Positions 1-58,516 of a stretch of DNA of 58,516 nucleotides are shown here, in pieces. The stretch is from an uncultured Pirellulaceae bacterium (lineage in GTDB: Bacteria; Planctomycetota; Planctomycetia; Pirellulales; Pirellulaceae). The stretch's first letter is position 1; each line of letters opens with the position of its first letter. The notes below the pieces were generated by a model that had not been told where the DNA came from, searched no databases, and saw nothing but the letters and a program-made list of their open reading frames with translations. The position numbers and the translations under genes were made by a program. Location of the stretch: contig CALCJM010000126.1 of assembly GCA_937967505.1 (NCBI GenBank), forward strand, positions 1 to 58,516. The letters run 5' to 3'.

Positions 1-578
1 GTCCATTTACAAAAGACCTTGGACTAGAGGCGGTTGGCGTTAGCACGGATAAGCGCGGCTTTATTGAAACGAATCACTTTAAAACAAGTGTTTCAGGTAT
101 CTACGCCGTTGGCGATTGTACCCATGGTCCTATGCTCGCGCATAAAGCTGAGGATGAAGGCGTGGCTATAGCTGAAATTATCGCGGGTAAGGCGGGTCAT
201 GTGAATTATGATGTTATTCCGGGCGTTGTATATACAGCACCAGAAATTGCCAGTGTGGGCAAGACAGAAGAAGAACTGAAAGAGGCTGGCACACCTTATA
301 AAAAGGGTAAATTTGCCTTTGCTGCAAATTCAAGAGCGCGGGCTAATCATCAAACCGATGGTTTTGTGAAAATCCTCGCGCACGCAGAGACAGATGAAAT
401 CTTAGGCGCGCATATGATTGGCGCTCATGTAGGTGATTTAATTGCTGAAGTGGCTTTGGCGATGGAATTCAAAGCAGCATCAGAAGATATTGCGCGCACC
501 TGTCATGCCCATCCGACGATTACAGAGGCCGTACGACAAGCTGCCATGGATGTTGAAGGCTGGACGATGCAATCCTAA
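1..578 (+). CDS. lpd: Dihydrolipoamide dehydrogenase, C-terminal part (5' end cut by window)
   Basis: The reading frame is open from base 3 to the stop at 578 and encodes the last 191 residues of an E3 subunit of 2-oxo acid dehydrogenase complexes, which re-oxidises dihydrolipoamide with FAD and NAD+. Visible landmarks are the FAD-binding [20 protein letters not shown] stretch, the dimerisation domain starting near [21 protein letters not shown], and the catalytic interface HAHPT with its His-Glu pair (HPTITEA). The sequence style is that of alphaproteobacterial Lpd. The stretch is clearly more AT-rich in codon use than the planctomycete genes to its right. The gene converges on the folD fragment with only 14 bases between stops. 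Identity is secure; membership of the same chromosome as the rest of the window is doubtful. Confidence 0.93.
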
Positions 579-592
579 GGGTTTTGTCGCTT

Positions 593-763
593 TTAAAAGT
601 CCAAACCTTCGGGCGTCTCCCATCCTCGGCGTGAACAGGCAGCAATAACCGTATTGCGAAGCAAGCAGGCAATAGTCATAGGGCCGACCCCACCTGGCAC
701 GGGGGTCACTGACCCAGCGACAGAACGCACGGATTTATAATCAGCATCGCCAACGAGTCTCGT
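593..763 (-). pseudogene. folD: FolD C-terminal fragment, fused in frame to ruvB
   Basis: The last 56 codons of the long minus-strand reading frame are not RuvB. They match the C-terminus of FolD, the bifunctional methylene-tetrahydrofolate dehydrogenase/cyclohydrolase. The segment starts near LVGDADY and contains the family signature [16 protein letters not shown] followed by RNTVIAA. The flavour is alphaproteobacterial, like the convergent lpd. Without the Rossmann core it cannot be a working enzyme, so it is the tail of a gene whose front part is absent. The switch from RuvB to FolD falls near 755-766. Confidence 0.85.
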
Positions 764-1732
764 TTCAAACGCTTTGGCGGTCGCGACACGGCCGCGCGGC
801 GTTCGCAAAATCATCTCGCTACGCAGCAGAAATGGCTCGATCTCATCCGCTAGGGTATCGACTGAAGCATTCATCGTTGCGGCAATTGTTTCGATCCCCG
901 TCGGTCCACCCATGCAGATCCGGATCAACGTGTCCAGGTACTTCCGGTCCAGCCGGTCCAGACCCCGATCATCAATTTCAGCCATCTTGAGTGCTTCTTG
1001 GGCAACCGTCAGGCTGATTTTTCCGTCGGCGCGGCTTTGCGCGTAATCGCGCACCCAGCGTAAGCGATTGTTGGCGATCCGCGGCGTGCTGCGCGAACGG
1101 GAGGCAATCTCCAATGCTGCTTCTTCGGTGATTTCCACTTTCAGTTTGACGGCATTGCGTTTGACCAGTTCTCCCAACTGCGCCAACGTGTAAAAATCCA
1201 GATGTTCGCGAATCTGGAAACGGTCCCGTAACGGTTGCGTCAGCATGCCGGCACGCGTGGTGGCACCGATCAGCGTAAACGGGCGCAGTTTGAAATTATG
1301 CGTGCGCGCGTTAATCCCGTCGCCCAGAATCAGGTCAATTCGGAAATCCTCCATTGCCGTATACAGGTATTCTTCGACCGCTTTGGGGACGCGATGAATT
1401 TCGTCAATAAACAACACCTGCTTGGGCCGTAGGTTCGTCAGACTGGGCACCAAATCTTTGGGCGCTCGCAAGCTGGGCCCTGACAGCAGATCAACCGGAA
1501 CTTCCAGTTCGTTGGGAATGCAGGTGGCGAACGTGGTCTTCCCCAGTCCGGGCGGTCCATCGAACAGGATGTGCCCCAGCACTTCCTCGCGCTGTTTGGC
1601 GGCGTCAATGGCGATTTGAAGACGCGCGATAATTTCCTTCTGCCCGATCATTTCGGACATCTTAAGCGGCCTTAAGTGCGGATCATCGTCCTCGGGGGCG
1701 GGTTTATTGGAGAGGATGGTTTCGCGGGTCAT
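593..1732 (-). CDS. ruvB: Holliday junction helicase RuvB, 3' end replaced by folD tail
   Basis: RuvB is the AAA+ motor that drives RuvA-bound Holliday junction migration. About 323 residues are RuvB. They include Walker [10 protein letters not shown], Walker B FIDEIHR, sensor motif GATTRAG, the arginine-finger region QPLRDRFQI, the winged-helix entry STPRIANN, and the C-terminal [14 protein letters not shown]. At that point, where RuvB normally ends within about ten to twenty residues, the frame runs into a FolD tail and stops at 593. The start at 1732 ([11 protein letters not shown]) is chosen because residues upstream of it do not resemble RuvB N-termini; ATG 1750 and the longer frame to 1795 remain possible. 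Some positions differ from the usual consensus ([14 protein letters not shown] in place of the common TSGPALEKAGDL). RuvA and RuvC are not nearby. Confidence 0.88.
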
Positions 1733-1837
1733 GGTCGGCGGTCGATGCATGGGAACAGGGGCGTCAAGCCACGGATTATAGCAGAGTTTCACCATTGACC
1801 CAATTGCGGCTTTCCGCTGCCCGGTCGACGATCGAGG

Positions 1838-3256
1838 CTACGATCCACCGGTTTTGGCTTTCCTGTTCGCCCGTTTTTTTGCCTTGGTCTCAAACCACTC
1901 GCGCACCATTTCAACGCTTTTGATTTGCGTCTGGGACCTGCCGGCAAAACAGGCCTTTACCAAATTGGCATCGGCTAGGCTGTCGATCGAAAATGCGATC
2001 CCGTGACACTGCATACAAACGCTGCGAATCATCTTTTCATTGGGGCGCAGATTGTCGTTTTGGTTGTGCTGAACAACGACCTTTCCACTTTCATTTTCAC
2101 ATCGAGGCAGATGGCATGTGGCGCAGGCGACACCTGTTCCGGGGGCACCCTGCCCTGCCCCAGCACGTGTCCACAGTTCGGCATGGGACGAATGCTTCCA
2201 TGCCAGTGTGTGGGCGTCGTTATGACAGGTCATGCATGCCTCGGCCGCCGCGTACTGCGTATCGAAACGATGCCCGCCGTGACAGGACGAACAATCCAGT
2301 TGTTCGTGAGCACGCGCCGGCTTCATTGGCAACCGCGCCTCCGCCGGTGTCATTGGGGGCAGATCTCGGGCAACGCGCATCCCGTGATGGCCTTGCAACC
2401 ATCCCGCAACCTCACCTGCATGGCACTTGGCACAGGTGTGGTGAGAAACCGCGTCCTGCCAGCCCGATTGTTTATCCGCGACATGGCACGCCTGACAGTT
2501 CACGCCCGCCCTAGCGTGCAGCGTCTGGGCCCAGTCATGCAACAGCCGGCCCTCGGCACGATGCGGTTCGGGAGCGTCTTGATCTGCCGCCGAAAGTGCG
2601 ACATCGGGGCTGAGTGTCGCACGGTCGGGTTCCCTGACATGAGGATTGTCGACGACATCCATTTCGCCGACGTGTTTTTGCAAAAAGTTTTCGTACAGCG
2701 CGCGATTGTCGTGGTAGTTGTGACAACCGGCGGTCGCACAACTGTTGAAGGCGAAATCGGCGTGACTGGGGCGCTCGGTCATCACGCCCTGATGGCAGTG
2801 GTAGCAATAATCTGTCGGCAGGCTCAGGCCCATCGGATGAGTATGTTCGGGAACGTGTTCGCGATGGCAGGTGATGCATTTTTGGGCGTCGAGGACTTTC
2901 AGCCGGGCGGCGTTTCCGGGGTCGTCGAATTTTTTTGCCGGGTGAGTATCGCGCGCCAGTTTCAGTTCTTCCTGGTGACAGGAAAGACACGCGTCCTGTT
3001 TGACGCCCATGTTGGCCGTATGGCACGCGTTGCAGGCCAGTTCAATCTGGTAGTGACCATGGGAGGTTTGACCCGGCAGGAGCAATGCCTTGGTGGTGCC
3101 TAACAGGGTGGAAGACAAATTGGAATAATTGGCGGTGGCACTCCAGAAAAACAATCCGACAACTACCACTGTCATTACCAGCCAACAAAGCAGTTGAACG
3201 GTAAAAGGAGTGATGAACGAAATTCGTGGTTTGGTTTGGTCGGTCGTGGATCGCAA
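1838..3256 (-). CDS. Membrane-anchored multihaem cytochrome c
   Basis: The 472-residue protein has one N-terminal membrane segment (about residues 15-40), then a large periplasmic part with ten CXXCH haem c motifs (CNACH, CLSCH, CITCH, CYHCH, CQACH, CAKCH, CSSCH, CMTCH, CATCH, CMQCH). An eleventh, longer motif is CATAGCH. It is therefore likely an undeca- or decahaem electron carrier on the outer face of the cytoplasmic membrane. It is the last gene of an operon starting 16 bases after the NirB-like fusion stop. The only start available before the anchor is TTG at 3256, which has an AAGGAAAG Shine-Dalgarno-like stretch upstream. By context it would receive electrons from the di-haem b domain of the preceding protein. 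I do not recognise a named family; similarity to NrfB- or octahaem-type carriers is only in the haem motifs. Confidence 0.85.
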   Translation of the reverse strand: MRSTTDQTKPRISFITPFTVQLLCWLVMTVVVVGLFFWSATANYSNLSSTLLGTTKALLLPGQTSHGHYQIELACNACHTANMGVKQDACLSCHQEELKLARDTHPAKKFDDPGNAARLKVLDAQKCITCHREHVPEHTHPMGLSLPTDYCYHCHQGVMTERPSHADFAFNSCATAGCHNYHDNRALYENFLQKHVGEMDVVDNPHVREPDRATLSPDVALSAADQDAPEPHRAEGRLLHDWAQTLHARAGVNCQACHVADKQSGWQDAVSHHTCAKCHAGEVAGWLQGHHGMRVARDLPPMTPAEARLPMKPARAHEQLDCSSCHGGHRFDTQYAAAEACMTCHNDAHTLAWKHSSHAELWTRAGAGQGAPGTGVACATCHLPRCENESGKVVVQHNQNDNLRPNEKMIRSVCMQCHGIAFSIDSLADANLVKACFAGRSQTQIKSVEMVREWFETKAKKRANRKAKTGGS

Positions 3257-3271
3257 TGCAACTTTCTTTCC

Positions 3272-5284
3272 TTAATAGAAATAGACACAAAAAATATGGA
3301 TCGCCAGCAGCGCTGGCAGTGGCCACAGCAGCCACAAATGCAGGTTGGTGATGCGCGGTCGCCATTTCCGCACTTGCATCGCCGCGTCGCCAACAAGTTT
3401 TGATTCCATCGACGCCACGGCACCGACGGCTACCCCGGTGATGTTGATGGCCAGAAAAACGGCAGACAGCATGAAATTCAGATTTGCGCCCATCCGCATA
3501 CCGGTGTGGATGATCAATCCGGTCAATGTCAGGCTTCCCACGAGCGCGTGGGCAGTTCTCCAAAATCCATAGTTGCCGTACGAAAACCATTTGACGCGTT
3601 TCCTCAATGGCAGCAGCAGGCCCAGCGTCGTGACCGCAACCAGCGTGTATCCGGTGACCTGTTTCCAGAATGAATCGCGCCAGATAGATTCGACTTGGTA
3701 GAAAACATCGTTCACCGAATCGGCAAACGGCAGCCTGCCAACAAAAAAACAAAAGCCCAACAAAATTGCTCCCAACATTGATGCGATCAGCAGCCCCGGC
3801 TTGTTTTTGGAGAGTGCGTCGGCCGGTGCACTGACAAGATCGGCCAACAGGGGAACACAGGAGCCGCAAACGGTTGACGCGCCCGTACGACAGGCTAACG
3901 CTTCGACCGTACTGCAACCTGATTTCTGCGCCTCGATCAGTTTGCCGCGACTGATTTTCAGGCAACTACAGACCGTTGCACTGTCGGGCCAGCTGGCGAC
4001 ACTTTGCGTGGGCGGTGTCTTCCAAAGCTGCCCCGTTAGTTCGAATCTCGAACGGTTCCACGGCCAGATGCGGCGTCCGGCGGCGATTGCCTGCTGCACG
4101 CGATCCACTTCTGCCCACGGTCCAACTGCCAGCGCCCCGACGACTCGCCGTTTGTGCAGAATCAGTTTCCGGTAGCCGTCTTCGCCGTTTTCCCCGATCG
4201 TTGATTCGATGGTTGTGGAATGCGGCACCGCACCCAGAGGTACACCCAGCGTGACGACATCCACGCCCAGCAATTTAAGTCGCGCTGACTGGTCACCGCC
4301 GGTGAAATGGGCATTGCCGCCGGTGAGGCTGTCGGCCAGTACATCGGCCATTTGATAACCCGGCCCAACCAGACCGTAAATGACTTCGTCGTGCGACGCA
4401 CATTCACCGATCGCGTAAATGTCCGGGTCGGAGGTACGCAGTTGATCGTCAACGGCGATGCCACCGCGTTTGCCCAATTCCAGGCCGCAGGTTGCTGCCA
4501 GTTCCTGCTGTGGGCGGATTCCGGCCGAAATCACGACCATTCCAATGGCCAATTCTTCGCCGGTATCAAACTGAAGGATTTTTTGTTTGCCGGTAGCGGC
4601 AAAGCGCGTGGTGCGTTTGAGCGTATGGATTTCAATCCCGAGCGCTTCGACTTTTCGTTGCAGTAGCGCCGCTGCGCCGGAGTCCAGTTGACGCGGCAGC
4701 AATGTGGGAGCAACTTCGACGACGTGGGTCCGCAGGTTCAGATTGATCAGCGCCTGTGCTGCTTCAAGTCCCAGCAGACCACCTCCGACCACGGCAGCGG
4801 AGTCTACCTGTTGGCTGTATTGGGCGATTTTTTCCAGATCTTCAATTGTGCGATAGACAAAGACGCCTTCCAGGCCGGTTCCTTTTACCGGAGGTACAAA
4901 CGGTCGCGAACCCGTCGCCAGCACCAGTTTGTCCCACCGGCAGGATTCGCCTGACGCGGTGATGACCCGTTTTTCCTGCCGATTGATTTTTACGATCCGT
5001 TGACCGGTAATCAGCTGAATTCCCGCACCCTCATACCAATCTCTTGGACTCAGCTGTAGATCGTCGGAGTTCTTTCCGGAGAAGAATTTGCTCAGGTTGA
5101 CCCGGTCGTACGCCGGCCGCGCCTCGTCTCCAAAAACGATAATGCGAAAGGATCGTCCCTGATCCATTTCCGCGAGTTTTTTACACAGCGCGTGGCCCAC
5201 CATTCCGTTGCCGACGATGACGATGGTTTGCATCGGTTGGGACAGCTCGCGCGGGTTCTCCGCAGAATTCAGGTGGGCGTTCAT
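3272..5284 (-). CDS. NirB-like FAD/NAD(P) oxidoreductase fused to [2Fe-2S] BFD domain and di-haem b membrane domain
   Basis: The 670-residue protein has three parts. Residues 18-430 form a pyridine nucleotide-disulphide oxidoreductase like the NirB N-terminus, with VGNGMVG near 24, ATGSRPF near 123, the second Rossmann VVGGGLLGLEAA near 165 and the FAD-binding YAIGECASH near 290. Residues 436-485 are a BFD-like [2Fe-2S] domain with Cys439, Cys441, Cys473 and Cys476. Residues 495-670 carry about five membrane helices containing His579/His593 and His649/His663, each pair spaced by 14, as expected for two b haems stacked across a membrane. The sirohaem and nitrite-binding part of true NirB is missing, so it is not an assimilatory nitrite reductase. 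It starts 7 bases after the globin stop. I infer NAD(P)H oxidation inside and electron delivery across the membrane to the downstream multihaem cytochrome. The natural acceptor is unknown. Confidence 0.85.
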   Translation of the reverse strand: MNAHLNSAENPRELSQPMQTIVIVGNGMVGHALCKKLAEMDQGRSFRIIVFGDEARPAYDRVNLSKFFSGKNSDDLQLSPRDWYEGAGIQLITGQRIVKINRQEKRVITASGESCRWDKLVLATGSRPFVPPVKGTGLEGVFVYRTIEDLEKIAQYSQQVDSAAVVGGGLLGLEAAQALINLNLRTHVVEVAPTLLPRQLDSGAAALLQRKVEALGIEIHTLKRTTRFAATGKQKILQFDTGEELAIGMVVISAGIRPQQELAATCGLELGKRGGIAVDDQLRTSDPDIYAIGECASHDEVIYGLVGPGYQMADVLADSLTGGNAHFTGGDQSARLKLLGVDVVTLGVPLGAVPHSTTIESTIGENGEDGYRKLILHKRRVVGALAVGPWAEVDRVQQAIAAGRRIWPWNRSRFELTGQLWKTPPTQSVASWPDSATVCSCLKISRGKLIEAQKSGCSTVEALACRTGASTVCGSCVPLLADLVSAPADALSKNKPGLLIASMLGAILLGFCFFVGRLPFADSVNDVFYQVESIWRDSFWKQVTGYTLVAVTTLGLLLPLRKRVKWFSYGNYGFWRTAHALVGSLTLTGLIIHTGMRMGANLNFMLSAVFLAINITGVAVGAVASMESKLVGDAAMQVRKWRPRITNLHLWLLWPLPALLAIHIFCVYFY

Positions 5285-5291
5285 GGCTGTC

Positions 5292-5702
5292 TCAGGCCTC
5301 CGCAGCGGCTGACTTCATGATTCCGGCCAGAGAAGTGTAGACAACGGTCCACGCCTCTTTGGCATCGGCAGTAAACTTTTCACCCAAGCCCTGCTCCAGC
5401 GTCCACAGGAGTGCCGCTCCGACGGTTTCATAGTGGCTGTCGGCAACGCCGTAGCCAACGTGACGTTTTCCAAGTGCTGCGACGGCGGGGGTGAGTTCGC
5501 CAACATTGTCCAGACCCGCCACGGCGACGTCCAGTATCTGCATCAGCTTGCGGCCCTGCTCTTTCATGTCGCCCTTGAACATGCCGCGCACGTCCGGATC
5601 AAGTTCAAACAGTTTTCCGTAAAACAGTTCGGCCGCTTTTTCTGAAATGGGCGCGACATCGCTCCAGGTGGACTGGACGATTTCTTTTTGTTCGGGTGTC
5701 AT
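5292..5702 (-). CDS. Single-domain bacterial haemoglobin
   Basis: This 136-residue globin resembles Vitreoscilla haemoglobin and the globin domain of flavohaemoglobins. It covers a complete fold, with the CD-corner Phe in MFKGDMKEQG, the proximal His in LGKRHVGYGV, and the following H-helix WTVVYTSLAGIM. It has no reductase domain of its own. The gene directly precedes, by 7 bases, a flavoprotein with FAD, NAD(P) and [2Fe-2S] sites that could supply that reductase function in trans, for example for NO dioxygenation or O2 delivery. Start ATG at 5702 gives a normal globin N-terminus (MTPEQKEIV). Function in NO or O2 handling is an inference from family and context. Confidence 0.92.
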   Translation of the reverse strand: MTPEQKEIVQSTWSDVAPISEKAAELFYGKLFELDPDVRGMFKGDMKEQGRKLMQILDVAVAGLDNVGELTPAVAALGKRHVGYGVADSHYETVGAALLWTLEQGLGEKFTADAKEAWTVVYTSLAGIMKSAAAEA

Positions 5703-5760
5703 ATGGGTTGGGGCCTGTTGGGGAGGTGCGAGAGATTCATTTGAGCGTTTGATGTTTCCA

Positions 5761-6387
5761 TCAGTCCAGCGGGATACGCACGACCACGCCGCCCATCACA
5801 TCTCCTTGCTTGAATTCGGGATAGTCATCTCCCCGGTTCCCATGGTCGTTGTGGCATTCCCAACAAGCTTTGGCGACCGCTTTGTCGGCGTAGATCGCGG
5901 TGTAAAACGTTTTTCCGTTGATCTTCTCTTCGCCGTAGAAGTTTTCGCCAGGATGATCGGCCACGTAGTCTAGGCCTTCAATCTCAACCGGTGTGGACGC
6001 TTTGTTCTGCGAGTTGAGAGGCCATTTGGATTTCAGGCCGTAGCTAAAACCGGCCTTGGCATTTTCGCTGACCAGTTCCGCGCCCATGCGGAACATCTGT
6101 GCCGGCAGCGGGATTGTGTGCGCTTCGTCCTCCCAATATTCGCTCGGTTTGACCGAGGCTTTCTGCGATTTTAACCGGGTGACAACCTGCTTCGCATAGA
6201 CGGTGCGGTCAGCCATCATGACGGCATGGACCCCGTCCGCAAATTTCTGCGGGCTGATTCCCGAAGGTGCGGGGGCGGCAGAGACAGAAGTCTGTTCGCC
6301 GTTGGCCCCTCCGCAACCCGTGACATAAATGGAAGTGGAAAAGAGTGTGAGAAGTGCCCCGAGGGCCAGCAATGGTTTCTTTTTCAT
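5761..6387 (-). CDS. DUF3365-type haem c lipoprotein
   Basis: The start at 6387 gives a lipoprotein signal peptide ending in a lipobox (YVTGCGG) and has an AAGAGAA ribosome-binding stretch just upstream; the longer frame to 6420 lacks this. The mature part resembles the DUF3365/Tll0287-like sensor fold, with a single haem c motif CWECH near the C-terminus (AKACWECHNDHGNRGDDYPEF) followed by GDVMGGVVVRIPL, a usual ending for the family. It is probably anchored in a membrane facing the periplasm. It lies 58 bases upstream of the globin gene on the same strand and seems to head the electron-transfer operon. Members of the family are often sensory or accessory haem proteins. Its role here, donor, acceptor or sensor, is not shown. 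Confidence 0.8.
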   Translation of the reverse strand: MKKKPLLALGALLTLFSTSIYVTGCGGANGEQTSVSAAPAPSGISPQKFADGVHAVMMADRTVYAKQVVTRLKSQKASVKPSEYWEDEAHTIPLPAQMFRMGAELVSENAKAGFSYGLKSKWPLNSQNKASTPVEIEGLDYVADHPGENFYGEEKINGKTFYTAIYADKAVAKACWECHNDHGNRGDDYPEFKQGDVMGGVVVRIPLD

Positions 6388-6483
6388 AGTTCTCTTCGTG
6401 TGCGATTGAGCGAAAGTCAAGTTTCGTTTGTGGTCAATCGTTCGAAGGAATTGTTCGCAACCAGCGTGCCGTTGCGATTTTAT

Positions 6484-6520
6484 TAAGGAAAAAGTTTAGC
6501 TGGGGGGGCGTTTTCCCTTA
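6484..6520. promoter_or_regulatory. Imperfect inverted repeat upstream of the electron-transfer operon
   Basis: TAAGGAAAAA (6484-6493) pairs with TTTTCCCTTA (6511-6520) at 9 of 10 positions around a 17-base G-rich loop. It sits about 100 bases upstream of the DUF3365 start, a sensible place for an operator or 5' leader hairpin. It does not match a regulator site I can name. Confidence 0.25.
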
Positions 6521-6718
6521 CGCAGGATTTAACGGAATTGGGGCCGTGAAGAATAATTGAAGAGCGCTGTGGGTGCATAACCCGTCAACAGCAGGTGCAA
6601 CAAGAAACCGCATTTACTCATTCCCGAAGCACCGGGACAGGCTGTGCCGGGATAGCTGGGAGTGTTTGCGTAAGTTCAACGCCAGCGAAAAAAGTCACCG
6701 GTGGAGGGGAGTCCCGGA

Positions 6719-7516
6719 TTATTGTCTGATCAGGCCGTCCCAATTGGGAGCGCGTTTTTCTAGGAATGCGGCGATGCCTTCTTTGGCGGCATCGGTTGTG
6801 CGGGCGGCAGCTGTGTTGGCCGCGCCAATGCTCAACTGGGTCAGCATGTTTTCGCCGATGGTTTCGTTGATCATTTGCTTGGTCAGTTGATGGGATTCCC
6901 TTGCCCCTTTGGAGCACTCCACCGCCAACTCCTGGCATCTGGCCCAAACGAAATCCGCCGGAACGGTTTCGTGAAACAGATTCATTCCGCAGGCCGATTC
7001 TGCATTGACGGACCTGCCGGACAACAGCAGTCCGGCAGCAACCCCGGTACCCACGCGAAACGCCAACAGCGGTGTCGTCATTCCGGCGCTCAGTCCCAGC
7101 CGTGATTCGGGGAACCCGATGGCGGCCGACTGGCTGGCGACGATGATGTCGGTGGCCAGCGCGATCGTTAGCCCCGCACCCATAACCGGTCCATTGATGG
7201 CCGAGATTACCGGTTTGGGGAACCGCAGGATAGTTTCAATCAGGGATTTTAGCTGTTGAGTATCGTTGTGCCACGTTTGGAAAAAATCTGAAGTTGTCGC
7301 CGTGTGGTGGATTTCGGCGATGTCCGATCCGGCAGAAAAAATATCACCGCTGCCGGTAAGAATCACGGCTTTGACCGTGCGTTCCTGCAATAGGTCGTCG
7401 AAGGCCTGCTGCAGTTCCACGATCATGTCGCGGTTGATTGCATTTTTTTTCTCGGGGCGGTTAAGAATGATCGTGCCACTGGGCGCGTCTGTGCGGGTTT
7501 GGATCAAATCACTCAT
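6719..7516 (-). CDS. Enoyl-CoA hydratase/isomerase family protein
   Basis: This 265-residue crotonase-superfamily protein starts with TIILNRPEKKNAIN. It carries the oxyanion-hole segments (FSAGSDIAEIH near residue 62 and ISAINGPVMGAGLTIALATD near 105) and the PESRLGL segment with the usual catalytic Glu position, and ends in an R-AP-W-DG helix typical of the family. Members hydrate, isomerise or hydrolyse acyl-CoA thioesters; the exact substrate cannot be read from the sequence. It lies downstream of fabF on the same strand with a gap of about 100 bases, so co-transcription with fatty-acid genes is plausible but it acts on CoA rather than ACP esters in known relatives. Confidence 0.88.
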   Translation of the reverse strand: MSDLIQTRTDAPSGTIILNRPEKKNAINRDMIVELQQAFDDLLQERTVKAVILTGSGDIFSAGSDIAEIHHTATTSDFFQTWHNDTQQLKSLIETILRFPKPVISAINGPVMGAGLTIALATDIIVASQSAAIGFPESRLGLSAGMTTPLLAFRVGTGVAAGLLLSGRSVNAESACGMNLFHETVPADFVWARCQELAVECSKGARESHQLTKQMINETIGENMLTQLSIGAANTAAARTTDAAKEGIAAFLEKRAPNWDGLIRQ

Positions 7517-7618
7517 GGGAGTGTGACTCCATGGATTGCGTAGTACGGAGTTTCGTTCTGACTACTGAAGACGGAAGCACGAAGTACAATTCCGTGCTAC
7601 ATTGATCAGGCTGCTGGT

Positions 7619-8866
7619 TTACGATCCGTCGTACTTGCGGACAATGACCGAGGCATTGTGGCCGCCAAATCCGAAACTGTTGCTCATCGCGTATGTCAAA
7701 TCTCGCTCTTTGGCCTGGTTGGGAGTGTAGTCCAAATCGCAATCGGGGTCGGGCGTGTCCAAGTTAATGGTGGGTGGTACGACGCCGCTGCGAAGTGCTT
7801 TGATCGCCAGAATCAATTCAATTCCGCCGCTGGCGCCCAGCGAGTGCCCCAGTTGACTCTTGGTGCTGCTGATACTGACCTGATAGGCGTGATCGCCGAA
7901 GACGTTCTTGATCGCGCGTGTTTCAGCTTTGTCACCCAGCGGAGTGCTGGTGCCATGAGCGTTGATGTACTGAATTTGATCGGCATTTAACTGTGCGTCA
8001 TCTAAGGCGGCCTGCATGGCTTGAGCGGCACCGACGCCCTGTTCGTCAGGCGAGGTAATGTGTCCTGCGTCGCAGGAAGTCCCAAACCCGACCACTTCGG
8101 CAAAGATCTCTGCACCGCGTGCTTTGGCGCGTTGGAGTTCCTCAAAGATCAGGATACCGGCCCCTTCGGCGAAGACAAACCCGTCGCGATCCAAGTCGAA
8201 CGGACGGCTGGCTTTGGTGGGATCGTCGGTGTAGTTGGAGAGCGCTCGCATGTTGGCAAACGCGCTGACGCCCATGCGTGTCATGGCGGCTTCGGTTCCT
8301 CCGGTGACCATCAGGTCACTGGTGCCGTTCTGGATATGGACCAGCGAATTCCCCATCGCGTTGGCGGCACTGGCACAGGCCGTTGCCACGCTGTAGTTGG
8401 GACCGCGCAGTCCGTAGCGAATCGCAATGTTGCCACCGCCCGCATTGAGCATCAATTTGGGAATCGTCAATGGAGAAACACGCCCCGGCCCTTTGAGCAC
8501 CAGGCGTTCCATTTGTTCGGAGATCGTGGCCATGCCGCCGATACCCGATCCGAGGACCGATCCAAACCGTGTCAGGTCAGGTTCGGATGCCAGATCTAGG
8601 CCGGATGACTTCATCGCGTCTTCCGCACCGGCGATGGCGAATTGAGAAAACCGGTCAAGCTTTTTTTCCTCTTTGGAGCCAACTAGGTCGCGGCAACTCC
8701 AGTCATAGATATCGCCACCGATGGTGACTTTAATATCGGAGACATCACAGAGTTTGATCGGGTGGATTCCGCTTTCCCCGTTAGCGACGCGATTCCAGCA
8801 ATCACCAACTTCGCAGCTTAGCGAGGTCAAGATTCCCCATCCGGTAACGACGACCCTACGCTTCAT
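7619..8866 (-). CDS. fabF: 3-oxoacyl-[acyl-carrier-protein] synthase II (FabF)
   Basis: The 415-residue condensing enzyme elongates acyl-ACP with malonyl-ACP. The catalytic triad is complete: Cys164 in VATACASAANAMG, His304 in INAHGTSTPLGD, and His341 in SQLGHSLGASGG. The protein is full length for KAS II and starts with the typical KRRVVVTGWG. It follows acpP by 104 bases on the same strand, giving the classical acpP-fabF order in the cluster fabD-fabG-acpP-fabF. fabH, plsX and rpmF, often linked in other bacteria, are not in the window. Confidence 0.96.
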   Translation of the reverse strand: MKRRVVVTGWGILTSLSCEVGDCWNRVANGESGIHPIKLCDVSDIKVTIGGDIYDWSCRDLVGSKEEKKLDRFSQFAIAGAEDAMKSSGLDLASEPDLTRFGSVLGSGIGGMATISEQMERLVLKGPGRVSPLTIPKLMLNAGGGNIAIRYGLRGPNYSVATACASAANAMGNSLVHIQNGTSDLMVTGGTEAAMTRMGVSAFANMRALSNYTDDPTKASRPFDLDRDGFVFAEGAGILIFEELQRAKARGAEIFAEVVGFGTSCDAGHITSPDEQGVGAAQAMQAALDDAQLNADQIQYINAHGTSTPLGDKAETRAIKNVFGDHAYQVSISSTKSQLGHSLGASGGIELILAIKALRSGVVPPTINLDTPDPDCDLDYTPNQAKERDLTYAMSNSFGFGGHNASVIVRKYDGS

Positions 8867-8970
8867 GTTATTTCACTCGTTGACCTTGATGTATCAAACA
8901 AAATTGACCACCGTTACACAAAACGCAACGGCGGTCAAAAGAATCTTTTCGGCGGTATTCCCGACGTATG

Positions 8971-9213
8971 TTATGCAGAGGCAGATGAGCTTTCGATGTG
9001 CTCGATCGCTTCACCGACAGTCTGGATTTTTTCGGCAGCATCATCTGCGATGTTGATGTCGAATTCTTCTTCCAGTTCCATCACCAGTTCGACTGTGTCC
9101 AGCGAATCGGCTCCAAGGTCATTTACGAAGTTTGACTCACGTTTAATCTTGTCTTTATCAACGCCAAGTTGCTCGGCAACGATATCAACAACTCTTTCTT
9201 CGACCGACGCCAT
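8971..9213 (-). CDS. acpP: Acyl carrier protein
   Basis: This 80-residue, very acidic protein has the phosphopantetheine attachment Ser37 in [19 protein letters not shown] and the usual four-helix ACP pattern. A strong AGGAGG Shine-Dalgarno sequence lies just before the ATG at 9213, in contrast to the weak signals of many genes here, as expected for an abundant protein. It carries the growing acyl chain for FabD, FabG and FabF encoded on either side. The 488-base space upstream suggests that acpP has its own promoter. Confidence 0.97.
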
Positions 9214-9701
9214 GAATCGGCCTCCTTCTCAAAAAATGCTCGGGTGATTATTTGTTTTATTGGTTGATTGGTTACCGGCAGACGCCCTCAAAAGGCACAA
9301 AACTGGTGACTCAATAAGCCGCTAAGGATAGAGGATTCCAGTAAATTGGGTCAATAGTCAAACGACTTTATGGGCTTTTTTACGGCAGATAATCGGGCCT
9401 TTTTTTTATTTCCTGCCGGTCGGTGAAACTGGCCGGGGACTTAAACGGCCCGGAAATCCCCAAAAAGATCGCCCTGTAGGCCGATTTGCGATGGCCGTTG
9501 TGTTTTTACCTCGCTGAAGCATGCCTTTACGGGCTTGGGGGGCCTGTGAGTTTGTGCGGTATTTCCCGGAGGGAAATACGACCTTTCATCATTCTTGCGT
9601 TGTCTGAAAATAATTGGAAACAAGACTAACAGGCCCGAAGAAAATCAGCGTTGGTGGGGCGGCGCGAGACTGTCGTTTGACCGCACCCTACACTTATTTA
9701 C
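9214..9701. other. Intergenic region between fabG and acpP
   Basis: No convincing gene is present. The only notable structure is a perfect palindrome at 9559-9579, listed separately. T-rich runs occur at 9360-9415. The region probably contains the acpP promoter, but I cannot place a -35/-10 pair with confidence. Confidence 0.5.
9559..9579. promoter_or_regulatory. Perfect 9-bp inverted repeat upstream of acpP
   Basis: GTATTTCCC and GGGAAATAC pair perfectly around a GGA loop. It lacks a following T run on the minus strand, so it does not look like a fabG terminator; an operator or leader hairpin for acpP is possible. No known regulator consensus is recognised. Confidence 0.35.
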
Positions 9702-10463
9702 TTACGCGGTCATGCCGCCGTCCACGGTCAGCACCTGGCCGGTAACGTAGCTGGCCGCAGGGCTGGCCAGGAACAGCACGCATGCCGATACGTCGTCGGG
9801 ATGACCAATTCGGTTGGCAGGAATCTGCTTCTTCACTTCGCCCAGAATCTTGTCGCCCAGCTTGACCGTCATCTCGCTCTCAATAAATCCCGGAGCAATC
9901 GCGTTGACCGTCACCTTTCGTTTGCCCAGTTCACGTGACAGCGACCGGGTCATGCCGATTACACCCGCTTTGGAGGCCGAGTAGTTCGTCTGGCCCGCAT
10001 TGCCCTTGATACCGCTGACCGATGAGATATTGATGATCCGCCCACTACGTTGACGCATCATTTTCGCTGACGCGGCGCGGGTGAACAAAAACGTGCCGCG
10101 CAAGTTGACGTTGATCACATCATCCCACTGCTCGTCGGTCATCACAGGCATCAGCGTGTCGCGCGTGATGCCTGCGTTGTTGACGACAATGTCAACACTG
10201 CCCCATTCAGCGGCAACCTTTTCGATGATCTGTTCCACCGTTTCGGTCTTGCTGACGTCGCCCGCCATCACTTCACCCTCGCCGCCGGCCGCCTTGATCA
10301 TCTCAACGGTCTCCGCCAATTTCTCAGCGTTGCGAGCCACGCAAGCGACTTTGGCACCACTGGCGGCGAGCGCGATGGCGATGTGCCGCCCCAACCCTTG
10401 TGAGGCTCCGGTGACAATGGCGTTTTGGCCCGATAGATCGACTTTTAAAGATTCGAGACTCAT
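9702..10463 (-). CDS. fabG: 3-oxoacyl-[acyl-carrier-protein] reductase (FabG)
   Basis: This 253-residue short-chain dehydrogenase makes the first NADPH-dependent reduction of fatty-acid elongation. It has the cofactor motif TGASQGLG (residues 18-25), NNAG at 95-98, and the catalytic Ser148, Tyr161 and Lys165 in the INISSVSG and YSASK segments. The C-terminus [12 protein letters not shown] is typical of FabG. It lies between fabD and acpP on the same strand, which supports the FabG assignment over other SDRs. Confidence 0.95.
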
Positions 10464-10596
10464 GATTTTTCCATGTGAAATTAATGATTGGTAGCCGCTT
10501 CTCTCCGAGAAGCGTCGTCAGGCTCGAAGAGACTGACCAATGGATCGTTGATGGCAATGCTGAGATGTTACCCTTGCAAAGAGTGACCCGCCAATG

Positions 10597-11505
10597 CTAA
10601 CCGACAGGTTCGCAGGGGATCTTCCGCTTGATACGTTTAAGCAGTGATGTCAGCACGCGACCGACACCGACCTCGTAGAACTGGTCAAATCCCTCCTCCA
10701 ACATCAGGTCCATGGTGCGGTTCCACTGAACCGGCTGGCACACCTGCTGCGGTAACAGTTTGACGAAGTCGGCGGGGTCCTGATGGGCTTGAGCATCGAC
10801 ATTTGAGTAAACCGGAATCGATGTCTTTTGAAAATCAATCTTGGCGAGTTTGGATTCCAGTTTTCCAACGGCCGACTCCATCAAGGGCGTGTGGAACGCA
10901 CCGGCAACGGTCAACGAAACGGTTTTCATCGCTCCTGCCGCCATGGCAATTTCGTCAACGCGCTGGCAGGATTGCGTGTGACCGGAGACCACAATGTTGC
11001 CGGGGCACAGAAAGTTTGCCAGTTGCAGGACCTCGCCATCAACACGCGCTTGGTCACAAACCGCAGTGACCTGTGATTCATCCATTCCCAATACGCTGAC
11101 CATGCCGCTGGAGGTCGCGTCGGCGGCTTCCTGCATCGCCTCGCCACGTCGTTTCACCAACCGCAGCCCCTCTTCGAAATCGCAGGCTCCGGCAAATGCC
11201 ATCGCCGTGTATTCGCCAAGGCTCAGCCCCGCAGTGCCTTCACAGCGTTCGATCAGATCGGGACGTTCGAATTTAAGTTTTTCGATCGCGGCCATGCTGG
11301 AGACGTACAGAGCCGGTTGGCCGACGACGGTCGAATGCAATTTTTCATCCGGGCCATTGAAGCAGATGTCCGCCAGATCGTAACCAAGAATATCGGCGGC
11401 AGAGTCAAACAGGGCCTTGGCAGCGGGAAGCTCCTGACAAATCTCTTTAGCCATGCCCACTTTTTGGGCTCCCTGACCGGGAAAGAGGAAGGCGATTTTG
11501 CTCAC
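10597..11505 (-). CDS. fabD: Malonyl-CoA:ACP transacylase (FabD)
   Basis: FabD loads malonate from CoA to ACP. I chose the GTG at 11505, which gives VSKIAFLFPGQGAQ, the normal family N-terminus, and has AGGA eleven bases upstream; the frame remains open to an ATG at 11583, but those 26 residues match nothing in FabD. The nucleophile is Ser95 in GLSLGEYTA; the residue before it is Leu where most FabDs have His (GHSLG). The second catalytic residue is the His in VAGAFHTPLMESA. The oxyanion Gln in the PGQG motif is present. It is the first gene of the fab cluster, 133 bases before fabG. Confidence 0.94.
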   Translation of the reverse strand: MSKIAFLFPGQGAQKVGMAKEICQELPAAKALFDSAADILGYDLADICFNGPDEKLHSTVVGQPALYVSSMAAIEKLKFERPDLIERCEGTAGLSLGEYTAMAFAGACDFEEGLRLVKRRGEAMQEAADATSSGMVSVLGMDESQVTAVCDQARVDGEVLQLANFLCPGNIVVSGHTQSCQRVDEIAMAAGAMKTVSLTVAGAFHTPLMESAVGKLESKLAKIDFQKTSIPVYSNVDAQAHQDPADFVKLLPQQVCQPVQWNRTMDLMLEEGFDQFYEVGVGRVLTSLLKRIKRKIPCEPVG

Positions 11506-11664
11506 AACGGTTTCCTGAATGGCGGAATCTGTGGGGATCGAGGGGCTCAAGCAGGATGCTCCGCCGCACTCACAGTGATCCACTGCTGAAGAACAGTGGA
11601 GTAAAACTGCCTATCTTATGGCTGGAGGAGGGCCTGTCAACGCGAACCGACCGCCTCCGAAACA

Positions 11665-11892
11665 CTATTTTGCACCGGTTTTGATCCGCTCGATCGAGGC
11701 AGACGTCTTCTGCTGAAAGTAGCTCAGCCATGTGACGACGGAGATCAAGCCACTGATGAAAGCTGCGGCCTGTAATTGGGGCACTCCCATCGTGACCCAG
11801 CAGATACAAAACAGAATCGTCATTACCACAAGCACGATGGCGATGGATCGGGTCGTCAATGGGTCGAGGTTTTCATGAGATTGGCGCGACAT
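11665..11892 (-). CDS. Small two-helix membrane protein
   Basis: The 75-residue protein has two hydrophobic segments (about residues 16-36 and 40-58), a short polar N-terminus and a basic C-terminus with KTSASIERIKTGAK. No family is recognised. It stands alone upstream of fabD on the same strand, with about 160 bases between its stop and the fabD GTG. The coding call rests on the membrane-protein pattern and on free space on both strands. Confidence 0.55.
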   Translation of the reverse strand: MSRQSHENLDPLTTRSIAIVLVVMTILFCICWVTMGVPQLQAAAFISGLISVVTWLSYFQQKTSASIERIKTGAK

Positions 11893-11945
11893 AGCGTGTT
11901 CCGATAAACAAAGATGTAACAGTCAGGTCAGATAACCATTCTAAC

Positions 11946-12161
11946 TTAAATTACTTCCCCGTCACTATCGGATTCACCAGAGGAGAATTTTACGTTCGCA
12001 TAAACGGCTGCTAGGGGCACCGCGGCGGGTAAAAACGGCAGCTCGATCACCGCATAGGTTCTACCCGCAATGAACTCGTGCTTCCTGTTGGGGATTTTCT
12101 CGCCGTCGAGATATTCCTGTTCAGTGATTGGCCAAGAGTTTTCGTCGTTGGCAGCATTCAT
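11946..12161 (-). pseudogene. Remnant of a Uma2-family (DUF820) endonuclease
   Basis: Starting at ATG 12161, the 71-residue frame begins with SWPITEQEYLDGEKIPNRKHEFIAGRTYAV, which resembles the first 35 residues of Uma2/DUF820 proteins (ITEEEYL, then K-x-E-x-xxGxxYA). After that the PD-(D/E)XK core of the family is missing and the frame ends in an unrelated acidic tail. It is therefore probably a truncated relic rather than a working nuclease. The family is very abundant and often decayed in planctomycetes and cyanobacteria. The frame is also open further upstream, but that part overlaps the end of the next gene. A real short protein of unknown role cannot be excluded. Confidence 0.5.
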
Positions 12162-12175
12162 CGGAGTTCTCTGAC

Positions 12176-14722
12176 TTAAAGTTTCCACGAGGCCCTGTTT
12201 TCGTTTCTGCGCGTTGACAAGCATAGCAGCAGCAGACTGCCGCATATCAAAAAACTGATGCCGGAGATGGCCAGTCCAATGTAAAAACCGACAGGCTGAT
12301 AGGTTAGCTTGATTTGTACGGTCCCGCGCGGCAGTGCAACCTTACTGTGAATTGGGCTGGAAGTTTTTGAAACGCCCATCACCGTCGCCGTGAGCGCGGT
12401 CCCGTTGGTATCAAACGCACTGGCTTGCCAGCCAGGGACTGCCAACAGGCGCACGACCAGCACGCGCGTTTTCTCTGTGTCCGGTGGAACCGCGATCACC
12501 AACTGGTTGTTGCGCCATTGCACGCTTGCGAAACGAGTGCTGTCTTCTGGCGGCACCGGAGCGTTGGCCGATTTCGCTTGGTGCGTCTGGTCCGCAGGGC
12601 TGTCTTCCACCCACGCTAATGGTGCGGGCGTGGCATTCCAAACCAGAGCAGCTCCGGGCGGTTGGGGGACAATCAAGCCATCGGTGGCTGCCGAAGGTGC
12701 AGCCGAGGTGAGCTCTTCCTGATAGGCGGACGGCATGATCGAACAAAAACTGCCGTGGATCTGCACGTTGGCGATGTCCAGATGGGTTTTGGGGAACAGG
12801 GTCTCGCGCCGCCATTGCGCGATGCGGGAGATGCGGTCTGGCGATGACGTTTCCAACCACTGCGGATCAAAGTCGACTTGCGGGTTGGTGCGATTGATGG
12901 TCAGAATTTCGTTTGGATCAATGCCGGCAGCAGCACGGTCCTGTTTTAGTTTCCCTGCGATGGCCGATTCGCCGGCAACCACTGACGCAGGGACAGGGTG
13001 CAGCATCCAGCGGTTACTGATCGAAAGATCGACGGCGACCAAAACCATAATCAAAGCGCATGCGATTCGAAAGGTGCGTCGCGCCGAATGGCTCTGTATG
13101 GCCGCGCGGGTCACGACGGCAATACCGATCATCGCGCTGCAAAGAATCGTGGTTTTACAGAACGAAAGCAGAATCTCACGGCTGCAGGTGATCGCCTGGA
13201 AGGGGCCATAGAGCCCTGAGGATTGACATCGTGCGAGTTGCGTTTGTAGGCCCGGCCAAAACATGATCGACGCGCCGGCTATGCTCAACGCGGCAATGAA
13301 TTTCCACCATCTGGCGGTTCTCACAATCGTGCGCGGGCGCAATTGCAGTCCGGCCAACACGCACAGTGCGAGCAGCGCGATCACGGCTAGTTTCGCCGGG
13401 TAACGAAATAGCGCGTATTTCGGCAGCAGGATGACCATCGTCCAATAAAGGCCAAAGCTACCTTGATGCAGTTGTGCCTCCGGATAAAACCCCAGTTCTT
13501 TGGCCAGCCAAACCGGCCCGTACCATCCGCAGGACGCCAGTGAAAACCAGACGGCGATCCACGTCAACCAAACCTTGGCCTCCCGGCCTTGCTGCCGCTT
13601 ACCGTTGCGCCATTTCCAGAATCTCAAACCTGAAAACGCTAGGACAAAAGGAATGGTGCCGAAGTAAATCGAGGGCATCCAAACTCGCTCTGCACCAGGA
13701 AATGCCGCCGTCCAACGGGTGTTGACCGGGGCGTCTTTTCCAAATAGACCTGACCAGAGACACTCCAGCGCCGTCCATGGTTCCTGGCTGAACTGGTAGA
13801 CATCAGTCAGCGGCGAACCGTCGGGAACCGAGGCAAGATTGCCCAGGTTTTCGATGGGGTGGTCGGAGAGGATTGCTTCCCGGAGGTTGACGGGCGTTGA
13901 ATAGGTTGATGTCGCCATGCGGGCGCTGTGGCTGGCCCATTGGATCGTTGGAATCAATTGGGCGGCGGCCAGTCCAGAAGTGGCGATAACCAGCGCGATC
14001 AGTACTTTCAGGCGTTGATAGCGTGCTGTGGAGAACAGGATGGTCAGCAGCGCGATCAAGCCAATGTGGTAGACCATTTGCGGGTCGCCGCCAAGGATCA
14101 TCATGCAGCAACAGAAGCCGCCCGCGATTGCCCAAGTATTCTCGCGCGATGGTAACAGGTGTGGCTGCAACGTGCGACGACTTTGGATAGGGCCGGCGAC
14201 TGGAAGTGGGGAGAGCATTTTCCAGACACACGTCAGCGCGATCGGCAACCACGCTCCACTGACCAGGTAGATTACATTGCAAACCTGAAACAGCAGGCTG
14301 CCGCCAAAGGCGTAGCTGATCGCTGCCAGACAGGCTCCCCACCGCCCCGCCCCGAGGGCGCGCGTTAGCCACAGCGCACCGAAGGCGGCCAGCAGGATAT
14401 GCATCGCCAGGTAGATTCCGTAGCGCGAGGCGAAGGGGAGGAAACGCAAATGAAAGACAAGTTTTCCCGGATAGAGCATGCTGGAAGTGCCATCAGCCAG
14501 CAGCGGAAACCCGGCGTTGTCCAACGGCATCCACAATGGGAAGTGGCCGGATTCGATTTGCCGGTCAATCCACTGCAGCATTGGGTAGTACAGGTAGGAG
14601 CTGTCTCGATAGCCAGCGACGGTCTCCCCGGTGATCATCGGCCAGAAGAACAGCAACCACAAACCAACAATCAGCAAACACGGGCCGAGCCGCCGGAGAT
14701 AATTGGTGTTTGATGTGGGCAA
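12176..14722 (-). CDS. YfhO-like multi-pass membrane protein (GT-C fold)
   Basis: The 848-residue protein starts with a membrane helix (LLIVGLWLLFFWPMITG). It then has a conserved loop with YRDSSYLYYPM and FPLWMPLDNAGFPLLADG, the type of extracytoplasmic acidic loop found in YfhO and other GT-C proteins. More than ten membrane helices follow, then a soluble region with a beta-rich domain (VVRLLAVPGWQA) and a final helix. YfhO relatives are implicated in glycosylation of cell-envelope polymers; the substrate here is unknown. The start is TTG at 14722, since no ATG precedes the first helix. It is transcribed in the same direction as metH but separated by 358 bases including a transposase remnant. 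Confidence 0.75.
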   Translation of the reverse strand: MPTSNTNYLRRLGPCLLIVGLWLLFFWPMITGETVAGYRDSSYLYYPMLQWIDRQIESGHFPLWMPLDNAGFPLLADGTSSMLYPGKLVFHLRFLPFASRYGIYLAMHILLAAFGALWLTRALGAGRWGACLAAISYAFGGSLLFQVCNVIYLVSGAWLPIALTCVWKMLSPLPVAGPIQSRRTLQPHLLPSRENTWAIAGGFCCCMMILGGDPQMVYHIGLIALLTILFSTARYQRLKVLIALVIATSGLAAAQLIPTIQWASHSARMATSTYSTPVNLREAILSDHPIENLGNLASVPDGSPLTDVYQFSQEPWTALECLWSGLFGKDAPVNTRWTAAFPGAERVWMPSIYFGTIPFVLAFSGLRFWKWRNGKRQQGREAKVWLTWIAVWFSLASCGWYGPVWLAKELGFYPEAQLHQGSFGLYWTMVILLPKYALFRYPAKLAVIALLALCVLAGLQLRPRTIVRTARWWKFIAALSIAGASIMFWPGLQTQLARCQSSGLYGPFQAITCSREILLSFCKTTILCSAMIGIAVVTRAAIQSHSARRTFRIACALIMVLVAVDLSISNRWMLHPVPASVVAGESAIAGKLKQDRAAAGIDPNEILTINRTNPQVDFDPQWLETSSPDRISRIAQWRRETLFPKTHLDIANVQIHGSFCSIMPSAYQEELTSAAPSAATDGLIVPQPPGAALVWNATPAPLAWVEDSPADQTHQAKSANAPVPPEDSTRFASVQWRNNQLVIAVPPDTEKTRVLVVRLLAVPGWQASAFDTNGTALTATVMGVSKTSSPIHSKVALPRGTVQIKLTYQPVGFYIGLAISGISFLICGSLLLLCLSTRRNENRASWKL

Positions 14723-14852
14723 GGGAAGGACTCGGCTGGCGACGGTCGAGGAAGTTGATCATTTCGTATTGTGAATGGTAATTGTGCCCCGGCGTTATTT
14801 CGATGGATTGCAATACGACAAAGCGTAATACGACCTTGGCCTGCGCGACGCA

Positions 14853-15035
14853 CTACGATTTACATGATCGCCGGATCGGCTTCAGGATCGGCTTCTGTTT
14901 AGACTCCCGTTTGAGTCGTCGGGCGATTTTCTTGACCCACGCCGCATTCTCGAAAAACGGCAGCTGTTTGTTGGCGCGTTGATTGGTGACGTGGCAAACA
15001 ACCTTGCCGGGGGTAATTCGTGCGTTTCCGGGCAT
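14853..15035 (-). pseudogene. Remnant of a REP-associated (RAYT, Y1-type) transposase
   Basis: From ATG 15035 the 60-residue frame reads PGNARITPGKVVCHVTNQRA followed by PFFENAAW. This follows the N-terminal pattern of IS200-like REP-associated transposases (MPRxxRIxPGxxxHVxNR, then FxxxxDY). After about 45 residues the match ends in a lysine-rich tail, before the HUH and catalytic Tyr motifs, so it is only a 5' relic. It lies in the gap after metH. It matters because RAYTs mobilise palindromic REP/REPIN elements, and two REPIN-like copies occur elsewhere in the window. Confidence 0.5.
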
Positions 15036-15080
15036 CAAGAAGTTGTCGATTAATTGGATCTGGGGCAGGAGGGATCTGCC

Positions 15081-18000
15081 TCAATAACCCAGCACCGGCG
15101 ATAACCAGCGCTCACATTCCTTCAGCGGAATTCCTTTCAGTTTCGCGTAGTGCTGGCACTGGTCTTTGGTGATCTTGTTGATGGCAAAATATCGAGATTC
15201 CGGATGCCCAAAATACAAACCACTCACCGCGGCACCTGGCCACATCGCATACGATTCGGTCAGCTTGATGCCGGTTTTTGTTTCGGCATCCAGCAGCTTC
15301 CATAGCGTGTCTTTTTCGGTGTGGTCCGGGCAAGCCGGGTATCCTGCGGCCGGTCGGATACCGCGATACTTTTCGGAAATCAATTCTTCGTTGGACAGCC
15401 CCTCGTCGGCACCAAACCCCCAGTCCACCCGTGCCCGGTGATGCAGCATTTCGGCAAACGCCTCGGCCAGCCGATCGGCCAGAGCTGACACCATGATCGC
15501 ATTGTAGTCGTCCAGTTCCGCGCGGTACCTGGCCGCCAATTCATCACAGCCATGTCCTGTCGTGACTGCGAAACCACCGATGTAGTCAGCTCGACCACTG
15601 CCGACAGGCGCGATGTAATCCGCCAGGGAACGGAATTGACTGATTCCCTTCCGTTGCCACTGTTGGCGAAGCATGTGAAAACGCGTCAGCTCTTCCTTGC
15701 GGCTGTCGTCGGTGTAGAGGATTACCGAATCCCCTTCGGAATTTGCAGGCCAAAAACCATACAGCCCCCGTGCCGACAATTGCTTTTTATCGATCAATTG
15801 CTGCAGCATCTCCTGGGCATCGTCAAAGAGTTTGGTTGCCTCGGCACCGACCACTTTGTCCTTGAGGATTTTGGGGTACTTGCCATGCAGTTCCCACGAC
15901 ATGAAGAATGGTGTCCAGTCAATATATTTGGCAATTTCGGTCAGTGAAATTGTTTCGTCGATCGACGGTAACGAAGCGTCTTCGGTACCGATCGACCGCG
16001 TACCGGTGAAGGAAGGTGTGGCGACATCGACCGTTTCCCAGTCCGTCTGGAAGCGCTTTTCAAAAGCTTCCTCGTACGGCACCAGCGTCATTTGACGCTC
16101 CTGGTATCCGGCGACCAGTTTGGCTTGTAGTTGGTCGTTGCTGGCCAGATAACCGGGTTTGGTATCGGTGTTGATCAGTTTGTCCACCACACCCACACTG
16201 CGCGACGCATCCAAGACGTGGATGACGCCATGTTCGTACTGCGGCGCGATTTTGACGGCGGTGTGTTTGTCGCTGGTGGTCGCACCACCAATCAGCAGCG
16301 GAATCGTCATGCCGGTACGTTTCATCTCTTTGGCAACGTAAATCATCTCGTCCAGTGACGGGGTAATCAAACCCGACAGCCCGATCATTTCCACGTTGTG
16401 CTTGACTGCTTCCTCCAGAATTTTGTCACAGGAAACCATTACGCCCAGATCGATCACCTCGTAGTTATTACAGCCCAGCACCACGCCAACGATATTTTTT
16501 CCGATATCGTGGACATCGCCTTTGACCGTCGCCAGCAGGATTTTTCCCCGGCTACTGTGCAATTCCTGGCCAGCGTCGATTTTCTCCTGTTCCATATAGG
16601 GCAACAGGTACGCCACGGCTTTCTTCATGACGCGCGCTGATTTCACGACTTGCGGCAGGAACATTTTTCCGCTGCCAAACAGGTCGCCGACAACTGCCAT
16701 CCCGTCCATCATCGGTCCTTCAATGATCGACAGGCATTTGTCGTACTTTTGCCGCGCCTCTTCGGTGTCCTCCACGACATATTTGTCGATGCCCTTGACC
16801 AGCGCGTGAGACAAGCGCTCTTCCACGGACAGCTCGCGCCAGGCGAGATCTTCGGAGCTGGAGCCTTTCTTTTTGACATCTTTGACCGTTTCGGCAAACT
16901 CCAGCAGACGGTCGGTGGCGTCCGGGCGACGATTCAGTAAAACGTCTTCGACATGCTTCAGCAGGTCTTTAGGAATCTCTTCGTAGATCTCCAACTGGCC
17001 TGCGTTGACGATCCCCATATCCAGTCCGGCTTTGATCGCGTGATACAGAAAGGCAGCATTGATCGCTTCGCGTACCGTATTGTTGCCACGAAAACTGAAA
17101 CTGACATTGGAGACACCGCCGGAAATTTTTGCACCGGGGCATATTTCCTTGATTTGGCTGGTGGCATCGAAAAAGTTCACGGCGTAGTTGTCATGCTCTT
17201 CCATGCCCGTGGCGACGGTCAGGATATTCGGGTCGAAGATGATGTCCTCCGGTGGAAATCCTACTTCTTCAATCAGCAGATCGTATGCCCGTTTGCAGAT
17301 GCGGACCTTGTCATCGGTTTCGACCGCCTGTCCTTTTTCGTCGAAGGCCATGACGACTGCGGCAGCCCCGTAGCGGCGGACCAGTCGCGCGCGGTCGAGG
17401 AATTCGTCTTCGCCCTCTTTGAGGCTGATTGAGTTCACGATGGCCTTGCCCTGAACGGCTTTCAACCCCGCTTCGATGATCTCCCATTTGGAACTGTCGA
17501 TCATGACCGGCACAGCGCTGATATCCGATTCGCCCGCGATCAGACGCAGGTAAGTCGTCATGGCCTCGACGCCGTCCAGCAGCGCGTCATCCATATTGAT
17601 GTCGATCACGGCCGCGCCGCCTTCGACCTGGTTGCGGGCCACTTCGACCGCCTCTTCCATTTTGCCCTCGCGGACCAGCCGTGCGAACTTGCGCGATCCG
17701 GTCACGTTGGTACGTTCACCGACCATCAAAAAGTTTGCGTCTTCGCGGAGTGTCAGTGGCAACGAACCGGACAAACGAGTCAGCGGTTTGATGTGATTGG
17801 GCTGGTGCGGAGCGATTCCGTGAACGGCTTCCGAGATCGCTTTGATATGGGCCGGTGTCGTGCCGCAGCATCCGCCGACGATATTCAACCAGCCATTTTC
17901 AGCCCACTCCTTGATCGTGGCTGCCATCGGTTCGGGGGCAAGATCAAACTGCCCCATTTCATTGGGGGTACCGGCATTGGGGTGGCAACTGATGTAGGTG

Positions 18001-18836
18001 GTTGAGATTTTGGAAAGTTCTTCGATGTGGGAACGCATCACATCCGGACCCAGTGCACAGTTCATGCCGACACTGACCATGGGGAAATGACTGACGCTGT
18101 GCCAGAATGCCTCGACGACCTGGCCTGAGACAAATGTCGAACCTGATTCGGCAAATGTACCGGACACCATCACAGGAACAGCATTGCCGGATTCCTCGAA
18201 GTACCGCGCGATCGCAAACAGGCAAGCTTTGAGGTTGAGCGTATCGATGACGGTTTCGGGGAACAGAATATCGACGCCCGCTTCAACGAGTGCTTTGACC
18301 TGAACGAAATAAGAGGCTTCCATTTCGTCGAAGGTGATGCCGCGGAAGGCCGGGTCTTCGACCTTGGTCGAGATCGCGGTCTGTTGGGATGTCGGCCCAA
18401 TCGACCCGGCGACAAAGCGTGGGCGGTCGGGGGTTTGCGCCGTGATTTCTTCGGCCACTTTTTTGGCGTTGGCGACGGCGGCGTGATTGATCTCGACGAC
18501 CAGATCCTCCGAAAAATCGAAATCGGCTAGGCCAACTGGGCTGGCATTGAAGGTGTTGGTTTCGATGATGTCCGCACCGGCCTCCAGGTACTGGCGATGG
18601 ATGCCCTGAATGGCTTCGGGGTTGGTCAGCCCGAAGACATCAGTGCAGTTTTTCAGGTCTTTGTGCCAGTCCTTGAAGCGTTCGCCGCGCACCTCTTCCT
18701 CGTTCAATTCGAGCCCATAAATCATGGACCCCATGGCTCCGTCAAGGATCAGGATCTCTTTACCAAGTCGATCAAGGAATAGTTGGCTGTTGTTTGTTTG
18801 CTGAGTTGTCTGCACGGATATTTTTCTGATCGTCAA
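15081..18836 (-). CDS. metH: Cobalamin-dependent methionine synthase
   Basis: This full-length four-module enzyme (about 1250 residues) transfers methyl from methyl-tetrahydrofolate via cobalamin to homocysteine. The homocysteine domain has the Zn ligand cysteines in [11 protein letters not shown] and an earlier GMNCALGP. The pterin-binding domain contains [16 protein letters not shown]. The cobalamin domain has the axial His in GDVHDIGKN, about residue 770. The C-terminal activation domain has the SAM-binding region with [15 protein letters not shown] and ends RYFAINKI. The frame starts at TTG 18836; GTG 18815 is equally possible. I looked for a cobalamin, SAM or SAH riboswitch in the 280 bases upstream and saw none. 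It is transcribed divergently from the CpsD-like gene. Confidence 0.97.
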
Positions 18837-19116
18837 CGGTATTGGAGGGAGGGCACGTTTTATGGTATTGAAATAGCCCGTGGGAGCATAGTCATTTCGC
18901 CTGCCGCCCGGAATACGGTTGGCGGCGGCGGAATCACGATTTTAGCAGCATTATTGGAAAAACCCATATTCACTGCGTCAAATTGTAGGTGAAGGCCGCA
19001 ATACCGCGCTTTCTTCGCCAATTTAACGCTGCGAGGAAAAGTCTGGCTTTAGCGGGGAATTGCTGGTATCCGATACTCACAGACACATATGGACCTGTCA
19101 GGGACGAGGAAAAATT

Positions 19117-20769
19117 ATGGAAACGCAGCGCTTCGTGCAGCAAAATGCCACGACAACAACTCAATCCCCATCCGTTGGCCCTCCACGAACCCAATCCGCG
19201 GTCGGCAAAACACGCTCCGGGACAGCCAGTGGCGGACGTTTCGAGGTTCGTGTTGATCCGCCGCAAAATCACGTACCGGCACCCCGTTCGCGCGCTGAAC
19301 AGCTGACAAAATTTGTGGCGCAATTCCAAGCCGAACAGGCAGGTGGGAATCAAGGCAACGTTGGAGCTGATTTAGCCGTAGGCGCATCGACCGCTGCGGC
19401 CGCCCCGATGGTCAACCGGGCCAAATTAAACCCTGAATCCGTGTCAGAAAATCTTTCTGCTCAGGAGCATTTGAAAGTGGAAGAGGCGATTCACGCTATC
19501 GATCGCGCTCGTCGCCAGTTCTCACATGCTGCTGCGATGAGCCGCACACCGGTTGATGATATTCAGTCAATCAAAACGCCTCCGCCAACCGCCACGCGCG
19601 CCGGCATCATATCGACGGTATCCGAGGCAATCGCCGCGGAGGTTAACCAGCCGATCGACCATCATGTAAAACAGGAGTCCAATCAGATTGTGCGGCCTAA
19701 AGCTGCACCGGTGGCCGCCATTCGCCAGCCGTTTTTTGCCCGACCATCGACAACGCCAACCAATGCGCGCCCCGAGGTCGTTTTCGAACAGGCCGCGGCA
19801 CCGCTGCGGCAACCGGTCCCTGCAAACAACGAAACGACGCTATCGGCAAACGGACTGGCAACAGATTCTCCCTTCGAAACCACTTGGGATACCGCTGCGC
19901 TGAATCCGGAACCGATGAACAACTTGGCACTGCGACAGACGCAGGATACCGATGTGGTTCAGTTGCCCGAGTCGTTGCTGCGTGAGATTGCCGAACAGCA
20001 TCGACAATTCGAGGCCGAAGAGTCGGCGAACCGGGCCGCCGGAGAAGTGCCGATTGCGCAGCAACCCGACGCCTTGCTGGCCAACAGTGTCAGTCACGAA
20101 ATTACCGTTGATCTGGCCGCCTGGGATGTCGAGGCGTTTCGCTGGCCACAGGTGAGTGACGACATTCTGGCACACGCCAGCCCGGTGATGGATCAATTGA
20201 CCCACTACAGCCTAGATATTCTGACTGGAAATGAGAATCGCGTCGCGGTCGCCGGGCTCAAACGCGGCCAAGGCGCTTCCACGATCGCGGCGGCGGTTGC
20301 GCGCTGGGCGGTCGCCAATGGCAAACGCGTGTTACTGGTGGATGCCGACCTAGGGAACCCACATCTGAGCCGTACCGTCGGTCTGTCGCCAAATGTCAGT
20401 TGGTTAAACCTGATCCGCGAAGAATTGATTCCCTCGGAGGCCATTATCCGGTCCAAATCAACCGGCATCTGCATTATGCCGTTGGCGGCGGTGGTGACTC
20501 CTCAAACATGGCCGGGGCACCTGTTCGATCAGTTGGGTGGCCTGCTTGAACAGGTACGTCACGGATTTGATTTGATTCTGTTGGACGTTGGCCCGGTCGG
20601 GCAGTTATCCAACGAACTTGCCGAACACGGCCGTTTGTTAGATGCATTGATGATCGTGGATGAAAATCCTTCATCAGGTGAGTTTATGAATGCCAAATCG
20701 CGGTTGCTGAAATCAGGCATCCGTAAATTTATTGCCGCACAGAACTCTGTGGGCACGGCATCGATCTAA
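19117..20769 (+). CDS. CpsD/CapB-like P-loop protein with degenerate Walker A
   Basis: The start at 19117 (METQRFVQQN) has a GAGGA ribosome site seven bases upstream. Of 550 residues, the first ~350 are low-complexity Pro/Ala/Gln-rich and probably disordered. Residues 370-545 form a MinD/BY-kinase-like ATPase fold: AGLKRGQGAST (380-389), the A' motif VLLVDADLGNPHLSR, and Walker B ILLDVGPV. The Walker A lysine position is Ala387 (GQGAST where GxGKST is usual), and no C-terminal tyrosine cluster is present, so tyrosine kinase activity is doubtful. Relatives act in exopolysaccharide synthesis; the GT-C glycosyltransferase downstream fits an envelope role. No Wzc-like partner is in the window. 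Confidence 0.75.
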   Translation: METQRFVQQNATTTTQSPSVGPPRTQSAVGKTRSGTASGGRFEVRVDPPQNHVPAPRSRAEQLTKFVAQFQAEQAGGNQGNVGADLAVGASTAAAAPMVNRAKLNPESVSENLSAQEHLKVEEAIHAIDRARRQFSHAAAMSRTPVDDIQSIKTPPPTATRAGIISTVSEAIAAEVNQPIDHHVKQESNQIVRPKAAPVAAIRQPFFARPSTTPTNARPEVVFEQAAAPLRQPVPANNETTLSANGLATDSPFETTWDTAALNPEPMNNLALRQTQDTDVVQLPESLLREIAEQHRQFEAEESANRAAGEVPIAQQPDALLANSVSHEITVDLAAWDVEAFRWPQVSDDILAHASPVMDQLTHYSLDILTGNENRVAVAGLKRGQGASTIAAAVARWAVANGKRVLLVDADLGNPHLSRTVGLSPNVSWLNLIREELIPSEAIIRSKSTGICIMPLAAVVTPQTWPGHLFDQLGGLLEQVRHGFDLILLDVGPVGQLSNELAEHGRLLDALMIVDENPSSGEFMNAKSRLLKSGIRKFIAAQNSVGTASI

Positions 20770-20790
20770 CAGTGTGGATCTACCGGCATT

Positions 20791-20836
20791 GGCCCCATGA
20801 AGTTGGCCCCGTGAAGTAGGCCCCGTGAAGTAGGCC
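20791..20836. repeat. Tandem repeat, three 14-bp units
   Basis: The unit GGCCCCRTGAAGTW occurs three times in a row and is followed by a further GGCC. The second and third units are identical; the first differs at two bases. It lies 22 bases after the stop of the CpsD-like gene. It looks like a slippage-generated minisatellite without obvious function. Confidence 0.9.
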
Positions 20837-20907
20837 TATCCCGGCGAAACTGAATCCGCCGTCTGATCTCCGGTTCCCATTTTTTCGCAGATGACTATCT
20901 TCTGTTT

Positions 20908-22497
20908 ATGTCATCTTCGCACAACCCTGCCGTCACCACTGCGGCTACCACGGCGCAGCATAAACAACTCTCCCAGACAGAACGTCTCGTGATTGGTTTG
21001 TCTGTGCTTTGTTTGTGTGGGGCGCTGGTGCTGCGAATTCTTGCGGCGAGGGATTATCTGTGGTTGGATGAACTGCATACCGCTTGGACCGTCAGTGGCG
21101 GGCCAGGGGATGTCTACGGACGCGCCGTTGATGGCAATCAGACGCCGCTGTTCTTCTATCTTTGCTTTGCGGTTGTGACGGTATTTGGCTGTGCGCCCGA
21201 AACGTTGCGAGCGATGTCTGTCGCTGGCGGGGCGTTGCTGCTGGTCCTGTTACCTGTAGTGGTTTACCGCGTCACACGTTGTGCAATGGCGGTGTTCGTG
21301 GTCAGCCTGTTTCTAATGTTGGACTACGAAAGTGTCTTTTATGCGTCTGAAGCGCGCCCCTACGGCATGCTGCAATGGCTGGGAGGGCTCCAGGCAGTTT
21401 GCTTTTTTCGCTGGATTACGCGCGTCTGTAATGAGCACCATCAACACACCAGCGCGGGCGCAGGCTGGCTGACGGTCAGTATGATGTCGGCGGCCTTGAT
21501 TGCCACACACATTACGGGAGCCTGGTTGCTGGTGGCCGAGGCCGTTTTTGTGCTGTGCTTCTGCGCAGTGCGACGGGAGGCCATGCGGGCGGAACTTTGG
21601 AAGTGCCTGCTTTTGTTTTTGGTACTTTCATCACCGGTAGCGTTGACCGTTGCCATCGCGTGGCAGCGACGTGACAACTGGAGCAGCATTTCGGACATCG
21701 AATCTGTGATGATTCGGTTCGCGTGGTCGTTTGGGGGAATGGTGGTCGTGCCGTTGCTGGCGCTGATGATCGACCGGTTCGCTTTCCCCGCCCGGAAATC
21801 TTCGCCACGCGGTGAAGGTACGGTTACGAACGCGATGCTGGGATTTGTCGGGTTGTGGGCGGCCGTACCAACGTTGATGGTTGTCGGGTTGGACTGGTTT
21901 GAAATCGCGCCGCTGGCGTTGGGGCGATATGTGCTGGTTGGTTCAATCGCGTTTCCGCTGTTTGCGGTACTGGCGGTAACCCGGTTGAGTTCCGGGGGGC
22001 TGCGGTGGCTGACGTTGGTGCTGGTTACCGGGATTTTGGTTTGGAATGCAACCGCCTGGCTCAGCCCGCCGTTTTCACCGTTTTCTGATTGGCGAAACGA
22101 AAACTGGTCAGACACCGTGACCACGATTGCACGAGGGGACCCCGCCTACCCCGTTCTGTTGGCGGCCAATTTGGTGGAGGACGTTGCTGCCGATGGTGAT
22201 CGTTCGCCACGATTTCAGGACTATCTGAAGTTTCCGGTTTTGGGAGTCGTCCCGGGGCTGAAGAATCCTGTTGTGGGGTTGAATTCACAGGGAACTCTGT
22301 TTGGTGACCGGGAGTCAGCGGCCGTAGATGCCGCGGGCGGCGGCTGGTTGATTGTTCGTGATTTGCCTGAAAACGTGCCGTGGATCATGGAGCAAGTTCA
22401 CTCAAACCCCGGAGCGCAGAACTGGCAGTTTGATCTGGCGCGGTTTGCGAGTCCCGACCCGAACTACGTGTTGCTGTTCCGGATCAGCCGCCGGTAA
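20908..22497 (+). CDS. GT-C family glycosyltransferase, membrane
   Basis: The 529-residue multi-pass protein has an N-terminal helix followed by a first extracytoplasmic loop with the acidic motif YLWLDELHTAW, placed as in PMT/ArnT-type GT-C enzymes that use polyprenyl-phosphate sugars. About ten further helices follow, then a soluble C-terminal part of about 130 residues. The planctomycete version of this family is commonly named mannosyltransferase-like. The ATG at 20908 follows a tandem repeat and is only 138 bases after the CpsD-like gene, so both may be expressed together in envelope polysaccharide or glycoprotein synthesis. Donor and acceptor are unknown. Confidence 0.75.
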   Translation: MSSSHNPAVTTAATTAQHKQLSQTERLVIGLSVLCLCGALVLRILAARDYLWLDELHTAWTVSGGPGDVYGRAVDGNQTPLFFYLCFAVVTVFGCAPETLRAMSVAGGALLLVLLPVVVYRVTRCAMAVFVVSLFLMLDYESVFYASEARPYGMLQWLGGLQAVCFFRWITRVCNEHHQHTSAGAGWLTVSMMSAALIATHITGAWLLVAEAVFVLCFCAVRREAMRAELWKCLLLFLVLSSPVALTVAIAWQRRDNWSSISDIESVMIRFAWSFGGMVVVPLLALMIDRFAFPARKSSPRGEGTVTNAMLGFVGLWAAVPTLMVVGLDWFEIAPLALGRYVLVGSIAFPLFAVLAVTRLSSGGLRWLTLVLVTGILVWNATAWLSPPFSPFSDWRNENWSDTVTTIARGDPAYPVLLAANLVEDVAADGDRSPRFQDYLKFPVLGVVPGLKNPVVGLNSQGTLFGDRESAAVDAAGGGWLIVRDLPENVPWIMEQVHSNPGAQNWQFDLARFASPDPNYVLLFRISRR

Positions 22498-22638
22498 AGC
22501 TGCAAAGTGTATTTGTGGGCTGGAAAATCCGGGAACAGAAAAGAAACAGAAAGATCACCGCGCAGTTTTGTAAAAAGGGAGGGCGGTGTAAATCGTCCCA
22601 CCCGTGATGGTTTAGGCTCTCCAATATTCTTCACTCGT

Positions 22639-22741
22639 TTGGGCGATTGGCAGTTGAAAGCTTACCGTTGGCGATGCTGCCAGCTTCGCTCCGATGCTCT
22701 CAGCATCGCCAACGGATGGTAAATTCCTAACGGTCAGTCGC
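22639..22741. repeat. REPIN-like 103-bp palindromic element, copy 1
   Basis: A 103-base unit identical in length to, and about 94 percent identical with, the one at 43004-43106 (six differences by eye). It contains a perfect 15-bp inverted repeat CCGTTGGCGATGCTG / CAGCATCGCCAACGG and an inner hairpin GATGCT-CTC-AGCATC. The ends are imperfect inverted repeats (GCGATTGGCAGTT against AACGGTCAGTCGC). It sits between the convergent GT-C and thiO genes. Confidence 0.9.
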
Positions 22742-22762
22742 ATTACCGCACAAAACCCGGCA

Positions 22763-23968
22763 TCATTGCCCAACTTTGGTTCTCGAAGGCGCGAAGGGAC
22801 GCAGGTCGATTGCCGGCGTTTTTTGATCGATCAGATCTGCGATGGCCTCGGCCGTTCCTGGCGACAGGTGCAGGCCCGCTTTAAAGTGACCGGCGGCGAC
22901 CAAGAGGTTACTGCACTGCGGCATGGCCCCAATGTAGGGAAATCCGTCAAACGTACCCGGTCGCAATCCGGCCCACGTTTTGACCAAACAATCGTCGGTC
23001 AGGGCTGGCAACAGAGTCTGTGCGTGCTGTGTTAGATTGGCGATACCTGCTTCGGTGGTGGAGTCATCGAAACCGACTTCTTCGATCGTGGCACCGAACA
23101 GAACGTGGCCATCGGCGCGCGGGACCAAATAACGGGTGCCTTCGTTGATGACCGCCGCAAACGGCGCGGTGGCAAGTTTGTACAACAGCATCTGGCCCCG
23201 GACGGGGACCATCGGTAACGGATCGCCTTCGCCGGAATTGCGTCCACCGGATTTATGTTCAGTGTCAGCAGTGTGACCCAGCATCTGCCTGGCAACCAGG
23301 CCGCTCCACGGACCGGCCGTCAGGCAGAACACATCGGCATGGATGGTGGTGGTATTGTCCAGAGAATCGGGGGAACCGGCATGAGGGGCGAGGGTGATTT
23401 TTTTGATGGTGCCAGAATCGAGTTCGATGGATGGTTCGCCACATTGCTCCAGCAGTTCGACATCGCTATTGCGACAGGCTTCGATCAGCGCTTGAAGATG
23501 ATGCGGGTTGCAGATTTGAGTTTCGCCGGGCGCCCACCATGCCATGGCGTGTTCCAGAACCGTGCGGTCCAGCGCTGGAAACCGGTTGGCTAACTGGGTT
23601 GATGTCAGTTCGTGGAACGGGATCTTGCGCTGTTTCCATTCGGTCGCGCGACCCAGCAAACTGGCGCGTTCGCCGACGGTGCGCGCCAGATACAATCCGC
23701 CACAATATTGAAAACCGGTGTCAATTCCACTCTGCAATTTTAATTCTCTGGCCCATTGCGGATGTAGTTCGTCGCACCGCGCTTCTAGGTGTTCCAGCGG
23801 GTGGATCGCGGTTGCGGCATTGGATGGCGGCAAGATGCCCGCACCGGCCCACGATGCCTGACGACCGAAATGCGATTTTTCAATCACAACTGCACGGTGC
23901 CCGCGGCGGGCAACCTCCCACGCAATCGACAGCCCGATCACACCGCCGCCAATGATCGCTACTTTCAT
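22763..23968 (-). CDS. thiO: Glycine oxidase ThiO-like FAD enzyme
   Basis: The 401-residue DAO-family flavoenzyme starts with the FAD-binding MKVAIIGGGVIGLSIAWEVARRG and has the family features QASWAGAGILPPS, VPVRGQMLLY, and the C-terminal AAGHFKAGLHLSPGTAEAIADL. ThiO oxidises glycine to iminoglycine for the thiazole of thiamine; other members act on other amino acids. No other thi gene is in the window, so the precise substrate is inferred only from similarity. Its ATG overlaps the stop codon of the DUF2064 gene by four bases, which indicates translational coupling. Confidence 0.85.
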   Translation of the reverse strand: MKVAIIGGGVIGLSIAWEVARRGHRAVVIEKSHFGRQASWAGAGILPPSNAATAIHPLEHLEARCDELHPQWARELKLQSGIDTGFQYCGGLYLARTVGERASLLGRATEWKQRKIPFHELTSTQLANRFPALDRTVLEHAMAWWAPGETQICNPHHLQALIEACRNSDVELLEQCGEPSIELDSGTIKKITLAPHAGSPDSLDNTTTIHADVFCLTAGPWSGLVARQMLGHTADTEHKSGGRNSGEGDPLPMVPVRGQMLLYKLATAPFAAVINEGTRYLVPRADGHVLFGATIEEVGFDDSTTEAGIANLTQHAQTLLPALTDDCLVKTWAGLRPGTFDGFPYIGAMPQCSNLLVAAGHFKAGLHLSPGTAEAIADLIDQKTPAIDLRPFAPSRTKVGQ

Positions 23969-24693
23969 GATGTCTCTCCGGCTGGACGATCCGGACTGGA
24001 CGCAAGGTTGAGCTCAGGCATCTGAGGGCGTTTGAAGAGTTCTTTCAATTTGTCCAGCAGATCCAGCTCGATTGACGATGCGGTACCGGAAGCCTGTTTC
24101 CGCGAAAGCTGGACGACGTACTGGTTCAGGTCGTCCACTTCATCGATATCGTTCAATCGCTCAAGCAGTCGGCAGGAAATATGATTGCGTTGTGTCAGGA
24201 CGATGGTTTCTGTGAGCACGGTGTCGGTGCTGAAGGTGATGTTGGAAAATAGATCGTGAAATTGGAGCGACATGCCTACTAGGTAGTATCCGCCGTCGAA
24301 GGTTGGCCCCAGCACGACGTCGGTTTCGTCAAGTGCTGCGAACGCTGAAGCAAGGGTCGCGGGGGTGACATCGGGGCAGTCCGACCCTGTTAACACCACC
24401 CGCTTGGCCCCCCTCGAAAACGCTTGTTTGAAAAAGTGGGCCATGCGTGTGCCCAGCGGACCATCGGACTGGGGTGTCTGCTGCCAGCGTGAAAAAACCG
24501 AAAATTCCGATGCTTTATTGACCGGGCTGTAAGCGATTACACGGTGGTCTGCGGTCGATTCAAGCGTGCTGATCAGATGGTTGAGCATCGCAAAATAGAC
24601 ATCGCAGGCGTTTTTCGGGCCAATCGAACGGGCCAGACGGGTTTTGACTTTCCCGGGCTCCCAGTACTTGGCAAAGATGCCAAAATAGTCCAA
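23965..24693 (-). CDS. TIGR04282/DUF2064 nucleotidyltransferase-like glycosyltransferase
   Basis: The 242-residue protein has the family hallmarks: GIFAKYWEPGKVKTRLA at the N-terminus (nucleotide-binding loop), PLGTRMAHFF, VVLTGSDCPDVTPATL, and VVLGPTFDGGYYLVGM with the DGGYYL motif. It has the GT-A/nucleotidyltransferase fold; the biochemical role of the family is not established, though it is often near rSAM-cofactor or glycosyltransferase genes. A TTG at 24693 is the likely start because MDYFGIF is the family N-terminus. It overlaps thiO by four bases. About 90 residues follow the conserved core and contain a basic C-terminal tail. Confidence 0.82.
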   Translation of the reverse strand: MDYFGIFAKYWEPGKVKTRLARSIGPKNACDVYFAMLNHLISTLESTADHRVIAYSPVNKASEFSVFSRWQQTPQSDGPLGTRMAHFFKQAFSRGAKRVVLTGSDCPDVTPATLASAFAALDETDVVLGPTFDGGYYLVGMSLQFHDLFSNITFSTDTVLTETIVLTQRNHISCRLLERLNDIDEVDDLNQYVVQLSRKQASGTASSIELDLLDKLKELFKRPQMPELNLASSPDRPAGETS

Positions 24694-24996
24694 CGTGATT
24701 TCTCCCTGTCCCTAAACAGACGTTATAATTGAAACTTCCCGTTTGAAAGCGGGAGATCTGCCTGATGTGGCCTGATGTAGTCTGCTAGTGGACGATTATT
24801 GTGTATTGTAACGCTGTTATCGCGCGATGTTTTCACTAGAATGAAACAATGAGGTCCAACCAGTGTCCTCGGAAGTCCCACTCAGGTACCTCTACGAGGC
24901 CCCGCTAATCTAATTCCATTACCGGTGGCTGACGAGTAGCCTGCTGCATACTGCCCCGGAAGTTAAACAGAACATATTTCAGAGGCCAATCAAACG
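24694..24996. other. Divergent intergenic region before the first kinase
   Basis: No gene is seen. A short imperfect hairpin (CCCG-TTTGAAAG-CGGG) lies near 24738-24752, followed by two copies of CCTGATGT. It must hold the promoters of both divergent genes, but I cannot assign them. Confidence 0.4.
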
Positions 24997-26499
24997 ATGG
25001 CGGACCAGAGCGCCAAAAGTTTTCTCAGTCTTCTCGAACGTAGCGGCATTGTTGTCGAGCAGCGGTTGAAAAGTGCGCTGAAAGAATTGGCCGTCAAACA
25101 ATCAGAAAACAGTCTGGGGCAAAAAGTTTCTGTTGATACCCTGGCCAACCACTTGGTCGATTCCGGGCTGATCACCGACTGGCACGTCGATAAGCTTCGC
25201 AAAGGTAAATACAAAGGGTTCTATCTGGGCAAATTTAAGCTGCTGGGCCATTTAGGTACCGGTGGGATGAGCAGCGTGTATCTGGCCGAACACAAAATTT
25301 CGGAAAAGAAACGCGCCATCAAGGTACTGCCCAGGAAACGGGTTTCCGACAAAAGCTACCTGGACCGCTTTTATCTGGAGGGCCGTGCTGCTGCAGCGTT
25401 AAACCATCCCAACGTGGTACGGATTTACGACATTTGCAATGATTCCGACACGCATTACATGGTGATGGAATATGTCAAGGGAAGCGACCTGTACGAAACG
25501 GTCAAAGACAGCGGGCCGCTGGACTTCCGCGACGCGGCCGAATACATCGTGCAGGCAGCGTACGGACTGACGCACGCTCATGAAAGAGGATTAGTGCACC
25601 GCGATATCAAACCAGCCAATCTGCTGTTGACCGACGATGGCGTGGTCAAGATTCTGGATTTGGGGCTGGCGTTGCTGAAGGAGGAGGAAACCGAATCGTT
25701 GACGGTTTTGTACAACGAAAAAGTCATGGGGACTGCCGATTATCTGTCACCAGAACAGGCCATTAACAGTCATGAGGTTGATCACCGCGCGGATATCTAC
25801 TCGTTGGGATGTACGTTGTATTACCTGTTGACTGCCAAGCCGCCGTTCTCCGAAGGCACGTTGGCGCAACGTATTGCCAAACACCAGACAGCTGAACCGC
25901 CTTCAATCAGGGAAGTGCGGCCCGACTGCCCCGACACTCTGATTGAGATCTGCCACCGCATGATGCGGAAGGACCCGGCCGACCGGTACGCTGATTGTGA
26001 TCAATTGGCAGCAGTAATGAAAAACTTCGCAGCCAACTGCATCAGCACCGAAGGTACCAGTAAAAACCTCCATGCGGCGATGGTGGCGGAAGCCGCCATC
26101 GTCGGTGCGAACGCAACTGCTGTGGTCGCGGGGGCGGAGCCGTCGATCCCGATGGCGACGCCAGTGAGTCCGGGCGGCGGCGGAGGGGAACGTCCCTCGA
26201 ATGCGGATTCGCGTACGGAGGAAATCAAGAGTAGCGAGACCGTCTCCAACGAGGCGGGCGACAATCCGGCCCGGTCACCGTTTGCGATCGAGACATCAGC
26301 GGTTCCTGACAGCCCCAAAGCGTCGGTATCCTCGAAGATTTTAACTCATGCGAAACAGCCGGCCACTGCTGCAGCGGTGGCTCCCAAAATTCGTGTTAGA
26401 CGCCGTAAAAAGCCGCCGGTCTGGCTGGCCCCGACAATCATTGGCGGGATGTTGTTGCTGTTGATAGGCGTGTTGTTATTGGTTACCCGTACGCTCTGA
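24997..26499 (+). CDS. Membrane-anchored Ser/Thr protein kinase
   Basis: The 500-residue PknB-type kinase begins with a planctomycete-type helical extension (residues 1-75). The kinase domain follows with G-loop LGTGGMSSVY (86-95), ATP-binding Lys109, catalytic HRDIKPAN with Asp203, and DLG (Asp221, in place of DFG), then APE-like SPEQ. Residues 345-465 are low complexity, Pro/Ala/Ser-rich. One membrane helix (about 474-498) forms the very C-terminus with only a few residues beyond, so no external sensor domain exists. It is probably a signalling kinase responding to intracellular or membrane cues. Targets are unknown. A second kinase of the same class lies at 53717-55327. Confidence 0.93.
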   Translation: MADQSAKSFLSLLERSGIVVEQRLKSALKELAVKQSENSLGQKVSVDTLANHLVDSGLITDWHVDKLRKGKYKGFYLGKFKLLGHLGTGGMSSVYLAEHKISEKKRAIKVLPRKRVSDKSYLDRFYLEGRAAAALNHPNVVRIYDICNDSDTHYMVMEYVKGSDLYETVKDSGPLDFRDAAEYIVQAAYGLTHAHERGLVHRDIKPANLLLTDDGVVKILDLGLALLKEEETESLTVLYNEKVMGTADYLSPEQAINSHEVDHRADIYSLGCTLYYLLTAKPPFSEGTLAQRIAKHQTAEPPSIREVRPDCPDTLIEICHRMMRKDPADRYADCDQLAAVMKNFAANCISTEGTSKNLHAAMVAEAAIVGANATAVVAGAEPSIPMATPVSPGGGGGERPSNADSRTEEIKSSETVSNEAGDNPARSPFAIETSAVPDSPKASVSSKILTHAKQPATAAAVAPKIRVRRRKKPPVWLAPTIIGGMLLLLIGVLLLVTRTL

Positions 26500-26617
26500 A
26501 GATTGGTTCCTGAGGTTTGTCCCTGCCGGCTAGGATTTACGTTTCATCAGCGCGGTCAGGGGAAATGGAAATGTGGGAACCGACCCGGTTTAGTCAAGTC
26601 ATCTTGGGCAAGTCATC

Positions 26618-28507
26618 ATGCACCGATTCTTTTTTTTGTTGTTGCTCATCGCGACAACATTGTTTTCCCTTCCCGTGGCGAATCATGCCTTCGCCCAATC
26701 AAACAAAAAAAAACTGCAAGACGTTGAAAACAGCGGGGCGGCAGTCTCCGCCACCGACCTGCGCACCCGGGTGAAACAGTGGACGCAATCGGTCAAGGAG
26801 GCCGGTAAGCGATTCAAGGCAGAAGAGTATGAGGCCAGTGCAAAAATTATCGCGGCGGTTCAAACTGGAGTTCAGCGCGCGGCCGAAGACGCCGACAAAA
26901 AAACGATCCGGATGATCAAGCCCGTCTATCAGAAGTTGGTCCGAGCGCACAAATTATTGACCGGCAAAGGGCAGGAATTATCGGTGTTGCAGCCGCTACC
27001 GGTTCCTGTCGTACCCGAGCGACCCGGACAACGGAATCCCCGGGTCAGTTTTGTGAATCAGGTGGCTCCGATTATCGTCAACAAATGTGGCAACTGTCAT
27101 GTCAGTGAGGAACGCGGAAGCTTCAGCGCCGCCAGTTTTACCGCACTCGACCAGAGTGCCATGATCACCTACGCAATGCCGGATCAAAGCCGTTTGATCG
27201 AGGTGATCGAAAGTGGGGAAATGCCTCAGGGGAATTTGAAGATCGAACCGGACGAACTCAAGGTGCTTAAGGCATGGGTCGCCGAAGGGGCGAAATTTGA
27301 TGGCGACGATCCCGATGCGTCGCTGGCCTCATTTCGTCCGACGACCCCCGTGGCCGATATTGGCGCGATGGCGTTGACTGGTAAGGAAACGGTATCGTTC
27401 GGTCTGCACGTTGCTCCGGTATTGTTGGAAAACTGTGCCCGGTGTCACATCGCCCGCAACCCGCGCGGCAATTTTAATATGGCTGATCTGGCCGGAATCT
27501 TGCGGGGCGGTAATCGTGGTCCTGCATTCAAACCCGGTGGCAGTGCGGTCAGCGAAATTATTTTGCGTATGAGAGGTGAGGGGCGCGATGTGATGCCGCC
27601 CGGTGGAAAACTGGACGATGAAGCCATTCAGACCGTCGCCACTTGGATCGACGAAGGAGCGCGATTTGATCGCGCTGACATTTCGTTGCCGCTCAAAGCG
27701 GTCGCAGCCAAGGGGCTGGCCGGTTCGCTGGATCATGAACAGTTGCTGGACATGCGAAAGGAAGCCTCCCAAAAGTTGTGGAAGCTGGCTTATTCGGATT
27801 TGGCATTCAGCGAAACGGCCACGGATAACTTTTTTGTGATGGGGACGGGAGCCGAAACTCGATTGGCCACGATTGCCACTCAGGCCGAATCGCTCGCCAA
27901 ACGCACCGCAGCGGTGCTGAAGTCACCGGGCGATGCCCCATTTGCCAAAGGCAATGTTGCGTTGTTCGTCGTGGACAAGCGTTATGATTTCTCCGAATTT
28001 GGAAAAATGGTTGAAAAACGCCAGTTTCCAAGAACTGTCGGCAGTAGCTGGAAGGCCGACGTCGCCGAGGCGTATGTCGTATTGCTGGCTCCCTTTTCCG
28101 CGACCGAGAGTGATTATGAATTGACGTTGGCCAAGGACCTTGCCGCCGTTCATGTGTCGGGTTGGAATCCTACGATTCCGCGCTGGTTCGCCGACGGGAT
28201 GGCCTGGTGGACCGTCGCCAAAATGTTCCGACGGCACAAAGCGCTGGCGACGCTTGATCAAAACGCGACCGCTGCGGCGGCCTCGATGAAGCAGCCCGAC
28301 GATTTTATCACGGGAAAGCTGGCCGCCGATCAGGCCGCGCTGGCCGGGTACCAGTTCGTCAGTTCACTCCAGTCCAACAAACGCTCGTTCAAGCGTCTGC
28401 TGAAAGATTTGCGATCACAGAAAGGGTTTGATGCGTCTTTCAAAGACGCTTATGGCGCTTCGCCACGAGAGTTTTTCGGTGCGGCAGCCAGCGGAAAGAA
28501 ATGGTAG
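26618..28507 (+). CDS. Exported planctomycete cytochrome-domain protein with DUF1570-like C-terminus
   Basis: The signal peptide (residues 1-27, ending AFAQ) is followed by a helical segment. Then come two planctomycete cytochrome c-like domains: VAPIIVNKCGNCHVSEERGSF near residue 150 and VAPVLLENCARCHIARNPRGNF near 275, each ending in a GEMPQG or DVMPPGG loop. The last 250 residues (from FFVMGTGAETRLA) resemble the peptidase-like DUF1570 region seen in other planctomycetes, with PRWFADGMAWW, where a metallopeptidase would have an E-x-x-H motif nearby; I do not see HExxH, so activity is doubtful. It lies 118 bases after the kinase gene on the same strand. The role is unknown. Confidence 0.7.
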   Translation: MHRFFFLLLLIATTLFSLPVANHAFAQSNKKKLQDVENSGAAVSATDLRTRVKQWTQSVKEAGKRFKAEEYEASAKIIAAVQTGVQRAAEDADKKTIRMIKPVYQKLVRAHKLLTGKGQELSVLQPLPVPVVPERPGQRNPRVSFVNQVAPIIVNKCGNCHVSEERGSFSAASFTALDQSAMITYAMPDQSRLIEVIESGEMPQGNLKIEPDELKVLKAWVAEGAKFDGDDPDASLASFRPTTPVADIGAMALTGKETVSFGLHVAPVLLENCARCHIARNPRGNFNMADLAGILRGGNRGPAFKPGGSAVSEIILRMRGEGRDVMPPGGKLDDEAIQTVATWIDEGARFDRADISLPLKAVAAKGLAGSLDHEQLLDMRKEASQKLWKLAYSDLAFSETATDNFFVMGTGAETRLATIATQAESLAKRTAAVLKSPGDAPFAKGNVALFVVDKRYDFSEFGKMVEKRQFPRTVGSSWKADVAEAYVVLLAPFSATESDYELTLAKDLAAVHVSGWNPTIPRWFADGMAWWTVAKMFRRHKALATLDQNATAAAASMKQPDDFITGKLAADQAALAGYQFVSSLQSNKRSFKRLLKDLRSQKGFDASFKDAYGASPREFFGAAASGKKW

Positions 28508-28534
28508 ATCAGCGCTCCCCACCCGCACATCCAA

Positions 28535-28813
28535 TTAGTCTTTTACCAAAGGCTCTTTGCGTTCGGTGATGTTTTCGCACTCTTCGGATTTTTCAGCGTT
28601 GATTTGAATGTACTCTTGCTGGTCATCTGGCACTTCGTCTTCGTGGAAGATGGCTTCAACCGGACATTCGGGAACGCAGGCTTCGCAGTCAATGCACTCG
28701 TCGGGATGGATATACAGCATCTGGTCGCCCTCGTAGAAGCACTCGACGGGACAGACGACAACGCAGTCAGTGTAACGGCAACCGTCACATGGTTTGGTAA
28801 CGACATGAGTCAT
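28535..28813 (-). CDS. fdxA: Seven-iron ferredoxin (FdxA type)
   Basis: The ATG at 28813 with AGGAG nine bases upstream gives a 92-residue protein starting [17 protein letters not shown], as in FdxA ferredoxins. The first set, Cys9, Cys17 and Cys21 followed by Pro, with an extra Cys12, and the second set [16 protein letters not shown], predict a [3Fe-4S] plus a [4Fe-4S] cluster. The following [12 protein letters not shown] tail is usual for the family. The frame stays open upstream to 29050, but those 79 residues resemble no ferredoxin. It is a small soluble electron carrier; its partners are not encoded next to it. Confidence 0.93.
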
Positions 28814-29554
28814 TGAAAAAATCTCCTGGTGGCAAACACGTGGCCGAACCTCTTTCATTTCCCCCCCGAAGGTTTCCTTTTGGAGGGAAAATGGGATAAC
28901 GGTCCGAAGGCCTTTGCCGTATTGGGTATCAATCTTGGATGGGATCGCAGCGTATTTGCAAGGGACCCTCGGCAGACCAAAAAGGTTCGAGGGCAATGGG
29001 GTTACAGACGCCGTGATCGTCAGAGTTTCACAAAATCCTAGTTTTGCCAATTCCCCGTGTCAACCAGAGCCGATTAACCCAATCCGGTGGAATTCGAGGA
29101 ATTGTTTTTAGCATAAAAACGCGACAAAACGGTCTTGGTTATGTATCGGAAGTGCTCCGGCATGAAGTCCAGCGGAAAACGGGCGAAAGGGTCGTGACGA
29201 AGACGCCGGGGGAGGCTTGCCGATGTTGGTCGAATTGAAACCTTGGCCCGCTGTCAGCAACACCCGTCAGTAGTGACCGCCGGGGTTGCCGATCGGACTT
29301 TACTTTGGAGGCTTGACGCCAAGCCAAACCTGAGAACTTGCAGGATGCCGAATTTGCCCGAGATTTACGTCATTGTGTCGCTCTACACACTAATGGATGC
29401 CTCGGGATGCGTTTGTTGGCAATGGAAACGGTACTTTTGTCGATGTAGCGGGTTAAAATAGCTGTGATTGTTGATAAAAAAGCCTATTTTACACGGTAGC
29501 CTTTTGACATTTCCCGCCGATTTGTCTGCCGCCACGGATCTCCCAATTAGATAA
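28814..29554. other. Gene-free region between ferredoxin and DUF1592 genes
   Basis: 740 bases without a convincing gene on either strand. An imperfect hairpin, TTTCCCCCC (28858-28866) with GGAGGGAAA (28882-28890), 8 of 9 paired, lies in the ferredoxin leader. Nothing else is recognised. An unannotated RNA or remote pseudogene cannot be ruled out. Confidence 0.45.
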
Positions 29555-32068
29555 ATGATGAAGCTAAAAGAAGTGTTTTTGCCGCCACCGACGCGCCCGT
29601 CGGCTTTATGGATTGCCTTCGGTCTGTTGACCGTCTTTGGTACTCCGTGGAGTGGCGTTTTCAAATCAGCAGGGTTTTCCGGATCGATCGCCAATGCCGA
29701 ACAGCCTTCCGCAGAGATCGCTGAATTTGTCCAGGACAACTGCATTGCCTGTCATGATTCGGGGACGACCGAAGGCGATCTGAATTTGGAAGCTCTGGCG
29801 ATGGAACTGAAGGATCCAGACAACTTTCATTCCTGGGAACGCATTTACGATCGCGTCCGGACAGGTGAGATGCCGCCTGAAGAAGAGTTGGATGAATCCG
29901 AAAAGAAGTCCTTTGTTGCCGCGTTGGGGCAGACGCTCCTGACCGCAGACGCCAAACGCACGATTGAGCTTGGCCGTGTCTCTTCACGACGTATGACGCG
30001 TGCCCAGTACGAGCGCAATGTTTGCGAACTACTGCAAATCGACGTGCCGCTTCAAGAATATTTGCCGGCGGAATCGCTTGATGATGGCTTTGACACCGTA
30101 TCCAGCAGTCAGCAGGTTTCCGGCCACTCGATGTTGGCCTATTTGAAATCGGCTGATGTCGCCTTGGATGCTGCGTTCGGTCTCGTGCTTGGCGACGCCC
30201 GCTCGCGCACGGTGCGACTGGACTGGACGAAGCTGCGTCGTAACGAGAATCGCACCAACCGCGAGCCTGAGGGGCGACCGAGCCAAAAGGATGTGATTGC
30301 TTGGTCTTCGAGAATCGCTTTTTACGGGCGCATGCGAAATACGGTGGTGAAGGAGGCCGGTCGATACAGGATTCGTTTACGAGTGCAAGCCGTCAATCCA
30401 CCCAAAGACGGTATCGTCTGGTGTGGGTTGGAAACGGGTTACTGTAACAACAGAGAATCGGCCCTGTATTGGATCGGTGGTTTCGAGGCCACCAGAAAGC
30501 CTGTTGAGTACGAATTTGTGCACTGGATCAAAGCGGGACATCAGTTGCGGGTCTCGCCTCGAGACAGCGCACTGCCTTCAGCGAAGGGAAAAGGCGGAAA
30601 AATTATCTCGCCAACCAAGAGCAAACAAAAAAATATTCCGGGGGTGGCGATCAAATGGATCGAAATGGAACGGCTGGATAACGTCTTCAACAAACAGAGT
30701 AAGCAGGCGTTGGTCGGTGACCTGGCACTAAAAAGGAACTCAAATAAACCTGGATCGGATGCCAAAAAGAAGACAACACGATCATCGGGGGACCACCTGC
30801 TTGAGGTCGTTTCAAAAAAACCGGAGTCCGACCTGAGGAAATTGACGCACGATTTCGCTCGGCGCGCTTTTCGCAAACCTGTTACTGCCGATGAGGTGAA
30901 AGTGTATTCCGATTTCGCGATCCAGAGATTTCGGGAGGCTAAATCATTCAAAGTCGGGTTGCGAGCCGGATATCGGGCCATTCTCTGCTCTCCACGTTTT
31001 CTTTTCTTTGAGGAGACTCCCGGAAAGCTTGACGATTATGCACTGGCCAGTCGGTTGAGTCATTTCCTGTGGGGGAAGGGGCCTGATGAACAGTTGCTGA
31101 AACTGGCCGCGCAGGGAACCATTGGTGACAAAGCGGTTCTGCGGCAACAAGTAGAGCGGTTGCTGGAAGATGATCAGTCAAAAGTATTCGTCAAAGAGTT
31201 CACCGAACAGTGGTTAAAGCTGTACGAGATCAATGACACCAATCCGGACTCCAAACTTTATCCGGAATATGATGACACGCTGCACCACAGCATGTTGGAG
31301 GAGACGCACGCATTTGTTGCGGAGTTGATCGAGAAAGATTTACCGATCACCAATGTCGTTGATTCTGATTTTACATTCCTCAATCGACGTTTGGCGCGGC
31401 ATTACGAAATACAATGGCCCGGTGGGACGGGGATGAAACGCGTCAAATTGAAAAAGGCCGATCGGCGCGGAGGTATCATCACCCACGGCAGTGTGCTGAA
31501 GGTCACGGCCAACGGAACAACAACGTCCCCCATTTTACGAGGGGTCTGGATGCTGGAACGGATCATCGGAATACACGTCCCGCCACCACCATCAAATGTA
31601 CCGGCCGTGGAACCCGATATCCGGGGCGCGACATCCATTCGATCTCAATTGGCAAAGCATCGAAGCCTTGATAGTTGTGCGTCGTGCCATGTGAAAATAG
31701 ACCCTCCCGGGTTTGCCCTAGAAAGTTACGACGTGATCGGCGGATTTCGTACCCGTTACCGGACGCTGGTGACGAAGAAGGGGAAAGCAAGACGGTCCGA
31801 GGGAAAACGCGTTGACCCGTCGTCTACTTTCGCGACCGGAGCCGGATTCAAAAACATCAGCGGTCTAAAACGATTGATGCTCAAGCAACCCCGGCAGCTG
31901 GCCAAGGCTTTTGCCTCCCATCTGGTCACGTACGCGACAGGTGCTGAGCCCACATTTGCCGATCGCAGAGGCATCACCAAAATTGCCAACGCGACCAAGG
32001 CAGATAATTATGGCGTGCGCTCCATCATCAAACAGGTCATTTTAAGTCCACAGTTTCAGTATAAGTAA
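29555..32068 (+). CDS. DUF1587/1592/1588/1585 planctomycete cytochrome protein
   Basis: The 837-residue exported protein has an N-terminal hydrophobic signal region. A haem c motif CIACH (residues 63-67) in a PSCyt1-like domain follows. Then come DUF1587 (RRMTRAQYERNVCELL), DUF1595/1592 (RAFRKPVTADEV; FFEETPGKLDDYALASRLSHFLWG), DUF1588 (RRGGIITHGSVLKVTANGTTT; second motif CASCHVKIDPPGFALESYD) and C-terminal DUF1585. This architecture is abundant in planctomycetes and nearly always paired with a DUF1552 protein, as here, 50 bases downstream. The function is not established; a role in periplasmic oxidation of complex substrates has been suggested for the family. Confidence 0.93.
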   Translation: MMKLKEVFLPPPTRPSALWIAFGLLTVFGTPWSGVFKSAGFSGSIANAEQPSAEIAEFVQDNCIACHDSGTTEGDLNLEALAMELKDPDNFHSWERIYDRVRTGEMPPEEELDESEKKSFVAALGQTLLTADAKRTIELGRVSSRRMTRAQYERNVCELLQIDVPLQEYLPAESLDDGFDTVSSSQQVSGHSMLAYLKSADVALDAAFGLVLGDARSRTVRLDWTKLRRNENRTNREPEGRPSQKDVIAWSSRIAFYGRMRNTVVKEAGRYRIRLRVQAVNPPKDGIVWCGLETGYCNNRESALYWIGGFEATRKPVEYEFVHWIKAGHQLRVSPRDSALPSAKGKGGKIISPTKSKQKNIPGVAIKWIEMERLDNVFNKQSKQALVGDLALKRNSNKPGSDAKKKTTRSSGDHLLEVVSKKPESDLRKLTHDFARRAFRKPVTADEVKVYSDFAIQRFREAKSFKVGLRAGYRAILCSPRFLFFEETPGKLDDYALASRLSHFLWGKGPDEQLLKLAAQGTIGDKAVLRQQVERLLEDDQSKVFVKEFTEQWLKLYEINDTNPDSKLYPEYDDTLHHSMLEETHAFVAELIEKDLPITNVVDSDFTFLNRRLARHYEIQWPGGTGMKRVKLKKADRRGGIITHGSVLKVTANGTTTSPILRGVWMLERIIGIHVPPPPSNVPAVEPDIRGATSIRSQLAKHRSLDSCASCHVKIDPPGFALESYDVIGGFRTRYRTLVTKKGKARRSEGKRVDPSSTFATGAGFKNISGLKRLMLKQPRQLAKAFASHLVTYATGAEPTFADRRGITKIANATKADNYGVRSIIKQVILSPQFQYK

Positions 32069-32118
32069 AATCGTACAGGCTATCCAACGCCCGGCACCAT
32101 ACCACCACAGGCAAGAAT

Positions 32119-33414
32119 ATGAAAACCGTTCACTTTGCGAAAAACCTCAACCTCTCACGCCGAACTTTATTACGTGGCGTCGGGGTGGCGATGGCGTTGC
32201 CGTGGCTGGATTCGATGGCGCCGGCGTTTGGAAAACAAGCCAAGCTGGCGCTCAAGTCACCGCGCCGATTTATTGGTGTCAGTAACGCGCTGGGCTTTCA
32301 CGCTCCCAACCTGTTCCCCGACAAAACTGGCAAAGACTATCAGGCATCGCGCTATCTTAAAACAATCGACGACTTGCGTAACGATTTCACAGTCATTTCT
32401 GGCGTCTCGCATCCGGATGTTGGCGGCGGTCATCGCGCGGAGCCTTGTATTCTTTCGGCCGCGCCGTACAGCGGTTCCAATTTTCGCAACTCGGTTTCGT
32501 TAGACCAATTGATGGCCAAGTATCTTGGCAATGAAACACGCCACCCGTCACTTGTGCTTAGTCCGGCGGGAACGACAGGAACTTCCTACACCGAAAACGG
32601 CGCGATGATTCCTCCGGAAAATTCGGCACAGCAGCTCTACGCCAAACTATTCGTTGATGACAGTCCCGAAGCGCAGCAGGAGATGGGAGTTCGAATCCGT
32701 GAGGGCCGCAGTATCATGGACATTGTCGGTGCCGAAGCGCGAGCGGTACGAAAGCGGGTTGGTGCCGGTGACCGTGAAAAGCTGGACGCTTATTTTTCAA
32801 GTGTTCGTGATTTGGAGCGGCGATTGATGGTCAACGAAGGCTGGACCCACCGGCCCAAACCGAAGGTAGACGCCGCCGCCCCCGATCGTGTGGCGGACAG
32901 CGCCGATACGATCGCACTCCAGAGGGCGATGTATGAGGTGATGTTTCTCGCTATTCAAACCGACAGTACGCGGTTCATCACCATGCACTCCTCAGGCAGT
33001 GGTCAAAGGGTGCCATTAAAGGGTGTCGATCAAGGTTACCACGCGCTCAGCCACCACGGTCGGGACGAGGAAAAACTGGCTCAGCTGGCAATCGTTGAAG
33101 AGGCTCAGGTTGCCGCATGGGGCGAATTGGTGCGAAAGCTGGAACAGACATCCGAAGGCGACAGTAATCTGTTGGACCGGACCATGATGCTGTTAACCTC
33201 AAATTTAGGCAATGCATCAGCCCATAGCACAAAGAACATGCCTGTTATCTTTGCCGGCGGCGGCTTCAGGCACGGGCAACATCTGGGCTTCGATCAGAAG
33301 AACAACTACCCGCTGCCTAACCTCTACACCTCCATGCTCCAACGCATGGGGTTGGAGATCGATGCCTTTGCCAGCGCCACAGGAACGATGCGTGGGCTCG
33401 AAATGAAGTCGTAG
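32119..33414 (+). CDS. DUF1552 exported protein, partner of the DUF1592 gene
   Basis: The 431-residue protein has an N-terminus NLSRRTLLRGVGVAMALPWLDSMAPA, a twin-arginine type signal, so it is probably exported folded. The rest follows DUF1552: PRRFIGVSNALGFHAPNLFPD, FTVISGVSHPDVGGGH, and a C-terminal LLTSNLGNASAHSTKNMPVIFAGGG. DUF1552 belongs near the DUF1501/alkaline-phosphatase-like sulfatase superfamily and may bind metal. The gene immediately follows the DUF1592 gene on the same strand and is almost certainly co-transcribed and functionally linked with it. The next gene is convergent. Confidence 0.92.
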   Translation: MKTVHFAKNLNLSRRTLLRGVGVAMALPWLDSMAPAFGKQAKLALKSPRRFIGVSNALGFHAPNLFPDKTGKDYQASRYLKTIDDLRNDFTVISGVSHPDVGGGHRAEPCILSAAPYSGSNFRNSVSLDQLMAKYLGNETRHPSLVLSPAGTTGTSYTENGAMIPPENSAQQLYAKLFVDDSPEAQQEMGVRIREGRSIMDIVGAEARAVRKRVGAGDREKLDAYFSSVRDLERRLMVNEGWTHRPKPKVDAAAPDRVADSADTIALQRAMYEVMFLAIQTDSTRFITMHSSGSGQRVPLKGVDQGYHALSHHGRDEEKLAQLAIVEEAQVAAWGELVRKLEQTSEGDSNLLDRTMMLLTSNLGNASAHSTKNMPVIFAGGGFRHGQHLGFDQKNNYPLPNLYTSMLQRMGLEIDAFASATGTMRGLEMKS

Positions 33415-33459
33415 GTTGGTGCCAGCCGAGCCCGCATCGTGGTTCGCTGGGAAGGAGGC

Positions 33460-36400
33460 TTATTTTGCTGCTTTTTTCTTTGCATTGGCTTTCTTCTTAT
33501 TTTTTCCTGTGGGGGCTGGTTCAGTGGCCCGTGATTCGAAAAGTGTCTTGGTAAACGTGACAATTGTCTCTTCGAGGTCCTTTCGTTTTTTGGCTTCCAG
33601 TGCTTGATTGAAGTTTTCAATAAAGTCCGCAACGTACTTCCATTCCAGTTGCGCGACCGTGTGGGGAACCAGGATACTTCGCAGTGTAATTGTCAAACAC
33701 AGTGCAAAACTGACGACGACGTTCTGCCCACCGCTGCGGAAGACGCAAGATTGCATCTCCAGCAGGCCGGGACAGGTTTCGCCAATGGAGTCCTGGCAAC
33801 AGCTTGCAATGGAGCCTTCGACTGCACTTTTAGCCGCCCAATTATCGGCCAGTTCAAGCGAGTCCCGGCTGATCTGGTTGAGTAGTCCAATCAGTTTTTT
33901 ACGACCGCCAACCTGAAATATTTTGCCTAACCACCCCGTGTGAAATTGTTGGCAAGCCATGCAGATTCCTGCCAGATGGAGCGCCAACACGACGCGCTCC
34001 AGCAATGCTTTGGCGACATCATCTTCTTTTTGGAAGATCGTGTTGAGCGTGTGGTCGGTGACCAATTCTTTCAAAAGCAAATCTCTCAGGTCTTCGTAAA
34101 TTCGTTTTACGTCGCTCTCGGAGGTGTTGTCCAGCATATTGACATCCTGAAAGACGGCATTTCTGTAGGCGTTACGGATGTCAGCGTTTCGTTCCCAGAC
34201 GGTCATCCAGCGGTCAATGGTTGATTCGACCAGCCGATCGATTTCATTGGCCGACACTGGGCTGGGCCGTCGTTTCAGCAGATCGAGTTGGGTACGGGCA
34301 AAATCTGAGAGTGTGCGGACGCCTCGCCGGAAGTGTGGGAACTGATTTTGTTTTGCCTGCCAGATTGCTTCCGCAAAGACATCGTCATCGTCATGAATTG
34401 TTTCGCGAAAACATGACATGCGATACGCCTGAAGGAGTCGGCTTAACACGATACCGAAGAGCGGTTGGGCCTTGTCTTCATTCAGGAAGGTATTCAGCTG
34501 TTTGGTATCGGGCGCACTTGCTCCCTTTTCTTCGCCAAGAAATTGATCTTCCACAATCTCATTTTGAGTTATCGACTCGCCGTTGAATGCCGTCGTGTGG
34601 GTGGCGGCGGATTCCCCAAGTTCCTGTAAATGTTCGAACGAAGCAGCAATCTCATCGGCATCCCAGCGCGCCAGTTCGGAACAGATGATCGAACCAATGT
34701 GATATCCCAGTCGTCGATAGGCTGCGACCTGATCGACGGTGAAAAACTGGTTGGAGGTGGGGTCGTCCGGGAAATGGGGAAACTTTTGCCGGATCTGTCT
34801 GATCTCCAGTGGATCGTCGTCGCTGATTGCCATCTGGGCGTAAACCAGAAATGCATCCTGTAGTCCTTCTTCGCAGTGGGGATAGTCAATTCTCATACAA
34901 ACATAATGCTGGGGAGCCACCGAATCATTTTCCTTGTCCTGCACCGTGTTCTTCTTCGCAACCCTGTCCAGGCGTTTGAAATCAATTGGGCGGTCGTGGT
35001 CCAGGTCCAGAAACCGGACGCCAGTTTCCCGTTGAGCCGTCTCCAGCATTTTGGCCAATGCCTGAAGTTCGTGCTCGTCGCTGTTGACACCCGCATCGCT
35101 GACGACAATCAGGCGGCAACGCCGGTTGAGTAGTTCTTTGACCCCCAAAAAGTCAGCGAAACCTCCGTCGGCGATCAGGCGGTATTCGGAGGAATCTGTC
35201 CCCGGGGCCGGTCTGCCAGGATTGCTCCAGTGATGCCTACAGGTGCGCATCAACTGCATCAGGCGCGAACTGTAACCCCACCAGTAGCGCTTGGCATTTT
35301 CCTGGTCAACACTCTGGTGGACCCGGGCAGGATCGCGCAGACGCCGACCAAGATTAAGTCCAAAGAAATCCATCATCAATCGAGTGGCTTTGTTGTTGGA
35401 CATTTTGTGGGTCAATGCAGCGCCTGAAACACACAACGCATCAGCCAGTTGGATGGATTCACCGGATCCAATCTGGTTCCCGGGGCTGTACTCGTGGGTC
35501 CGGCAATATCCATGTGTTGACGAACCGACAAAAAACGGGCTGAAAATAAACGGATGAGCGACCATCTCACTGGTTGCTTTGTCTGCGGTTAGTTCTGCGG
35601 CGGTAATCAGTGGAATAGGCATACCGGCATGGGTCAGATCAAATTCGTGCAGCGCGAGATTGCCAAAGTTTTTTGTGTCTCCCTTTTTTGCAGACGGTAG
35701 GGTCAGAAAGTGTTCGGCGATCGCGTTTCGATAGAACCGATAGCCTGAAGAATTGAAACGCAACGAACTTGCGGCCAGTCCGAAGCCCCCGGTCAATAGA
35801 AAGAAACCCAGGTACCAAACGCGAGTTTTTTGGTCATCATTGATGACGACGGGAGTGCTGATCACATCGCGCGGCTTGAGTAAATTCGGGTAAGTTAACT
35901 GAAGGCAATCAAGGTTAAAGTCAGCCACTTGGTCTTCTTCACCTGCCGGCGAAAGACTCCGGATAACAGGCTGGTTCTCTTTCACCAAGCCGTTGACACG
36001 CTGAAGGAATTTAAAGCGCCGTTTCCGCGTCCAACCCTTCAGTAACTCGTCGGTCGAACCTAGATTCCTATCAGCGGTCGCCTGCTTGAAGCGTTCTGCA
36101 AGGAACTTGGAAAGGCTAACTTGGCGTAGCTGTTGATTGAATACTTTTAGGAAATCCATCTGCACGTGTTCGGTCTTCCGGAATTTGGCCAGCAGGACGC
36201 CCATGGAAACCATCTTGTCCGAGCCAGCCTGCGCTGCTTGCGTATCGAAGGCTGACAGAGACGGAGTTGACGAAGGCGTGGTGGCTTGCCCGTCTGACGG
36301 GGAGACCACTGTCGGGGAGGGTAAATTGGCCAGCACCCATGCCTGCGGGATGGCGATAAAACGGAGCAGTCTTCCATGGTCAACGACTTTGCCCGTCTGC

Positions 36401-37908
36401 GGAGTTTGGGCGATCCCCATCTGTGGAAACCATCGGCTCTCCTGTTGATACTGTTCCCACCGATCCTTGTGTTTGAATCCGTGTATCAGTTCGTCCAGCT
36501 CCCGGACTTGGGTTTGGGCATTCGCGCGTAGAGTTCTAGTGGGGCTGACGCCTGGTTGGCTGTTTTCAAATTCCTCACTAATTTGAAATAGCTGCTGCCA
36601 ATCGACCACCTCGCGGGCGATCAGTTCGTGATTCCGGTTTTCAAGGAAGCCCGAGATGTTTTCGCGCGCCATCATGTGGACCGCGAAAAAGACGACGGTT
36701 CCAACGGTGAAAGCAAACACTGTACTTTGCGCGACACGGTGCCACTGCTGAGCGTTCTGGCGATCGGAGCGGATCAATTTGTCACGCCCGAAAAACACCA
36801 ATACCTGAGACAATGCCGCCAAGATTGCAACGATTGTCGCAATATTGTTCAGATGCAACATTTCGCTGGTGGCAGAAGAGCGCGTATAACCGTTGCCCAG
36901 AAACACGGCGGCCGAGATCAAAAACAGCGTTGGAATACCCATAAACCCCACCTCCCGCCATCTGCGAATCCGTGCTTGCAGACGAGTGCCTGATCGACCC
37001 AACAAACGAAACGCGGCCAAGATCGCCATTACGGCCAGCCACAAAACCGTCAGGCAAACGCTCGGAAGCAAGGCGATGCCAAGTTCGTTCAGCTGGCGAA
37101 ATTCGAGGAATCGAAAATACAGCAGACGAAACTCTTCATAATCAAACGATCTCCACAACAAAGCGATCAACGTTGCGACAAAGCCAACGACTCCAACGTA
37201 CAGCATCAACCGGAAGACAAACTCAATGAAAATGGTCACATACAACTGACTCCTGCCCTGCAAATAGTTTCCTACCGTTCGCATTCGGTTGAGACTGACC
37301 TGTTGTGTGTCCGGATCGATATCAAGATCTGCAGGCCGTAATACAGGGGAGTCGATTTGAGCGGTCTGATCGTCTTGGGCATCGGCATCATGAAAGCTGG
37401 GGGACGTTACTACGCCATTCGATTCGCTGGCCGCTTCTTCGAACCGGTGCCCACGCGCCAGGAAGTTACCGGCGATGTAACCGCCACCTGAAACGACACT
37501 TAAATAGTCAACGTAGCGCAGCAAGCCGCAATGTGACAACGCAGTAATAAAACCGTCGTTGAAGGTCGCTGATCGAATACCGCCCCCTGATAGTGCGACA
37601 CCTACCAGATCCTTGGGACGTTCGAGGACGCCGGAGTCCCCCTCGCCGCCCTCATTGGCCGCGTCAGCAGTAGTTTTTCCCAAAAAAGCGACTTCCCGAC
37701 GGGCGATGACTCGCTGGTGTTCGAGTCGTGTTACATCGTGATCGGTCAGTGGCTTACGGTGACCGGGCGGCGTGGTGGCAGAACGGGTGGCGCTCATATC
37801 CCTGCGATCAGCAAGGCGGCCTGTTGTGGATGAATGGTTGGAAATGGTCATAAGACAGCTTTGCAAGAGGGTGGAAGTAGATTGATTCGAGAGATTGCGT
37901 AGAAGCAT
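33460..37908 (-). CDS. Giant patatin-like phospholipase with membrane domain inserted between catalytic motifs (A)
   Basis: The 1482-residue protein shows patatin motifs far apart. The oxyanion loop VALSGGGIRSA is at residues 104-114, the candidate nucleophile Ser140 in SVVSGGGYIAG, and the catalytic Asp914 in IADGGFADFLGV. Between them lie about five membrane helices (roughly 225-415), a loop of about 290 residues, another hydrophobic segment near 700 (WYLGFFLLTGGFGLAASSL) and a second conserved block (VSGAALTHKM). The remaining 550 residues after the Asp are helical and soluble-looking. The Lys-rich C-terminus is low complexity. ATG 37908 is used; M20 or M38 (AGGGATATG) are alternatives. 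It is homologous to the divergent gene at 38210. Predicted activity is hydrolysis of membrane lipid acyl esters; unproven. Confidence 0.82.
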   Translation of the reverse strand: MLLRNLSNQSTSTLLQSCLMTISNHSSTTGRLADRRDMSATRSATTPPGHRKPLTDHDVTRLEHQRVIARREVAFLGKTTADAANEGGEGDSGVLERPKDLVGVALSGGGIRSATFNDGFITALSHCGLLRYVDYLSVVSGGGYIAGNFLARGHRFEEAASESNGVVTSPSFHDADAQDDQTAQIDSPVLRPADLDIDPDTQQVSLNRMRTVGNYLQGRSQLYVTIFIEFVFRLMLYVGVVGFVATLIALLWRSFDYEEFRLLYFRFLEFRQLNELGIALLPSVCLTVLWLAVMAILAAFRLLGRSGTRLQARIRRWREVGFMGIPTLFLISAAVFLGNGYTRSSATSEMLHLNNIATIVAILAALSQVLVFFGRDKLIRSDRQNAQQWHRVAQSTVFAFTVGTVVFFAVHMMARENISGFLENRNHELIAREVVDWQQLFQISEEFENSQPGVSPTRTLRANAQTQVRELDELIHGFKHKDRWEQYQQESRWFPQMGIAQTPQTGKVVDHGRLLRFIAIPQAWVLANLPSPTVVSPSDGQATTPSSTPSLSAFDTQAAQAGSDKMVSMGVLLAKFRKTEHVQMDFLKVFNQQLRQVSLSKFLAERFKQATADRNLGSTDELLKGWTRKRRFKFLQRVNGLVKENQPVIRSLSPAGEEDQVADFNLDCLQLTYPNLLKPRDVISTPVVINDDQKTRVWYLGFFLLTGGFGLAASSLRFNSSGYRFYRNAIAEHFLTLPSAKKGDTKNFGNLALHEFDLTHAGMPIPLITAAELTADKATSEMVAHPFIFSPFFVGSSTHGYCRTHEYSPGNQIGSGESIQLADALCVSGAALTHKMSNNKATRLMMDFFGLNLGRRLRDPARVHQSVDQENAKRYWWGYSSRLMQLMRTCRHHWSNPGRPAPGTDSSEYRLIADGGFADFLGVKELLNRRCRLIVVSDAGVNSDEHELQALAKMLETAQRETGVRFLDLDHDRPIDFKRLDRVAKKNTVQDKENDSVAPQHYVCMRIDYPHCEEGLQDAFLVYAQMAISDDDPLEIRQIRQKFPHFPDDPTSNQFFTVDQVAAYRRLGYHIGSIICSELARWDADEIAASFEHLQELGESAATHTTAFNGESITQNEIVEDQFLGEEKGASAPDTKQLNTFLNEDKAQPLFGIVLSRLLQAYRMSCFRETIHDDDDVFAEAIWQAKQNQFPHFRRGVRTLSDFARTQLDLLKRRPSPVSANEIDRLVESTIDRWMTVWERNADIRNAYRNAVFQDVNMLDNTSESDVKRIYEDLRDLLLKELVTDHTLNTIFQKEDDVAKALLERVVLALHLAGICMACQQFHTGWLGKIFQVGGRKKLIGLLNQISRDSLELADNWAAKSAVEGSIASCCQDSIGETCPGLLEMQSCVFRSGGQNVVVSFALCLTITLRSILVPHTVAQLEWKYVADFIENFNQALEAKKRKDLEETIVTFTKTLFESRATEPAPTGKNKKKANAKKKAAK

Positions 37909-38209
37909 GACAGGCGCATGCAGGGAGACCGCGACCGGCTGAAAGTGAATTCAGATTTTGCCAGCCATGAGGACTGAGTGCAACGATTTTTTTCTTGCGG
38001 GTCACAAAAATAACTTCAGTTTCTGATAACCCTGGAAACATGTAGCAAACGGGCAGCGTGCATGTGCTGCGCGAGTTTGTGACTGCGTCCAAGTGCCAAC
38101 CTGCCCTAACGTCCGGTGTCTGTCGCCGGAATTCTTTGACAGTGCCCCGCATAGGTGATATCGTGCGTCCCTGTCTCTGTTGTCTGCCCGTCTCCCATGG
38201 TCCACAAGT
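37909..38209. promoter_or_regulatory. Divergent promoter region of the two patatin genes
   Basis: The 301-base space between the two head-to-head patatin-like genes must carry both promoters. No palindromic operator or clear -35/-10 pair is visible. The shared region suggests co-regulation. Confidence 0.4.
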
Positions 38210-41200
38210 ATGAATTCAAGGAAACACGATACGCGCGAAGCGCAGCATGAAGCACGCAAGGTTGAGTTGGAGGAAGTGATTGGGCAAGAGATTTACTCAT
38301 TCAAGGATGTGTTGCTGGATGAACTAAAGTTCGTCGATCCACAACTGGCACAACGAGAGGAATTGGCCGAAAAAAATCTGGTGGAGATTCAACAGGAGAT
38401 CCTTGCGCGCGACCATTGCGGGTTGGCGATTTCAGGTGGCGGGATTCGGAGTGCCACGTTCGCGTTGGGTGTATTGCAGGGGTTGGCGAAATCAAAGCTG
38501 TTGACGCGGTTCCAATACCTCTCCACTGTCTCAGGCGGCGGCTACATCGGCATGTTTTTCTCAAAATGGGTCAAACAACGCGGCATGGGGCACGTCGTCC
38601 GGGCACTGGCCGGTTCGGATGAATCTGATGCATCGCTCCGGCTTCACGCTCGCAACACCAATGATGCCGGCCCGATCCGGCACCTGCGTCAATACAGCAA
38701 TTATCTTGCACCTCGGCCGAGTCTGCTGTCTTACGACGGTGGCCTGCTATTGGCGATTTACCTGCGTAATTTATTGTTGAACCAATTGGTCATGCTGCTG
38801 GTTGCGATTGGTCTGTTTGTGGCAGTACGTGGCGTTGCAGAAATATACTGCCTGGCAGCGAACAGCTCACCGAGGACGCCAGCTTGGTTTTTTGTGTTGG
38901 CCGTTGGTGGTCTTTCGTTGGCAACGATTGGTATGCTGCATCAGTTTTTCAAACATTGTGATTTACGTAGGGGAGTCGCTGATGAGAGTTCTGATGAACC
39001 GGCTACCGGGACTTCCGGTGAACCGCAGAAACGACAACGGGTGCAGGCGAGAACGGGCCGCGCCAAACTTTACTGGCATGGTTCGTTGGTGACCACATTG
39101 TTGACGGCAATGGCGGTGAGCCTGTTGTTTCATGCCTCTATTGATTCGCCGGAGAAGTTCTCAAGAACTTCGATGTCCGTTGGTAAGGATGATTCATCTT
39201 CGAAATCACAGACTGCGGTTCCGCTCCAGTCACCACCTCGTAAAAAGCAGGCTGGCGAAACCCGGACGGGTGCCCAAGCTACGTTGGGGCAGGCGGCGTT
39301 GGCCTCGGCTGAGGCTGCGCGTTCCGGGAACGCTTCACGCGCAGCGCAAAATCCATTGCCTAAACGCAAGATCGACTATGGCTGTGTTGTCGCAACGTTG
39401 ATTCTTAGCACGCTGGGCTTTGGCTTGCTGGGGATTTGGGTGCGTCGAATCGAGGGGAAGTTTCCCGTCAAAAGGTTGGTGCCTGGTTTTTTGGCAGGTG
39501 CGATCAGCGGAGTCGTATTGGTACTGATTTTGACCTGGTCAACCCAAACGGTGCAAACCGGTCTGACCTTCAGCGTGCCGGCGGTGTTGCTTTCTTTTGT
39601 GCTAAGCGAGATGCTGTTTGTAGGATTTGCAGGGAAGTGGATTGACGAACTTGAACGTGAATGGTGGTCGAGTATCAATTCGAGGTTGATGTTGCTGGCG
39701 GGAGTTTGGATGTCAGTCATGTTTCTTGCAATCTACAGCCCGTGGATCTTCTTTCATATGATGTCAGCGCGAACGACTGGCGTAATTGCGTCGGTCGCCG
39801 GTGCGGGTTGGGTGGGAACGGTGTTGACCGGCCTGTTGGCCGCCTCCTCGAATCAGACGGGCTCCCGGAAAAAGATCTTCTACGAGTTGGCCGCAAAAAT
39901 AGCGCCGGCCGCGTTTGTCGTCCTGTTGCTGGCTTGTGTTTCGGTGGTCTCGGCGTGGTTGGTCTATGTAACGTATGATGCTTTTGACGATGCACAGCTG
40001 ACGGGGCCTATTTCGGAGATTTACTTCAAAGACCTCAATACCGTTACACCCCCATTGGTGTCCGAAGGTTGGCTTTCCAAAGTGACGAGCCCTGTGACAC
40101 TGTTATTTTTTTCGGCATTGAGCCTGGTTGGGGCAGCGGAATTGCTGTCTCGCAAGATCGGGTTGAACACATTTTCGCTGCACAATATGTACGCCAACCG
40201 TCTGGTAAGGTGTTATCTGGGCGCGACATCTGAAGACCGAACACCGAATGCGCTGACCAATTTTGATGCGCGCGACGACGTTGCTTTGACCAGCATTCTC
40301 CCGCAGCCGGAAGTTGATGGTGTCACAGCGCCCTTCCACATTTTTAACGGAGCCCTGAACCACAATACCCCTGCGGGGAACCTTGTCGGGGTGCCGGAAG
40401 ACTACGCCGACGAGATGCGCTACCGTGACCGCAAGGCGGAGTCGTTCGTCTTTACCCCGCGTTTTTGCGGTAGCGATTCGACATCGTATTGTAAAACCGG
40501 ATTGTTTGCCGACGGTGTCACGCTTGGAACGGCCGCTGCAGTTTCAGGGGCGGCAGTTGCACCGAACATGGGCTACCACTCGGCACCGGGAATTACTGCA
40601 TTGCTGACTGTTTTTAACTTGCGGTTGGGGGCGTGGTTTGGCAATCCAATGAACGCAGCAACACGCAACATTGTTGACCCACGAATCGGTTTGCGATTGC
40701 TGGAGTCTGAATTTCTCGGGATCACCAATGCAAAAGATGACTACGTCTACGTTTCTGACGGCGGGCATTTTGAAAACATGGGCGTGTATGAGTTGATCCG
40801 GCGTCGCTGTCGATTTATTGTTGCTGTCGATGCCGATGCGGCACCAACGGTGCGCGAAAATATTGGACGAATTGTTCGGTTGGCCCGGATGGATTTTGGA
40901 GTGCGAATTGAAATCGATGCAACGCCCATCACCCCGGACGAAAACGGTATCTCGACGGCACATCTGGTGGTGGGACGTATTCACTACGGAGATGTACACA
41001 AACCCGCGCGGGAACAGCCTCCCCACGATCCTGATTTTTGCTATGACAACAACCAGGGGATCATCATTTGGATCTCGTTGGCGGTCACAGGAGACGAATC
41101 GGGTGACTTAAAAAACTATCGACAGATGCACGATGACTTTCCCTATCGCTCCACTGCGGATCAGTTCTTTGATGAAAACGAGTTTGAGTCGTACCGGGAA

Positions 41201-41893
41201 TTGGGCGAGCATTCTGTAGAAACGATGCTCAAGCATGTTTCTCTTGGTTCAACGACCGCACCGTGCGGTACCGCCGGTGATTTGGAGGAGCGCGCGTCAG
41301 AGGAGGTTGCCCAATGGGAGGACAAACTCAAACGCTCTTTTACATTTACACTGGAGAACACGAGAACCTCAACGGAATACGAGGAAAGCGAAAAGAAAAT
41401 GGCCTCGTTGTTGAAGCAATCGACCGCGCGTGAACTCTTTGTCAGTGTGTTTAATCGGTGGTTGGCACGGCCCGACCAGTACGATCGCGATGATGTTACA
41501 CAGAATCTCGGTTACGTGACGATCCTGGATAAATTGAGGCAGGATCCGCGACTGAGCCGGTTGGCTGCGCAAATTTACGGGGAGAAAAATGGACAGCCCG
41601 GCAGCGCACCGGTTGCTGAAGATCTGTTTGCCGAAAAAATCATGGTGGGGGAAATGATGACGTTGTTGCAAAATGCGTGGTTCTGTTTGGACCTAGAGTA
41701 CAATTTTTTGCATCCCGTTCACCGTGGCTGGTTGGGCGTATTTCGGCGATGGACTTCCACCCAAGTCTTCCAACAGCACTGGTATCGCGAATCGGACAGC
41801 GCTACTCCCGGAGTCGCGGATGACTTTAGCCCGGTGTTTCGTGAATTCGTCGAATCCATTCGGCGTATCGAATCAACTGGCGATTCATGCTGA
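38210..41893 (+). CDS. Giant patatin-like phospholipase with membrane domain inserted between catalytic motifs (B)
   Basis: From ATG 38210 (MNSRKHDTREAQ; the frame is open to TTG 38180) the protein has 1227 residues. The oxyanion loop LAISGGGIRSATF is near residue 75, the candidate nucleophile Ser108 in STVSGGGYIG, and the catalytic Asp850 in VSDGGHFENMGVYEL. About ten membrane helices occupy residues ~170-650, interrupted by a Lys/Ser-rich loop, and the conserved block AAVSGAAVAPNMGYHS precedes the Asp. After it lies a region of about 375 residues with a conserved DFPYRSTADQFFDENEFESYRELG-like stretch, matched in paralogue A by TSNQFFTVDQVAAYRRLG. This same plan in both genes shows ancient duplication. 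The substrate is unknown. Confidence 0.83.
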   Translation: MNSRKHDTREAQHEARKVELEEVIGQEIYSFKDVLLDELKFVDPQLAQREELAEKNLVEIQQEILARDHCGLAISGGGIRSATFALGVLQGLAKSKLLTRFQYLSTVSGGGYIGMFFSKWVKQRGMGHVVRALAGSDESDASLRLHARNTNDAGPIRHLRQYSNYLAPRPSLLSYDGGLLLAIYLRNLLLNQLVMLLVAIGLFVAVRGVAEIYCLAANSSPRTPAWFFVLAVGGLSLATIGMLHQFFKHCDLRRGVADESSDEPATGTSGEPQKRQRVQARTGRAKLYWHGSLVTTLLTAMAVSLLFHASIDSPEKFSRTSMSVGKDDSSSKSQTAVPLQSPPRKKQAGETRTGAQATLGQAALASAEAARSGNASRAAQNPLPKRKIDYGCVVATLILSTLGFGLLGIWVRRIEGKFPVKRLVPGFLAGAISGVVLVLILTWSTQTVQTGLTFSVPAVLLSFVLSEMLFVGFAGKWIDELEREWWSSINSRLMLLAGVWMSVMFLAIYSPWIFFHMMSARTTGVIASVAGAGWVGTVLTGLLAASSNQTGSRKKIFYELAAKIAPAAFVVLLLACVSVVSAWLVYVTYDAFDDAQLTGPISEIYFKDLNTVTPPLVSEGWLSKVTSPVTLLFFSALSLVGAAELLSRKIGLNTFSLHNMYANRLVRCYLGATSEDRTPNALTNFDARDDVALTSILPQPEVDGVTAPFHIFNGALNHNTPAGNLVGVPEDYADEMRYRDRKAESFVFTPRFCGSDSTSYCKTGLFADGVTLGTAAAVSGAAVAPNMGYHSAPGITALLTVFNLRLGAWFGNPMNAATRNIVDPRIGLRLLESEFLGITNAKDDYVYVSDGGHFENMGVYELIRRRCRFIVAVDADAAPTVRENIGRIVRLARMDFGVRIEIDATPITPDENGISTAHLVVGRIHYGDVHKPAREQPPHDPDFCYDNNQGIIIWISLAVTGDESGDLKNYRQMHDDFPYRSTADQFFDENEFESYRELGEHSVETMLKHVSLGSTTAPCGTAGDLEERASEEVAQWEDKLKRSFTFTLENTRTSTEYEESEKKMASLLKQSTARELFVSVFNRWLARPDQYDRDDVTQNLGYVTILDKLRQDPRLSRLAAQIYGEKNGQPGSAPVAEDLFAEKIMVGEMMTLLQNAWFCLDLEYNFLHPVHRGWLGVFRRWTSTQVFQQHWYRESDSATPGVADDFSPVFREFVESIRRIESTGDSC

Positions 41894-41917
41894 CTGCCGC
41901 GGGCAATACGGTGCATG

Positions 41918-42961
41918 CTATCGGCCCGGGTAGATTACGTTGCGAAATTCATTTCGAAATGGTGGTGCAGTCTGCACTGGTGTCGGTGCGGGCGCTGTGT
42001 ATCCGGACGGCGCGACATCGGGGGCAAGATTGACGCGCTGGACATCGCCCGGATCAGGCATCTGCCACATTAAATTCGGGTCGCCATAGAGGCTGTTGAT
42101 CTTGTAGTTGTCCGTTGTCACCAACATCGTGATTTCCTGGCCATTCTGGAACAGGTGCAGCTCAATTTTCTTTGGCAGGCTAATGTTGTGCCGGGGGTAA
42201 TAAACATAGTCGGTGGAATTGGTGAACGCGATCAAATGTCCCCGGTGATCGTACAGGGACTGCTGTTCGATGATGCCGCGTCTGGCATCAAAGACCGTCA
42301 CCCGGTACTGTTTGCCCAAGGCACCCGGGCGACTGCTGATCATTTGCATCCGTCCACCGGGTTGAGCGGTCGGGCGCGAATGAGATTGATAGGCGGAAAA
42401 ATCGACCAGCCCCAATGCCTCGATTAACCATTCAGGCTCTAGCGGGACGGCTTGGCGAATCTTTGATGTGGACTGGCGGAAGCCTTGGTGGCTGGCGTAC
42501 ATCAACGTTGGCGACTGGCCGGGTAAGGCAACGCGCGTCCAAATCCAGAACAGTTCGTCGTTGCTGCCAACATCGACACCCATTTCGTTCATTCCCAAAA
42601 CACCCGCTTTTAGGCGCATACGTTTGGGCCGCTCAATTTGAATAGAACCGCGCAACTTGGGAGTGCCCGTCATGGCCACCTGTATGCGGGCATCGATCTG
42701 TTTCACCTTGGCGGTGTGCTGAAGTACCCAGGTAAGAAACTGTTGTTGGTTTGGCGGAGCGTTGAAGGCCGCCGGGATGGCATTGGCGGGAGTGTTGTCT
42801 CCAAATGCGTTTCGCAACCCGCGCAACCACTGTCCGTGAGCCCGGTCGGGCGTCGCGGTGAAAAACACCCAACCGGCGACCAACAGCAGCGCGTACCAGC
42901 GACCACGGTTGCCGATCGCGGTACGCCTGACGCGATGAAACGGTTTGTTGTGATGGATCAT
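41918..42961 (-). CDS. Exported LolA/DUF2092-like protein
   Basis: The start at 42961 (MIHHNKPFHRVRRTA) is chosen because it gives a signal peptide (WYALLLVAGWVFFTA, cleavage after AHG); the frame is open to 43129, but that extension would be translated from the palindromic repeat at 43004-43106. The mature 300-residue protein has a LolA-like beta fold pattern: VKQIDARIQVAMTGTPKLRGSIQIERPKRMRLKA split by strands, NDELFWIW, YRVTVFDARRGIIEQQSLYDHRG, and LPKKIELHLFQNGQEI. Such proteins bind lipids or lipoprotein tails in the periplasm. It ends with a Pro-rich tail. It converges on patatin B. Confidence 0.7.
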   Translation of the reverse strand: MIHHNKPFHRVRRTAIGNRGRWYALLLVAGWVFFTATPDRAHGQWLRGLRNAFGDNTPANAIPAAFNAPPNQQQFLTWVLQHTAKVKQIDARIQVAMTGTPKLRGSIQIERPKRMRLKAGVLGMNEMGVDVGSNDELFWIWTRVALPGQSPTLMYASHQGFRQSTSKIRQAVPLEPEWLIEALGLVDFSAYQSHSRPTAQPGGRMQMISSRPGALGKQYRVTVFDARRGIIEQQSLYDHRGHLIAFTNSTDYVYYPRHNISLPKKIELHLFQNGQEITMLVTTDNYKINSLYGDPNLMWQMPDPGDVQRVNLAPDVAPSGYTAPAPTPVQTAPPFRNEFRNVIYPGR

Positions 42962-43003
42962 CAAGTGGATTTCTGTTGTGGGCAGAGCGGAGTTGGATAG
43001 TGC

Positions 43004-43106
43004 TTGGGCGATTGGCAGTTGAAAGCTTGCCGTTGGCGATGCTGCCAGCTTCGCTCCGACGCTCTCAGCGTCGCCAACGCATGGTAAATTCCTAACTGCC
43101 AGTCGC
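43004..43106. repeat. REPIN-like 103-bp palindromic element, copy 2
   Basis: Second copy of the 103-base unit at 22639-22741. Here the ends form a 13-bp terminal inverted repeat with one mismatch (GCGATTGGCAGTT against AACTGCCAGTCGC). The inner hairpin is GACGCT-CTC-AGCGTC, where both differing bases relative to copy 1 (GATGCT-CTC-AGCATC) change together and keep the pairing. It lies between the two minus-strand genes at 42961 and 43146, upstream of the LolA-like gene. Confidence 0.9.
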
Positions 43107-43145
43107 CTTAATGGGCTGGTTTGTTTCACGCTTCAGTCTGAGGGG

Positions 43146-43796
43146 TCAGGTGTCGTCCGGATCGATGGGGCGGTCGGAGAACAGATTTTCAGCCAGTTGT
43201 TGTTGGATGGCTTCGATTTGATCCGGATGAAGATCCGGCTCCTGTAGCCGGTATTCAACTCCTGTTTTCTTGTTGACCAAATAGAGTGCGTCTGATTCGG
43301 GATCCCCATCGATGCGCGTCAGCAGTTTCTTTTGCAATAGCAGTAGCGCCGTCACCCAAGCCGTTTCGCGCTGTTGATTTGTGCTGTCGGCGTGACCGGG
43401 TTTCAGGGCTTCAAACCAGGCGATCAACACCTGGTCCGGAGCCCAGTAGACTTTGCCGGATTCCAGATCGGGCGCGCGTTGCTTCCACCAGCCAATCAGC
43501 TGACCGTCGCCCAAATCGGCGGACTCTGGCGAATTTTCAGGGGCAGATTTGTGCCAGACGCTTGCCTTCCACGCGTCAACGCTGAAGTCACTGCGGACGG
43601 TGCCTGCGGATGTTTCGATCAGAGCCGAGTAAAAAATATCGCCAGGTCCAAAAGGTTGTTCGGATACACAGCATTTCCTCGATCCGCGTTTGACATCAAA
43701 CTGCTGCATGCGTGTCTTTCGGGAGCTTGTTTGCCAGGCTGCCGCCGTTTCCTGTTGAGGAAAGTGGGGCAAAAGGTCAGTTTCGACTGGTTTCAT
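43146..43796 (-). CDS. Planctomycete conserved hypothetical with Cys-pair motif
   Basis: The 216-residue soluble protein has a motif near residue 40, RKCCVSEQPFGPGDIFYSAL, followed by TVRSDFSVDAWKASVW. This pattern (C-x-x-[ST]-x-x-x-[FL]-xPGE-x-[FY]-YS, then R-x-D-[FY]-S-x-x-W) I associate with a small planctomycete family of unknown function. The middle contains WTALLLLQKKLL-type helices and DALYLVNKKTGVEYRL. No signal peptide or membrane segment is visible. It precedes the LolA-like gene with the palindromic repeat in between. Function is unknown. Confidence 0.65.
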   Translation of the reverse strand: MKPVETDLLPHFPQQETAAAWQTSSRKTRMQQFDVKRGSRKCCVSEQPFGPGDIFYSALIETSAGTVRSDFSVDAWKASVWHKSAPENSPESADLGDGQLIGWWKQRAPDLESGKVYWAPDQVLIAWFEALKPGHADSTNQQRETAWVTALLLLQKKLLTRIDGDPESDALYLVNKKTGVEYRLQEPDLHPDQIEAIQQQLAENLFSDRPIDPDDT

Positions 43797-44158
43797 TTGA
43801 CTAATTTGCGGATCGTAGCGAATTTGACTGTCGCCCTCAATACGCTTTGCCGATGAGTGAAATCAGTCTGGCTGTACGGGGTGTGTGGGCTGGGCTAGCA
43901 GTGTCGATTCGGTGACATCCGGCTTGGCAGAAGAAATTAAATCGTTCATAACCCACGCCCCTCTCTCTCGATTTCCTTTCCATCACCACTCGATTGATCG
44001 GCTTGGTGCCGTCACCTCATGTTTCAAGTCTGGAATTGGGAACCGGGAGGCAGTTAATTCAGGATTTTGTGTCGGCTCTTGACGTTTAGGGTCGTGTTCA
44101 CAATGACATCACCAGGTTTTTCCTCAAGAAACTCTATTGTGTACGGAGGCTTGTCCCC
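43797..44158. other. Divergent intergenic region upstream of the LEPR-XLL gene
   Basis: No gene is seen in 362 bases. The only sure signal is the GGAGG at 44145-44149, nine bases before the ATG at 44159. It should contain the promoter of the surface-protein gene; I cannot place it. Confidence 0.45.
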
Positions 44159-46660
44159 ATGCCCGTTAACTCGAAAAGAACAGCTATGAAAAAGTCAACT
44201 AAGAAAACAGCATCTCCCAAGCCTCGACGATCACGCAAACAGGGCATGGACTACGCAACTCTCGAAGACAGAAAACTATTGGCGGTGACAACAGGATTTG
44301 CACCGGGGACCGGTGTCCTGTCCATCAACCTGACGGAGAATAACGATCTGGCGGTTGTGGATGTCTCCAGCAGCAACGTCGTCGTCAACGGTGCACAGGT
44401 CACGACCGGCATTGCCGCGAGCGATGTTCGGGAAATTCAGGTGACGGGGCTTGCATCGACGGCCAATCAGGCCGTCGCGTTCAACGGCAATTTCTCCAAC
44501 GCGGCCGGCAACGCGCTGACGGACATCAGCGTTTTGAATCTCAGTCAGGTGACGATTAACGGTGCTTATGACGTTTCCAATGACTTTGACGTGACCATGG
44601 TCGGCGCAGGCGGACAACTTGGCGATGCAACCGCCGGGCGTATCCGTGTTGATGGGCAGACTACGATCGTCGCCAATAACAATTCGGTGGTGTTGAACAA
44701 CACAACGAACAACTTCAACGATGTGAGTGTCACGACTGGTGGAACGGCACGCGATGTTTCGCTGGGTGACGTGAACGCGATCAACTTTACCAATGTAAAT
44801 GTCTCCGGTGATCTAGTCGTCAATGCGGGCGGGACGGTTTCCGATTCTACCGGCACTACGATTTTGGTCCGGGGTGAAGGCGATTTCACCGCCAGCAACG
44901 TTCTGCTGGGTGGTGCCAACGACAACACACGTTTCCTGCGGACATCATTTAATGTGACCGCTGTGGTGGATGTCCAGGAAGATGACAATACCGTTCTGGG
45001 TGATGTTCAGGCCGGTTCCCTTCGGCTGGCATCAGAGGGTCGGATTCTCGATGGCAGGACCACGACCATCAATGTCAATGGACTGGCAGAGCTGTTCGGC
45101 AACGCCGGTGTTCGACTTGGTGACAATGGTGTCGATGTTTTCAATGCCGGCAGCGTTAATTTCCAGTCGCAGGGACAAGTTTCAATCAATGAGGATTCTG
45201 CGATCAACATCGTTGGCGACAACACGGCCCGGTCGATGAACCTGCGATCACGTGCATCGATTACCGATGCCGATGACGCGACAATCAATGTTCAGTTCCA
45301 GTCCGGGTTTACCGCATTAAGCGTCCGCATCGGTGATACTGCCGGTGACCAGTTCAATTCGAACTCGATCTACTTCTTCACTGAAGGAAGGTTTGATCTG
45401 AGTGAGGACTCGGACATGCTGGTCATCGAAGAAAAGAACTTCGCCCAGAGCATGCGTCTGCGTTCCACCGGCCAGATTGACGACGGTGCCGACGCCAGGA
45501 TGACCATTACCAATCTGGCTGAATTCGAGGCCAATCGTGCGATCATCGGTGACCTTGCGACCGACTTTTTCACTGCCGGGTCAATTCGGTACGATGTCGA
45601 TACCCAGTTCCGAATCACGGAAAACAACGACACCAACATCCTAGGTGTCAACCGGGCCGAAAATTCGATCGTTAATTCAGTTGGCAATTTGACCAACAGT
45701 GCGGACGCCGACATTGTGGTACAGAATAATGCCTCGTTCCGTGGTAATTCGGTCAACATTGGCAACCAATCGGGTGACAACGCACAGTTTGGCAGTCTGA
45801 CATTTATTACGCCCAACGTGCCGATCAACAATGCACCGGCAGGGTTTGCCAGTGTCAACATCACCGAAGACGACACGACCTTGCTGGGTGGCAACAGTCG
45901 CGCCGGAACGACCGAGCAGGTGGTCAATGGTCAGACGATCGCGGCTATCGCCGGAAATGTGCGGATTCAGTCTGCCGGAAATATTTTTGACGGTTCCAAT
46001 TCTTCAGTCAACGTGACCGGCAACACCCGTCTGACCACCGAAAATAATGGCAATATCACCATCGGCGACTCTGGTGTTTCCAATGGTGTGGCGTTTGACT
46101 CTACCTTCAACACCGGATCTCTGACCGTCAACACCGACGGAACCGGCAACGCACGGATCTATGAAGATAGCGCTATTTTCCTGGTAGGCAACAGTCAGAC
46201 AAACAGTTTGCTGTTGGATGCCAACGATGGTCAATCGAACATTACCGATTCGGCGACGGCCCAGACCAATGTGAATTTCAATCTGAATCTGCGTGGTGCG
46301 TTGATTAATCTTGGCACAGGGGTCGATCCTGCCGACAGCAATGTGAACACGGACATGCTGAACTTCAGCACGTTGACCTTCAACTCAACGGGTAACACGA
46401 ACGTATCGGCTGATTCTGAAATCCGTTTGGTGGGTTCCAGTTCGGCTGATAACCTGACGCTGGCATCGACGGGGAACATTATTGACATTTCGACGCCGAC
46501 GGCACCTGCCCGCACGATCGTCCAGACATCGGCCAACTTCACCGCGGTGGATGCAATCATTGGCGAATTTGGTGACGACTTCTTCAACATTGTCAGCGGT
46601 GCCACACCGGGGGTTGCTGGTGTGACTGGAGTCGAAAACATCCAGGTGAACCGCAGCTAA
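44159..46660 (+). CDS. LEPR-XLL-type surface protein with beta-solenoid-like repeats
   Basis: The 833-residue protein starts at ATG 44159 with GGAGG nine bases upstream. A Lys/Arg-rich leader (residues 1-29) is followed by a LEPR-XLL-like motif, YATLEDRKLLAV (residues 32-43), the N-terminal signature of large planctomycete exported proteins. The rest is made of about seven diverged repeats of 75-90 residues with the pattern ITEDSxxxLVGxNxAxSxxLxSxGxIxDxxDAxxxVxxxAxFxAxxIxIGDxxxDxFNxGSLxF. This is Asn/Asp/Gly/Ser-rich and suggests a secreted beta-solenoid adhesin or wall component. No membrane anchor or C-terminal sorting tag is evident. A terminator follows the stop, and the SecA-like gene comes next on the same strand. 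Confidence 0.8.
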   Translation: MPVNSKRTAMKKSTKKTASPKPRRSRKQGMDYATLEDRKLLAVTTGFAPGTGVLSINLTENNDLAVVDVSSSNVVVNGAQVTTGIAASDVREIQVTGLASTANQAVAFNGNFSNAAGNALTDISVLNLSQVTINGAYDVSNDFDVTMVGAGGQLGDATAGRIRVDGQTTIVANNNSVVLNNTTNNFNDVSVTTGGTARDVSLGDVNAINFTNVNVSGDLVVNAGGTVSDSTGTTILVRGEGDFTASNVLLGGANDNTRFLRTSFNVTAVVDVQEDDNTVLGDVQAGSLRLASEGRILDGRTTTINVNGLAELFGNAGVRLGDNGVDVFNAGSVNFQSQGQVSINEDSAINIVGDNTARSMNLRSRASITDADDATINVQFQSGFTALSVRIGDTAGDQFNSNSIYFFTEGRFDLSEDSDMLVIEEKNFAQSMRLRSTGQIDDGADARMTITNLAEFEANRAIIGDLATDFFTAGSIRYDVDTQFRITENNDTNILGVNRAENSIVNSVGNLTNSADADIVVQNNASFRGNSVNIGNQSGDNAQFGSLTFITPNVPINNAPAGFASVNITEDDTTLLGGNSRAGTTEQVVNGQTIAAIAGNVRIQSAGNIFDGSNSSVNVTGNTRLTTENNGNITIGDSGVSNGVAFDSTFNTGSLTVNTDGTGNARIYEDSAIFLVGNSQTNSLLLDANDGQSNITDSATAQTNVNFNLNLRGALINLGTGVDPADSNVNTDMLNFSTLTFNSTGNTNVSADSEIRLVGSSSADNLTLASTGNIIDISTPTAPARTIVQTSANFTAVDAIIGEFGDDFFNIVSGATPGVAGVTGVENIQVNRS

Positions 46661-46691
46661 ATGGAATCGACGAACGGATGAAAAACGAAAG

Positions 46692-46718
46692 CACGCTCGG
46701 TAACGGGCGTGTTTTTTT
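46692..46718 (+). terminator. Rho-independent terminator after the LEPR-XLL gene
   Basis: The stem CACGCTC / GGGCGTG (one G-T wobble) around a six-base loop is followed by seven T. It lies 32 bases after the stop at 46660, so the surface-protein gene is probably transcribed separately from the export genes downstream. Confidence 0.75.
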
Positions 46719-46917
46719 GCGCTGGATTTGTGGGCCACGCTGGTCGGCCAGGTGTTTGGTGGGGCGGTTGGTTCAGGTTAGGTGGGCTGTGTGAGTCTGT
46801 TTGGGATGTTTTTTTGCCAGTCGCAGGTCGCGCTTAATCCAATGTTGGCTACAATTGGCGTTACCGCCGGTGGATGGCGGTGCTGACAGACCATTGACCT
46901 CCAGAAAAATTGCTGCT

Positions 46918-48795
46918 GTGAAACTTGCTTTTCTTTCGCGCGTTAAAACGTTGTGTAAACGCTACGCCAATAAATCAGACGAAGAGTTACGCGATATTGC
47001 TCTGGATTTGGGATTCGAATCGCGTCAGTACGACAATGTCGTCCGGTTGATCGATCGCGGATTTGCTCTGGTGAAAGAAATGTCCCGGCGGAAGCTGGGG
47101 ATGGACCATTACGACGTCCAGTTGATTGGCGGCCGCGCAATGTGCCAGGGACATGTGGCCGAAATGCGGACCGGTGAGGGGAAAACGCTGACTGCGACGT
47201 TGCCGATGTTTGTCAATTCGTTGTCCGGACGTGGGGCGTTGCTGGCCACCACCAATGACTATCTGGCCAAACGCGACGCCGAACTGATGCAGCAGGTTTA
47301 TCTGGCGTTGGGGAAAACCGTTGGCGTGATTCAGACCGAAATGTCGCGCGAACAGCGACGGGCGTCTTATGCGTGTGACATCACCTACGGGACGATGAAA
47401 GAATTCGGTTTTGATTTTTTGCGCGACCACTCGTACCAGCGACAGCAGAAGGAACAGATGGCCTACAGCGGTGGAGGCGGGCACCAAGCGTCTGTTGAGC
47501 GTGCCGAACTGGCTGCCGTTCACCGCCGACCCAATTTCTTGCTGATCGACGAAGCGGATAGTATTCTGATCGACGATGCGCGGACGCCCTTGATTATTTC
47601 CGCCGCCGAAGATGGCGAAACGATGGAGCAGCAAAAGGAACTGTACCGCTGGACAGCCCGGGCTGCCGAGGAGTTTGTCGAAGACGAAGACTACTGGTAC
47701 GACCGCGAGAAGCGACGCGTCGATTTGACACCCGAAGGAATGTCTTTGGTTCGTAAAATTACCAAACCCGCGTCGTTGGCAGGAATCGGACTCCTAGAGA
47801 TGTATGACTTTATGGAGCGTGGCATTCAGGTCGCCAGAGATTTCAAAAAGGACCGTGACTATGTCATTCGTGAGGGCGAGATCGTGATCGTCGATGAATC
47901 GACCGGCCGCATCGCCGAGGGGCGGCGGTGGAGTCGAGGCATCCACCAAGCGATTGAGGCGCGTGAATCGGTGGAACTGACGATGGACACCGAAACCCAG
48001 GCGAAGATCACCGTACAGTCACTGGTCAGTCGTTTTCCACATGTCAGCGGGATGACGGGAACGGCCTGGACCGCGCGGACGGAATTTAAAAAAATCTATC
48101 AGATGCCCGTCAGTGTGATTCCCACCAACCGGCCCCTGAAGCGAAAAGAACTACCCATCAAGTATCTTCCCACCGAGGATGCGAAGTGGCGACAAATTGT
48201 CCAAGACGTAATAGAGATCCACAATCAGGGACGCCCGATCCTAGTGGGTACACGCTCAATTGCAAAATCAGAAATTTTGGCGAAGTACTTTATCGAGGCC
48301 AATCTGCCGCATGAGGTGCTCAATGCGCGGCAGATCGAACGGGAGGCGGAGATCGTCGCCGCTGCCGGTGAACAGGGACGTGTGACCGTCGCCACCAATA
48401 TGGCAGGACGCGGAACAGACATCAAAATCTCGGATGAGGTCAAGGCGTTGGGAGGCCTGCATGTGATCGGGACTGAGATGCACGAGTCCAGTCGCATTGA
48501 CCAGCAACTATTTGGACGTTGTGGCCGGCAGGGAGACCCCGGCACGGTGCAGCTGTATATTTCCGCAGATGACCAGTTATTGGAGGCCGCCTTCGGTGTC
48601 CCCACGGCCATCAAGTACCGGAAGGCGGCCAAAAGTCGCGGCCGCAAGTATTGGATTTCCATGTTTAAAAAGGCGCAACTGAAAGTTGAAAATCAGCACT
48701 ATCGGTCGCGGAAGATCCTCATGTTCAGCGAAAAGCAGCTGGCAAAATCACAGCGCGAAATGGGGCTGGACCCGATTCTGGATAACTATGAGTGA
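46918..48795 (+). CDS. Short SecA paralogue (SecA2-like ATPase)
   Basis: From GTG 46918 (VKLAFLSRVKTL) the protein has 625 residues; the frame is open to TTG 46801, but that part has no SecA features. Motor motifs are intact: MRTGEGKTL (Walker A 86-90), DEAD at 211-214 in LIDEADSILIDDARTPLIIS, GMTGTAWT, NMAGRGTDIKI, and GRCGRQGDPG. After the last motor motif only about 80 residues remain, so most of the helical scaffold, the helical-wing domain and the C-terminal zinc motif of housekeeping SecA (about 850-950 residues) are absent. It sits between a LEPR-XLL surface protein and two HlyD-type membrane proteins. I infer a dedicated export motor for surface proteins rather than the main translocase. 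Confidence 0.85.
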   Translation: MKLAFLSRVKTLCKRYANKSDEELRDIALDLGFESRQYDNVVRLIDRGFALVKEMSRRKLGMDHYDVQLIGGRAMCQGHVAEMRTGEGKTLTATLPMFVNSLSGRGALLATTNDYLAKRDAELMQQVYLALGKTVGVIQTEMSREQRRASYACDITYGTMKEFGFDFLRDHSYQRQQKEQMAYSGGGGHQASVERAELAAVHRRPNFLLIDEADSILIDDARTPLIISAAEDGETMEQQKELYRWTARAAEEFVEDEDYWYDREKRRVDLTPEGMSLVRKITKPASLAGIGLLEMYDFMERGIQVARDFKKDRDYVIREGEIVIVDESTGRIAEGRRWSRGIHQAIEARESVELTMDTETQAKITVQSLVSRFPHVSGMTGTAWTARTEFKKIYQMPVSVIPTNRPLKRKELPIKYLPTEDAKWRQIVQDVIEIHNQGRPILVGTRSIAKSEILAKYFIEANLPHEVLNARQIEREAEIVAAAGEQGRVTVATNMAGRGTDIKISDEVKALGGLHVIGTEMHESSRIDQQLFGRCGRQGDPGTVQLYISADDQLLEAAFGVPTAIKYRKAAKSRGRKYWISMFKKAQLKVENQHYRSRKILMFSEKQLAKSQREMGLDPILDNYE

Positions 48796-48999
48796 TTTAT
48801 AGTCCTGCTGGCGGGGCTGGGAACTGACCGTTTGGCGCGGTTGTTACCCCAATGCGGCAGCGGTACCTTTCACATTAGCGGCAGTTTGAAGTTTCACGCC
48901 CGCCAAGTCCGGTTTATACTGGGGAAATCGGGATCGTCCCTGCCCTGACCCTTCCGGGCGTCGTTTTCTTTTTTCAGTTACCTCTGATCGTTCTTTCGC

Positions 49000-51066
49000 A
49001 TGTCTACCGGCCAACAACAAGCCACCACTGAACAACTTAAAGACGAAGTCCGCCAGGCGGTCCGGAACCTGACCGAGTTCAGTCGCACGGCCGACAATTA
49101 CGGTCAGTTCTGTGAGAGAGTGCTGAACGATATCGTACGGATTACCGGAGCCCACGGTGCGCTACTGTGGGAGATGCAGCAATCCAACAGCCCCCCTGCC
49201 CTGTCGGGTTTTTCCGGTCAGGCACCAGACGATCAGGCACGCGCCATTCTTTCTCCGGAGAACGAAGGGCACACCCGGATGCTGATGGAGGTGATCGGAA
49301 AAAAAGCCCCTGTCGGAATCACCTCCGATGCCTTTACCGGCCCCGTTGATCCTGACGCACCGGTCGAGACGACTCCGTTTCTGATGTTGTTGGCACCCGT
49401 TGTTAATCGCCAACAACAGTGCTACGGCACACTGGAGCTGGTCCAGCGCGGCAACATTGGCAAATCAGCCCAGGAGGGCTACCTTCGTTTCCTTGCACAG
49501 ATCGCTCAACTGTTCACGCGCTGGCATGAGCACCGTGACCTGAACCGTTTATCCCAATCGGCGGATCAATGGGGGCGTAAAGTTGAATTCATCAATGAAG
49601 TTCACCAGTCGATCGACGGTAAAGAAACCGCCTACGCGATCGCCAATGAAGCGCGGCGATTGTTGAAGGCGGACCGGGTCAGTGTCGGTAAGTGGAATGG
49701 TCGGCGCTGCAAAGTGATCGCGATCAGCAGCCAGGACCGGTTTGACAACCGTGCCAACGTAGTGCGGAAGTTATCCAAAGTGGCCACGGCCAGTGTCGCT
49801 GCCGATACGCAGTTCTGGATCACCGGCGATACCGACGGCATTGCACCTGAAGTGGCGCGAAAAATCAATGACTATCTGGATGAGTCAAACTGTCGGACCT
49901 TTGCCGTGATTCCGCTGGTCAAACGGCCCGATGATGCACCTAACCTAGAACAGAAAAAACGACGTCGGGAGAAACCGGTCAAATTGGGTGCGCTGATCGT
50001 CGAATACTTCGATGCTGACGTGACGCAGGAGCAAATTGCAGATGACTGTGGTCTGATCGTCAGTCAGTCCCAGTTGGCACTGAATAATGCTCGCCGCCAC
50101 AACGAAATTTTTATGGCACCCGTCTGGAAAAAATTGGGCTGGCTGCAAACGTTTTTGTTCCGTGACCACTTCGCCAAAACGATGACCGGGCTGGTTGCGT
50201 TTGCGGGGCTGGTGTTGGCGATGATTTTTGTGCCCACCGAGTTAAAGATGCATGTGGACGGGGTCATGCATCCCCAGATTCGCCAGAACATTTACGCCCA
50301 AACTCCCGGCACGGTCGATGAAATTTTCATTGATGAAGACAGCAGCGTCGAAGAAAGCACGCCGCTGATGAGGCTGAGGAATGTTGATCTGGAGGTTCAG
50401 CTGAACCAGACAGAAAAACAGCTGTTAACCCTGGAGTCTCAAATCGAGGGTTTGGAGTATCAGCTAAGCCAGGGGCGACGCGGCGATGCGGGGCAACGAG
50501 ATTCGGGGGTCGATGCCGGTGCCCAATTCCAGATGCTCAAGGAGCAGAAGGCCAACCAGAAGGAACTGATGAAATTGCTGGAGAAAAAGCAGAAGATGCT
50601 CGACGTGAGGGCACCGCTGGCCGGCAGCGTGATCACACGTGATCCGCAACGATTGAAAGATTACCCCGTAAATCCCGGCCAGAAGTTGTTGACGATCAGC
50701 CAGTTGGATGGTCCGTGGGAGTTGGAGATCAAGATTCCACAGCACAAGATTGGCTATATTGATGATGCCATCCGCGTGGCAAAAGAGGATGACGAGGGGC
50801 GTCTGCTGCGGGTGACGTATATTGTCTCTACCAATCCCAACGCGACATTGGAGGGAGAGTTGGTGCGGATCAGTGACCGGACGTTCCCCGATGATCAGGG
50901 AGTGCCTCACTATCGCGGTGTGGTGCGAGCCCTTGATATTGAGAATCTCGAAAAACCTCGTCCGGGTGCCGGCGTGACGGCCAGCATCGAATGCGGTCAA
51001 CGCTCGCTGGGGTTCCGCTGTTTCTATCAGCTGTGGGACTGGTACCGGACGCAGGTGATTTTTTAA
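49000..51066 (+). CDS. GAF-domain membrane fusion (HlyD-like) protein
   Basis: The 688-residue protein has two GAF-like domains in its cytoplasmic half (about residues 30-170 and 195-360). One membrane helix follows (about 398-420, TMTGLVAFAGLVLAMIFVP). Then comes a periplasmic HlyD/biotinyl-lipoyl part (NIYAQTPGTVDEIFIDEDSSVEESTPLMRL), a coiled coil (470-545) and a beta-barrel segment ending at Phe688. Thus a ligand-sensing module is linked to a periplasmic adaptor. It begins 204 bases after the SecA-like gene and is 79 bases before the PqqD/M50 gene. No ABC exporter or outer-membrane channel is encoded nearby, so how it works as an adaptor is open. Confidence 0.85.
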   Translation: MSTGQQQATTEQLKDEVRQAVRNLTEFSRTADNYGQFCERVLNDIVRITGAHGALLWEMQQSNSPPALSGFSGQAPDDQARAILSPENEGHTRMLMEVIGKKAPVGITSDAFTGPVDPDAPVETTPFLMLLAPVVNRQQQCYGTLELVQRGNIGKSAQEGYLRFLAQIAQLFTRWHEHRDLNRLSQSADQWGRKVEFINEVHQSIDGKETAYAIANEARRLLKADRVSVGKWNGRRCKVIAISSQDRFDNRANVVRKLSKVATASVAADTQFWITGDTDGIAPEVARKINDYLDESNCRTFAVIPLVKRPDDAPNLEQKKRRREKPVKLGALIVEYFDADVTQEQIADDCGLIVSQSQLALNNARRHNEIFMAPVWKKLGWLQTFLFRDHFAKTMTGLVAFAGLVLAMIFVPTELKMHVDGVMHPQIRQNIYAQTPGTVDEIFIDEDSSVEESTPLMRLRNVDLEVQLNQTEKQLLTLESQIEGLEYQLSQGRRGDAGQRDSGVDAGAQFQMLKEQKANQKELMKLLEKKQKMLDVRAPLAGSVITRDPQRLKDYPVNPGQKLLTISQLDGPWELEIKIPQHKIGYIDDAIRVAKEDDEGRLLRVTYIVSTNPNATLEGELVRISDRTFPDDQGVPHYRGVVRALDIENLEKPRPGAGVTASIECGQRSLGFRCFYQLWDWYRTQVIF

Positions 51067-51145
51067 TCCGGGTGGTTTTACCCGGAACCGTTGGTCGTTT
51101 CGCCTACTTTCGGTTTATTGTTCTGTTCACTCATCGGCATTGTTG

Positions 51146-53413
51146 ATGTCCATCGCGCTTCCTCCATCGGAAAAATCTCAGTACACCGGCACGCCGGTGC
51201 GGATGAAAATGCGACCGGACCTGACGTTCGACCTACAGGACTATCAGGGAGTTGAGTTCTGGGTGGTCAAGGAGCCGCTGGGCCAGAAGTACTTTCAGTT
51301 TCCTCCCAGTGTGTTCTATTTGCTGCAGGAGCTGGACGGTAACCAGACGATTGACGAACTTCAGGACAAGTATCACAAAAAATTTGCTCCCAAACGAATC
51401 ACGCGCCAGGATCTGCAACAGTTGCTGACGCGGTTCCATAACGATGGATTGGTCACTTCGGATGTGAGCGGTCAGGGCGTCGAACTGCTCAAACGGGGCG
51501 AAAAAAATACGCGTATGGAGCGTTTCCAGACGCTGTCAAATGTTCTGGCGATTCGCTATCGCGGATTTGATCCGGAACTGATCCTAAATTGGTTGAACAA
51601 GTGGCTGTGGTGGATTTTTACGCTGCCATGTGTTTGCGTGGTGGCGATTGCGGCTTCGATCGCGATGTTGAGCGTACTGGCCAACTGGACAGCGTTTCAA
51701 AGTCGGTTACCGGGATTTGAAGCGTTCTTCGATCCGCATCAGTGGTATCTGTTTGTGGGGGTGCTGTGCGTTACCAAAGTTTGCCACGAATTTGGGCATG
51801 GGCTATCGTGTAAACGGCTGGGCGGTGAATGCCATGAAATTGGATTTATGTTACTGGTGCTGACACCCTGTTTGTACTGTAACGTATCCGATAGTTGGCG
51901 GTTGAATAATAAATGGCATCGGGCCGCGATTGGCGCGGCGGGAATGTATGTCGAAATTATCTTGGCGACGATCGCAACGTTTGTCTGGTGGTTCGCGCAG
52001 CCGGGACTGGTGGAGGAGATCTGTTTAAAGGTGATGCTGGTCAGTTCGGTCAGTACGGTATTGTTCAACGGAAACCCGTTGCTGCGTTTTGATGGATACT
52101 ACATCCTGAGCGACCTTCTGGAGATACCGAACCTGGCGCAGAAATCGACCAAATCGCTCACCACATTGCTGGGGCGGCACTGGTTGGGGCTGGAGATCCC
52201 CGACGATCATCTGATGCCCACCAACCGGCCATGGGCGTTTGCAATGTTTACGACCGCGTCGTTTTGCTATCGCTGGTTAATCATGTTTTCGATTATCTAC
52301 TTCCTGACCACGTGGCTGGAGCCATACGGGCTGGAGTCTGTCGGGATCGGGATCGCGCTGTTTTCCATGATCGGTATGGTCGTCATGCCGTGTTTCAAGC
52401 TTTACAAGTACATGTCAGTTCCGGGGCGGATGCATCAGGTGAAAAAGGTCAGATTCTTTTCGGTATTGGGCGCAATTTTATTGACGCTGGCGATCATCTT
52501 GCTGACGCCGCTGCCGCACTATTTACGCTGTTCGATGGTCGTCGTTCCCGACAGTCTGGAAACCATCTATATCGAGGAGGAGGGGATCCTCGAAGAGTGT
52601 CTGGTGCAGCCCGGCGACAAAGTCCGCAAGGGGCAACCGTTGGCTCGATTGTCGAATCTGGAACTGGAGCTGAACCTAGTGGAAAACGAGGGGAAGCTGC
52701 GAGCCAAGGAACTTGAGGTCGCCACGATGATGGCGGCCGGCGCGATCGACAATACCGGCCGCCACTTGGACCAGTTGACCATGTTGAATTCCGAGATCCG
52801 GGAATTGACCCAGTTGACTGAGAACCTGCGTCGGCAAAGTGAAAAACTGACCTTGCGATCGCGGTTTATGGAAGGCACGGTTTTGGAGACTCCCTACAAG
52901 CACCAGGTGACCAGTCGCGAGGAAGATCCCGACATGGATCAATCTGCATTGCTGTCGGACAAAAACTTCAGCGTCTCGGTCGCACGCGGACAGCGCTTTT
53001 GCGAGGTTGCTGATTTGTCAAAGTGGCAGGCGTATGTACTGCTGACCGAACACCAGATCAAATTCGCGAAAATTGGCAACGAGGCGGTGATGAAACTGTA
53101 CTATCGCCCGTGGGAGAAGATCAAAGGGCCGATTGAGCAGATCGGCGTGACGGACATGTCGATTGACCGCGAAAACTACGAAATGAGCCAACAGAAGATC
53201 GCATCACTGGGCCAGCAGAACGATATTCCCGATCTGGTCCTGGAAATGGTGGCCCAGTATCAGAAACCGGAGTTGCAGTATTACGCCCGGGTGCCTTTGG
53301 AAAACGCCCAGAAACTGCGGATCGGTGTGGGTGGGCAGGCGCGTCTGTTCTCCGGTTACCGGTCGCTGGGAGCGCGATTCCTCTGGTGGATCAATCAGAC
53401 GTTCCGAATGTAA
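51146..53413 (+). CDS. PqqD-like / M50 membrane protease-like / HlyD fusion protein
   Basis: The ATG at 51146 is used (two TTG codons precede it). In 755 residues one sees: a PqqD-like winged-helix domain (about 30-105; QFPPSVFYLLQELDGNQTIDEL); a membrane region with the M50 site-2-protease zinc motif HEFGH (214-218) and the second motif NPLLRFDG (Asn310 to Asp316), so all metal ligands are present; further helices up to about 465; and a periplasmic lipoyl/HlyD domain (EEEGILEECLVQPGDKVRKGQPLARL near 475) with coiled coil. PqqD-like domains bind leader peptides in RiPP pathways. I infer substrate recognition, intramembrane cleavage or channel function, and hand-over to the periplasm. It is the last gene of the plus-strand cluster. 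Confidence 0.85.
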   Translation: MSIALPPSEKSQYTGTPVRMKMRPDLTFDLQDYQGVEFWVVKEPLGQKYFQFPPSVFYLLQELDGNQTIDELQDKYHKKFAPKRITRQDLQQLLTRFHNDGLVTSDVSGQGVELLKRGEKNTRMERFQTLSNVLAIRYRGFDPELILNWLNKWLWWIFTLPCVCVVAIAASIAMLSVLANWTAFQSRLPGFEAFFDPHQWYLFVGVLCVTKVCHEFGHGLSCKRLGGECHEIGFMLLVLTPCLYCNVSDSWRLNNKWHRAAIGAAGMYVEIILATIATFVWWFAQPGLVEEICLKVMLVSSVSTVLFNGNPLLRFDGYYILSDLLEIPNLAQKSTKSLTTLLGRHWLGLEIPDDHLMPTNRPWAFAMFTTASFCYRWLIMFSIIYFLTTWLEPYGLESVGIGIALFSMIGMVVMPCFKLYKYMSVPGRMHQVKKVRFFSVLGAILLTLAIILLTPLPHYLRCSMVVVPDSLETIYIEEEGILEECLVQPGDKVRKGQPLARLSNLELELNLVENEGKLRAKELEVATMMAAGAIDNTGRHLDQLTMLNSEIRELTQLTENLRRQSEKLTLRSRFMEGTVLETPYKHQVTSREEDPDMDQSALLSDKNFSVSVARGQRFCEVADLSKWQAYVLLTEHQIKFAKIGNEAVMKLYYRPWEKIKGPIEQIGVTDMSIDRENYEMSQQKIASLGQQNDIPDLVLEMVAQYQKPELQYYARVPLENAQKLRIGVGGQARLFSGYRSLGARFLWWINQTFRM

Positions 53414-53443
53414 AAGACACGTGCCGTGTTTTCCAAAGGACGT

Positions 53444-53473
53444 TTAGGTAATGTATTGTTAGGTAATGTATTG
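53444..53473. repeat. Perfect 15-bp tandem duplication
   Basis: TTAGGTAATGTATTG occurs twice without a gap. The second copy contains the stop codon of the HAD remnant on the minus strand, so the duplication is at its 3' end. Confidence 0.9.
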
Positions 53474-53632
53474 GGCCAGATCCATCAGGCAATGCACGAA
53501 GGGGATTTTGTCGGTCGGAATCCGTTCTGCATTTTTTGAATAACCGATCAGCACGCGCACGGTGATCGGCTCGCTATCGACCAAGGTGCCGTCACAGTCA
53601 AAAATTATGGCTTCTGAATCGGGGGGAATCAT
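53459..53632 (-). pseudogene. Remnant of a HAD-family phosphatase (phosphoglycolate phosphatase-like)
   Basis: From ATG 53632 a 57-residue frame begins MIPPDSEAIIFDCDGTLVDSEP, the exact N-terminal motif I of HAD hydrolases with its nucleophile Asp (DCDGT). After about 30 residues it changes to IPTDKIPFVHCLMDLAQYIT and stops in a 15-bp tandem duplication. The cap and motifs II-IV are missing. It is evidently a deletion remnant of a HAD phosphatase gene. Confidence 0.65.
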
Positions 53633-53716
53633 GGTCAACGGGGTTGTCGGGGACAGGATCGCAGTGGATCAAACGTGATCAATCTTGATCAAACGGGAGT
53701 ATGTGAGAGAGCTAAT

Positions 53717-55327
53717 TTAAAGATCGGTGGACCAGAAGGTTGGGTATTGAATCAACAGGCGGTCGAATTTCTTGCCCAGAAACGGATTCAGCAGCTCACG
53801 ATCTTCGCCGACGTTTTCCAACAGCTTGCGGATGGCGGTTTCCTGTTCCTCGCGCCCACCGCCAAAATCCTCTGGCGACTGTGCATCCAGAATGACAGCT
53901 TTGCCAACGACGCCCGTCACCTGGAACCTGCGATCAAGGTCGCCGGAATTGGCAAGCCGGTTGTAGACTTCAAACGCCGCCTTGTAACGTTTTTGCGTCA
54001 GGTAGATTTCTCCCAGTCTGGCCATTGCGCGTTGGTGGTACAGGCGGGTTTTATTTTCTGCGTCACCGGCAGCGTCCACCGGAAAGTATTCCAGCACCGC
54101 TTGCCAGTGAGCCTCCTGACGAGGGAGTGCTGTTTTCCCTGACAGGTCGAAAGTGGACCAGTAGGTCGATTCATATTGTTGGTCCACCGTGGCCAGTTTC
54201 GCAACCGGTTGTTCCGGCAGGACATCGGTAGCGGCTTCGGTTTCCAGTGGATCGGCCGGTGGATTCTGATTGGCGATCCAGCGGCCACCCAACCATGCAG
54301 CCAGTGACATTGCAGCTGCGCCAATTCCGATCATCAGCGGCGTGCGAAACTGTGACGATGTTTTGCCCTCCATCGCCTGTTGCAGTTTGGTGCGTTGCGG
54401 GTTGGCCGAGGATTGACTGGTGATGGCGGCCGGAGAAATCTTGATATCGTTCAGTTCGTATGCTTCATCCAGATTGATCTGTTTGAGCACTCGTAATACT
54501 TCGTCGGCGGACTGTGGACGGTCTGCGGGCGATTTCTGGATCATGCTGTGAATCAGCGTGCAAACGGTATCCGGCAGGTCCGGTCGCAGTTCCCCCAATT
54601 GTATCGCGTCGTTCTTGACCTGCTTCATGGCGATCGCCAGTGCATTTTCACCATCAAATGGCGGGGCACCGGCCAACATATGGTAGGCGGTCACCCCCAG
54701 TGAGTAGAGATCGCTGCGAGCATCCAACGCTCCTCCTTCGACCTGTTCGGGGCTCATGTACAGCGGGGTGCCCATGGTGATACCGACCTTGGTCAGCGTA
54801 TCGTTCAAGTCATCATTATTGATGCGTGCTAGGCCAAAATCAGTAACCTTGATTTCGCCGCTGTCGGACAGCATGATATTTTCCGGTTTGATGTCCCGAT
54901 GGACCACCTGAAATTCATCTGCTTTCTGGATCGCCTGAGCCGTACCGACCATGATCTCCATGGCCAACTTGGGCTCGGCGGCCCCCTTGCGACGCAGCCA
55001 TGTTTTCAGGTTTTGGCCCGGAATGTATTCCTGGGCAATGAAGTGGATGTTGTCGTGCTGGCCGACCTCGAAAATCTGCACGATATTGGCATGCACTAAC
55101 GCGGCCGCAGCCCGGGCCTCACGTAAGAAACGATCAACGTAGGTGTTGTCGCTGGCGAGGTCTGCCCGCAGGACCTTGAGAGCAATCGGGCGTTGCAGCG
55201 ACAGTTGGCGGGTCAGGTAGACATCTGCCATGCCGCCACGTCCCAGACGCTGCAGAACAAGGTAGTCGCCGATCGTGCGACCGGTCAGGTCGTTGCCGAA
55301 GTTCAGATTGTCAACACTCTGGGGCAT
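53717..55327 (-). CDS. Membrane Ser/Thr protein kinase with C-terminal TPR-like domain
   Basis: The 536-residue protein has its kinase domain at the N-terminus: G-loop LGRGGMADVY (28-37), Lys51, HRDIKPEN with Asp145, DFG with Asp163, and the activation segment ending MSPEQ. A linker follows, then one membrane helix (about 333-352), and a C-terminal extracytoplasmic region of about 180 residues with helical repeats (RLYHQRAMARLGEIYLTQKRYKAAFEVYNRLANSGD is a TPR-like stretch, in pieces). Unlike the kinase at 24997, it therefore has a possible external sensor or interaction domain. It is convergent with the export cluster and upstream of the cytochrome lipoprotein gene on the same strand. Confidence 0.93.
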   Translation of the reverse strand: MPQSVDNLNFGNDLTGRTIGDYLVLQRLGRGGMADVYLTRQLSLQRPIALKVLRADLASDNTYVDRFLREARAAAALVHANIVQIFEVGQHDNIHFIAQEYIPGQNLKTWLRRKGAAEPKLAMEIMVGTAQAIQKADEFQVVHRDIKPENIMLSDSGEIKVTDFGLARINNDDLNDTLTKVGITMGTPLYMSPEQVEGGALDARSDLYSLGVTAYHMLAGAPPFDGENALAIAMKQVKNDAIQLGELRPDLPDTVCTLIHSMIQKSPADRPQSADEVLRVLKQINLDEAYELNDIKISPAAITSQSSANPQRTKLQQAMEGKTSSQFRTPLMIGIGAAAMSLAAWLGGRWIANQNPPADPLETEAATDVLPEQPVAKLATVDQQYESTYWSTFDLSGKTALPRQEAHWQAVLEYFPVDAAGDAENKTRLYHQRAMARLGEIYLTQKRYKAAFEVYNRLANSGDLDRRFQVTGVVGKAVILDAQSPEDFGGGREEQETAIRKLLENVGEDRELLNPFLGKKFDRLLIQYPTFWSTDL

Positions 55328-55402
55328 GCGTTGGCTATGGTGTAGGACGCTGATTCCACCAGTATGTTTGCCAACAGGCTTTTTGACAACGTGGCTTGGC
55401 CG

Positions 55403-57037
55403 TTATTCATCATCCTCACCATGGGCGATCGCGGGCCAAAATTTGTCAAAGGCCTTTGGGTCAAGTGCATAATCGGGGCTGTTGTCTAGGTCGTGGCAGG
55501 AAAGACATAGGTTTTTCTCGGCTTGGGCGCGCGTCACGATCATTTCCTTCCGCAACGCCTCGTCTTCGTCACCGTTGTTTTCTGATTCGACGTGTGCCGA
55601 TCCTGGCCCGTGACAGTTTTCGCAGCCATTACCATGCAGATGGGCATCGTTTTTAAGGTCGAGGAATCCTGTTTCGAAAGGAACGTAGCGTTGCGGATCC
55701 CAGCCAACGGCATGGCAGCTGACGCACTCCGGGTCAAAATTCCGTGTGACCCAAGTGCGTTCACCGGGATCGGTCAGGTCGGCGGTCGCTTTGGCGTGCG
55801 GCCCACCGTTTCCATCAACGCCGTTTTTCCAGATTTCATATTCGGCGTCATGGCAATCCGCACAGGCCTCGGAGCCGACGTATTTGTGTCCCGAGGGGTG
55901 CAGTTTTGGTTTGATATCTTCGAACTGTCCGTTCTCCCACAGCAGTTTTAATTGCTCCTGGTAGTCTTTAAAGACGGTCCGCATGTCCTTGTCGTCCTCG
56001 AACCGGGCGTCCATCGGAACGCGCTCGTACTTCAGCGACATGCCACCAGCAGTTTTGTAGATGCCCACAATCCCGGCGTACATGCCCTTGACGCCAACCT
56101 GAATGATTGAGGTCGTGTGGTTACCCGTTCGGATCACATCCGGTTGGAGTTTGGGATCGCCAGCACCGCCGGAAGTGATCAACACGTCGAAGATCGGAAA
56201 CTTTTTCGCAATCGCCACACATTTGGCCGGTTCGCTCTGGGCAATTAGGATATTGATATCGCATTTTTCTGCAACCAGCGGGGTGGCAACCTGTTTCAAA
56301 CCTTCGGTGACCGATAGTTTTTTAAGCCCGTCCACGTTGTTCAGTTTGGGAATGTGTTCGTCGCCAATGACGGAAGTGACGCCGATTTTCATCCCGTTTT
56401 GGGTAATGATTTTGTAGCGGTTGGTCGTATATTCGGCGTCCGCGATCGCGACGTTGGCACAAATGAAGGGGTTGTCATCACCGGCCACATTAAAGATCGT
56501 TTGCATTAAATCGATCCACGGAATTTCGACATCGTCGATGCCCAGACTAATGGCTTGGTATTTCATCTGGTTGCAAAGTGCATCGTAGGTGGTACCCAGT
56601 TTGATTTTTGCCTGTTGGCCTTTGCGGCGAATTTGGTTGCCGGCGTCGATATTGACCAGGTCCCAGCCGCGTTTCTGTAAAATGCTCTGGCAGGTTCTTC
56701 GTCGCAGCAGGCCACCCTTCTGTTTGTCCAGTCCCGTACAACCGCACGGTTCTATATATCCATGTAGCCGGCCGGTCACAAATAATGCCACTTGCGGTTT
56801 CTCCCAGTCCTTGACCAAATCTTCGGCAGGCGGGAACGTGGGATTCTCGGCGTCCGGTTCGCCGTCCGCGCTGGTGACCGGATTGGAAACGAAGGGATTG
56901 CTAGCAAGCAGAGCAAGTGGTTTGGCGATCAGTTGTTGAATCGTGGTGACCGGATTTCCGCAGCCAAGCGAGATAAGAATCAGGGCGCAGGCGAAACTGG
57001 CGAGCGCGAGTCGACCGGAGATCCAGAGAGTTTTCAT
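55403..57037 (-). CDS. Lipoprotein: degenerate metallophosphatase-like domain plus tetrahaem cytochrome c554-like domain
   Basis: The signal peptide ends in a lipobox (LISLGCGNP). Residues ~80-360 resemble the 5'-nucleotidase/SoxB-type metallophosphatase fold, with GRLHGYIEPCGCTGLDKQKGG and NIDAGNQI, but the usual first-motif Asp (D-x-H) is replaced by Arg-Leu-His, so hydrolase activity is doubtful. The C-terminal ~150 residues form a cytochrome c554-like domain with four CXXCH motifs: CADCH, CVSCH, CENCH and CLSCH, the third in NGCENCHGPGSAH. The pairing is a known planctomycete architecture of unknown role. It is probably anchored in a membrane and acts in periplasmic electron transfer. It lies 75 bases upstream of the kinase gene. 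Confidence 0.85.
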   Translation of the reverse strand: MKTLWISGRLALASFACALILISLGCGNPVTTIQQLIAKPLALLASNPFVSNPVTSADGEPDAENPTFPPAEDLVKDWEKPQVALFVTGRLHGYIEPCGCTGLDKQKGGLLRRRTCQSILQKRGWDLVNIDAGNQIRRKGQQAKIKLGTTYDALCNQMKYQAISLGIDDVEIPWIDLMQTIFNVAGDDNPFICANVAIADAEYTTNRYKIITQNGMKIGVTSVIGDEHIPKLNNVDGLKKLSVTEGLKQVATPLVAEKCDINILIAQSEPAKCVAIAKKFPIFDVLITSGGAGDPKLQPDVIRTGNHTTSIIQVGVKGMYAGIVGIYKTAGGMSLKYERVPMDARFEDDKDMRTVFKDYQEQLKLLWENGQFEDIKPKLHPSGHKYVGSEACADCHDAEYEIWKNGVDGNGGPHAKATADLTDPGERTWVTRNFDPECVSCHAVGWDPQRYVPFETGFLDLKNDAHLHGNGCENCHGPGSAHVESENNGDEDEALRKEMIVTRAQAEKNLCLSCHDLDNSPDYALDPKAFDKFWPAIAHGEDDE

Positions 57038-57216
57038 TTAAAGTACCTGTTTTGCGATGGCACAGAAGCCGTGAGCGTAGTAAGTCGGCTGCGGAGCATG
57101 CTGGCCGGGACATCTGAAAACTGGAACAGGTGTCCAATGGAACCATACAATTCTTCGTCGTCGGGGTAAATGGCAACGGCAAACATTTGTGTATTTGAGC
57201 GTCTGGAATCCGTTGG

Positions 57217-58516
57217 TCACTTTGACACGTGAAAGTAGTCCAGCACCCATGTGTGGATCTGCGAATCGGCCACCGTTTGGTGGTTGGCGGCATTGCCGAC
57301 ACGCTCAATACCGGCGGTCGTCAATAGCACGCCGCGATGGTCGCCGCCGGCAGGGGATTGATGTTGCCAGTGATAGCCATGCGACCCCTTAATCAGCGTC
57401 GCATCCAGCGGCACCGACATGGTGCCCATGTCGAAACACAATTCCACCGGATCGTAGCCCGGTTTTTGGTGAATATCGACCGTTCGGGCAAACGCCGGGG
57501 CGCGGTTGTCGTCCTGCCACCAATAGTACGCTTGCCAACTGTTGGACGATGATGCCAGGACGATATCGCCGCTGCGTTCATGGTCCAGGTCGCCGCGTTC
57601 GTTGCCCGTCAGAACGCGCTCGATCCCTGCGACGGATCGGAAATGCCCGACGACTTTTTCAATCGTGCGCGGGTCACGGTCTTTGATGAACACATGGGAG
57701 AACTGATGGTCAACCATGGCCCAGGCATTACTGGCGGCGGTGTCCAAATGCTCGCCGTCTTCTTTTTCCTCGATCTGTAGCAGCCCGAGGGACCGCAGTT
57801 CGCGATTGGGATAGCTCACATGGTCCACCGGTGTGATCACGTATTCACTGGCAAACATCCAGTCGATATTTTGTTCATTGTCGGCCTCGGTCTTCAGGGC
57901 CGATTTGAATCCGGAGATCAGGCGACCGATGGTGTTGTCCAGATCCTTCAGAGCGGCAACCGCTTCGGCGCTGTCGGGGCCAAACTTCTGCGCCGCATAG
58001 TCCAGATGAGGCAGATAGAGGTAGAAGAAGCGCGGTTTAAATTCGGCTGCCGCGATGACGGCAGATTGAACGATCCAGTCCGTTGATTTGATATTTGCCA
58101 GCGGCCCCCAAAAGTGTTTTAGTGGAAAGTGCCCCAGCGACTCCAGTAACTGACCGTAGAACGACTGGGGTTTGGTGTAGCACCACAGGTCCTCGCTGCC
58201 ATCGGGCTGGTGAATGGGCGCTGGCATGCAAACGTAATCCGCCCCACAACCCTTACTGAGCATCGGAAACCACGCGGCTGAAGAAATGCCATGCTGTTTC
58301 AACGTGTCCCAGATTTGCGGTTGTTGAATGACTTCGTTCCACGCCGTCCACATTTCAACCTTGTTCTGATCGCGCCAGAAGAAACCATTGGCCACCACGC
58401 CGTGCTCGCGCGGTGTTTTTCCGGTCAGCATCGTGGCCTGCGAAGGCCAGGTGACCGCCGGGAAAGCATGTTTGATTCGCGCAATATTGCCGTTGGCGAA
58501 CAATTGACGCGTGTTG
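57217..58516 (-). CDS. Alkaline phosphatase-superfamily nucleotide pyrophosphatase/phosphodiesterase (5' end cut)
   Basis: The frame runs off the right edge of the window; the visible 432 residues begin [20 protein letters not shown], just after the first metal-binding segment normally found in this family. The nucleophile region [31 protein letters not shown], the central YLPHLDY metal motif, and a late KGSHGYH motif (family metal-binding SHG segment) are present. These enzymes cleave phosphodiester or pyrophosphate bonds of nucleotides or nucleotide sugars; the planctomycete members are annotated as type I phosphodiesterases without a known substrate. Any N-terminal signal is outside the window. 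It lies upstream of the cytochrome lipoprotein gene on the same strand. Confidence 0.85.

Follow-up and report, generated by a model that had tools for sequence, protein, structure and literature searches.

A secondary SecA, GAF-HlyD and RRE-M50-HlyD gene cluster in a Pirellulaceae genome as a probable apparatus for export and processing of proteins with an LExRxLL leader

The genes at 46801-53413 of the planctomycete contig analysed here probably encode an apparatus dedicated to the export and processing of proteins in which a basic N-terminus is followed by an LExRxLL leader, with the 833-aa protein encoded next to them as one substrate. The reading is built directly on gene linkage, co-occurrence across genomes, domain content and a predicted fold, from which we infer leader recognition, cleavage and transport. 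The initial annotation of this DNA had imagined such a system, and its core idea is largely supported: the functional linkage is supported by our data and the mechanism is plausible. The locus type and the motif were each already known, while the pairing of the two is absent from the literature searched.

The window, that is the whole stretch of 58,516 nucleotides, is contig C126 of a 5.03 Mb genome (183 contigs, 88.9% complete) whose nearest relatives are Planctomycetota, including Pirellulaceae. The four same-strand genes described previously were all recovered (Table 1). A strong intrinsic terminator, which had been said to separate the cargo from the machinery in transcription, is present 3' of the cargo gene; the hairpin was not among the results of a consensus terminator scan, and its position counts against our best explanation. 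Two minus strand genes of unknown function, at 41918-43129 and 43146-43796, are kept beside the SecA2 cluster or the cargo in relatives (L044, L045, L047, L071 and L190). Two very large proteins, encoded at 33460-37908 (minus) and 38180-41893 (plus), have GGGIRSATF-type motifs of the kind known from patatin-like phospholipases; the second gave no match over cut-off in a Pfam scan. No TolC or SecY match was found by Pfam among the eight window proteins scanned.

Table 1. Positions of the cargo and machinery features in the window
Feature	Position	Strand	Evidence
Cargo candidate, 833-aa repeat protein with DUF5649 repeats	44159-46660	+	Pfam, leader model, orthologues
Stretch coding for the LExRxLL leader of the cargo	44219-44314	+	Leader model
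Intrinsic terminator in the gap between cargo and machinery	46692-46718	+	Hairpin dG -18.8, z -5.0
Secondary SecA ATPase, SecA2-like, about the C-terminal third absent	46801-48795	+	Pfam, structure alignment, tree
GAF-GAF-TM-HlyD adaptor	49000-51066	+	Pfam, TM-like window, homologues adjoining M50
RRE(PqqD-like)-M50 protease-HlyD fusion protein	51140-53413	+	Pfam, NCBIfam, motifs, predicted fold
RRE/PqqD-like part of the fusion protein (residues 20-109)	51197-51466	+	Predicted fold

The 833-aa protein has three stretches of DUF5649 repeats (PF18886, E 6e-7), no cysteine and, in a hydropathy scan, no TM segment. Its basic N-terminus is followed by YATLEDRKLLA at residues 33-43. The label 'LEPR-XLL-type', given to this N-terminus in the initial annotation, is valid by the divergent LExRxLL motif (LEDRKLLA) and not by either curated cut-off. 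NCBIfam NF012209 (LEPR-8K, 24 positions, cut-off 17 bits) gave no match to the full protein at E<=1, and the protein is absent from the 14 NF012209 matches found in its own genome at E<=10. Pfam PF07595 ('Planctomycete extracellular', Planc_extracel, 20 positions) matched residues 34-43 with 12.1 bits, below its cut-off of 25.5, and matched the cargo orthologue in L190 with 10.4 bits. Our leader model A5, of which the window sequence is itself a part, matches the cargo with 36.8 bits. Only the E and the R of LExR are invariant across 28 aligned leaders. The 833-aa protein is a probable exported cargo.

The adaptor had been read as a protein with GAF domains plus HlyD, and Pfam finds two GAF stretches and HlyD_3 in it, with one TM-like window at residues 394-412. 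The fusion protein has HEFGH at residues 216-220, six TM-like windows and an HlyD arm of its own. Both HExxH and a distal Asp within the membrane core, as in M50 site-2 proteases, are present, and the active-site motif of this metalloprotease-like protein is thus intact. Pfam matches PqqD in it weakly (E 0.024); structure prediction for residues 20-109 gives a fold with matches among RRE-leader complexes, which supports the earlier reading of this part as an RRE, a winged-helix domain that would bind a leader. NF041824 (daptide metalloprotease) covers residues 37-416, RRE part included, with E 3e-50, at 171.3 bits against an equivalog cut-off of 300.

The first machinery gene encodes a SecA ATPase with intact GEGKT and DEAD motifs (Pfam SecA_DEAD, E 2e-93; cross-linking domain, E 4e-28; P-loop, E 6e-55). 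Its alignment to solved SecA chains, which are 765-841 residues long and presumably those of B. subtilis, covers their residues 31-608; because it stops at about residue 608, roughly the C-terminal third of SecA is absent, in agreement with the truncated SecA-type motor proposed before. The SW (scaffold/wing) domain gave no Pfam match in it. A relative (L046) begins VKLTFL, suggesting that the true start of the window gene is probably near 46918. The window protein is a paralogue, the canonical SecA of the genome being encoded on contig C77. In a tree of 29 SecA sequences without Gram-positive SecA2 proteins, the four canonical SecAs make up a single branch (100/99) and the window protein falls among the secondary SecAs of planctomycetes; the SecAs of contigs C114 and C166 and of Alphaproteobacteria lie on branches of their own. 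The window protein scores below every SecA2 model cut-off in NCBIfam.

The linkage between machinery and leader proteins can be followed gene by gene on plasmids. The window M50 protein and the window SecA were searched by tblastn against 72,556 plasmids, and ten records were chosen for reading before their neighbours were known. A Pontibrevibacter protein used as query retrieved 13 records (H81-H93, the query's own included) at at least 99% length and at least 34% identity; nine were already in the first ten and the remaining four were read afterwards. In all 13 records, which come from several alphaproteobacterial families, a giant open frame with an NF012209 match over cut-off lies upstream of the machinery. 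A GAF-HlyD homologue adjoins in all 13 and SecA2 in 12, the Thalassospira stretch being the one in which no SecA2 was found. The first ten records contain 11 NF012209 matches over cut-off, ten of them next to the machinery first found and one next to a second set. In Pseudosulfitobacter a second giant LEPR gene is followed by a second complete machinery set. NCBI itself uses the product name 'LEPR-XLL domain-containing protein' in Pseudosulfitobacter, Thalassospira and Pontibrevibacter. The gene arrangement spans the record origin in W05 and W14, where the W14 frame is open on both sides. The giant leader frame is interrupted in W06 (CP081100.1, across the origin) and W08 (NZ_CP140808.1, near 733300), with a second long frame of 4,238 and 2,158 residues, respectively, between it and the machinery; in the very similar record W12 the giant leader gene is one annotated gene. 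A reverse search with one 34-residue leader gave 11 records. Nine are the same plasmids, the query's own included, and one is a new locus in Terrarubrum, where genes for an Ig-like protein, DUF3467, a hypothetical protein and HlyD come after that for a 5,482-aa leader protein, the stretch ending with HlyD; the eleventh is a weak Paenarthrobacter match (E 8). A small DUF3467 gene also occurs between the giant gene and the machinery in Thalassospira, Methylosinus, Mesorhizobium, Pontibrevibacter and Pseudohalocynthiibacter (with Terrarubrum, L124, L125, L126, L129, L155 and L209).

Plasmid M50-HlyD proteins of lower similarity, from E. coli, Azospirillum, Variovorax, Burkholderia, Magnetospirillum, Tistrella and Phyllobacterium, were considered as a negative control and rejected as such, since six of the eight records read have a neighbour with an LExRxx(F/Y)D leader (two Azospirillum, Variovorax, Burkholderia anthina, E. 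coli and Tistrella). In the unannotated Tistrella record this is a 1,893-residue frame about 5 kb downstream of the machinery. No such neighbour was found in Magnetospirillum, which has a short ELWxxDGT ORF, or in Phyllobacterium, which has an HrpK-domain protein. NF012209 passes its cut-off in four of these eight records (both Azospirillum, Tistrella and Burkholderia) but not in those of E. coli, Variovorax, Magnetospirillum and Phyllobacterium. These sister systems consist of M50-HlyD, further adaptors and TolC, and SecA2 was not found in the stretches read of the eight loci. On the E. coli plasmid NZ_CP081687.1 (44829-64580; L158), TolC, two adaptors and M50-HlyD stand beside a giant Ig-like gene starting LESRQLFDGA, and plasmid records of Escherichia (18) and Citrobacter (8) match the same M50 region. 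The presence of LExR leaders in sister loci indicates that the pattern is wider, but it leaves no clean M50-HlyD negative control.

Our sample of Planctomycetota comprised 292 genomes, of which 83 matched model A1 of the M50 fusion protein (78 once five weak ones were removed) and 44 had NF012209 over cut-off. Among the matches listed, 38 of 40 NF012209 genomes have the M50 fusion protein (Fisher p 2e-23), and the association holds, again among matches listed, when counted by genus (35/37, p 2e-20) and outside the window's class (23/25, p 8e-19), the genus count being the only correction of these p values for kinship. The two NF012209 genomes without the M50 protein are G132 and G235, the latter represented by a 138-residue frame with a stop. 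With leader model A5 at E<=0.01, matches occur in 48 of the 78 M50 genomes versus 10 of the 214 others (G158 among them, at 3e-5), in all eight sampled genomes of the window's family, and 24 times in the window's own genome. By A5, the most sensitive model, 30 of the 78 machinery genomes have no leader match at this threshold, and 40 of the 78, counting only matches listed, have no NF012209 match over cut-off. In those 30 genomes variant leaders may escape the model, or else the systems serve other substrates. Leader matches in two places, G158:C13:44365-44454 and G132:C42:95659, are in genomes where no M50 fusion was found, and are true exceptions or cases of missed machinery. One planctomycete genome (G189) has 23 LEPR matches, one of them in a 10,951-residue frame.

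Of the 145 leader matches listed, ten have a scored M50 gene within 20 kb, where 2.1 would be expected (p 7e-5). The other 135 are scattered away from scored M50 genes, a pattern closer to a sorting tag for a shared machine than to a one-to-one pair. GAF-HlyD homologues stand beside M50 in 63 of 80 Planctomycetota loci. SecA2 does so in 11 of 80, many of the other 69 loci being broken off at contig ends, so that the expected synteny of the SecA-like gene with the HlyD genes is common on plasmids (12 of 13 records) and infrequent across Planctomycetota loci. On both points that could speak against the initial annotation, machinery in genomes lacking leader matches and absence of this synteny, the outcome is mixed. 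In Blastopirellula marina DSM 3645 and in G254 the genes for SecA2, GAF-HlyD, HlyD and M50 are flanked by three and four leader genes.

Close versions of the window M50 protein were found in six relatives (L043-L047 and L071). Two of these (G292 and G295) encode orthologues of the cargo (47-48% identical, leaders SLEDRKMLTA and TLEERRVLATT) next to the same neighbour p43146, and their contigs stop just past the cargo gene. In the other four no cargo orthologue was found at E<=1e-5 and SecA2 comes directly after p43146. Other leader matches occur in all six, 3 to 26 per genome, indicating that it is the adjacency of the window cargo that varies, whereas every relative has leader proteins. The window's own genome (G000) holds additional machinery sets and about two dozen leader matches. 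Contig C166, from 17601 on (L019-L021), carries a divergent cluster of two secondary SecA genes and an M50 fusion, an HlyD adaptor in the GAF-HlyD position in which Pfam shows no GAF at E<=0.01, another HlyD protein (292 residues) and a TolC-type gene for outer-membrane efflux (PF02321). It adjoins an 8,472-aa open frame that begins SIIESLEDRVLFDG and has the leader LEDRVLFDG. Contig C114 has SecA2, HlyD, a GAF-HlyD-like gene and M50 at the contig start; C178 carries a SecA2 and C74 an M50, with no partner genes close by.

In the mechanism that we propose, the RRE domain of the fusion protein would bind the leader as RREs bind RiPP leaders, a role suggested by its fold. The secondary SecA, judging by its family and intact motifs, would feed the unfolded chain to the inner membrane by cycles of ATP hydrolysis, and the M50 site, with its invariant HExxH and Asp, may cut the leader during or after transfer. 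Two HlyD arms and a TolC-type channel, which is linked in some relatives, would by their fold carry the chain across the envelope, and the GAF domains might gate the process through an unknown cytoplasmic ligand. SecA2 as the motor is the weakest step of this proposal: it adjoins in only 11 of 80 loci and was not found in the Thalassospira stretch or the eight sister loci, so it may be dispensable or replaced. That the machinery serves LEPR-XLL-type proteins, as first suggested, is strongly supported by the plasmid linkage and the genome co-occurrence, while the 30 machinery genomes without a leader match and the four of six relatives without the cargo count against it. So do the ten genomes with a leader match but no M50 fusion, the distance of most listed leader matches from scored M50 genes, the scores of the window cargo below both curated cut-offs and the lack of TolC and SecY matches among the eight window proteins scanned.

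The alternative that survives best, though we think it unlikely, is that the apparatus processes or anchors LExR proteins, which exit through the canonical SecA/SecYEG and are then cut, retained or released, somewhat in the manner of LapD/LapG with LapA. Membrane proteins are the usual substrates of M50 proteases, the GAF domains suggest regulated release, and this explanation gains from the Planctomycetota loci (69 of 80, many broken at contig ends) and sister loci where SecA2 was not found. However, the leaders have no strong hydrophobic core, mean hydropathy over 11-residue stretches of the N-terminal 80 residues peaking at 1.3-1.8 in seven cargos versus 2.0-2.8 in three neighbours picked for their signal-peptide look, and the HlyD arms, together with TolC and RND-type adaptors present in some plasmid loci, point to transport.

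We consider it very improbable that these proteins use conventional type I secretion through an unlinked HlyB-type ABC exporter, to which the cluster would add extra adaptors. Giant repeat adhesins are typical type I substrates, the available part of a published survey puts DDxP giants under T1SS (PMC7730722), and the window's own genome encodes an HlyB-like protein (673 bits). The HlyB cut-off (TIGR01846), however, is reached in none of the 292 genomes, and the four-gene cluster is without an ABC gene by ORF list and Pfam. Full-length HlyB-like proteins of at least 460 bits occur in 16 genomes (17 with G155, left out, whose match begins at profile position 63) and overlap with four of the 40 LEPR genomes listed (p 0.25). 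Plain type I secretion was rejected, as full-length HlyB-like proteins do not track LEPR across the 292 genomes; another ABC exporter is possible, looser ABC matches (E<=1e-100) being found in 248 of 292. Least probable of all is coincidental co-inheritance, with both gene sets marking large-genome, giant-protein lineages and having no direct functional tie: most listed Planctomycetota leader matches lie away from the machinery and the adjacent cargo is absent in four close relatives, but the plasmid linkage extends over several alphaproteobacterial families, with LEPR matches near-exclusive to it there, and the association holds by genus and outside the window's own class.

If the export and processing reading is right, an orphan secretion-like cluster of 2015 acquires a class of substrates and a candidate signal, and there is a candidate route for the widespread motif found at the N-terminus of giant surface proteins; the range of leader-recognition domains would grow from small peptides to proteins as long as about 13,000 residues. 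We know of no export route for the huge proteins of Planctomycetota. The chances are roughly even that we are dealing with a separate export class, in which a RiPP-style leader-recognition domain, joined in one protein to an intramembrane protease and an HlyD conduit, reads an N-terminal LExR tag, a SecA without its C-terminal third supplies the power in one branch, and the cargo, in two phyla or more, includes proteins among the largest that bacteria make, with a SecA2-less sister branch (LExRxx(F/Y)D tags) in Beta- and Gammaproteobacteria, including E. coli plasmids. Simple genetic tests become possible in laboratory strains.

The machinery in the window is of the locus type described by Kamneva, Poudel and Ward in 2015 (PMC4452313), having both the second SecA and the M50 and GAF-HlyD neighbours. 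That locus, a secondary SecA_DEAD/type I-related one found in Planctomycetes and Proteobacteria among its phyla, likewise has a secondary SecA without most or all of the wing-scaffold, M50, HlyD proteins and GAF-HlyD. Its authors proposed a secretion-related role and termed the broader biological role completely unknown; among the genomes in which they map it is that of the laboratory strain Methylobacterium extorquens AM1 (META1p2399-2402). Unlike our reading, the main text gives no substrate, leader or PqqD/RRE domain, and LEPR, giant, adhesin and PqqD have zero occurrences in it. The remark that LEPR-XLL has no known export route agrees with the literature searched, in which neither NF012209 nor PF07595 is tied to an export machine, but the machinery itself was already published. 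NF012209 and PF07595 proteins share with the cargo an LExRxLL near the N-terminus of large, often repeat-rich proteins, the window protein differing in its LEDRKLLA variant, under both cut-offs. In the parts of two other papers available, LEPR-XLL is mentioned in a novel Vibrio protein of about 8000 residues (PMC10868602) and Planctomycetota are described as unusually rich in huge proteins (PMC11573180). Gram-positive accessory SecA2 is similarly a second SecA for selected surface proteins, whereas the window SecA is below the SecA2 cut-offs and no SecY or accessory Sec match was found in the eight window proteins scanned. Type I secretion (HlyB/HlyD/TolC) shares HlyD/MacA-type arms, TolC in some relatives and giant repeat substrates, but in the window cluster the ABC exporter is missing, the proposed signal is N-terminal and, in one branch, a SecA-type ATPase stands instead. 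Daptide and epipeptide metalloproteases (NF041824 and NF058609) are likewise HExxH membrane proteases, from which the window fusion protein differs in its extra HlyD arm and in its proposed substrates, which are large proteins and not small peptides.
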